Shown: positions 1 through 34,900 of the stretch, one piece after another
Layout of the letters: each line of letters starts with the position of its first letter
How positions within the stretch are numbered: the stretch's first letter is position 1
Notes under the pieces: model-generated
What the model saw: only the letters and a program-made list of their open reading frames with translations
The model's database searches: none
What the model was told of the DNA's origin: nothing
Program-made: the position numbers and the translations under genes
NCBI GenBank assembly: GCA_030527015.1
Contig: JAUNBR010000046.1
Coordinates: 1-34,900, forward strand
DNA length: 34,900 nt
Source: Planctomycetia bacterium
GTDB taxonomy: Bacteria > Planctomycetota > Planctomycetia > Pirellulales > Thermoguttaceae
Direction of reading: 5' to 3'

Positions 1-258
1 GCGAAACTTATCATGTATCGGGTAAAAATTCTCGTTTTCGTGTTTCTGAAAGCATATATTTTCCGCGAAATAAAAAAGCTGAGGAGGCGAAACTTATCAT
101 GCATCGGGTAAAAATTCTCGTTTTCGTGTTTCTGAAAGCATGTATTTTCCGCGAAACAAAAAAGCTGAGGAGGCGAAACTTATCATGCATCGGGTAAAAA
201 TTCTCGTTTTCGTGTTTCTGAAAGCATATATTTTCCGCGAAATAAAATGCCAGAGAAA
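1..258 (+). repeat. Tandem array, 86-bp unit, about three copies
   Basis: Unit 1 is 1-86, unit 2 is 87-172, and unit 3 starts at 173 and diverges near 250. Each unit begins GCGAAACTTATCATG and ends near AAAAAGCTGAGGAG. Units 1 and 2 differ at only a few bases. Each unit looks like a variant of the dispersed palindrome found in other spacers, because it carries both the ATCGGGTA arm and a TTTCTGAAAGCA arm. The array probably continues to the left of the window. A short open frame crosses it, but I do not regard that as a gene. Confidence 0.8.
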
Positions 259-299
259 CGAAATTTTATCGCACATCGGGTATAAAATACTGAAAAAAC

Positions 300-395
300 A
301 GGTGTTTATACTGTATCTGGGATAAATATTTATCTGAAAATTTCAGATATACCGTGCTCTCTCCGATATTTATACTGTATCGGGTATAAATATCC
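300..395. repeat. Arm fragments of the dispersed palindrome downstream of fusA
   Basis: Two copies of a TTTATACTGTATC(T/G)GG(G/T)ATAAATAT-like arm lie near 304-330 and 367-393, just downstream of the EF-G stop codon. They resemble isolated outer arms of the dispersed element. Nothing else is recognisable between the tandem array and fusA. Confidence 0.45.
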
Positions 396-408
396 GCCGT
401 GTTTCAAA

Positions 409-2508
409 TTATGAATCTGATTTTCCTGTTCTTTTTTTCGTTTTAATTACTTCTTCTGCTAAATAAGTGGGCAGCGGTTTATATCTCGAAAACTGAAGCA
501 AAAAGGTTCCCTGTCCCTGTGTCATACTCCGCAGATGGGAAGAGTATTCAAAAGTTTCAGAAAGAGGTATTTCTCCTTCGATACGCGTCTGATTATTTTT
601 AGTCGTCGTGCTGACGATAATTCCACGTCTCTGTGACAGATCTCCGACGACATTTCCCTGAAAATTCGCCGGAGTTTCGACAGTAATTTTCATGACTGGT
701 TCCAGAAGGCAGGGATCTGTCTGCTTAAAATATTCTCGCATCGTGGCCTGCGCGCAGTGCTGGAACGCCATGTCCGAGCTGTCCACTTCATGATAAGAAC
801 CGTCGGTTACGATATAATGTAAATTAACCACAGGAAATCCTGCCAGAGGCCCTTTCCCCAGCGATTTTTGCAGGCCTTTTTCGATCGCCGGGATATACTG
901 GCGTGGAATTCGTCCTCCGACGATATGTTCTTCGAATAAAAATGGTTCGTCCACGCCCTCTTCAGGCAGCGGTTTCATCTGGCCGATGATGTGCGCGTAC
1001 TGTCCAGAACCACCAGTCTGCTTCTTATATCGATAATCGAAAGAGACGGCTTTCGTGGGAGCCTCCCGATAATTTACTTGTGGCGGACTGACGGTTACTT
1101 CCACTTTATATTCCCGCCGAATTCGTTCGATGTATACTTCCAGGTGTAATTCTCCCATACCAGAAAGGCGTGTTTCAGAAGTTTCATTATCGGTGGTGAC
1201 GACCAGCGTAGGATCTTCTCGGCGAAAACGTGCCAGAGCTTTTCCCAGTTTATCTGCGTCTTCATATTTTTGAGCCGAAATGGCCATATGGATTACTGGA
1301 TCTGGTACATACATGCTCTGAAGTGTGCAGAATGGATATGTGGAACAGTACGTATCACCGCTGGCACATTCCAGACCCAGGACGGCCACAATTTCTCCTG
1401 GACCCGCAAATTCTATATCTTCTCGCTGATCCGCGTGCATACGGACAATTCTTCCGAACCGTTCTTTTTTGCCCGTGCGCTGATTCACATAACTCTCTCC
1501 TTTCTTAAAACATCCCTGATATATTCGCATGAAAATCAGTGCGCCGAAAGGGGCTTCCACAATTTTAAACGCCATGGCCACGGTGGGTTTCTCCGCGTCT
1601 GGCTCTAAAGGAATTTCTCTGTGTGGGGCTTCAAATTCCAGTGCAGTCGGATGTAATTCTGCCGGAGAAGGTAAAAAATCCACCACACCGTCCAATAATA
1701 ACTGCACTCCTTTATTCCGATACGCTGAACCAAGATAAACTGGCGTGACCATTCCCTCTTTAACGGCAGCTTTCAGTACTCGGAAAATCAGTTCTTCTGA
1801 AACCTGAGGTGAATCTCCCAGGAGAATTTCCAAAATTTCATCACTGTACATGGAAAGCGTTTCCAGCATATCTTCTCGCGCTGCTTCCGCTTTTTGACGT
1901 AATTCTTCAGGAATGGCTTCTCTGCGAATGATCTCGCCGTTTTTGCCATCAAAATATACGGCTTCCATTTTCACTAAATCGATCACACCCTGAAAGTTCT
2001 GTTCTTTTCCCAGGGGGTACTGCAGCATGACGGGATTACATCCCAGTTTTTCTTTTAACTGGTTTACCACCTCAAAAGGATTCGCCCCGGTGCGATCCAT
2101 TTTATTAATAAACGCCAGTCGCGGGACGCGGTACCTGCGCATCTGACGGTCTATCGTTAAAGACTGTGCCTGAACTCCACCCACGGCACACAGGACAAGA
2201 ATCGCTCCGTCCAGTACTCGCAAACTGCGTTCCACTTCCACCGTAAAATCCACGTGTCCCGGTGTGTCGATCAAATTAATTTGCTGTTCACGCCAGCGGA
2301 CGCTCGTCGCCGCGCTCTGAATGGTAATCCCGCGTTCCCGTTCCAGTTCCATATGATCCATCGTGGCACCCGCTCCGGTGGCGATTTCATTCATACGGTG
2401 AATTCTTCCCGCGTAATAAAGAATTCTTTCGCTGAGGGTGGTTTTCCCTGAATCGATATGTGCTGCGATTCCAATATTTCTGATTTTTGATGTGTTATTT
2501 TGGCTCAT
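409..2508 (-). CDS. fusA: Elongation factor G
   Basis: This is a translational GTPase that moves tRNA and mRNA through the ribosome after peptide transfer. The 699-aa length is normal for EF-G. G1 AHIDSGKT is at residues 16-23, the switch-I RGITI motif at 59-63, G3 DTPGHVD at 81-87 and G4 NKMD at 135-138. Domains II-V follow, including the domain IV stretch around GGSGQYAH. G1 reads HIDSGKTT rather than the common HIDAGKTT, a variant I associate with the mitochondrial EFG1/spd-type EF-G group, so this may not be the only EF-G in the genome. An AGGGAC element lies upstream of the ATG. The gene stands alone: no rpsL, rpsG or tuf is adjacent. Identity is secure, the subfamily less so. Confidence 0.97.
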   Translation of the reverse strand: MSQNNTSKIRNIGIAAHIDSGKTTLSERILYYAGRIHRMNEIATGAGATMDHMELERERGITIQSAATSVRWREQQINLIDTPGHVDFTVEVERSLRVLDGAILVLCAVGGVQAQSLTIDRQMRRYRVPRLAFINKMDRTGANPFEVVNQLKEKLGCNPVMLQYPLGKEQNFQGVIDLVKMEAVYFDGKNGEIIRREAIPEELRQKAEAAREDMLETLSMYSDEILEILLGDSPQVSEELIFRVLKAAVKEGMVTPVYLGSAYRNKGVQLLLDGVVDFLPSPAELHPTALEFEAPHREIPLEPDAEKPTVAMAFKIVEAPFGALIFMRIYQGCFKKGESYVNQRTGKKERFGRIVRMHADQREDIEFAGPGEIVAVLGLECASGDTYCSTYPFCTLQSMYVPDPVIHMAISAQKYEDADKLGKALARFRREDPTLVVTTDNETSETRLSGMGELHLEVYIERIRREYKVEVTVSPPQVNYREAPTKAVSFDYRYKKQTGGSGQYAHIIGQMKPLPEEGVDEPFLFEEHIVGGRIPRQYIPAIEKGLQKSLGKGPLAGFPVVNLHYIVTDGSYHEVDSSDMAFQHCAQATMREYFKQTDPCLLEPVMKITVETPANFQGNVVGDLSQRRGIIVSTTTKNNQTRIEGEIPLSETFEYSSHLRSMTQGQGTFLLQFSRYKPLPTYLAEEVIKTKKRTGKSDS

Positions 2509-2706
2509 TCTGACGTCCCTATTTTCCTGATTCTACTTTAAATTTCGTCTTTCTGTAACGATTAAAGCAGCCATTTTCAGTAACGTAAATTGTCGGAACA
2601 GTGGAATTTATCGTGTATCGGAGAGGTGATATTCCTTCTCCTGATAAAAAACATTTTACAATTACTTTCCGTACAAATGTCGATTTTCGTATAAAGTGTG
2701 CTTAAA

Positions 2707-2815
2707 TATACAGGTTTTCTTTAAATTTTCGTTTTGTGTGGTTCTGAAGCAGGCATTTTCAGCTCCGTTTGTCCCAGGGGTACAAAAAACCGGAAAGCGA
2801 AACCCGGTAATAAAA
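2707..2815 (-). repeat. Dispersed palindromic element, copy 1 (degenerate)
   Basis: It starts with the TATAC arm, then TTTAAATTTTCGTTTTGTG and GCAGGCATTTTCAGC. The distal arm is decayed. It lies upstream of fusA, which is transcribed leftward. Confidence 0.6.
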
Positions 2816-2995
2816 TCACATGGTTTTCTGCGGCACAAAAAATATACGATTTTTCATGTTCAGTAATATACTTAAAAAATACACTCTGTAAAGGGTCTCT
2901 GATTTTTTTCTTTTCGTATTTTACATAACAGCAGATAAACATAAATCCGCTTTTCCGATATTTCATACATCATGAAACATTAAAAAAACGGATTT

Positions 2996-3103
2996 ATTGT
3001 GCCCGACACTCTATAATTTCCCGCTTTTCCTGCATTTTTCACCCTGATACAGGCCGAGCTGAAAATGCCGGCTGCCGTGGCCGCACGTGACAGAAATTTA
3101 AAT
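2996..3103 (+). repeat. Dispersed palindromic element, copy 2 (degenerate)
   Basis: The left arm reads GCCCGACACTCTATAATTTC, and the core has CTGCATTTTT and GAAAATGCCGGC. The right arm ends in GAAATTTAAA. It lies downstream of the LRR gene. The rest of the 2509-3179 spacer shows no gene. Confidence 0.6.
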
Positions 3104-3179
3104 TAGATTTAACATATATTCACGCGAATAAGAAAAATTAAATCGGTACAGAATTTAATTAAAAAAGTCTGGCCATTTT

Positions 3180-4637
3180 TTAATTTTTTCGTGACCAGGG
3201 GCTTTTCAGAAAACTGCCGAGTTTACTCCACGTTCCCACATGTGCGCCGTGAAACCGACGAAGGGCATTTTCTCCAAGAATTTTGCGAATTCCTGAGATG
3301 GTAATGTCTGTTCCATCAACAAATATTGTGTGTAAATTCTTGAAATTTCTCAGATAATAAAGGCTTCCATCTGTAACCGCGGTATCCGAAATATTTAATT
3401 CCGTCAAATTTTCCATATCGGATAAGGCTTTTAGTCCCGTGTCGGTCAGCTGGGTGTCATTTATGTGTAAAGTCCGCATTTTACCCAAATTTTTTAAGTA
3501 TTCGATTCCTTTATTCGTAATCGCACTTTCGTAAATCGAACCTTCATACGGAATGGTGCCTCCGACATATAATTTTTCCAGCGTAACGAGATTTTTCAGA
3601 TATTCCAGACCGACATCTGAAATAATAGATCCCTGTAAGTTTAAGTTTCTTAAACAAGAAAGTTTAGTTAAAAACTCCAGTCCGTCATCCGTGATTCGGG
3701 TATCATCCAGTTTTAAAATTTGAAGTTCAGATAAAAGAGCCAGTTTTTCCATTCCTCCATCATTAAAAGGAGAGGAGGTGAGTGTTAATTCACGTAAATG
3801 TATTAAACTGCGCAAAGCATCTGCGCCAGTTCCCTGAATCTGAGTGGACGTAAGGATAAGGGAATTTACGGACGTCATGCCTTCCAGAAATGCCAGTCCC
3901 TGATCTGTAATCGGGGTGGATGTGAAATTTAGTTCTCTTATGTTTTTGACTTTTCTCAGACCCTGAACCGACTCATCTGTTACGGAGGGATTCATGGCAA
4001 GACTAAGTTTTATGGGCACTTCAAGTTCCGACCATTCTTTTATACATTCTTCGGTAATCGGGTAATGCCACCAAATATCCAGTGCCTGACCCGGTTTTAA
4101 ACTTTTTATTGTTTCTGGTGTAATTTCAGGGGAAGGCGTGCTTTTTTTGAAATTTTTTGAAGAATCAGAGCGTGACGGCATCTGGGAATGCGCATCCATC
4201 GGGCCTGTTTCTGGCATTCCGACCGATGGAATTCCGTAAATCCCTGCGCTGGGGTACGCCGTTCTTCCCGTATTTAAAATCACCATGGGCATGGCCGGGA
4301 TCTGCTGCGCCGTGGCCCGTCCATCCGGTGATATGGGAAACATGGTAACTGCTGGCTGAGGAAAAACTCCAGTGGATTCCTGCGGCACTCGAGATGACAC
4401 CCTGTGAATATTACTTGACATTTCTTTCGGAAATTTTGACTGATTTTCGTCTTGACGTGCATCATTTTTGCTGGAAGCATCTTCTTGACTTGAATCGGAG
4501 GACTGTGCCTGCTCCAGAATCTCGACATCTGCCATAAAACGCTCGTAAGATAACTGATCCAGTTCTCCATCTAAAAACCGCTGCATCAGTTTTTGTCGCA
4601 TTTCCAGGAATATATGCTGTTTTGAATTCTTGTTCAT
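3180..4637 (-). CDS. Leucine-rich-repeat protein with SHOCT-like N-terminus
   Basis: The specific function is unknown. Residues 1-45 (counted from the ATG) form a short helical pair, with MRQKLMQRFLDGELDQLSYE resembling a SHOCT-type motif. Residues 50-170 are low-complexity and rich in Ser, Pro and Met. From about 175 to 455 there are roughly ten ribonuclease-inhibitor-like LRRs of about 24 residues on the pattern ITDxGLxxLxxLxxLxxLxL. There is no signal peptide or membrane helix, so a cytoplasmic scaffold or interaction role is likely. I chose the ATG at 4637. A TTG three codons upstream (4646) is also in frame, and neither has a good Shine-Dalgarno sequence. The gene lies downstream of the kinase/ESCRT cluster on the same strand, separated by about 700 bp, so a functional link is possible but unproven. 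Confidence 0.85.
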   Translation of the reverse strand: MNKNSKQHIFLEMRQKLMQRFLDGELDQLSYERFMADVEILEQAQSSDSSQEDASSKNDARQDENQSKFPKEMSSNIHRVSSRVPQESTGVFPQPAVTMFPISPDGRATAQQIPAMPMVILNTGRTAYPSAGIYGIPSVGMPETGPMDAHSQMPSRSDSSKNFKKSTPSPEITPETIKSLKPGQALDIWWHYPITEECIKEWSELEVPIKLSLAMNPSVTDESVQGLRKVKNIRELNFTSTPITDQGLAFLEGMTSVNSLILTSTQIQGTGADALRSLIHLRELTLTSSPFNDGGMEKLALLSELQILKLDDTRITDDGLEFLTKLSCLRNLNLQGSIISDVGLEYLKNLVTLEKLYVGGTIPYEGSIYESAITNKGIEYLKNLGKMRTLHINDTQLTDTGLKALSDMENLTELNISDTAVTDGSLYYLRNFKNLHTIFVDGTDITISGIRKILGENALRRFHGAHVGTWSKLGSFLKSPWSRKN

Positions 4638-5345
4638 ATTACCCAAAATAAGGAATCCTATTTTTCAGTTTATTCGGTTACTCTCATAAAAAGAATCGTT
4701 CGTGAAATAATTTTGTTCGAATAGTACTCCGTCCGAACGACTCTATATTCTGTACTAATAATGTCACGTGTTTATATGTACATAATAAATTTTATATTTA
4801 ATTACATTACGTAAAGAGTGGCCTCATGTCCATAATATATGTAAAAAATTTTATATTTTCTTGTTTATCGGCAGTTATCTTTTATTTCTAAATAAATAAG
4901 AGTTGCCGGCACTGTGAATTTTCCAGGTAAATGGTATCTTCTGGATTCCATAATTTAAGATAAATTGCATAGGTAATATTTTTGATTTATATTAAATTTT
5001 CTGATTAGATGTTTAAAACGGACGTTTAAAAAACCTGAGTGCCCGGAATCCAGATAAAAGGGAGCAAGAATCTCTCTCTACAGATTTTCGTGCAGTGTGT
5101 ATCCCGGTTTTCCGTTTAAGTTTCCATTTTCCCAATTTCCGTGCGAGCCGTGGACGAAGCGCACGCGTAGTCCCGGGAACCCGCCGCGCAATTTTCCACT
5201 GCCCTGACTCCGAAGTGGTGAAACGCGTTCCCCCGGCAAAACACCCTGTCGGAGAGCAGGAGTGCTCACCCTCCCCGAAACTACGGACTGCGCGCTGCGT
5301 TCACGGCTCCGACACTTCCTGCGCCCTTCACGCGAACGGATGAAA
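4638..5345. other. Non-coding spacer between the LRR gene and STK1
   Basis: The left part (4638-5040) is very AT-rich with no recognisable gene. It presumably holds the LRR gene promoter, but I cannot assign -10 and -35 boxes with confidence. The right part (5050-5345) changes abruptly to G+C-rich sequence like the cluster and carries a hairpin repeat at 5251-5270. Open frames overlapping it are shadows of STK1 or lack homology that I can recognise. Confidence 0.6.
5251..5291 (-). repeat. Hairpin plus GTAGTTTCGG motif downstream of STK1
   Basis: GGAGAGCA-GGAG-TGCTCACC (5251-5270) is a near-perfect 8-bp stem. On the minus strand it is preceded by GCAGTCCGTAGTTTCGG. The same combination occurs at 17828-17848 and 17896-17931. 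It lies about 75 bp past the STK1 stop codon. It could be a terminator-like structure or a small mobile repeat. Confidence 0.6.
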
Positions 5346-7262
5346 TTAAGGGATGAGGATGATGCGGAAGCCGAGGTCGTTGCGGCAATTCGTCGGCGTA
5401 CGGCTGCGCCGAGCCGCCGAACGGCAGTTCTCCGCGTGGTCGATCCAGCTACCGCCACGAAACACTCGGATCGAGCCAGATGTTGGACCCGTCGGGTCGG
5501 TTACGGAACCGCTTGGGTAGTCGCCTTTCCAATCCGAACACCATTCCCATACGTTGCCGTGCATGTCGTACAGACCCCATGCGTTCGACTTCTTCTGACC
5601 CACTGCGTGAGTCGTTGAACCCGAATTGGAATCGTAACATCCCATGGAATTGAACATTGAGTTGAGCGAGAGTAATGATGCGAAATGCGAATTGGAATCG
5701 TACCATCCCATGGAATCCAAGGCTCCTGCGTACGCTCCAGTCGTGCCCGCGCGACATGCGTATTCCCACTGTGCTTCCGTCGGAAGCTGAATGTTTAAGC
5801 CGAGGTTACTCAGTTTCTGACAAAACTTCTGGCAGTCGTGCCAACTCACATTTTCCACAGGGAGATCGTCACCCTTGAAACGACTCGGATTATTTCCCAT
5901 CACGCTCTCCCACATCTCCTGTGTCACTTGTGTTTCCAGCATCCAGAAACCTTTTGTGAGCGTCACGCGGTGTTGCTTTTCGTCGTTATATCGCCCAGCT
6001 TCCGACGACGGACTGCCCATCATGAAACTTCCCGCCGGGCACCAACGAAACGCGAATTTCACGCCGTTTATCGTTTTTACCATGCGCACACCCGGTTTCG
6101 GATCTTTGGACGACCTCCGCTCTGCCTCCAGTTTCTCCTGCGCCTGGCGTTCCGCGTCTTCGTGTGCTTTTTTTTCCGCCATAAATCGTTCCCGTGCCAG
6201 ACGCTTCGCGTTTTCGCGAAGCTTTTTCATCTCTTCCTCCGCCTTCATTTTTTTGTAAAATTCTTCCGCAAGCTCCTCTACCGATTTGGTTTTCGGCGGC
6301 AGTGGCGGTGTGGGAATCACAAATGAAGGTGCGGCAGGGGCGGGTGCGGAAAGCGCCTTCACGAAGTCTACGCACGACGGAAATCGCTCTTTACGGTCTT
6401 TCGCTAAGGCTCTCTGTAAGGCTGAGTTGACGTGTGCCGGGACGTTCTTAATTTTATCGGGCGGGTCTTGAAGAACGCACAGGCGCAGCATTTCGGTGTT
6501 CGCCGCCATGAAGGGAAGGTGGCCGGAGTAAAGTTCGTACGCCACGGTCGCCAGGGCGTACTGGTCGGTGCGCGCGTCTTGCGTTCGGCCACGCCACTGT
6601 TCCGGCGGCATGTACGCCATCGTTCCGCTGGTCTTGACTTGCGATGTGGTGTGAAGTGTCATGCTGACTTGGATTTCTGCCGCAAGACCAAAATCGATTA
6701 GCTGCACACTGCGAATTGTCCCGTTGTCGGACTTTGGGAGAAATATATTTCCAGGCTTCACGTCACGGTGAATCACGCCCTGTTTGTGTGCGTAATCCAG
6801 CGCCACGGCAAGAGGTTTTAAGATCGGTAAAATCATCTCCTGACGAAAATTTTTCTGCTTCCGGAACTCGGCCAGCGTCATGCCTTTAAGCCACATCATC
6901 ACGATGTAATAGCCGAATTTCGCGTCCCTTTCCAGCGCATAAACCGGGCAGATGTACTGGTGGTTCAGCGCCTGAATGGTCTTGAACGTTTCCTTCACCT
7001 GGTACATCGCCGCCTCGTTGTGGCGAATCTCCTTGGGCACAAATTTCAGCGCGACGTTCCGTTCCCCCACCACATCAAACGCCTTCCAGACCACGCCCAT
7101 TCCGCCCTGACCGGCCTGATTTTCCAGTCGGTACTTCTCCGCCAAAATCATCCCCGAAACCAATTCCTGAAGCTCAGCGTCCATTTCGTAATCCGAATTT
7201 TCGTAATTGCCGAACGTATCTAAACTGTTCAAAGATAAATTTTGCTTGCTGTCGTCACTCAT
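5346..7262 (-). CDS. Ser/Thr protein kinase with FGE/C-type-lectin-like C-terminus (STK1)
   Basis: This 638-aa protein has a Hanks-type kinase domain at residues 44-305, with glycine loop GQGGMGVV 51-58, Lys73, catalytic HRDVKPGN 165-172, DFG 190-192 and PPE 219-221. A charged coiled coil (about 328-385) follows, then an FGE-sulfatase/SUMF1-like domain (395-638) with the ..RGGSW..CRSA..LGFR.. ending. I see no transmembrane helix, so the kinase appears cytoplasmic. The paired catalytic cysteines of true formylglycine-generating enzymes are not both present, so the domain is probably a ligand-binding lectin fold. Its last 90 codons contain the DGR-type variable region. A 22-residue segment is duplicated around 5623-5716. 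The start ATG overlaps the stop codon of the upstream FHA gene, indicating translational coupling. It is the last gene of the operon. Confidence 0.93.
   Translation of the reverse strand: MSDDSKQNLSLNSLDTFGNYENSDYEMDAELQELVSGMILAEKYRLENQAGQGGMGVVWKAFDVVGERNVALKFVPKEIRHNEAAMYQVKETFKTIQALNHQYICPVYALERDAKFGYYIVMMWLKGMTLAEFRKQKNFRQEMILPILKPLAVALDYAHKQGVIHRDVKPGNIFLPKSDNGTIRSVQLIDFGLAAEIQVSMTLHTTSQVKTSGTMAYMPPEQWRGRTQDARTDQYALATVAYELYSGHLPFMAANTEMLRLCVLQDPPDKIKNVPAHVNSALQRALAKDRKERFPSCVDFVKALSAPAPAAPSFVIPTPPLPPKTKSVEELAEEFYKKMKAEEEMKKLRENAKRLARERFMAEKKAHEDAERQAQEKLEAERRSSKDPKPGVRMVKTINGVKFAFRWCPAGSFMMGSPSSEAGRYNDEKQHRVTLTKGFWMLETQVTQEMWESVMGNNPSRFKGDDLPVENVSWHDCQKFCQKLSNLGLNIQLPTEAQWEYACRAGTTGAYAGALDSMGWYDSNSHFASLLSLNSMFNSMGCYDSNSGSTTHAVGQKKSNAWGLYDMHGNVWEWCSDWKGDYPSGSVTDPTGPTSGSIRVFRGGSWIDHAENCRSAARRSRTPTNCRNDLGFRIILIP
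5364..5482 (-). other. DGR-like variable region of STK1 with adjacent conserved anchor
   Basis: Aligned without gaps to 13142-13260, positions 5381-5482 differ at 21 sites, all in codon positions 1 or 2 and none in position 3. Codon pairs (STK1/STK2) include ATC/GGC, AGC/GGC, ATC/TAC, GAC/TAC, CAC/TAC, AAC/TTC, GCT/TAT, CGC/GGC, AAT/GAT and AAC/GAC. Bases 5364-5380 are identical in both copies (coding ACGACCTCGGCTTCCGC), in the place expected of an IMH-like anchor at the 3' edge of a DGR variable repeat. Past it, differences at all codon positions resume. Confidence 0.75.
5623..5716 (-). repeat. In-frame 66-bp-period duplication inside STK1
   Basis: A 28-bp segment at 5623-5650 recurs at 5689-5716 with one mismatch (GAATTGGAATCGTAACAT and GAATTGGAATCGTACCAT). 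The period is 66 bp, or 22 codons. The protein has SMGWYDSNS followed by SMGCYDSNS, where other FGE-like domains have a single WYDxNS motif. STK2 lacks the duplication. Confidence 0.85.
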
Positions 7263-8812
7263 TTTTTAATTTCTCCATGTTGTGGATTCAAAAATGTCGG
7301 ATAATCTTCCCATACGTCAAATTTCACGGAACCGATTTGAAACTTCATTCCCGGTTCCAGCCCCAGCAAATCGTCCTGGTATAATTGTTCGGAGCTGCCA
7401 TCGGCTTTTTCGTAATTCAACGCGCGGCGGTCATGATTCGTCATGCCGAAATGGTCGCCGCAAAAGTAGAATGTCACGTGGTTCGTTCGGATTCCACGCT
7501 CATTCAAATACATTACGTCGTTTTGCAAATTGCTTCCCAGCGTCACGCCACGAAGCAGGAAAAAATACTCCTCCTCTTCCGCAAACGGGTCTTTTTTCCA
7601 GTCGGGATGCCGTCCCCACTGTGTTTCCATCTTTGCAAATTCTATTTTGTGCTCATCAGAACATGATTCCAGAATATTTTTTCGGCCCGAGCAGTCAAAA
7701 TTCGCTTTCCGGCGTAAGCGCAGAACATCCACTCCCTGATTGTTTCCCAGGGACCATAATGTTTCACGATTCTCTTCATACATGATGTGCTGATTTATCA
7801 AGCGCACTTCCAAATCATCGATATGTGCCGAAAAGGCCTCCAGAAAAAGAGACGCAAATTGGGAAATCCGCATTTCCAGTTTTCCCCGCTTCACTTCCTC
7901 CCAGTCCAAAACGTTCAGATCTCCGCGAGATAACGAAATGATGTTTTCCGACGGCAGAAATCCTTGATGTGGGCGAATTTCCAGTCCCAGCGTGCTTAAA
8001 TCCTGAAAACTCATTCCCTCGGGAGCAAACATTATGATCGCGTGTTTCCGCGAAATGAAAAGGGAAAGATAATCTGAGGGAGAATTTCCTCCTGTGGATT
8101 TTCGATTAAATCGATACACCACATCACATTCCCTGCCTCGTCCCAGAAGAATCCTGTGGCGGGCGAAGAGGTGATACAAGCGAACGCGTCCGTTGGGCAT
8201 TATTGCCCGAAGCAAAAGTTTCCGTCGGGGTGCGGCAACAGGAAAATTCGGCATGGCGACCAGCGGAACCTGAAACAGATTCGTCGCGGTATTTTCTGTC
8301 TCATCGGTACGCTGAAGTCCGTCGGGAATGATACCTTCCGTTAAATTCACCAGGGCATCCCCCTGAGCAGAGATACGCACTTTGTCAAATTCCGACCAGT
8401 CCATGCGATGCGTGTTAATTAACGCGCCGTCGGAAGCCTCGATCACCACCTCCCGACGTCGGTCCGCGCTGACATGAAGCAGAACGGTCGTCCGAAACAG
8501 AAACGGACGTATCACTCCGGCGTCCCGTTCTCGAAACTCGGCCTCCAGCGTCAGTGCGTAGGCCGCATCCCCCACCGCGTTCTCTCGGGGCTTAATCGAC
8601 AAACGTTCGTGAAAAACCCAGGTGTGAGGCTCCATTTCGTGAACGTCCGGCGACACTTTCCAGTCGTCTCTGTTCAAACGCTCATCTAAATGAATCCGAA
8701 CGGTCGGAGGGGACTCCAACTGAATCCCCATCAGCGTAAATGTCGGGGAAAGCTGCGCGCCAAATTTCAGCTCTCCCGACCAGTCGATACGAAGCAGTAG
8801 TTTTTTTTCCAT
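7259..8812 (-). CDS. Protein with two FHA-like domains
   Basis: This is a 517-aa cytoplasmic protein. Residues 1-195 are beta-rich and unassigned. A first FHA domain spans about 198-316, with the phosphopeptide-binding signature LLGRGRECD (222-230) and SRKHA (254-258). A second, degenerate FHA-like domain spans about 416-502, with VTLGSNLQND and NHVTF. FHA domains bind phosphothreonine, so this is the natural reader of the kinases in the same operon. AAAGGAAA precedes the ATG. The gene starts 11 bases after the HTH gene and its stop codon overlaps the start of STK1. The last codons (HGEIKK-stop) are also present as a non-coding remnant upstream of STK2. The second FHA assignment is less certain because the usual Arg and Ser-x-x-His residues are not all present. 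Confidence 0.85.
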   Translation of the reverse strand: MEKKLLLRIDWSGELKFGAQLSPTFTLMGIQLESPPTVRIHLDERLNRDDWKVSPDVHEMEPHTWVFHERLSIKPRENAVGDAAYALTLEAEFRERDAGVIRPFLFRTTVLLHVSADRRREVVIEASDGALINTHRMDWSEFDKVRISAQGDALVNLTEGIIPDGLQRTDETENTATNLFQVPLVAMPNFPVAAPRRKLLLRAIMPNGRVRLYHLFARHRILLGRGRECDVVYRFNRKSTGGNSPSDYLSLFISRKHAIIMFAPEGMSFQDLSTLGLEIRPHQGFLPSENIISLSRGDLNVLDWEEVKRGKLEMRISQFASLFLEAFSAHIDDLEVRLINQHIMYEENRETLWSLGNNQGVDVLRLRRKANFDCSGRKNILESCSDEHKIEFAKMETQWGRHPDWKKDPFAEEEEYFFLLRGVTLGSNLQNDVMYLNERGIRTNHVTFYFCGDHFGMTNHDRRALNYEKADGSSEQLYQDDLLGLEPGMKFQIGSVKFDVWEDYPTFLNPQHGEIKK

Positions 8813-8823
8813 GAGGTTTCCTT

Positions 8824-9036
8824 TCAGTCCGTATTTTCATTAATTCGATGCTCTTCCATCCAGGCGATGATTTCCGAAAGAAGATACCGGTAATCCCCGC
8901 CCACTTTGAAGGCGGGAAGACCATCTGTTCGGATCAGCGTCCAAATTTTTGTCCGAGACAAATTTAGAAATTTCATTAAATCCTGAGTCGTCAAATAACG
9001 ATCCTCAGATAATTCAGGCCTTTTCTCATTTTCCAC
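8824..9036 (-). CDS. Excisionase-type MerR-like HTH protein
   Basis: This is a 70-aa protein of the excisionase/HTH_17 type. YLTTQDLMKFLNLSRTKIW forms the helix-turn-helix (residues 14-32), followed by the wing-like GLPAFKVGGDYRYLLSEI and a final amphipathic helix. The family includes recombination directionality factors and small transcription factors. Here it sits inside an operon with no integrase in view, so a regulatory role is more likely than excision. It starts at GTG 9036, supported by GGAGGA four bases upstream. It lies 9 bases after the SPFH gene and 11 bases before the FHA gene, so it is part of the operon. It may bind the direct repeats in front of the Vps4-like gene, but that is only inference. 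Confidence 0.88.
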   Translation of the reverse strand: MENEKRPELSEDRYLTTQDLMKFLNLSRTKIWTLIRTDGLPAFKVGGDYRYLLSEIIAWMEEHRINENTD

Positions 9037-9045
9037 GGTTTCCTC

Positions 9046-10923
9046 CTATAAAGATTTACCACAGTTGGAACAGAATTTGTTATTTTCGGAAATTTCCGCA
9101 CGGCACTGAGGACAAAGCAAAACACGGCTGCTGCCAGTCACCGGAACCCCCGGCTGCCATGTCGGAACACCAGGACAAATAGGTTGCGCGGGAGGAACCG
9201 GAGTCTGTGTGTGCATCTGAACCAGGCGATCCGCGTTACGCTCCTGCGCGGCCAGAAATTCACGAAGCAGTGCCTGCGTTTTCGAATCTTCCTTTTCGCG
9301 CTCCTCAAGACGTGCTTTGTACTCCGCCGCTTCTTTATCGTTCTGGCAGCTGGCGGCAAAAGCGTTGGCCTGCTCCGGCCCCAGCAGAGCCAAAATGCCC
9401 TTTTCGCCGAAACTGGTATACACACGCAATTTTTCCAATTCAAATTTCTGACGCGACGATTCCTCGGCGATCTTTAACTCGGACTCCAGTCGGCGTTTTC
9501 GTTCCAGAATATCCATTTCCGCGCGGTCTTGCGCCTGATTGAGCATCTGCATCGCCTTCAGACGCTCCAGCTGGTCGGTAAACTTTCGGCCGCGAAGCTC
9601 TCGTTCCCACTCGTCCCGCTGTTTTTGAATTTCCAGACTCTGCTGCGCATCCGCTAATTCTCGTTCCCGACGAAGTTCTGTCAGACGATTTTCTGACCGA
9701 ACCTTTTCCTGTTCGATTTCCGCGACAACTCGATCGATTTCCTTTTGATCCGTTAATCGCTGAAACGCTTCTTTTCGTTCGCAGCGTTCCCTCTCCAGAT
9801 TTTCCAACCACTTACGATTTTCCTCCGTTTCCACGCGTCGGGCAATTTCCGATTCCTGATCCAGCGCCTCCAGCTTCACTTTATGATTGTACGCACGCTG
9901 AAAATCCGCCATGTCCTGTTCCAACTGAAGGTTCAGCTTTTTCAGAACCGCTTCCCGACGAAGAGTCCGGTCTGCCTGCTGTGACTCGATGGCCGCTACC
10001 AGTTCTTCCCGTTCCTGTTCTCGAAGAAGTTTTGCCTTGTCGTTTTCAAATAAAAACTGCTCCATTTCCGCCTGATTGGCGATTTTGTCGAAATCGTTCG
10101 ACTGAATCTGGCGCCGCATTTCCCGTTTCAGATCAAAACGTCGTTTAATGACCGCCAGCTCTCCTTCTTTCCGATCCACTTGTACATGCTGCGCGAGAAT
10201 GTCCAGATCATTCTCTTTCTCTGCAAGCGAAATTTCTGTCTGACGATCTTTCAGACGTGCGTCCTGTTCTTCCAGCTGGAGCGTCTGGTTTTCCCGCACA
10301 ATCCAAAGTTCACTCTTTCGCTCTTTCAGTGCGTCGTAAGCCTCCTGTTTCAGCGACGAAATCCACAGCTGCGTAAAGCGGATACCGTATCGAGAAAGCG
10401 ATTCCCGAATCGTATTTTCCATGGCGGTTTCCATGTATTTCCGTGTTTCCGGCAGCCCTAAATCCCGAATCGAAAATCGGCTGATCGACTCTTGCAGTGA
10501 AGCCATCACCAGATGATACGTATCTTTCGTGAAGTCTTCCAGGGTATAATTTTCCCGCGCGCCCATCAGATTTTTTAGGAACAGTCCGGAATTTTCCAGC
10601 GAAAAGTGAATCTGAAATTCTCCTTCCACCAGCAGACCTTCTTGGGTATAAAACTGGTCGGAATGGTAAGTTGCCGAGAAATTGTTTTCCCGCAAAAGAA
10701 CGATCGCGATGTTCTTGCGCGTCCAGAACATCAACTTATCGGAAAACGTTTCCAGTGTATATTTTCCAGGCGCAAGCTCTCCAAGGCTCCGCCCATTTTC
10801 AAAAGCCACCGCACAGGTGCCGGGCAAGATTTCCACTTCGGTCGAAAAAAAACCGGCAATATCCTTAATATTTTGCCGTGCGGCAAGGAATCCTTCGGTA
10901 AGTTTTAACGTGTTAACGGACAT
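9046..10923 (-). CDS. SPFH/Band-7-like protein with long coiled coil and C-terminal zinc ribbon
   Basis: This is a 625-aa protein. Residues about 25-215 resemble an SPFH/Band-7 domain of the YdjI or virion-core-like type: a beta-rich start, a short amphipathic helical pair, and SLSRYGIRFTQLWISSLKQE near its end. Residues about 215-520 are an almost continuous highly charged coiled coil rich in Glu, Arg and Gln. The C-terminus (about 602-625) is a zinc ribbon, CPQC and CSNC separated by 12 residues. There is no signal peptide or clear transmembrane helix. In Bacillus the SPFH/zinc-ribbon protein YdjI is encoded with PspA, an ESCRT-III superfamily member, so its presence beside ESCRT-III-like genes fits a membrane-scaffold role. 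The start has a strong AAGGAGG. It lies 23 bases downstream of the preceding gene. Confidence 0.85.
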   Translation of the reverse strand: MSVNTLKLTEGFLAARQNIKDIAGFFSTEVEILPGTCAVAFENGRSLGELAPGKYTLETFSDKLMFWTRKNIAIVLLRENNFSATYHSDQFYTQEGLLVEGEFQIHFSLENSGLFLKNLMGARENYTLEDFTKDTYHLVMASLQESISRFSIRDLGLPETRKYMETAMENTIRESLSRYGIRFTQLWISSLKQEAYDALKERKSELWIVRENQTLQLEEQDARLKDRQTEISLAEKENDLDILAQHVQVDRKEGELAVIKRRFDLKREMRRQIQSNDFDKIANQAEMEQFLFENDKAKLLREQEREELVAAIESQQADRTLRREAVLKKLNLQLEQDMADFQRAYNHKVKLEALDQESEIARRVETEENRKWLENLERERCERKEAFQRLTDQKEIDRVVAEIEQEKVRSENRLTELRRERELADAQQSLEIQKQRDEWERELRGRKFTDQLERLKAMQMLNQAQDRAEMDILERKRRLESELKIAEESSRQKFELEKLRVYTSFGEKGILALLGPEQANAFAASCQNDKEAAEYKARLEEREKEDSKTQALLREFLAAQERNADRLVQMHTQTPVPPAQPICPGVPTWQPGVPVTGSSRVLLCPQCRAEISENNKFCSNCGKSL

Positions 10924-10946
10924 AATAATCCTCCTTATGATTTAAT

Positions 10947-12269
10947 TTAACGAATGTGATAACGATTTTCCAATTGATTTCGCAGTATGGCCAGACTATT
11001 TTTCAGTTCCGCGCGGAAAGCCGGAAGTTCCAGCCCTTCTTGTTTTTTTAAGGCCGCTTCCACGTACTCTGCCGCGGTTATCGCCTGATTCATATTTTTC
11101 AGCAGCATCGGAATTCGCTCTTCCGCCACACGCAAGTCTTTCTTCCGAGCCGTCCATTCCGGCATCATCGACAGCAGGTCGTGAATCGTTTCCAATTCCC
11201 GTTCCAGAAGTCGAAACTCGGTCTGCACCCGAATATCCTCCGTCTGACGCCGCGCCGTGGTAAGTTCATCCTGAATGACCACAATTTTTTCAGCAAGAAA
11301 CGTGCGCAGACGACCATCCAGCCGAACGTTATTACTGAAGAACCACGCTTTTTTCGGACGCTGCGATTTACCGACCGTCACCACCGGGAAAGTTTCCTCC
11401 GTGATTTCCTCTCGCCGCGGCTGCGCTTCTTCATTTTCCAGACGAAGCCGAATCGCCAGCCCGTTCCAGTAGGAGGTGTCCAGCTCGCGTTGTCCCGCCG
11501 CATCCTCCGCCATCTGACGAATTGCCCGGACGCATTCCTGTGAGGTCATCTCATGGCGCAAAAGCAGCGCTCCCACTTCCTCCAGCTTCTCTTCCGTTTC
11601 GTCAGACGCCGGTAACCCTTCGTTTTTCAGCGTTTGCGTAAATCTCTGCCATTCCTCCGGTTTCTGAATCTTCTGCACCGTTTCGCACAATTCTTTGTCC
11701 ACCTCGTCGGTCGAGACGGGAGGTTCCTGCACCGTGTGGGTCTCAAACGGTGCAATTCCCGTGCAGCGAAAACCGTGCGAGGAGAGTAAAACACTGAATT
11801 TTGCCCGAAACGTTTCCAGCGCCGCGCCGCTCAACGAAATCAGCGCCTCCGGTTCCGTTCGCAGAACGTCCAGTAAACCGGAAAGCATGGATTGGAGCCA
11901 GTCCTTCCAATCGGTTTCCGACAGCTCGCGGCGCGATTCCAGAAAGGTGCCAAGTCCCATTTCCGGCTCAAAACGAATCTGCACGGTCGTCGCCACGGTC
12001 TGCCCCTTTGCCTGGCAGGGAAATTGCAGCGAAACCGACACATCCTCTTTCGGTATGCTCCAGAAAACGGTCGTTTCCGCAAAATCCGCCGTGGGCAGGC
12101 GATCCAGAACGTTGATCAGCCGTGCCCCGTCCATGACACAGACGCGCTCTCCTTCCGCCAATGTTTCCCCACGCGACAACTGCCGTGCCACAAGAGACGT
12201 CCGCGGCTTTTCTACTTTTGGGGTTGTCCCAAACAGCCATTGAAAAAAAGTTTTCGTTTTCTCAAACAT
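10947..12269 (-). CDS. Operon protein of unknown family, probably a divergent SPFH-like partner
   Basis: I do not recognise the family of this 440-aa protein. It begins with an aromatic amphipathic stretch (MFEKTKTFFQWLFG). Residues about 30-180 look like a decayed SPFH fold: beta strands with TTVQIRFEP, then helices with LSGLLDVLRTE and ALETFRAKFSVLLSSHGF, which match the SPFH pattern of a long helix followed by G-(F/I)-x-(C/F/I)-T. Residues 190-440 are mainly helical and charged, with a coiled coil near 315-375. The start has CAGGAG upstream. It begins 3 bases after the second ESCRT-III-like gene and ends 23 bases before the SPFH gene, so it is firmly in the operon. It may form hetero-oligomers with that SPFH protein. 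The fold assignment is by eye only. Confidence 0.85.
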   Translation of the reverse strand: MFEKTKTFFQWLFGTTPKVEKPRTSLVARQLSRGETLAEGERVCVMDGARLINVLDRLPTADFAETTVFWSIPKEDVSVSLQFPCQAKGQTVATTVQIRFEPEMGLGTFLESRRELSETDWKDWLQSMLSGLLDVLRTEPEALISLSGAALETFRAKFSVLLSSHGFRCTGIAPFETHTVQEPPVSTDEVDKELCETVQKIQKPEEWQRFTQTLKNEGLPASDETEEKLEEVGALLLRHEMTSQECVRAIRQMAEDAAGQRELDTSYWNGLAIRLRLENEEAQPRREEITEETFPVVTVGKSQRPKKAWFFSNNVRLDGRLRTFLAEKIVVIQDELTTARRQTEDIRVQTEFRLLERELETIHDLLSMMPEWTARKKDLRVAEERIPMLLKNMNQAITAAEYVEAALKKQEGLELPAFRAELKNSLAILRNQLENRYHIR

Positions 12270-12272
12270 AGG

Positions 12273-12935
12273 TTATTCTCCTGGATTTAAAAGTTTGTCG
12301 ACCAAACGAATTCCTTCGTCCGCTTTCTCTTGGAGGTCTTTTTCCAGATCCTCGATTCCCTGATCCGCTTTTTCGCCCAGATTCGCATCCCGCAGCGGAG
12401 CGGTCTGCTGATCCAATTCCTTCATCAATTCGTCCAGACTGCTGTCCGACGTTTCTGGAAACAACTGTTCCAGCCCATTTTCCTGCGCCTGAAGCACCTC
12501 CACGAGTTTTTCGTTGCTCAGTGTTCCGTTAACGACCGATTCATTGATCACGCGTTCAATATCCGACACATCCATCTCGTTCAGCAGCGTCAGAACGCCC
12601 GCGCGTTCGTAAAACGCCTGATTTTTCTTGATCATCAGAAAATTATTAACGACGCGTAGGTTCTGATTCACTCGCGTAATCCAGCCCTCCACCTGCCGCT
12701 GCTGCGTCCGTACGTCCTGGATTTTCCGAGCGATGCTCTTCTTCTGAAAATCCTTCGTCGCGCTGGCATACTCGCTTTTCAGCTGCTCCTCATCTCGCTG
12801 AAGCTTTTCCCGCTCCTTCTCCACCTTGTTCAGCTCTGTCTGGCAAGTGATCCGTTCCCGATTCAGGTCGTCCACCGACACATCCGCCAACGTTTTTTGT
12901 TTCTGTGTTCCACGAAAGAAATCCCAAAATCCCAT
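12273..12935 (-). CDS. ESCRT-III/PspA-superfamily-like protein (second copy)
   Basis: This is a 220-aa, almost all-helical protein. It begins with the amphipathic MGFWDFFRGT, a possible membrane-inserting N-terminal helix like those of Snf7 and PspA/Vipp1 proteins. It has a long charged hairpin (about 20-105, with EKEREKLQRDEEQLKSEY and the turn near KDFQKKSIARK), a middle helix at 110-150, and an acidic C-terminal tail (160-220) with two helices. Length, basic N-terminal half and acidic C-terminal half match eukaryotic CHMP proteins. I chose ATG 12935, which has AAAAGGAG nine bases upstream. An in-frame start 14 codons earlier lacks support. The next gene follows after 3 bases. The alternative is a plain PspA/IM30-type coiled-coil protein. 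Family confidence is moderate, gene confidence high. Confidence 0.72.
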   Translation of the reverse strand: MGFWDFFRGTQKQKTLADVSVDDLNRERITCQTELNKVEKEREKLQRDEEQLKSEYASATKDFQKKSIARKIQDVRTQQRQVEGWITRVNQNLRVVNNFLMIKKNQAFYERAGVLTLLNEMDVSDIERVINESVVNGTLSNEKLVEVLQAQENGLEQLFPETSDSSLDELMKELDQQTAPLRDANLGEKADQGIEDLEKDLQEKADEGIRLVDKLLNPGE

Positions 12936-13035
12936 GATTGTTCTCCTTTTAAAAATGGTTGAAGTTGTAAAAATCACACATATTACGTTTGTTTTAAATT
13001 TTTCCCTTCCCTGAAAGGGTCAGGGCGGGAATATT

Positions 13036-13090
13036 CCCCTTGAAAGAGGGGAATTAGGGCGGGCTCCGCCTTCGCCCCCCGCGTTCGCTC
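13036..13090 (+). repeat. Direct repeat flanking STK2, left copy
   Basis: CCCCTTGAAAGAGGGG, GAATTAGGGCGGG and GCGTTCGCTC match the right copy at 15368-15421 in the same orientation. The first part folds as a short hairpin. It lies just downstream of the STK2 stop codon. Confidence 0.8.
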
Positions 13091-13123
13091 GACCTCCTTC
13101 GCGATTAGCTCAAACTGATTGAA

Positions 13124-15151
13124 CTAAGGGACGAAAACAGGGCGGAAGCCGAGGTCGTCGCCGCGATCCGTCGGCGTACCGCTGCCCCGATACGCCGAAC
13201 GGCAGAACCTCGCGTAGTAGTACCAGCCACCGCCACGATACACTCGGCCCGAGCCAGATCTTGGCCCTGTAGGGTCGGTTACGGAACCACTTGGGTAGTC
13301 GCCATACCAGTCCGCGCACCATTCCCATACGTTACCGTGCATGTCGTATAAACCCCACGCGTTCGGCTTCTTCTGACCCACTGCGCGAGTTGTCCAATCC
13401 GAATTTTTAGCATACCAACCGACTTCGTCGAGATTCTCGCAAATTTCATATGTACTTGTAATATTTTTCCCATTATTGAGACTCGTCGTCGTGCCCGCGC
13501 GGCAAGCGTACTCCCACTGCGCTTCCGTCGGAAGTTGAATGTTTAAGCCGAGGTTACGCAGTTTCTGACAAAACTTCTGGCAGTCGTGCCAACTCACATT
13601 TTCCACAGGGAGATCGTCACCCTCAAAATCACTCGGATTATTTCCCATCACGCTTTGCCACATTTCTTGTGTCACTTGTGTTTCCAGCATCCAGAAACCC
13701 TTGGTAAGCGTCACGTGGTGCTGCTTTTCGTCTTTATATCGGCCCAATTCATCCTCTGGACTGCCCATCATGAAACTCCCCGCCGGGCACCAACGAAACG
13801 CGAATTGCACGCCGTTTATCGTCTTCACCATGCGATCGCCCGGTTTCGGATCTTTGGACAACCTCCGCTCTGTTCTGATGAATTGCAGAAAATCCTTCGG
13901 TCGCCATTTCGTCACAAGTTCATTTAGCCTCTTGATTTCGTCGCAAATTGTTTTCATCGGAGCGGCCGTCTGCAGCATTCCGTCCTCGACGTATTCCCGA
14001 CGCGTCCTTTCCTTTTGCGTTAAAAGTTGTTGGCAGAACTCCGCGATTCGGTTCGCTTGCGCCTGCATCTCCTCCATCTTCGCCGTCGGGCGGCGTCCCT
14101 CTGGAGCGTAGTCTTTGAGCAGTTCCTCGTACTCCGACGCCAGCTCCCAAAAATGAGATTCCTCCTCGGGCAAAAAATCCTCCAGCGACTTTTCCGGAAA
14201 GGATTCCGTTCTCAATACTGGCGTCGCAGCTTGTTCGGACAGCGCGTTTACAAAGTCCGTGCACGACGCGAATCGCTCTTTACGGTCTTTCGCTAAGGCT
14301 TTTTGTAAGGCGGAATTAACGTGTGCCGGGACGCTTTTGATTTCATCCGGCGGGTCTTGAAGAACGCACAGGCGCAGCATTTCGGTGTTCGCAGCCATGA
14401 AGGGAAGGTGGCCGGAATAGAGTTCGTACGCCACGGTCGCAAGAGCGTACTGGTCGGTGCGCGCGTCTTGTGTGCGGCCACGCCACTGCTCGGGCGGCAT
14501 GTACGCCATGGTCCCGCTGGTCTTGACTTGTGAAGTGGTGTGAAGTGTCATGCTGACTTGGATTTCTGCCGCAAGACCAAAATCGATTAGCTGCACACTG
14601 CGAATTGTCCCGTTGTCGGACTTTGGGAGAAATATATTTCCAGGCTTCACGTCACGGTGAATCACGCCCTGTTTGTGTGCGTAATCCAGCGCCACGGCAA
14701 GAGGTTTTAAGATCGGTAAAATCATCTCCTGACGAAAATTTTTCTGCTTCCGGAACTCGGCCAGCGTCATGCCTTTAAGCCACATCATCACGATGTAATA
14801 GCCGAATTTCGCGTCCCTTTCCAGCGCATAAACCGGGCAGATGTACTGGTGGTTCAGCGCCTGAATGGTCTTGAACGTTTCCTTCACCTGGTACATCGCC
14901 GCCTCGTTGTGGCGAATCTCCTTGGGCACAAATTTCAGCGCGACGTTCCGTTCCCCCACCACATCAAACGCCTTCCAGACCACGCCCATTCCGCCCTGAC
15001 CGGCCTGATTTTCCAGTCGGTACTTCTCCGCCAAAATCATCCCCGAAACCAATTCCTGAAGCTCAGCGTCCATTTCGTAATCCGAATTTTCGTAATTGCC
15101 GAACGTATCTAAACTGTTCAAAGATAAATTTTGCTTGCTGTCGTCACTCAT
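13124..15151 (-). CDS. Ser/Thr protein kinase with FGE/C-type-lectin-like C-terminus (STK2)
   Basis: This 675-aa protein has the same architecture as STK1. The kinase domain (about 44-305) is nearly identical at the protein level, with the same Lys73, HRDVKPGN and DFG motifs. From about residue 305 the linker is unrelated to that of STK1: it is helical and includes EEESHFWELASEYEELLKD. The FGE-like domain (about 435-675) is again similar. It has no transmembrane helix. The last 90 codons hold the hypervariable region. DNA from the start codon to about 14535 is identical to STK1. The upstream bases repeat the last codons of the FHA gene although no FHA gene is there, so STK2 looks like the derived copy. 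It is placed between the two ESCRT-III-like genes and flanked by direct repeats. Confidence 0.93.
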   Translation of the reverse strand: MSDDSKQNLSLNSLDTFGNYENSDYEMDAELQELVSGMILAEKYRLENQAGQGGMGVVWKAFDVVGERNVALKFVPKEIRHNEAAMYQVKETFKTIQALNHQYICPVYALERDAKFGYYIVMMWLKGMTLAEFRKQKNFRQEMILPILKPLAVALDYAHKQGVIHRDVKPGNIFLPKSDNGTIRSVQLIDFGLAAEIQVSMTLHTTSQVKTSGTMAYMPPEQWRGRTQDARTDQYALATVAYELYSGHLPFMAANTEMLRLCVLQDPPDEIKSVPAHVNSALQKALAKDRKERFASCTDFVNALSEQAATPVLRTESFPEKSLEDFLPEEESHFWELASEYEELLKDYAPEGRRPTAKMEEMQAQANRIAEFCQQLLTQKERTRREYVEDGMLQTAAPMKTICDEIKRLNELVTKWRPKDFLQFIRTERRLSKDPKPGDRMVKTINGVQFAFRWCPAGSFMMGSPEDELGRYKDEKQHHVTLTKGFWMLETQVTQEMWQSVMGNNPSDFEGDDLPVENVSWHDCQKFCQKLRNLGLNIQLPTEAQWEYACRAGTTTSLNNGKNITSTYEICENLDEVGWYAKNSDWTTRAVGQKKPNAWGLYDMHGNVWEWCADWYGDYPSGSVTDPTGPRSGSGRVYRGGGWYYYARFCRSAYRGSGTPTDRGDDLGFRPVFVP
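13142..13260 (-). other. DGR-like variable region of STK2 with adjacent conserved anchor
   Basis: This is the counterpart of 5364-5482. Variable sites lie at 13159-13260 and the conserved 17-bp anchor at 13142-13158. The encoded segment has the GGxW-xxx-A-xx-CRSA-x-R-xxx-TPT-xxxx-DLGFR layout typical of DGR-diversified C-type-lectin domains. Tyr codons (TAC, TAT) are frequent at variable positions here, as expected when AAC or AAT template codons are mutated at their adenines. Confidence 0.75.
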
Positions 15152-15171
15152 TTTTTAATTTCTCCATGATG
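15152..15171 (-). pseudogene. Remnant of the FHA gene tail upstream of STK2
   Basis: Directly upstream of the STK2 ATG the sequence on the minus strand reads CATGGAGAAATTAAAAAA, which equals the last codons of the FHA gene upstream of STK1. The match continues from the kinase gene through the tail and stops near 15171. It marks the junction of the duplication. Confidence 0.8.
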
Positions 15172-15367
15172 TGTTTATTTTCAATTTGTAAGTTTTAAGA
15201 TAAAAATGTGCGTTTCCGTTTTGAGACACTCTGTTGGGCGCGAGCCGCGCAGGCAATACGGCTTCCGCCGGATGGTTAATCTCCGGGAGGCAGTCATTGT
15301 GTTCCTGGCTTCCCTAGCGTCCGCGAAAATACCCCAACAAAACACCCCGTCAGCCTAACGGCTGCCA

Positions 15368-15421
15368 CCCCTCTGAAAGAGGGGAATTAGGGAGGGGGGC
15401 TTCGCTCCCGCGCGTTCGCTC
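15368..15421 (+). repeat. Direct repeat flanking STK2, right copy, with neighbouring hairpin
   Basis: CCCCTCTGAAAGAGGGG (15368-15384) is a perfect 7-bp hairpin, followed by GAATTAGGG and CGCGTTCGCTC as in the left copy. Just before it, CAGCC-TAAC-GGCTG (15351-15364) is another hairpin. The rest of 15172-15350 shows no gene. Confidence 0.8.
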
Positions 15422-15435
15422 ACGGATCCGTGGGG

Positions 15436-16032
15436 TTATTCCTTCTCTCGCTGTGCCAGTTCCGCCTCGATCGCTTTCAGTTGTGCGTCGATCTCTGAGC
15501 TGGAATCGTCCGACGATTCGGTCATCATCTTCTCCACCACCTCGCCGGAAATGCCCTGCATCGCCGCGTCGCTGGTCAGCGTGTCACTCGTCTCGGTGAT
15601 TCGATCCAGCACATTGTTCATCATCTCCTCCATCGAAAGATTCTGCTGAAGAATGTTGTCCAAATCCTGTATCATCTGACCATCGTTAAACTCTTTGAAT
15701 ACTTCGTTTACCGATTTTGCCATCGCCTTCATTCCCTGGCCAAACTCGCCAAACAGACGCGCCTGATCCCGAATTTGCAGGACAATCTCAAAATGCAAAA
15801 GCTGGCTGTCGATCGCACGACGCTTCATGATCGTCTGCGCCACCAAATTGCTGGCTATCTTGAAGTTCTTCGTGTCGTTCTCCTTCTTCGCGCGGATCGC
15901 CATCTCCATGAACCGTCGCTCATCCTTCCGTAAACGGTTGCTCATCTGACGCTGCTTGGAAATTGCCGTGCGAATCGTCATTTCTCGTTCTTGTTCACGC
16001 TGTCGTTTCGATTTAAATAAATTGCCGAACAT
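15436..16032 (-). CDS. ESCRT-III (Snf7/CHMP-like) protein
   Basis: This is a 198-aa all-helical protein resembling Vps2/CHMP2. It starts with MFGNLFKSKR, like the short N-terminal segment of CHMPs. A basic helical hairpin spans 14-95 (MSNRLRKDERRFMEMAIRAK, then KNFKIASNLVAQTIMKRRA), matching the CHMP pattern of A-K-x6-KIxAKxLVRxRR in order and spacing. Then come FGQGMKAMAKSVNEVFKEFN (97-116), reminiscent of the CHMP2 MAxAMKGVTKAM segment, and NLSMEEMMNNVLD (131-143), like the CHMP2 segment MDMKEEMMNDAID. An acidic linker follows. A C-terminal helix (IDAQLKAIEAEL, 181-192) is placed like a MIM1 motif. The ATG has CGGAGGAA upstream and is 29 bases after the Vps4-like gene. In this family, polymers deform or cut membranes and are disassembled by Vps4. 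Confidence 0.82.
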   Translation of the reverse strand: MFGNLFKSKRQREQEREMTIRTAISKQRQMSNRLRKDERRFMEMAIRAKKENDTKNFKIASNLVAQTIMKRRAIDSQLLHFEIVLQIRDQARLFGEFGQGMKAMAKSVNEVFKEFNDGQMIQDLDNILQQNLSMEEMMNNVLDRITETSDTLTSDAAMQGISGEVVEKMMTESSDDSSSEIDAQLKAIEAELAQREKE

Positions 16033-16061
16033 GTTTTTCCTCCGTATGGTTAAAAATGAAG

Positions 16062-17201
16062 TTATCCCTGAATTTCCTTCCGATATTTCTCAAACTCCGC
16101 TAGATCTTTCTCCGTCACGCTGGGCGACGTTTCCGCCAAGGCAGTCTGAACATCCTCCGCCTGAATCGGAACCTGCGTCCCCATTTGAACTGCCCGCACA
16201 AAGGCCGGATCGATGATGCGATACACCAGACCGTTGATGTCCGCACCGCTGTAACCCTCCGTTTTCTCAACCAGTTCGGAAAAATTAATCGTCTCCACCC
16301 CAGGAAGCTCTCCCAGCTTTTGACGAAGCAAAAATTCTCGTGCCGCCGCGTCGGGAAGCGGAATGTAAATTTTCTCGCCGAACCGACCCGTCCGCACCGC
16401 CGCGGGATCCAAATCCCACGGACGATTCGTCGCTCCGATGAGCAGTAACTCTTCCGAACCTTTGGAAACACCATCCACCTGCGCCAAAAATTCCGGAATC
16501 ACCCGATTCATCACCGTGGAATTCCCACCCCGTTTGCACAAAAGTGCCTCCGCCTCGTCGAAAAAGAGGACCGACGGAGCTTTTTCCCGCGCTTTTTGGA
16601 ACAAATCCCGAAGATTCTGCTCCGCGTCTCCCACCCATTTACTTAAAATGGAGCTGGACTGCACGGTGAAAAACGGCAGATTCATTTCCCCGGCAATCGC
16701 CTTGGCCATCATCGTTTTGCCCGTTCCCGGAGGACCGTACATCATGATTCCCGCCCCCGCACGTCGATTGTAGGCCGCGGCAATTTCTGGATTCCGAAGC
16801 GGAAAAATGACTCGCTGCTGGATCAGCTCCTTGACCGAATCCAGCCCGGCAATATCCGCAAACGTTACGTCCGGACGCTCCGTAAGTTCCCACCGCGACG
16901 AATCTTCCGACTTCTCAGGCTCCCTCGACGCGGGAACGCTTTTCGATTTCTTTGCGTCGGAAACCGGCTTTTTCGCAGGTTTTGAGGAAGTTTGCCCGGT
17001 TTCCAACTGCAAGGCTAAATCCTGGACACGCCGGGCACGCGTCAGCCAATTTTGCTGTGCCGCTGGATCCGGGGCTTCTTTCGCAAGTTGATAAAGCAAT
17101 CGCGCAGATTTCAAAAAAGAAATCCTCGCCGTCTCGTTGTGCCCCGCATGAAAGGCGTCCATTCCTTTTTGAAAATGAAAAAAGTACATATCAGCTGGCA
17201 T
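16062..17201 (-). CDS. Vps4-like AAA ATPase with MIT-like N-terminal domain
   Basis: This 379-aa protein has full Vps4 architecture. Residues 1-67 form a MIT-like three-helix bundle (FQKGMDAFHAGHNETARISF, then LTRARRVQDLALQLE), and 70-105 is a linker. The AAA domain of the meiotic/Vps4 clade starts at DIAGLDSVKE (116-125). Walker A GPPGTGKT is at 156-163, the pore loop SKWVGDAE at 187-194, Walker B VLFFDEAE at 211-218, sensor 1 GATNRPW at 256-262, Arg fingers near R270 and R273, then EKIYIPLPD. A small helical domain EGYSGADI (315-322) follows. The C-terminal helix SPSVTEKDLAEFEKYRKEI closely matches the Vps4 ending. The Vps4 beta-domain insertion is absent. Walker B is DEAE rather than DEID. 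The start has AAAGGAGA. It is the first gene of the cluster, directly before the ESCRT-III gene. Confidence 0.92.
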   Translation of the reverse strand: MPADMYFFHFQKGMDAFHAGHNETARISFLKSARLLYQLAKEAPDPAAQQNWLTRARRVQDLALQLETGQTSSKPAKKPVSDAKKSKSVPASREPEKSEDSSRWELTERPDVTFADIAGLDSVKELIQQRVIFPLRNPEIAAAYNRRAGAGIMMYGPPGTGKTMMAKAIAGEMNLPFFTVQSSSILSKWVGDAEQNLRDLFQKAREKAPSVLFFDEAEALLCKRGGNSTVMNRVIPEFLAQVDGVSKGSEELLLIGATNRPWDLDPAAVRTGRFGEKIYIPLPDAAAREFLLRQKLGELPGVETINFSELVEKTEGYSGADINGLVYRIIDPAFVRAVQMGTQVPIQAEDVQTALAETSPSVTEKDLAEFEKYRKEIQG

Positions 17202-17222
17202 TTTTACTCTCCTTTTTTAGTT

Positions 17223-17252
17223 GTTCAAATCTGTTCAAATCTGATTAAATCT
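17223..17252 (-). promoter_or_regulatory. Three 10-bp direct repeats in the 5' leader of the Vps4-like gene
   Basis: GTTCAAATCT, GTTCAAATCT and GATTAAATCT follow each other without spacers, one helical turn each, between the proposed -10 box and the Shine-Dalgarno sequence. The placement suits an operator for a repressor, but similar simple repeats are found in many genomes without known function. Confidence 0.45.
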
Positions 17253-17264
17253 GTGTTAATATGA

Positions 17265-17293
17265 ATTGTACTAAATTACATTTGAAAAAACAA
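17265..17293 (-). promoter_or_regulatory. Candidate sigma-70 promoter of the ESCRT/Vps4 cluster
   Basis: On the minus strand TTGTTT (17288-17293) and TACAAT (17265-17270) are separated by exactly 17 bases. They lie about 65 bases upstream of the Vps4-like ATG. The -10 box has five of six consensus bases and the -35 box is weaker. Confidence 0.5.
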
Positions 17294-17670
17294 GAGATAC
17301 GGCTCAAATTTTTTAAAAAAATAAAAAATAAAAAAATTTTTTGTTGTACAAAATAGAAGATGGCCGTAAGGAAAATTGCCCGAAAGTTATTTTGAAAATC
17401 GAACACATGGGCCCCGCGAGAAAAAGAAGGCTACAAGACCCATAAAGCAAAGAATATGGGTACGAAAACTGAATCGCGTTTTGCGTGGCCCAGGCGATCA
17501 TTCATGCGATATGATCGGACGTGAGAAGTGGCTCGGATAAATATTACGCTTGCCACGCCACACCGGTCGGAATGCAGCGAAGGTGCGGAAGAGGAAAAAA
17601 GAGGACGGCACGCCCGCACTTCCCCTGACGGGAAGGTGTATCTGCCAACGAACCGAAGTGAGTGGAAAGT

Positions 17671-17780
17671 TTTATTGCCGATACACGATAAAATTACTCG
17701 CTGTATCGGCATTTTTGTTCTGCTGAAAATGCCGGGCTGTTAGATCTGCAGAAAACGGAAATTGAAAGTGGAATCAGTAT
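17671..17780 (+). repeat. Dispersed palindromic element, copy 3
   Basis: It has CCGATACACGATAAAATTAC, then CGGCATTTTTGTTCTGCTG, AAAATGCCGGG and GGAAATTGAAAGTGGAATC ending in AGTAT. It is the first copy to the right of the ESCRT cluster. Confidence 0.75.
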
Positions 17781-17827
17781 TCGCCGACGACTGCCACTCC
17801 CCCAGGAGCCGTGGGCGGACGGAGGGT

Positions 17828-17931
17828 GCAGTCCGTAGTTTCGGAGAGAAAGAGGAGATTAAAAGAACAGCGCGCGCATGATTAATCCGGGCGTAGTGCG
17901 TAGTTTCGGAGAGCAAGAGTGCTCTCCCTCC
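17828..17931 (+). repeat. Two copies of the GTAGTTTCGG-hairpin repeat
   Basis: GCAGTCCGTAGTTTCGGAGAG at 17828-17848 and GTGCGTAGTTTCGG at 17896-17909. The second runs into the perfect hairpin GGAGAGCA-AGAG-TGCTCTCC (17908-17927). The same unit is downstream of STK1 in the opposite orientation. Confidence 0.65.
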
Positions 17932-17995
17932 AGGTTACGCAGCTTCTGGCAAAATTCCAGGCAGTCGTCCTAACTCACTTTCTCCACAGGGAGAT
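17932..17995 (-). pseudogene. Decayed fragment of an FGE-like domain gene
   Basis: About 64 bases match the part of STK1 and STK2 that encodes the segment around ENVSWHDCQKFCQKL. Shared blocks include AGGTTACGCAG, GGCAGTCGT and TCCACAGGGAGAT. Scattered substitutions and the absence of any flanking domain show that it is a relic of a third copy. Confidence 0.75.
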
Positions 17996-18149
17996 TTATA
18001 TTCATACTATTTTGGATTTTCACTTTTAAAACCGCTGCTGGAACGATGTACCACGGCGTCTGTGTTCTCGTGAAAATGGAAATTTAAACGAGAACCGGTA
18101 TGAAGGAAAATTAGTATGAAGTGGAATTTGTTTGGCAGAAAGCGCGGTT

Positions 18150-18377
18150 TTATGAGTGTACCTGGGTGTGGTTTTGTAATACCAGTTCGGCGTCTTTACA
18201 GATGCGGCGGAGTGTTTCCTGGGCTAACTGTTTATAGTAATATCGTGAAAGGTTTCCACAGATGCATAATCCGTCGGCGGTTTCCTGGATGGTCAGTTGC
18301 CGTAATTCTTCGATCGGGCTTTTTCGTAACATACTGGCGGCGCGTAGGGCAGCGTCTGAAACTAAAATGGTTGACAT
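18150..18377 (-). CDS. Small BON-like domain protein
   Basis: This is a 75-aa protein. From residue 20 (SPIEELRQLTIQETADGLCI) to the end it follows the pattern of planctomycetal small BON-like proteins: a short helix, a strand with x-x-x-D-G-x-x-I-x-G, then LSRYYYKQLAQETLRRI and a final strand VLQN. BON domains often bind phospholipid or mediate envelope association, but this protein has no signal peptide, so its location is unclear. AAGGAGAA lies eight bases before the ATG and strongly supports the gene. It is monocistronic, on the same strand as the cluster but about 950 bp upstream of it. Confidence 0.75.
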   Translation of the reverse strand: MSTILVSDAALRAASMLRKSPIEELRQLTIQETADGLCICGNLSRYYYKQLAQETLRRICKDAELVLQNHTQVHS

Positions 18378-18424
18378 GACCGTTCTCCTTCATTATGTTA
18401 AAAGGTAAGAGTAAAAAGGGAATG

Positions 18425-18529
18425 TATACTGGTTCCAATTTAAAATTTCGTTTTGTGCGGCTCTAAAAGCAGGCTTTTTCAGCGAAGCAAAAAGCCGGTG
18501 AAGCTAAATTTTATAATGTATCGGGTATA
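18425..18529 (-). repeat. Dispersed palindromic element, copy 4
   Basis: It starts TATACTGGTTCCAATTTAAA and ends ATGTATCGGGTATAA, with core GCTTTTTCAGCGAAGC. It lies just upstream of the BON-like gene. Confidence 0.8.
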
Positions 18530-18579
18530 ATATACCTGTCTGACAGAAATTCACGTTTTAGGGCAGGAAAAAATACTTT

Positions 18580-18679
18580 TATACTCGATGCACGATAAAA
18601 TTCTGCTTTTCCGGCATTTCGCTGAAAATGCTTGCGTTCAGAGACGCAGAAAATGGAAATTTAAAGTGGAATCAGTATA
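18580..18679 (+). repeat. Dispersed palindromic element, copy 5
   Basis: It starts TATACTCGATGCACGATAAA and ends TTAAAGTGGAATCAGTATA. It is only about 50 bp from copy 4 and in the opposite orientation. Confidence 0.8.
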
Positions 18680-18725
18680 TGTAATTTTATGTTCAGTGCA
18701 AAATATTTTTGCTTTCCGCTGATTT

Positions 18726-18829
18726 TATACCCGATAATGATAAAATTCCGATTTTCCGACTTTTTGCGTCGCACGAAAATGCCTGCGTTCAGAGGCGCAG
18801 AAAATGGAAAATTAAAGTAAAGCCAGGAT
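18726..18829 (+). repeat. Dispersed palindromic element, copy 6
   Basis: It starts TATACCCGATAATGATAAAA. The core has GAAAATGCCTGCGTTCAG, and the right arm GAAAATTAAAGTAAAGCCAG is slightly decayed. Confidence 0.75.
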
Positions 18830-19045
18830 GTGATGCACGATAAACTCTTACATAAAATGGAAACTGGTACCAGAGTATAAAAAAGAAAATTCGGAAAGAA
18901 AATTAAATTGCCGCTGTCCTATTTAGTATATTTTTAAGGTCAAGCGTTTTTAAAATCCATGTTTTTAGAATGGATTTTGTGCGATTAATTATTTGGTGAT
19001 TCGCGTCACCTTTAAATAAAGATTCATTCTTCACACGTTATTTTT

Positions 19046-19151
19046 TATATCCGATCCACGATAAAATTCCGTGTTCTCGGTATTTTGCGTCGCACGAAAA
19101 AGCCTGCTTCGAGAGGCGCAGAAGACGGAAATTTAAGGTGGAACCAGTATA
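19046..19151 (+). repeat. Dispersed palindromic element, copy 7
   Basis: It starts TATATCCGATCCACGATAAA and ends TTTAAGGTGGAACCAGTATA. The sequence between copies 6 and 7 shows no gene. Confidence 0.75.
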
Positions 19152-19255
19152 AAAGTATCAGAAGATAACAGTTTCTAAATGACAAAATATGATTTAAATA
19201 AAAAGCAGAAAACGAATGTTTCTCCGGAATGGATTTTCATTTAGGAGTTCAAAAA

Positions 19256-20254
19256 TTATTCAGGCACGGAAACCTGCTCTCGGTCACTGCGATTTCCTAA
19301 ATAGGAGTGAATTTCTGGGTCTATTTTATAAGTAATCCACTGGACGGAACCGTCTACCATGGAGATACCAAAAGAGTTAAAATGACAGCTGCCGAAAATT
19401 TTCTGGTTACTTACACCCTCACGGTCCTGCTGAGGCCGATAATTATTTGTGCTACTATAAAAATAAGTGGCACGATGATTGTCGTTATCGTATCCGCTGT
19501 AAACACATTCATTATCTCCATCATCCATACCCGTTAAATATTCGGAGGGCATTAAATATTTTTCTCCTATTAAGTAGGTGTTGGACAGACCGTCAAAAAT
19601 GTCCCCCTCACGAACGCTGCTGTGATGAAAGATGATGCCCGTCTGTTTACCACCCGCTGCGTCAGGCCAGGCGCGAGAAAGCTCATATTCCACTCCTTTA
19701 CTGAAAGTGGAAGGCGTGTCGGTATTCTGGTTATTTTCATTAGAGCCACAATTTGCGGCATAATCTGTTTTTAGAACTAATTCTTCTTTCGTAATGTTCG
19801 TGTTTTGTGTTAAATCCACTTCGAGAGGGTAAATGCCCTGCGGACGTCTGGAAGGACAGTAAAAAATGTCGATACTTGACATACTGCAGCTACGGGCGCC
19901 ATCTTTCTGAGTGTTCGTAATTTCATCCAGTTTAAAATCCTGCCCTAATGTGGCTAAATGCGACTGATCAAGATATGATAAAAGCTGGTAAGCCCAGCTT
20001 CCGGGCTGTTTTTCACCGTAACCCCGATCAGGATCACCGACAAATTTATTATTCCATCCGCCAGAGGGATACCGTTTATTCATGGACTCCCCTGTCGTGA
20101 CCGCCAGGGCGAGATTTTTTATATGGTTACCACAAGTTGTACGGCGCGCCGATTCTCGTACGCCGTTTATTGCTGGCATCATTAGACCCATTAAAAGACC
20201 AATAATCGCGATTACCACCAGTAATTCCACGAGTGTAAACCCATGCCTGCGCAT
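19256..20254 (-). CDS. DUF1559 family pseudopilin-like protein
   Basis: This is a 332-aa secreted or pilin-like protein of the DUF1559 family, which is strongly expanded in Planctomycetes. The N-terminus is a type IV prepilin signal, [19 protein letters not shown], with the conserved Phe and Glu5 after the Gly cleavage site and one hydrophobic helix. The body contains the family's YPSGGWN and PDRGYG motifs. The C-terminus has the H-x9-DG motif (His followed nine residues later by Asp-Gly, in [12 protein letters not shown]) and [14 protein letters not shown] precedes the ATG. Its role is not established; it is likely exported and surface or periplasmic. The neighbour at 20595-21635 is a paralogue on the same strand, separated by a 340-bp spacer with two repeat copies. 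Confidence 0.95.
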
Positions 20255-20341
20255 TTTAAATTCTCCTTTTTTTCCTGCTGTGTAATAAATTAAAGGTTTT
20301 TAAGGGACAGTCTGACTATTTTTGAGGATATAAAGAAATTT

Positions 20342-20443
20342 TATACCCGGAACACCTAAAATTCTGCTTCCCACAATATTTTTCACTAAAAATTTCTGTT
20401 TTGGAACTACATAAAACAGAAATTAAAAAGAGAGCCAGTATAT
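20342..20443 (+). repeat. Dispersed palindromic element, copy 8
   Basis: It starts TATACCCGGAACACCTAAAA and ends AAAGAGAGCCAGTATA. It is more diverged in the core than other copies and lies between the two DUF1559 genes. Confidence 0.65.
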
Positions 20444-20455
20444 TTTTTCGGTATT

Positions 20456-20547
20456 TTGGGTATTCGATACACAGTGAAATTTTATTTCTCCATATTTTCA
20501 GCGAAGTAAAATGACGGAGAGGTTTAATTTTATAGTGTATCAGATAA
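20456..20547. repeat. Dispersed palindromic element, copy 9, with two left-type arms
   Basis: Both ends look like the left arm: GATACACAGTGAAATTTTAT at one end and AATTTTATAGTGTATCAGAT at the other. The core is ATATTTTCAGCGAAGTAAAATG. Confidence 0.6.
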
Positions 20548-20594
20548 AACGAAAATTTATCAGAAAGTAAAAAAATCGGGTGTGGGAGGGAGTT

Positions 20595-21635
20595 TTATGG
20601 TTCAGGAATCTGGAAAGTCTGCCGGTCATGCCGATTTCCAAGATAACTGTGAATAATTGGATCGATTTCATAACTCATCCAGCGGACGCTTCCGTCCCCG
20701 AAGGCCATACTAAATAAGGCGAAGTGAGCACTGCCAAAATGAGTTGTAATACTATAACCTTTTTGATCCTGAATTGGCTTGAAATGATTGTTGGCGTCTT
20801 TATAATAGCAAGAACGGTGCGAATCATTATCGTAACCGGAAAAAGCTGTTTCGTTATCACCACCGTCAGAACCATCTAAATATTTATCAGGATTTAAGTA
20901 TTTTTCTCCCATTAAATAAGTGTTGGTCATACCGTCAATTACCTGAGCGTCACTGATCATACTGCAAAAATAGATGAGGCCATTTAACTCAGGAGTAAAG
21001 GGCCAGTTATTTTGGGCTTCATAATTTGCGCCCTGTGAAAAACTGGTAACGATTGTTTTCGTTTCCACGCCAGCATAAGAATTTCCGGTGTCTGCTTTAA
21101 TGGAGCCGTGGTGAGAACCAGCGTTCGCGGCATAATCTGTTTTGGCGACTTTTGTCGAATTTTTAACGAAGGTGGCATTTAATGTTAGACCGCTGTCGGC
21201 ACCAAAATGGTATCCGACTGGCTGACGGCGGGAAGGGCAGTGAAAAATAGGAATCGGAGTCTCTGCACAGCGAGTGGCGCCGTCTTTTTGTTGAGAGGTA
21301 ATATTCGCGACGTCCGCATCTTCGCCCATACGGGATAAACCCAGCTGGTCTATATAAGGGAGGATCGAATAAATCCAAGAGCCGGGCTGTGATGTGCCAT
21401 ATCCACGGTCTGGATCTCCAGTAAAATTATATCCCCAGCCACCAGAAGGGAGTGCTTCATGACGTGACTCTCCCATCAGGCATCCTTTGGCCAGCTGATC
21501 TAAATGCCTCTGACAAAGCATGCGTCGGGCGGTTTCACGCGCACGGCCCACCGCAGGTAATGCTAAAGCCATTAACATTCCGATGATCGTAATGACGACA
21601 AGTAATTCCACGAGTGTAAAAGCAGGTCTTTTCAT
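20595..21635 (-). CDS. DUF1559 family pseudopilin-like protein (paralogue)
   Basis: This 346-aa paralogue of the neighbouring DUF1559 gene has the prepilin N-terminus [19 protein letters not shown], the [19 protein letters not shown] region, and the C-terminal H-x9-DG motif in HFALFSMAFGDG, followed by [11 protein letters not shown]. Cleavage here would be after Ala rather than the usual Gly, which is tolerated by some prepilin peptidases. AAAGGAAA lies a few bases before the ATG. Both proteins share middle regions with Ser- and Asn-rich stretches and conserved Cys pairs, suggesting a common fold. The two genes are probably tandem duplicates that have diverged widely at the DNA level. Confidence 0.95.
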   Translation of the reverse strand: MKRPAFTLVELLVVITIIGMLMALALPAVGRARETARRMLCQRHLDQLAKGCLMGESRHEALPSGGWGYNFTGDPDRGYGTSQPGSWIYSILPYIDQLGLSRMGEDADVANITSQQKDGATRCAETPIPIFHCPSRRQPVGYHFGADSGLTLNATFVKNSTKVAKTDYAANAGSHHGSIKADTGNSYAGVETKTIVTSFSQGANYEAQNNWPFTPELNGLIYFCSMISDAQVIDGMTNTYLMGEKYLNPDKYLDGSDGGDNETAFSGYDNDSHRSCYYKDANNHFKPIQDQKGYSITTHFGSAHFALFSMAFGDGSVRWMSYEIDPIIHSYLGNRHDRQTFQIPEP

Positions 21636-21734
21636 TATTTTCCTTTAATGCCCATATGGGGGAATAAGTGTGACTGGATTTATTGTGCTCGACACACGAT
21701 AAATGTTTCTGATTTTCTGGTATGTTATACCAGG

Positions 21735-21853
21735 AGACACTATGAATTTCTGCTTCTCTTGTCTGCCGACAGGCCAGTATTTTGCTTCCTGCCAGCCTAA
21801 AATGCCTGCTTTTAGAGCCGCACAAAACGGAAAGTTAAAGTGAAACCAGTATA
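21735..21853 (+). repeat. Dispersed palindromic element, copy 10, with nested palindrome
   Basis: The right half (AAAATGCCTGC, AGAGCCGCACAAAACGG, AGTGAAACCAGTATA) is clear. The left half contains the extra inverted repeat CTGTC-or-TGTCTGCCGACAGGCC near 21760-21776. Confidence 0.65.
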
Positions 21854-22454
21854 ACTAAAAAATATCTGATTTTCTGTTCGTATAAACAGTTGTCGGTCTG
21901 CCCGATTAAAATGTTAGGTACGAACTGAGATTTAAGGTAAAATTCGGTATATGATACGGGTAATATCTATACATATGAATGTGTGAGTGAAATTCAGAAA
22001 CAGAACCGGCAAAAATAAATGATGAGGTTCTGTTTTAGGTTTCTGTTTTACACAGTTATGAAAACTGGTGTTATTAAATTCCGAAGAAACATAAATTCAT
22101 AATCGTGCCTGGTATAAAAACTAATAATATAATAATATAAGGAACCTTTCTCATTACGTTTTTTATTCTCTAAAAGTTTCTTTTGACATGAGATTCCTTG
22201 GAGGGGAAATAATCATTTTATATCTGAAACATTAAAAAATGATTCACGTTTAATATTTCTGTTTCGCAGGAATACGGCCTTCTGGAATCACGTGAAATGG
22301 AAATAAAATTAATCAGAAGATACCTCATTACGATTATTATTTCTCATTACTCCAAAAAAATCAAGAGAAACTTCGTGTAATTTACTTAAAAAATAAAAAA
22401 TATTTTATACGGGATGTAATGTTTATGTATCTGAAACACTAAAATTTTAATTTT
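21854..22454. other. AT-rich spacer with no recognised feature
   Basis: About 600 bases of AT-rich sequence upstream of the second DUF1559 gene. I see no ORF of convincing composition, no RNA gene and no good promoter. Confidence 0.5.
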
Positions 22455-22556
22455 GTACCCGATATACTATAAAATTCTCTTTTCCGACATTTTTGTTTCG
22501 CTGAAAATGCCTGCTCTCAGAACTGCGTAAAACGGGAATTTAAGGAGAATCTGTCT
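22455..22556 (+). repeat. Dispersed palindromic element, copy 11
   Basis: It starts GTACCCGATATACTATAAAA. The core has TTTCGCTGAAAATGCC and the right arm is GGGAATTTAAGGAGAATC. Confidence 0.75.
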
Positions 22557-22660
22557 AAAGATTCTGAATGCTGAAAATATTCTCTGAATAAACTAAACAA
22601 AAATTAATTTTGAAATAAGTACAAAGAATGGTGTATATTTTGTACACAGCACGTATAATG

Positions 22661-22785
22661 TTATCCCTGATGCACTATAAAATTCCGTTTCTTCTGTCTG
22701 CCGACAGGCCGGCCAGGATTTATGCTTCGCTGAAAATGTCTGCTTTAGAGCCGCGCAAAAAGGAAATTTAAACGAGAATCAGTAC
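22661..22785 (+). repeat. Dispersed palindromic element, copy 12, with nested palindrome
   Basis: It starts TTATCCCTGATGCACTATAA and ends TTTAAACGAGAATCAGTAC. A second palindrome, TGTCTGCCGACAGGCCGG, is inserted in the left arm near 22696-22713, making this copy about 20 bp longer than usual. Confidence 0.75.
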
Positions 22786-22974
22786 AAGAGGAAAATAGGA
22801 AAATATATAAATTTTGGCCTTTCATTTTTTAGAAAAATATAATATGGTCATATGTTATTAAAGTTTTTTTATTTTCATTTTGTGCGGTTATGATGAAGAA
22901 GTTCGTATGAATGGTGTGAAAACAAAAAAATGAAATTTTGTAGATTCGGATATAAAATTTATTGTGACGGTTTA

Positions 22975-23096
22975 TTTGTGCCCGATGTGCTATAAATTTT
23001 TGCTTCTCCGGCATTTTTGTTTTGCTAAAAATGCATGTTTTCAGAACCGTCTTTTAGAACCGTAAAAAATGGAAATTTAAACGAGAACCAGGTATA
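22975..23096 (+). repeat. Dispersed palindromic element, copy 13
   Basis: It starts GTGCCCGATGTGCTATAAAT and ends TTTAAACGAGAACCAGGTAT. Part of the right arm (AGAACCGT) is duplicated. It ends about 28 bp before the DUF1571 gene and may overlap its promoter. Confidence 0.75.
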
Positions 23097-23123
23097 TTAT
23101 AAAATTCAGGATTTTATGACGTT

Positions 23124-24425
23124 ATGGAGCAGAAACCATCATCTGCAAAGAAATATTATCATCTCATACTGGAATCTGTAATTCTCGTAGGGATTTTGGG
23201 AGGCCTGGGAGTAATTTTCTTGTACGGATTTCATGTTAGAGATGCACGTGCCGCAGATCGTTTTGGAATCGTGCTGCCGCCGGGGACGGTGTCTCACTGG
23301 GTGAAAACTGGCCAGACGTCTTTTGACAAAATTCTTTCTCCTCAAGAAATGTTTTCTGTAACACTTTCGGTTTCTGATGTATCGGCTTCTGATACATCAG
23401 AAAAAGAGTTTATATTTAAAGAAAATATGGTGGTGACAGATGAGAATAAACAGAGTACGAAAATTGTAAAAAATGCAGGGAAGGAAAGTAAATCGGAGGA
23501 CACGTGGAGAGGGAGGGTTTCCACACGAGTGGAGAATTCAGAAACAGAAGGAGTGGAAAATATAAAAGATGGTGAACTTTTGATGCTTTCATCATCTGGA
23601 GGCAATTTATCTTCGTCGGAGAGTGGGCAAAAGAATGTGCCGCAGTGTGTCGGTGTACAAAATATAACGGAGGAACCAGAGCATGCTCCGGAAGATGCGT
23701 TTCTTTCTTTGGTTCCTGGACGGAATTATTCATCTCTGGATATGCTGTTAAAATGGTTAAAGTCTAAAGAAAAAGAGTGCCGGGAAAATCTTTCTGATTA
23801 TACATGTATGATGACGAAGCGAGAGCGGATTCAGGGAAAACTTCGTCAGGAGGAGGCAGCGTATGTGAAAATACGGCATGATCCATTTAGTGTTTATTTA
23901 CGTTTTGTTAAGCCTCAAAATATGGAGGGTCGGGAGGCTATTTACGTGGAAGGCGAAAATGGTGGGAATCTGATCGCGCATGGCGCAGGCTGGGAGCGTG
24001 TTTTCGGTAACTTTTCGCTGAAACCGGACAGCTCTCAGGCCATGGACGGGAGCCTGAGACCCATTACGGAAATTGGGGTGCTGGATATTTTTCGGCAGAT
24101 TCTGGAAATTTGCGAATTTTTGGAAGGAAGTACTGTTCAGTTGACACTTTCCGACTGTCTGGTAAATCAGCGTGCCTGTCTGAGAGTGGAGATTCTGAAT
24201 CCCACGGCCATGCCGGTAAAATCTAGAGATAAAAAATCACCGGCGTATACATATTATCGGAAAATGCATTTTTATTTTGATCGGGTATATGGATTTCCGA
24301 TCCGTTATTCGTACTGGAATACGGATGGAGAATTATTAGAGGAGCGGACATATCTGGAGATTAGAAATAATCCAGGGTTAAAAGAAATCGACTTTAGTAC
24401 AAAAAATAAAGAGTATCAGTTTTAA
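23124..24425 (+). CDS. DUF1571 domain protein, membrane-anchored
   Basis: This is a 433-aa protein. Residues 1-11 are basic and cytoplasmic, and one hydrophobic helix (about 13-34, VILVGILGGLGVIFLYGF) anchors or exports it. Residues 50-190 are a low-complexity Ser/Glu-rich linker. A DUF1571 domain spans about 205-430: LSDYTCMMTKRERIQGKLR, FSVYLRFVKPQNMEGREAIY, then ITEIGVLDIFRQILE and a final YLEIRNNPGL segment. DUF1571 is common in Planctomycetes and of unknown function, with a LolA/LolB-like pattern of strands that could suggest lipid or lipoprotein handling. No strong Shine-Dalgarno is present, and AGGA lies about 13 bases upstream of the ATG. It is monocistronic. Confidence 0.85.
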   Translation: MEQKPSSAKKYYHLILESVILVGILGGLGVIFLYGFHVRDARAADRFGIVLPPGTVSHWVKTGQTSFDKILSPQEMFSVTLSVSDVSASDTSEKEFIFKENMVVTDENKQSTKIVKNAGKESKSEDTWRGRVSTRVENSETEGVENIKDGELLMLSSSGGNLSSSESGQKNVPQCVGVQNITEEPEHAPEDAFLSLVPGRNYSSLDMLLKWLKSKEKECRENLSDYTCMMTKRERIQGKLRQEEAAYVKIRHDPFSVYLRFVKPQNMEGREAIYVEGENGGNLIAHGAGWERVFGNFSLKPDSSQAMDGSLRPITEIGVLDIFRQILEICEFLEGSTVQLTLSDCLVNQRACLRVEILNPTAMPVKSRDKKSPAYTYYRKMHFYFDRVYGFPIRYSYWNTDGELLEERTYLEIRNNPGLKEIDFSTKNKEYQF

Positions 24426-24474
24426 TTTTTTAAGTGTGATGTGATTTTTCTTTTTGAAGGCATTTCTGAAGATA

Positions 24475-24591
24475 TATACGGGTTCCATTTTAAATTTTCG
24501 TGTTATGTGGCTCTGAAAATGGGCATTTTCAGTGAAGCAAAAAAGCCGGGGAAGCGGAATTTTGCGGAATTTTATAGTGTGTCGTGTATAA
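24475..24591 (-). repeat. Dispersed palindromic element, copy 14
   Basis: It starts TATACGGGTTCCATTTTAAA and ends TTTTATAGTGTGTCGTGTAT, with a small internal duplication of GCGGAATTTT. It lies downstream of the DUF1571 gene. Confidence 0.75.
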
Positions 24592-24823
24592 GAAATGTCG
24601 TTTTTTATGACTCAGTAAAACTAAAATTATAGGTGGGATCTGAAATTTTGATTCCACGAAACATGAATTTATATCTTACGTGCAGTAAATTCTTTTTTTC
24701 TATTTTTGTATCTAAGAATAACACTTCTGTGGCTGCAAAAATTTATATAGAATAATTCTAAAAAGTATCTGAAAAAACGGGAATGATTAGCGTGCGCCCA
24801 GGGTGTCTGAAAATTTGTATTTT

Positions 24824-24928
24824 TGTACTGATTCTTCTTTAAATTTCAGTTTTGTGTGGCTCTGAAGCAGGTATTTTCAGCGAAGAAAAATGCCGGTGAG
24901 GCGAAAATTTATAGTGCATCAAGTATAA
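24824..24928 (-). repeat. Dispersed palindromic element, copy 15
   Basis: It starts GTACTGATTCTTCTTTAAAT. The core is TATTTTCAGCGAAGAAAAATG, and it ends ATAGTGCATCAAGTATAAAA. Confidence 0.75.
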
Positions 24929-25255
24929 AATGATTTTGTTTTGATTATATGTGGGTAAATTTAAATTTTTAGAGTAAAAATTTTATGTTCCTTGGAAAAT
25001 TCGTGTTGTGCAAAACAGGAAATTCTTATATATTATCATTAAGGTGATATACGGGGTATTATATGCTGATATATTCATGATTTTCACTTCTCTGAATTTT
25101 TACCATACGTGTGGGGTACTGGGTTTTGTGACTGTAAAAACTGAAATTTAAAACAGAATCATGTGGTAAATAATTTTCTGAGTGGTTTTAAATAGGCTGA
25201 AAAACCTGCGTACAGGGATGTGTGAACGGAAATCGAAAGTGAGTAATTTTGAGAG

Positions 25256-25385
25256 TTATACGGACTTTACTTTTAAGTCTGTTTTGTGCGGCTTTAAAAG
25301 CAGGTATGTTTTCAGTGAAACAAAAAAACATGCCTTTTTGTCGGCGGACAAAAGAAGCGAAAAATTATAGTGTATCGGATGTAAA
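25256..25385 (-). repeat. Dispersed palindromic element, copy 16, with nested palindrome
   Basis: The arms are TTATACGGACTTTACTTTTA and AATTATAGTGTATCGGATGT. The extra inverted repeat CTTTTTGTCGGCGGACAAAA lies near 25335-25354. It ends about 65 bp before the chosen dnaG start. The rest of 24426-25451 shows no gene. Confidence 0.7.
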
Positions 25386-25451
25386 GCAAAAAATGTATCG
25401 GCATAAAAATCTTTTTTGAAAAATATATTTAATGTGACGGGGGAATTTCTG

Positions 25452-27710
25452 GTGTCATTTGGGTATTCGCTGGAACTGAAAGAGCAGATACGTCAGGCGA
25501 CAGATATTGTGCAGCTGGTGGGTGAGTATGTCCGTTTAATGCCGAAGGGACGGATATTTGTGGGTCTGTGCCCCTGGCATGACGATTCTTCTCCGAGTCT
25601 TCAGGTAAATCCTGAACGCCAGGTGTATCGGTGCTGGGTGTGTAATGTCGGAGGTGATGTTTTTTCATTTATTATGAAAATGCAGAATCTGACTTTTCCG
25701 GAAGCGCTGGAATTTCTTGCGGAACGGGCAGGAATTCCTCTGCCAGAGAAAAAAAAGTTTCGTCCCTTTTCTTCTTATTCTTCTTCGGGGCATGCTTCGC
25801 GGGGAAATCTTCTCGGTGAGGAGAGAGGTTCTGATTTAGGGGGAGTGGAAGGGACGGAAGAGCCGGCGGAAATTACCAAGAAATCACTTTTTGCTGCGTC
25901 TGCCTGGGCGGAAGAGCAGTATCATCAGTGTTTGTTGGCGTCTGAAGATGCACAGGTCGCACGTGAGTATTTTTCACAAAGAAAAATTACAGAGGAAAGT
26001 ATTCGGAAGTTTTCGCTGGGTTTTGCGCCACCGGAATGGGGCTGGCTGCAGAAACGATTAAAAGGTAAAAGTATCTCACGGCTTTCTGTTTTGGAAGCGG
26101 CTGGAGTTTTAGGGCATTCGGAGCGCGGAGGATATTATGATCGGTTCCGGGGGAGGGTGATTTTCCCGATTCATGATGTGATGAAACGCTCTGTCGGAAT
26201 GGGGGGGCGTACGATTCCTGGGGTGCAGACACAAAATGAATCGGCGAAATATGTAAATACACCAGAGACGCTGCTTTTTAAGAAGCGTAAAATGCTTTAT
26301 GCTCTGGATCTGGCACTGGAGACGATTCGTAAAACACGCCGAGTTTTGGTGACGGAAGGGTATATGGATACGATCGTCGCGCATCAGTATGGGTTTACAG
26401 ATACGGTCGCGGTTTTAGGGACGGCAGTCGGAATGGATCATATTCAGGTGCTGAAACGGCATGCGGATACGATTTTTCTGGTTCTTGACGGAGATGCCGC
26501 GGGGCAGAGGCGTACGCTGGAAGTACTGAGCCTTTTTGTGGCGAAAAGTGTGGACGTGCGGATTCTTACGCTGGCGGAAGGAATGGATCCTGCGGAGTTT
26601 TTGCTGGCTTACGGTGCGGCGGATTTTGAGAAGTTACTTCAGAGTAATGCGGTGGATGCCCTGCAGCACGCGTATGAGGTGTATACAAAAGATCTGGATA
26701 CGAATAATGTAAATGCCAGTGAACAGGCTCTGGAGAATATTCTGAAACTTATGGCAGAGGGAGTGCGTTATGCGCGGAAACCTGTGCTGGAGACTACTTT
26801 TCGAGAATTTAAATTACTTCAGAATTTATCTTTTTTGTTTCGTGTACCAGAAACGATTCTTCAGAGCCGATTAAATGAACTGCGTTCAGAGGTAAGGAGA
26901 GAGGGGTATGTGTCTCAGGAAATGAGGAGGGAAGAAGGTGGTTCTCAGGGTAAGTCGGGTTTTGTGAGTCCCGGAATATCAGCGGATTTAGGAGGAAATT
27001 TTCCTGAAAATGAGGATAAAGATTTACAGGAGAAAAAAAACTTTAGTAAATCTCAAAAAAATTTAGAAAATTTTTCTTTCCCCCCTTCCCATGAAGCGGA
27101 TGAAACGATAAAATTAAATTTAAGCATTAAGGAAGATGCGATTATCTCCAAAACAGAGCAGGATGCTCAGGATTTTTTTACCGCTTTCGAGGCAGTCGTA
27201 AATGACCAGCCTGATCTGCACAGCGGTGAATATTTTTTGCAAAATGCGGATACTGTGGACTGGGCGATTTATGGGAAGATGGATGTTTACCAGCAAGAAT
27301 TACTGGAACTTCTGATTTATCGTCCTTCGTTTCTTTCTTTAGTGCGCCACAAATTTCCAGTGGATCAATTTTCATATGTGCCTGCCAGGGAACTGGTGAT
27401 TCGTATGTGTGAAATGGAAGATGATGGGGTGGTGCCCACGCTGGAGCGGCTTTTATTAATTTTTGAGTCGGAAGCGATTCACAGCTGGCTGGTTTCTCTG
27501 GAAGAGAAGTCTGCGTTAAAACTAAATCGAAAAACGGATGAAGAACTTATGGCGGTACTAGAAGAACTTCTGAGCAGTTATGAGCGTTTTCAGCTCCAGA
27601 GCCAGAAGCTGGTGCACACCAGTGTATTTCGTTCTCAGGATTTAGATGAAGAGCAGAAAGCATCCATGCTGGAAGAGTTAATTCAGGAAGCCAGGAAAAA
27701 ATTATACTGA
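25452..27710 (+). CDS. dnaG: DNA primase
   Basis: The protein synthesises RNA primers at the replication fork. It starts at GTG 25452, where GGGGGA lies seven bases upstream and the product begins directly at the usual DnaG N-terminus (QIRQATDIVQLVGEYVRL). An in-frame TTG at 25416 is possible but has no Shine-Dalgarno. The CHC2-type zinc ribbon has LCPWHDD with YRCWVCNVGG. The TOPRIM domain has VTEGYMD and VLDGDAAG. The 100-residue stretch around 27000-27170 is low-complexity and AT-rich, an insert between the RNA polymerase domain and the C-terminal helicase-binding domain. The stop codon TGA lies inside a dispersed palindromic element. The gene precedes the primary sigma factor gene, as in the classical macromolecular-synthesis arrangement. 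Confidence 0.97.
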   Translation: MSFGYSLELKEQIRQATDIVQLVGEYVRLMPKGRIFVGLCPWHDDSSPSLQVNPERQVYRCWVCNVGGDVFSFIMKMQNLTFPEALEFLAERAGIPLPEKKKFRPFSSYSSSGHASRGNLLGEERGSDLGGVEGTEEPAEITKKSLFAASAWAEEQYHQCLLASEDAQVAREYFSQRKITEESIRKFSLGFAPPEWGWLQKRLKGKSISRLSVLEAAGVLGHSERGGYYDRFRGRVIFPIHDVMKRSVGMGGRTIPGVQTQNESAKYVNTPETLLFKKRKMLYALDLALETIRKTRRVLVTEGYMDTIVAHQYGFTDTVAVLGTAVGMDHIQVLKRHADTIFLVLDGDAAGQRRTLEVLSLFVAKSVDVRILTLAEGMDPAEFLLAYGAADFEKLLQSNAVDALQHAYEVYTKDLDTNNVNASEQALENILKLMAEGVRYARKPVLETTFREFKLLQNLSFLFRVPETILQSRLNELRSEVRREGYVSQEMRREEGGSQGKSGFVSPGISADLGGNFPENEDKDLQEKKNFSKSQKNLENFSFPPSHEADETIKLNLSIKEDAIISKTEQDAQDFFTAFEAVVNDQPDLHSGEYFLQNADTVDWAIYGKMDVYQQELLELLIYRPSFLSLVRHKFPVDQFSYVPARELVIRMCEMEDDGVVPTLERLLLIFESEAIHSWLVSLEEKSALKLNRKTDEELMAVLEELLSSYERFQLQSQKLVHTSVFRSQDLDEEQKASMLEELIQEARKKLY

Positions 27711-27809
27711 TTTCACTTTAATTTCCGTTTTGTGTGACTCTTAAAGCAGGCATTTTCAGTGAAGTAAAATGCCGGAGAATCGGAAATTTATAGTGTATCG
27801 GATATGAAA
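27703..27809 (-). repeat. Dispersed palindromic element, copy 17, overlapping the dnaG stop
   Basis: It starts TTATACTGATTTCACTTTAA, so that TAC TGA, the last Tyr codon and stop of dnaG, lies within its terminal repeat. It ends AAATTTATAGTGTATCGGAT. Confidence 0.85.
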
Positions 27810-27965
27810 AATATTTAATATAAATTTAAAACGAAGAAAAGACTGGAGCGTAAAAGGAGGCCGGTGGCAAATTAAATTTTTGACTGGATGTGATGGATCT
27901 TTTTATGAGAGTAAAGCGTCTGGAAAGAATAAATTTAGTGTGTCTGGTAAATCTTTTTATTATTC

Positions 27966-28067
27966 TGTGTCTACTTAAATTTCAGTTTTTTGCTGCTATA
28001 AAAGCAGGCATTTTATAAATCGTGAAATGTCGGAAAATCGGAAATTTATAGTGTGTCGAGTATAGAA
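27966..28067 (-). repeat. Dispersed palindromic element, copy 18
   Basis: It starts TGTGTCTACTTAAATTTCAG and ends AATTTATAGTGTGTCGAGTA. It lies between dnaG and rpoD. Confidence 0.75.
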
Positions 28068-28109
28068 GTCTTGAATTCGGATTAAATAAGCGTAGCCTGT
28101 TTTCATAAT

Positions 28110-28135
28110 GTTCTGTCCGGCAGAGCCGCCAGAAC
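28110..28135 (+). other. Hairpin in the leader of rpoD
   Basis: GTTCTGTCCGGC-AGA-GCCGCCAGAAC forms a strong stem with a small bulge about 150 bp before rpoD. No T-run follows, so it is not a classical terminator. It could be an mRNA leader structure. Confidence 0.45.
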
Positions 28136-28286
28136 ATATACGTCAAAAAGATGTATCGATTCCCGCTGTATGAGGGCAGGTTTTTTCCGTGGTTTTTGTT
28201 TTAGGGATTTCCAGAGGTGAAACTCGGAGGAATTCCTAAAAAGGAAAGTCACATTTAGTATCATGGAAGATGCGAAGGAGGAAAAA

Positions 28287-30017
28287 GTGGATTTATTTGA
28301 CAAAGAATTGCGGTTACTTGTTGCGAAAGGTAAAAAAAGAGGATATTTAACTTTTGCGGACGTGTCTAAACATTTTTCTGTGGAGACCAGTCAGGAAAAC
28401 CTTCAAGAACTGATCGCGAGTCTTGAAAAGAATGGTGTGGATCTTCTGGAAAAATCTCCAGAAAGTAATACTTTTGAGTCGGCGATCGACGTTTTACATG
28501 AAGATGATTTTGGTGAGGAGTTTCGGCTTCCACATGCTTCCCATGATCATGGAGAGGTTTCTCAGGATGAGGAAATATTAATAGAAGATTTTGCGTCGAG
28601 CTCTGTTTTATCTTTACCTGAATATACAGAGCCTTCTTCACGTGAAGGCGCGGATCCTGTAAGGATGTATCTTTCTCAGATGTCTGGTATTCAGCTTCTT
28701 TCGCGGGAAGAGGAAACTGTTTTGGCGAAAAATATAGAAAAATTTCGGAGTGGTTTTCGTCATACGATTCTGAACTGTTATGCCGTGATGCGAAACACGG
28801 TAAATACTCTGAAAAAAGTTCATCAGGGCGTTTTGCCTTTTGACCGGACAATTAAAGTGTCTCTTACTGAACAGCTTACGAAAGACCAGATTTCTGCGCG
28901 TATGCCTGAAAATTTGGCGACTCTGGACGCATTATTAGATCGAAATCGTGAAAATTTTCGCATTATGATTAGTTGTAAAGCCACGAATGAGCAGAAAAAA
29001 GCTGCCAGGACGCGTTTTTTAAGGAATCGGGCGAAGATGTTTGTTTTGGTGGAGGAATTAAGTCTTCGCACGCGCCGTGTTCGTGCCATGATCGCGCAGG
29101 TGGAAAATCTTGCGAAACGCATGATGGAAATTCGTCAGCTGCTGCGTATGGAACGCGAAAAACTTACTCAGCAAAAAGTAAAGCAGCTGCGCCGAGAATT
29201 ATATGACTTAATGATGATCACGCATGATAGTCCGGAAGGAATTACGCGGCGAGTGAAGGTGATGCATGAATATTATCGTCAGTATGAGGAAACGAAACGT
29301 AAGCTGTCTTGCGGAAATCTTCGACTGGTGGTATCTGTCGCGAAAAAATATCGAAACAGAGGAATGGGTTTTCTGGATCTTATTCAGGAAGGTAATATGG
29401 GACTGATGCGCGCGGTGGATAAATATGAATATCGCCGAGGATTTAAATTTTCGACATACGCCACGTGGTGGATCCGTCAGGCGATTACACGAGCGATCGC
29501 TGAACAGGCACGAACGATCAGGATTCCGGTACATATGATTGACCTCATGGCGAAGATGCGGCATTCTAATAATCGTTTACAGCAGGAACTTGGCCGAGAG
29601 CCTTCTCCGGAGGAAGCCGCGGCGGGTGCGAATGTTTCTCAAGAAGAGTATTCGAAAGTGATGCGAATCGCCAAAACACCCATGAGTCTGGACTGTCCCA
29701 TGGGCGAAAATGAAGATAATTATTTTAGGGAATTCGTGGAAGACACGGTGATCGATCAGCCAGAACGGTACGCGGTGAATGAAATGCTTCGTGGAAGACT
29801 GGAAAAGATCCTCCAGACGCTTACTCCGCGGGAACGAGATATAATTCGTTTACGTTATGGACTGCAAAATGGTTATTCTTACACACTGGAAGAAGTCGGA
29901 CGTATTTTTCGTGTAACTCGGGAGCGTGTACGGCAGATAGAGGCGAAAGCGATAAAAAAACTTCAGCATCCCACACGGGCAGGACTGCTGGAAGGGTTTC
30001 TTGAAAAAGTCAGTTAA
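28287..30017 (+). CDS. rpoD: Primary RNA polymerase sigma factor (sigma-70, RpoD/SigA type)
   Basis: It starts at GTG 28287, where a near-perfect AAGGAGG (28275-28281) lies five bases upstream. An ATG eight codons earlier is in frame but poorly placed. The 576-aa product has region 1.1 (about 1-70, [20 protein letters not shown]), region 1.2 ([20 protein letters not shown]), a non-conserved insert of about 190 residues, and region 2 with [20 protein letters not shown] and [20 protein letters not shown], the -10 recognition and melting part. Region 3 and region 4 follow, the latter with [12 protein letters not shown] and the [23 protein letters not shown]. All regions of a group 1 sigma factor are present. 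It is probably transcribed separately from, or after, dnaG. Confidence 0.97.
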
Positions 30018-30025
30018 AAACGTTT

Positions 30026-30134
30026 TTATACCCGATGCACGATAAAATTCCGAGTCACCGGCATTTTTACTTCGCTGAAAATGCCGGGTTTTTAGAGTCG
30101 CAGAAAACGGAAACTTAAACGAGAATTGATGTAT
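30026..30134 (+). repeat. Dispersed palindromic element, copy 19
   Basis: TATACCCGATGCACGATAAA, then CCGGCATTTT-TACTTCGCTG-AAAATGCCGG, a perfect 10-bp stem. The right arm is GGAAACTTAAACGAGAATT. It begins 9 bases after the rpoD stop codon. Confidence 0.9.
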
Positions 30135-30247
30135 ACCGGTACTATAATTTTAGCTTTTCCTTTCCGCTGGCCGAGGCATTTTTGCTTTCCTGCCGGCAGC
30201 AGGCGGGGCTAAAAATGTCTCTGTTTCAGAGCCGCACGAAACGGAAA
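30135..30247. repeat. Dispersed palindromic element, copy 20, rearranged
   Basis: It has a TACTATAATTTTAGC left part, the nested palindrome CCTGCCGGCAGCAGG, and a regular right arm AGCCGCACGAAACGGAAATT. It is sandwiched between two near-identical copies. Confidence 0.65.
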
Positions 30248-30355
30248 TTTGTACCCGATGCACGATAAAATTCCGAGTCACCGGCATTTTTATTTCGCTG
30301 AAAATGCCGGGTTTTTAGGGCCGCAGAAAACGAAAACTTAAACGAGAACCAGATA
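30248..30355 (+). repeat. Dispersed palindromic element, copy 21
   Basis: It is almost identical to copy 19 over its whole length, with a few differences such as TATTTCGCTG for TACTTCGCTG, so it is a recent duplicate. It ends TTAAACGAGAACCAGATAA. Confidence 0.9.
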
Positions 30356-30490
30356 ATTTTGCAGTGAAAATCTGTTTTGTATGGCCACGGAACGGTATTT
30401 CTGCATAAAATTTATGAGCTGTCTTTCGGCGAACAGGGAGCGAAAATTTATATAATTCATGGAAAAATACATGAAGTTAAGTTTATTTTT

Positions 30491-30934
30491 TCAGAGATTT
30501 TTGAAAAAGACGTCCCACAGAGCGATAACCATTACACCCGCGGTTACCAGTCCTCCACCGATAAGAGTTTTTGCGTCGGGAGATTCTCCGAGGATAATGA
30601 ATGCCAGGATGATTGTCAGCGCGATACTTAATTTATCGATCGGTGCCACCTGTGAAACATTTCCCATCTGAATGGCTTTAAAGTAAAAGAGCCAGGATGC
30701 GCCCGTGGCCAGGCCGGAGAGGATAAGGAAGAGAATCGTTTTTGTGGATAAGGAAGGGATGTGATGCCAGACACCACGAAAGGCGACGATTCCCCATGCA
30801 AAAATGACCACGACCAGCGTGCGGATGGCCACGGCCAGATCTGAATCCACACCGGTAATGCCGATTTTTGCCAAAATCGCGGTTAAAGCTGCAAAAAGTG
30901 CGGCAAGAATTGCGTAAAAAATGGCAGGTTCCAT
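30491..30934 (-). CDS. EamA-family small membrane transporter (half-size)
   Basis: This is a 147-aa integral membrane protein with five hydrophobic segments (about 4-24, 34-53, 66-86, 92-112 and 120-142). That is one EamA/DMT unit instead of the usual two. The pattern (Glu2, LAALFAALTAILAKIG near the start and IALTIILAFIILGESPDAKT near the end) matches short DMT superfamily proteins annotated as EamA transporters, which act as dimers. The substrate is unknown. AAAGGAG lies six bases before the ATG. It is monocistronic, flanked by repeats on both sides. Confidence 0.9.
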   Translation of the reverse strand: MEPAIFYAILAALFAALTAILAKIGITGVDSDLAVAIRTLVVVIFAWGIVAFRGVWHHIPSLSTKTILFLILSGLATGASWLFYFKAIQMGNVSQVAPIDKLSIALTIILAFIILGESPDAKTLIGGGLVTAGVMVIALWDVFFKNL

Positions 30935-30975
30935 AAAAACTCCTTTCGTCTATCATTCAGATTACTTATTCTGGC

Positions 30976-31091
30976 TTTCCTTTAAATTTCCGTTTTATGT
31001 GGCTCTGAAGCAGGCATTTTCATCCCAGCCGGCGCCGGCTGGAAAGCAAAAATGCACAGGGGAAAACGAAAAATTAAAGTGGAACCAGTAT
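30976..31091. repeat. Dispersed palindromic element, copy 22, with two right-type arms
   Basis: It begins with CTTTAAATTTCCGTTTTATG and ends with ATTAAAGTGGAACCAGTAT, so both ends are right-type arms. The core holds the perfect palindrome CAGCCGGCGCCGGCTG. It lies upstream of the EamA gene. Confidence 0.7.
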
Positions 31092-31308
31092 CCTCGGCAT
31101 GAAAATCTATTTTTGTAGTCACATAACATGAAAATGGAATGTGAATTCCGATATATTCGGGGAACAAATTTTTTTGCTTTCACAAAAATTCGGATTTCAT
31201 AACGGAAAGATAATGTCTGCAGTTATGATTATGTGGATGCTACTAAAATTTAAAAAATATATATTTGTATAATATACCAGAAAAAGAAAAAAAGTGAAGG
31301 ATATACCT
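31092..31308. promoter_or_regulatory. Leader of queC with a candidate -10 box
   Basis: TATAAT at 31268-31273 is a perfect -10 sequence about 35 bases before the ATG, but no good -35 box is found 17 bases upstream. I looked for a preQ1 riboswitch and could not support one. Confidence 0.35.
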
Positions 31309-32019
31309 ATGAAAAATGCTGTCGTTTTGCTTTCTGGCGGTCTGGATTCCAGTACCACGGCGGCGATCGCCCGGTCTGAGGGATTTCGTCTTTATGCTCT
31401 GACGGTGGATTATGGCCAGCGCCATGTTTTTGAATTGGAGGCAGCTAAAAAAATAGCGGTGAAAATGGATGTCGTCCGACATGAAATTTTCTGTGTACCT
31501 CTTTCGCAGTTTGGGGGCAGCGCACTTACGTCTGCGGAAATGGAAGTGCCGGAGTATGAGAAAGATTTTTTGCCAGGAAAATCGAAAATACCGGTTACGT
31601 ATGTTCCAGCAAGAAATACGGTCATGCTTTCTCTGGCTCTGGCATTTTCGGAAACGGTGAACGCGGAGGATATTTTTATAGGCGTAAACGCAGTGGATTA
31701 TAGCGGGTATCCCGACTGTCGGCCGGAGTTTATCACGGCTTTCGAAACGCTGGCGAATCTGGCGACGAAATCTGGTGTGGAAGGTACTTCTCGTTTTCGG
31801 ATTCACACTCCGCTGATGCGAATGACGAAAAGTGAGATCATTCAAAAAGGGCTGTCCTTGGGTGTGGATTACTCCCTGACGCACACCTGTTATCGTCCAG
31901 CAGAAGACGGGAAAAGTTGTGGTGTGTGTGAGGCGTGTGTGCTCCGTTTACGTGGATTTCACGAAGCGGGGTGCACCGATCCGATTTCTTATTTCCTGGG
32001 GGGTGGAAATTTATCGTAA
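31309..32019 (+). CDS. queC: 7-cyano-7-deazaguanine (preQ0) synthase
   Basis: QueC converts 7-carboxy-7-deazaguanine to preQ0 with ATP and ammonia, in the pathway to queuosine and 7-deazaguanine-modified nucleic acids. I chose ATG 31309, which is preceded by GAAGGA; an in-frame GTG at 31294 overlaps that site. The 236-aa product shows the PP-loop SGGLDSS at residues 8-14, [32 protein letters not shown] and the C-terminal zinc-binding cluster [20 protein letters not shown]. All key residues are present. No queD, queE or queF is adjacent. The function is very likely ordinary tRNA modification, as no dpd genes are in view. Confidence 0.96.
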
Positions 32020-32037
32020 ATTGGATATAAAGTGTAA

Positions 32038-32200
32038 TATACTCGGTGTACTATAAAATCTGCTTCTCCGGCATTTTTATTCCGGTTTTCTGCTGGCAGG
32101 AAAGCAAAAATGCCTGGGATGTGGAATTTTATAGTGAATCGGGTATATAATGCCTGCGGACAGAACCGTGCAAAACTTAAATGTAAAGTGGATTCAGTAA
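32038..32200. repeat. Dispersed palindromic element, copy 23, composite
   Basis: From 32038 to about 32148 it has two left-type arms (CTCGGTGTACTATAAAATC and GGAATTTTATAGTGAATCGG) with core CATTTTTATTCCGG and GGAAAGCAAAAATGCC. A separate right half follows (CAGAACCGTGCAAAACTTAA to GTGGATTCAGTA). It fills the spacer between queC and dcd. Confidence 0.7.
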
Positions 32201-32219
32201 GAATAACAGGAAAAACAGA

Positions 32220-32765
32220 ATGATTCTTTCAGGATTAGAAATTAAGAAGGAAATAGAGCAGGGGAATATTATTATAGATCCATTTCACCACAGCAGGGTG
32301 AATCCGAACAGTTATAATCTTCGTCTTTCAGATGAATTACTGGTGTATAACAGTGATGTTTTGGATATGAAAACAAAAAATGATTTTCGTCGCATTACGA
32401 TTCCTCAGGAAGGATATATTTTGCGTCCGGGCGTACTGTATCTTGGCAGGACGGAAGAATATACGGAGACAAAATGTTTTGTGCCCATGCTTGAGGGACG
32501 GTCTTCGGTGGGGCGTCTGGGTCTGATGATCCATGTTACTGCAGGATTCGGGGATGTGGGATTTAGTGGTTACTGGACGCTAGAAATGCAGTGTGTTATG
32601 CCAGTACGTATTTATCCTTATGTCGAGATATGTCAGATTTATTATCATACGCTGCTTGGGGAGAGTCGGCCATATCAGAGTAAAAAATATCAGCGAAATA
32701 CTGGAGTACAGCCGAGTTTAATGTACATGGATTTTCAGGAAGAGAATTCTTCTGAAGAATCATAA
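32220..32765 (+). CDS. dcd: dCTP deaminase
   Basis: Dcd deaminates dCTP to dUTP, supplying dUMP for thymidylate synthesis. The 181-aa length is normal. Motifs visible are the N-terminal ILSGLEIKKEIEQGNIIIDP, NPNSYNLRLSDELL, the substrate-binding EGRSSVGRLGL (about 99-109), and HVTAGFGDVGFSGYWTLEM (about 113-131), whose Glu is the catalytic base. The C-terminal YQRNTGVQPSLMYMD closes the active site. AGGA is about nine bases upstream of the ATG. It follows queC in the same direction, but a repeat-filled 200-bp spacer suggests separate promoters. Confidence 0.97.
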   Translation: MILSGLEIKKEIEQGNIIIDPFHHSRVNPNSYNLRLSDELLVYNSDVLDMKTKNDFRRITIPQEGYILRPGVLYLGRTEEYTETKCFVPMLEGRSSVGRLGLMIHVTAGFGDVGFSGYWTLEMQCVMPVRIYPYVEICQIYYHTLLGESRPYQSKKYQRNTGVQPSLMYMDFQEENSSEES

Positions 32766-32770
32766 AGTTT

Positions 32771-32877
32771 TTTATCCCTGATGCACTATAAAATTTCGCT
32801 TTTCCGGCATTTTTGCTTCGCCGAAAATATCTGCTTTTAGGATTACGCAAAACAGAAATCTAAAGTAAAATCAGTAG
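32771..32877 (+). repeat. Dispersed palindromic element, copy 24
   Basis: TTATCCCTGATGCACTATAA, then GGCATTTTTGCTTCGCCGAA, ending TCTAAAGTAAAATCAGTAG. It begins 6 bases after the dcd stop codon. Confidence 0.85.
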
Positions 32878-33000
32878 AACCTGATGCACGATAATGGTTC
32901 TCTGGTGTTTCGTGCTGCGAGAAAATGCTCTGTTTCTGCGGCAGTATAAAATTTAAAATAAAAAAGTGGAAACAGATAAAATAAACGCGTCCGGAGACGG
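32878..33000 (+). repeat. Dispersed palindromic element, copy 25 (decayed)
   Basis: CTGATGCACGATAATGG and a GAGAAAATGC core can be recognised, and an AAAGTGGAAACAG arm lies near 32964-32976. Intervening sequence is lost or changed. Confidence 0.5.
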
Positions 33001-33016
33001 AGCAGAATGTTCATTT

Positions 33017-33122
33017 TATACCCGATGCACTATAAAATTTCGCTTTTCCTGTATTTTTGCTTCGCTGGGAATGCCGGCGTTCAGAACCGCATGAAAAGGA
33101 AATTTAAAGTGGAAACCGTATT
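33017..33122 (+). repeat. Dispersed palindromic element, copy 26
   Basis: It starts TATACCCGATGCACTATAAA and ends AATTTAAAGTGGAAACCGTA. It lies in the spacer between dcd and dnaA and ends about 10 bp from the dnaA stop codon. Confidence 0.85.
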
Positions 33123-33132
33123 TATAATTTCT

Positions 33133-34900
33133 TTATGCACTGCGCAGCTGCTGTTCAATTCTCCGTAAAATATCATTTATATTTAAGGTCTGTTCCCGCA
33201 TCTGAATTGTGGCGTCTGAGGAGCAGAGTGATTCGACTTTTTTTTGCGCTGAAATGACGGTGCTGTGACTGCTGCAGCCGAAACACTGACCGATTTCAGA
33301 CAGTGGTTTTTGTGTGAATTTTCGTGCCAGCCACATGGCTAACATCCGTGGCTGGGAAATGACCCGGGCGCGTCCACCGGATATGAGCACGGAGGGTTCC
33401 AGGCCGAAAAATTTACAGACGGTGGTTTTAATTTCGTCCAGACGAATGGGTTTTTCAGAGGAAATCCCGGTTTCTGAAAGAATTTCATCTAAAAAGGTAA
33501 TATCAATTTTTCTGCCAGATGCACGTGCGGTGATGGCGATTTTAAAGATAAGTCCAGAAATTTCACGAGCGTCTCCTTTTGATATTTCAGCCAATTTACG
33601 TCGGACATCCAGTGGAAAATCCAGACCACGGTCTTTCGTTATTTGGTTTACGATTTCTTGGCGCACTTCCGGACTGGCAGGAGAAATGGGGCACCAGAAA
33701 CCACCGGATAAACGTGAATAGATGTCCTGCCCAAACTGTTTTAATTCGTTTAATGGGCGGTCAGAAGTTAAGACGATCTGTTTTTTTGTGCGGATTAATG
33801 CGTCCAGTGTGTGGAGAAATTCTACACAGGTTCCCTCTCGGCGTAAAAGTCCCTGAATGTCGTCAATTAAAAGGATTTTTGCATTTCTGTAGCGTTTACG
33901 AAATTCCTGCTGGCCTTTTTGAGTTTTTCCTTGGATGGCTTCCATAAATTCTGCGATAAAATCGGTGGCCGTTACGTGAACAGAATCCCAGCCTGCCTGA
34001 GAGGCTTCATGGTGAATGGCTTCCAGCAGGTGAGTTTTTCCGATTCCTGTACCTCCATGAAAGATGACCAGAGGAACCATTCCTGGATGTGCAAGAATAT
34101 TTTTTGCGGTGATCAGAGCTGAATTATTTGAACTTCCCTGGACAAAATTTTGGAATGTACCACGCCGGGATGTAAAACTTCTTGAGGAAGACGAAAAAGA
34201 TGGTGTACCTTTAAATAATTCCTCTGAATGGGGCATTATTTGAGAAAAATGTACCGAAGCGGATGAACTCTTCCCTCCTGAATGTGAAGAGGAGTGTTTT
34301 TGAGTTTCTGTACTGTCCGAGAGTAAAAATTCTGCTGGGAGTGCCTGACGATTATTAATCGCTGCACTGGTACGATAAACTCTTTTCGGTTTTTTCTGTA
34401 ATGAAACACTCTCGGCAGACGGTCTTTTTACGGAATTAGCCGAAAATTCTGGGATGGGATGCACATTTTTTAGTGCGTTAATCTCCGGAAGTATCTCGGG
34501 TAAGCGGGTATTACAAGAAGTTTTAGTACGGTATGAGACATTTTCTGAAGGGGAAAAATTTGTCTCAGATATGGGAGAAGAATGATTGGGTGAGGGCGGA
34601 AAATGGATTACAGATATTTCTGTGTTTCGCATTTCGTTTTTTGATTTTTCTTCAAGTTTTTTAGTACGTGCCTTTCCATGAACAGAAATTTTTGGAGAAA
34701 TACGCTGTTTTTGCGCAGTATTTTTACGAAAAGAAATGGGATTCTGTGCTGCAGACGTACCTGACAGAATATCGTCACTCTGAATTCCAGGCAAAAAATT
34801 TCCAGTATATGGAGTTTTGTCTGCATTTTTCACTTTTTTATATGTGGATTTCGGGGCATTTTTCATGGAAGTGGCGACTTTCGGAGTCTTTTTCGTGGAA
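33133..34900 (-). CDS. dnaA: Chromosomal replication initiator DnaA, 5' end beyond the window
   Basis: The reading frame is open to the right edge. An ATG at 34866 gives 577 aa but has no Shine-Dalgarno, and the residues before it (TKKTPKVATS) look like a continuation, so the true start probably lies outside. Counting from that ATG, residues 1-235 are low-complexity, rich in Ser, Thr, Lys and Pro, and show no DnaA domain I. The AAA domain begins TFQNFVQGSSNN (237-248). Walker A GGTGIGKT is at 271-278 and Walker B ILLIDDIQ follows. Domain IV has QPRMLAMWLARKF and SHSTVISAQKKV. The latter corresponds to the DHTTV DNA-recognition motif, with Ser in place of the usual Asp. It presumably opens the replication origin, though a DnaA paralogue cannot be excluded. 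Confidence 0.88.
   Translation of the reverse strand, partial: STKKTPKVATSMKNAPKSTYKKVKNADKTPYTGNFLPGIQSDDILSGTSAAQNPISFRKNTAQKQRISPKISVHGKARTKKLEEKSKNEMRNTEISVIHFPPSPNHSSPISETNFSPSENVSYRTKTSCNTRLPEILPEINALKNVHPIPEFSANSVKRPSAESVSLQKKPKRVYRTSAAINNRQALPAEFLLSDSTETQKHSSSHSGGKSSSASVHFSQIMPHSEELFKGTPSFSSSSRSFTSRRGTFQNFVQGSSNNSALITAKNILAHPGMVPLVIFHGGTGIGKTHLLEAIHHEASQAGWDSVHVTATDFIAEFMEAIQGKTQKGQQEFRKRYRNAKILLIDDIQGLLRREGTCVEFLHTLDALIRTKKQIVLTSDRPLNELKQFGQDIYSRLSGGFWCPISPASPEVRQEIVNQITKDRGLDFPLDVRRKLAEISKGDAREISGLIFKIAITARASGRKIDITFLDEILSETGISSEKPIRLDEIKTTVCKFFGLEPSVLISGGRARVISQPRMLAMWLARKFTQKPLSEIGQCFGCSSHSTVISAQKKVESLCSSDATIQMREQTLNINDILRRIEQQLRSA

What the first reader, a model, noticed from the sequence alone, without database searches (positions are those of the whole stretch)
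15436..17201. A bacterial ESCRT-III gene next to a MIT-Vps4-like AAA ATPase
Seen: two adjacent genes 29 bp apart. One encodes an AAA protein with a MIT-like helical N-terminus, meiotic-clade AAA motifs and a Vps4-type C-terminal helix. The other encodes a 198-aa all-helical protein whose segments follow CHMP2/Vps2 in order (basic helical hairpin, MKAMAKS, MEEMMN, acidic tail, terminal helix). Known: in eukaryotes and archaea, ESCRT-III and Vps4 together remodel and cut membranes, with MIT binding a C-terminal MIM motif. Bacterial ESCRT-III superfamily members are usually PspA or Vipp1 without a Vps4. Inference: a complete polymer-plus-disassemblase pair in a bacterium, notable in Planctomycetota with their elaborate internal membranes.
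Basis: partly seen in the sequence, partly recalled or inferred. Interest (0 to 1): 0.95.

Follow-up and report, generated by a model that had tools for sequence, protein, structure and literature searches.

The report
Bacterial ESCRT-III with Vps4-like ATPase
A planctomycete bacterium carries, side by side, a gene from a family related to the ESCRT-III proteins that build membrane-cutting filaments and a gene for a Vps4-like ATPase; the two are predicted to bend or cut membranes together as their relatives do in archaea and in our own cells, although a recent survey and a review say that bacteria lack this pair.

Summary
In detail: a 198-aa helical protein (15436-16032, -) and a 379-aa AAA protein (16062-17201, -) lie 29 bp apart. 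The small protein alone has no Snf7 match, but 44 of 48 members of its wider family do (E<=1, best 5.5e-9); 35 helical control proteins from the same clusters show none (25 of 28 families printed in one). The family profile matches an archaeal ESCRT-III protein over its length (hhalign 99.4%). A MIM1-like end is in 43 of 48 members; the window's own tail keeps its three hydrophobic positions but not the acidic one. The ATPase's N-terminal profile finds a solved MIT domain (E 9e-8). In an AAA tree the ATPase lies in a bacterial clade sister to Vps4/spastin, outside Cdc48, not inside Vps4; in 14 related clusters another ATPase type does group with archaeal Vps4 (100/99). SPFH-like, FHA-like and kinase genes join the cluster, as in published archaeal ESCRT loci. 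The family is in 56 of 392 sampled Planctomycetota genomes. Most likely a divergent, archaeal-type ESCRT-III/Vps4-like membrane-remodelling module; membrane action is inferred.

The parts
15436..16032 (-). ESCRT-III (Snf7-type) family protein, 198 aa, divergent Planctomycetota branch
   Evidence: 36 close homologues; profile search to 338 homologues (candidates were capped), 36 of the 120 listed carrying Pfam Snf7; 44 of 48 chosen family members match Snf7; CdvB2 is the best PDB profile hit, E 0.002
15466..15501 (-). MIM1-like C-terminal helix of the ESCRT-III protein (residues 178-189); here without the acidic residue at 178
   Evidence: Hydrophobic positions 181/185/188 kept in 47 of 48 rows or more; full pattern in 43 of 48 against a shuffled mean of 2.1; the window's own tail and its closest kin are among the rows without the full pattern
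16062..17201 (-). MIT-like + AAA ATPase, 379 aa, Vps4-sister type
   Evidence: AAA 1.5e-40; model pLDDT 88; nearest solved folds yeast and archaeal Vps4, spastin, FIGL1 and p97 D2, tied; tree
17001..17201 (-). MIT-like N-terminal three-helix domain (residues 1-67)
   Evidence: Profile of 26 N-termini finds PDB 2mpk at E 9.1e-8, the MIT domain of Saprolegnia chitin synthase 1
16068..16112 (-). C-terminal helix (residues 364-378) within the Vps4_C match
   Evidence: not diagnostic of Vps4
13124..15151 (-). Ser/Thr protein kinase fused to an FGE-sulfatase-like domain
   Evidence: Pkinase 1.5e-36, FGE-sulfatase 8.9e-45
12276..12935 (-). Helical protein c11 (220 aa from the ATG), candidate second ESCRT-III-like subunit or partner
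   Evidence: Joined by hhalign with c4 and c8; the joint profile finds two proteins of the Thermococcus ESCRT plasmid cluster (E 1.2e-19 and 4.5e-18 in a small ORF set); no Snf7 match shown
10947..12269 (-). 440-aa protein c25, no Pfam match at E<=0.01, conserved in L038
9046..10923 (-). SPFH-like protein with C-terminal zinc ribbon
   Evidence: Band_7_1 1.7e-4 (21.7 bits, below its cut-off of 24), Zn_Ribbon_1 2.3e-7
7259..8812 (-). FHA-like protein
   Evidence: FHA 7.2e-4, 20.4 bits, just below the cut-off of 20.7
5346..7262 (-). Second Ser/Thr kinase-FGE protein, near copy of the one at 13124-15151
   Evidence: Pkinase 4.8e-36, FGE-sulfatase 4.6e-46; DNA repeats D8-D10 at 81-90% identity

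Best explanation
The two genes encode a divergent protein of a Snf7-type ESCRT-III family and an MIT-like AAA ATPase of a bacterial clade sister to Vps4, and the ATPase would likely pull ESCRT-III subunits out of a membrane-bound filament by their C-terminal MIM1-like helix. Shown: family membership of the small protein, the MIT-like N-terminus by profile, an intact AAA core with the pore-loop motif KWVG (tryptophan in all 71 aligned rows), conserved linkage, and the MIM1-like end of the family (partial in the window's own protein). Inferred: the basic helical hairpin polymerises on the inner face of a membrane; the MIT domain binds the MIM1-like helix; the ATPase hexamer threads subunits through its pore, which remodels the polymer and bends, cuts or seals the membrane. 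The SPFH-like protein probably marks the membrane site, and the kinases and FHA-like protein probably gate recruitment by phosphorylation, as proposed in print for archaeal ESCRT loci with such accessory genes. The task is more likely vesicle or cargo sorting or membrane repair than cell division.
For: Snf7 matches in 44 of 48 family members, three of ten tested singly above the curated cut-off; controls: 0 of 15 and none shown of 20 (25 of 28 families printed). Archaeal ESCRT-III of Thermococcus peptonophilus: hhalign 96% with the close family, 99.4% with the wide one; tblastn of family member P0213, 31% identity, E 6e-15. MIM1-like end of the family. MIT-like profile. Tree: this ATPase type is sister to a clade of Vps4, CdvC and spastin (together 100/95), and another cluster ATPase type in 14 loci groups with archaeal plasmid Vps4-like ATPases (100/99); one clade of all bacterial ATPases is rejected, p-AU 0.0004, the group named after the tree was seen. 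Clusters hold both genes in 19 of 21 cases. Archaeal clusters with kinase, PP2C and AAA; SPFH-zinc ribbon, FHA and kinase genes in published archaeal ESCRT loci.
Against: The window's own small protein gives no Snf7 match singly, and none of the 65 listed homologues nearest the profile carries the Pfam tag. The window's own tail lacks the full MIM1-like pattern: serine stands at the acidic position; in the family the usual arginine is glycine in 36 of 48. The wide profile's best PDB hits are designed repeat proteins, with CHMP1B at E 0.15. The structure model is only moderately confident (pTM 0.49); Foldseek puts CdvB first but at E 0.02 with low TM-scores, and VIA puts BAR domains first. The CHMP2A score test is not specific: the control families A6 and A7 also beat their shuffles (29.4 and 26.7). 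The ATPase is not inside Vps4. On ten single N-termini Pfam MIT reached only E 0.007 and 0.052, while TPR_2 matched seven (best 0.0011), the window's own only TPR_2 at 0.099; all below cut-off. No experiment bears on membranes.
Confidence: 0.74

Rival explanations
1. The pair is a cell-division machine, like archaeal Cdv, that stands in for FtsZ.
For: The window's genome has no FtsZ match and neither do 58 other carriers (0 of 58). Archaeal Cdv uses ESCRT-III and Vps4 for division.
Against: FtsZ matches are rare in the whole phylum sample (10 of 384, none over the cut-off), whereas only 56 of 392 sampled genomes carry this family. So it is not the general division machine, and its presence does not track FtsZ loss. 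The kinase, FHA-like and SPFH-like partners point to sorting.
Confidence: 0.1
2. The small protein is a helical coiled coil that the AAA protein unfolds, as a soluble chaperone pair with no membrane role, and the ATPase N-terminus is TPR-like rather than MIT.
For: The window protein alone matches no family usefully; structure matches are weak; TPR_2 scores better than MIT on single N-termini, 7 of 10 against 2 of 10.
Against: Family-level Snf7 signal with controls that lack it; homology to an archaeal ESCRT-III cluster; MIM1-like end in most of the family; MIT profile hit at E 9e-8 over 61 residues; linked SPFH-like protein.
Confidence: 0.11
3. The small protein is a PspA/Vipp1-type membrane-stress protein that has recruited an ATPase.
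For: PspA_IM30 has no match in the window's genome, so the role may be free; PspA belongs to the same superfamily.
Against: PspA_IM30 is not among the 25 of 51 families printed for 48 members, so at most one member matches it, while Snf7 has 44. A recalled E. coli PspA scores at shuffle level. 24 of 58 carriers have a separate PspA over the cut-off.
Confidence: 0.04

Closest known systems
Archaeal 'Main', Halo_FHA and Meth_adaptin ESCRT systems (Makarova et al. 2024, PMC10936438, section 5 read whole, other passages)
   Same: ESCRT-III plus MIT-AAA ATPase, with Ser/Thr kinase, phosphatase or FHA genes, and in Meth_adaptin an SPFH protein with zinc ribbon. The Thermococcus peptonophilus cluster shares the ESCRT-III family, the c4/c8/c11 family (two copies) and a kinase with the window.
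   Different: The host is a bacterium; the window's ATPase is a Vps4-sister type; the kinases carry FGE-sulfatase-like domains. Adaptin-like proteins were not searched for. [quoted passage not shown]
Crenarchaeal CdvB/CdvC
   Same: Snf7-type polymer and MIT-AAA ATPase. CdvB2 is the best PDB profile hit of the close family, and CdvB/CdvB2 are the top Foldseek hits, at weak E.
   Different: The accessory genes differ, and CdvA was not searched for. The family is patchy and unlikely to be the general division machine. The ATPases of the two are apart in the tree.
Bacterial PspA/Vipp1 and Vps4-like transfers (Ravi et al. 2024, PMC11237479, passages read)
   Same: Reports bacterial PspA/Snf7-clade genes near AAA+ ATPases and transfers of VPS4-like ATPases to bacteria.
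   Different: There the transferred ATPase is said to have snf7 displaced by a TPR/6TM gene; here a Snf7-type gene is present and conserved in the ATPase's cluster. The held main text has 0 occurrences of 'planctomycet'.
Eukaryotic ESCRT-III/VPS4
   Same: Segments in the order of CHMP2 (weak), MIM1-like end in the family, MIT-AAA architecture.
   Different: The MIM1-like motif lacks the conserved arginine (recalled). Only seven residues (341-347) lie between the helices where the eukaryotic beta-domain insert would sit (the insert is recalled).

Membership tests
ESCRT-III (Snf7) | Sequence homology to the Snf7 family | tested here: met
   At family level: 44 of 48 members at E<=1, best 5.5e-9; 36 of 120 listed homologues carry PF03357. 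The window protein alone: no match.
ESCRT-III (Snf7) | Core of basic helical hairpin, then shorter helices and an acidic C-terminal part | tested here: inconclusive
   Predicted helices in this order, pLDDT 73, pTM 0.49; Foldseek top six are CdvB/CdvB2 but E 0.02-0.1; BAR and other helical folds score higher in VIA.
ESCRT-III (Snf7) | C-terminal MIT-interaction motif (MIM1 consensus recalled) | tested here: inconclusive
   Pattern in 43 of 48 (shuffled mean 2.1), but the arginine position is glycine in 36 of 48, and the window's own tail has only the three hydrophobic positions; binding untested.
ESCRT-III (Snf7) | Polymerises on membranes | not testable with these tools
   Needs purified protein and liposomes.
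PspA/Vipp1 | Match to PspA_IM30 | tested here: not met
   At most 1 of 48 members (PF04012 not among the 25 of 51 families printed).
Vps4 | N-terminal MIT domain (criterion i of PMC10936438) | tested here: met
   Profile of 26 N-termini to 2mpk, E 9.1e-8; the next hit is a designed protein at 8.8e-4. Single sequences do not reach the Pfam MIT cut-off, and TPR_2 scores better on most.
Vps4 | ESCRT genes in the neighbourhood (criterion ii of PMC10936438) | tested here: met
   ESCRT-III-family gene 29 bp away; 19 of 21 clusters hold both.
Vps4 | Lies inside the Vps4 clade of the AAA tree | tested here: not met
   Window ATPase is in a 27-row bacterial clade (100/99), sister (joint clade 100/95) to the clade with Vps4, CdvC and spastin; the other cluster ATPase type lies inside that clade with archaeal plasmid ATPases (100/99). 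So this ATPase is filed as Vps4-sister, not Vps4.
Vps4 | Vps4_C C-terminal helix | tested here: met
   23.3 bits over the 21.3 cut-off, 70 of 71 rows match at E<=0.1; shared with Cdc48 D2.
Cdc48/p97 | Groups with Cdc48 D1 or D2 | tested here: not met
   Outside both; its clade with Vps4 has 100/95. NCBIfam scores for CDC48 and CdvC are equal, both below cut-off.

The most novel reading that the evidence does not exclude
A whole archaeal-type, phosphorylation-gated ESCRT system passed between archaea and bacteria as a cluster. Planctomycetota then gave one ESCRT-III polymer two dedicated ATPases, a true Vps4 and a new Vps4-sister. This module sorts cargo and cuts vesicles in the bacteria best known for elaborate internal membranes, so ESCRT-III/Vps4 membrane scission exists in all three domains of life.
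Probability: 0.42. Interest if true: 0.95.

Novelty: new variant of a known kind. Interest (0 to 1): 0.86.

Why it matters
[quoted passage not shown] A conserved bacterial pair, with closer Vps4 relatives in sister clusters, changes that distribution. It offers bacterial proteins in which polymer-plus-disassemblase mechanics can be tested, and a concrete candidate for how some Planctomycetota shape internal membranes. The accessory genes of archaeal loci (kinase, FHA-like, SPFH-like) make the idea of phosphorylation-gated ESCRT sorting testable outside archaea.

Tried and rejected
A gene fusion of AAA and ESCRT-III in L028 (one open frame) was rejected: the frame runs through unknown bases, a scaffold gap. 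L006 (E 8.5e-4, 33% over query residues 83-160) is dropped as a likely chance match; the family and ATPase profiles find nothing in that locus. A replacement of FtsZ was rejected as an inference, because FtsZ is rare phylum-wide. A simple replacement of PspA was rejected, because 24 of 58 carriers have both. The c3/c9 family as further ESCRT-III: no Snf7 match in 15, nothing convincing in the PDB, hhalign 8% for c3. The c4/c8/c11 family: no Snf7 match shown for 20 (three one-member families with E above 0.5 are not printed), nothing in the PDB, hhalign 88% to the ESCRT-III family; kept as a candidate only. The CHMP2A test proved unspecific, since A6 and A7 also beat their shuffles. Viral contigs: 43 pattern stretches, none a relative. 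Phage records: none. The first gene caller picked wrong frames in high-G+C genomes and was replaced. Katanin and fidgetin were not in the tree. A defence role (IteA model 128 bits against a cut-off of 510) was not pursued. VIA's second look lists BAR, seryl-tRNA synthetase, CHMP4B and Vipp1 rows at similar Z, so it decides nothing; the absence of an MIT row means nothing, as the AAA domain filled that list.
Full report
The observation. Two ORFs on the - strand, 15436-16032 (198 aa) and 16062-17201 (379 aa), lie 29 bases apart. AlphaFold2 gives the small protein five helices (9-50, 54-111, 118-158, 163-174, 177-197; mean pLDDT 73, pTM 0.49). It gives the large one a confident N-terminal three-helix bundle (2-18, 22-41, 46-67), a low-confidence linker, an AAA core and a C-terminal helix (mean pLDDT 88).

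The small protein. Alone it matches nothing useful in Pfam, NCBIfam or the PDB. It has 36 close homologues. A profile of 36 rows (A1) finds one PDB sequence below E 0.01, the archaeal ESCRT-III CdvB2, at E 0.002. A wider profile of 17 rows (A2) finds 338 homologues among capped candidates. Of the 120 listed, 36 carry Pfam Snf7, all among the last 55; none of the first 65, the window's own included, carries it. In a 48-row sample that I chose by hand (A4), 44 match Snf7 at E<=1 (best 5.5e-9) and at most one matches PspA_IM30. Of the 36 close rows, 16 match at E<=0.1. Of ten scanned singly, three exceed the curated cut-off (32.2, 35.2 and 28.1 bits against 27.3), six match below it, and P0007 has no Snf7 match. 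As a control, other small helical proteins from the same gene clusters give no Snf7 match: 0 of 15, and none shown of 20 (25 of 28 families printed, so at most one match with E above 0.5). Against a recalled human CHMP2A the wide profile scores 33.1 (20 shuffles, maximum 15.6), in the same order of segments; against a recalled E. coli PspA it stays at shuffle level. This test is weak: the narrow profile gives 22.6 against 17.3, and the two control families also beat their shuffles (29.4 against 16.2, 26.7 against 18.3). Also not in favour: the wide profile's best PDB hits are designed repeat proteins (best E 0.0021), with CHMP1B at 0.15 and CdvB2 at 0.5. Foldseek lists CdvB and CdvB2 as the top six but at E 0.02-0.1 and low TM-scores. 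The second aligner puts BAR domains first.

The C-terminal end. Positions 181 and 185 are I/V and L/M in all 48 rows, and 188 is I, L or V in 47 of 48, with aspartate at 178 in 43. This is the spacing of the MIM1 motif (recalled: D/E-x-x-L-x-x-R-L-x-x-L). The pattern occurs in the last 35 residues of 43 of 48 rows (shuffled mean 2.1, maximum 7) and 31 of 36 close rows (shuffled mean 1.8, maximum 7). The arginine of MIM1 is replaced, by glycine in 36 of 48. The window's own protein and its nearest kin (P0002, P0004, P0006, P0007) keep the hydrophobic positions but are the five close rows without the full pattern; the window has serine at 178.

Tree of the ATPases. 71 AAA cores were placed by IQ-TREE, rooted on two FtsH-like proteins of the own genome. 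Cdc48 D1 and D2 branch off next. A clade of 51 (100/95) then splits in two. One side (99/94) holds CdvC, yeast and human Vps4, spastin, three archaeal plasmid ATPases, and the upstream ATPases of 14 Planctomycetota clusters; the last two groups together have 100/99. The other side (100/99) is bacterial: the downstream ATPases of 11 clusters, the window's ATPase and its relatives. One row, L040's upstream ATPase, is a long branch. Holding all bacterial ATPases as one clade is rejected (p-AU 0.0004), a group that I named after seeing the tree. So the window's ATPase is a sister of Vps4, and closer Vps4 relatives occur beside the same ESCRT-III family elsewhere in the phylum. The only other matches at E<=1e-10 in the own genome are two AAA proteins at 38-39% identity (FtsH is my reading).

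The cluster. From 58 other carrier genomes I took 20 longer stretches, chosen for contig length. With the window this makes 21 clusters. ESCRT-III is in 21, and an ATPase of these types in 19: on both sides of the ESCRT-III gene in eight, upstream only in six, downstream only in three, and in the window and L038 the Vps4-sister type lies upstream (in L038 with five called genes between). The two without it (L039, L052) have the ESCRT-III gene near a contig end. In the window the run on the - strand is ATPase, ESCRT-III, kinase-FGE, helical protein c11, a 440-aa protein, SPFH-like with zinc ribbon, FHA-like, kinase-FGE. A published survey of archaeal ESCRT loci describes Ser/Thr kinases, phosphatases, an FHA family and an SPFH protein with zinc ribbon as partners (PMC10936438, section 5 read whole). 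A tblastn of family member P0213 over plasmids finds two records: a Chloroflexota plasmid (Candidatus Chlorohelix, 36%, E 4e-24) and an archaeal one (Thermococcus peptonophilus, 31%, E 6e-15). The archaeal cluster is kinase, AAA, PP2C, ESCRT-III. Its ESCRT-III protein aligns to the family at 99.4% (wide) and 96.0% (narrow) and matches Snf7 at 4.2e-4, below cut-off. Its two small helical proteins match the joint c4/c8/c11 profile (E 1.2e-19, 4.5e-18 in a small ORF set). Its 607-aa protein resembles cluster protein c6 (81%). The Chlorohelix gene has FHA and kinase neighbours but no annotated ATPase within 10 kb.

Distribution. Own-order sample: 5 of 196, own genome included, one of them (L006) doubtful. 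Class sample with the narrow profile: 2 of 397, own included. Phylum sample with the wide profile: 56 of 392, own included. The one scan of named genome contigs gave one Planctomycetia MAG. Other phyla were not sampled beyond plasmids, phages and viral contigs. The own genome (93% complete) has no PspA_IM30 and no FtsZ match. Among 58 other carriers, FtsZ is in none and PspA is over its cut-off in 24 (29 at E<=0.001). Across the phylum sample FtsZ matches in 10 of 384, none over the cut-off, so its absence says nothing about this cluster.

What is in print. Searches (open-access PMC only, listings) and the passages that I opened show no report of a Snf7-type gene with a Vps4-like ATPase in Planctomycetota or Chloroflexota; not every listed paper was opened. 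[quoted passage not shown] PMC7615534 says that bacteria lack a clear Vps4 (passage). The passages seen of PMC7618577 name Vipp1 for bacteria, and those of PMC9192718 PspA and Vipp1. Passages of PMC3349469 and PMC9871819 place Snf7 in archaea; the held part of PMC7203096, under half of that text, has none of the terms. The nearest precedent is PMC11237479 (passages): it reports VPS4-like transfers to bacteria in which snf7 is displaced, and some bacterial Snf7-clade genes with a transmembrane segment near AAA+ ATPases. So parts of this were foreseen; the conserved pair and its archaeal-type cluster were not found described.

Mechanism. Shown: family membership, MIT-like and (in most of the family) MIM1-like ends, intact ATPase motifs, conserved linkage. 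Inferred: filament formation on a membrane, MIT-MIM binding, ATP-driven subunit extraction, phosphorylation gating through kinases and the FHA-like protein, membrane placement by the SPFH-like protein. I favour sorting, vesiculation or repair over division for the reasons above. Direction of transfer between archaea and bacteria is not settled.

Noticed in passing
window 5346-7262 and 13124-15151: Two near-copy Ser/Thr kinase-FGE genes (DNA repeats D8-D10, 81-90% identical) bracket the c11, 440-aa, SPFH-like and FHA-like genes, as if a duplication framed the block.
   Followed up: partly
window, intergenic stretches, e.g. 17673-19150, 21738-23094, 24474-25383, 27695-28064, 30023-30355, 32769-33121: Many dispersed diverged repeats of about 30-110 nt in both orientations, mostly between genes (families D1-D15 and inverted pairs); nature unknown.
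   Followed up: no
window 1-286: A repeat at 86-base steps: three copies of 114 bases, 86-100% identical (D4).
   Followed up: no
window 3183-4646: A leucine-rich-repeat protein (LRR_6 4.9e-18) next to the cluster.
   Followed up: no
L041, L042, L043, L044, L049, L050, L051, L053 and other clusters: Other Planctomycetota clusters carry conserved partners not called in the window: c6 (some with a MerR-like N-terminus by eye; C-terminal part like the 607-aa protein of the Thermococcus cluster), c3/c9, and c5 (about 650 aa, SPFH-like by eye, no Pfam match in the one scanned).
   Followed up: partly
L061 10001-10579: A Chloroflexota plasmid carries the ESCRT-III family gene with kinase and FHA neighbours and beta-propeller proteins, but no annotated ATPase within 10 kb.
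   Followed up: partly
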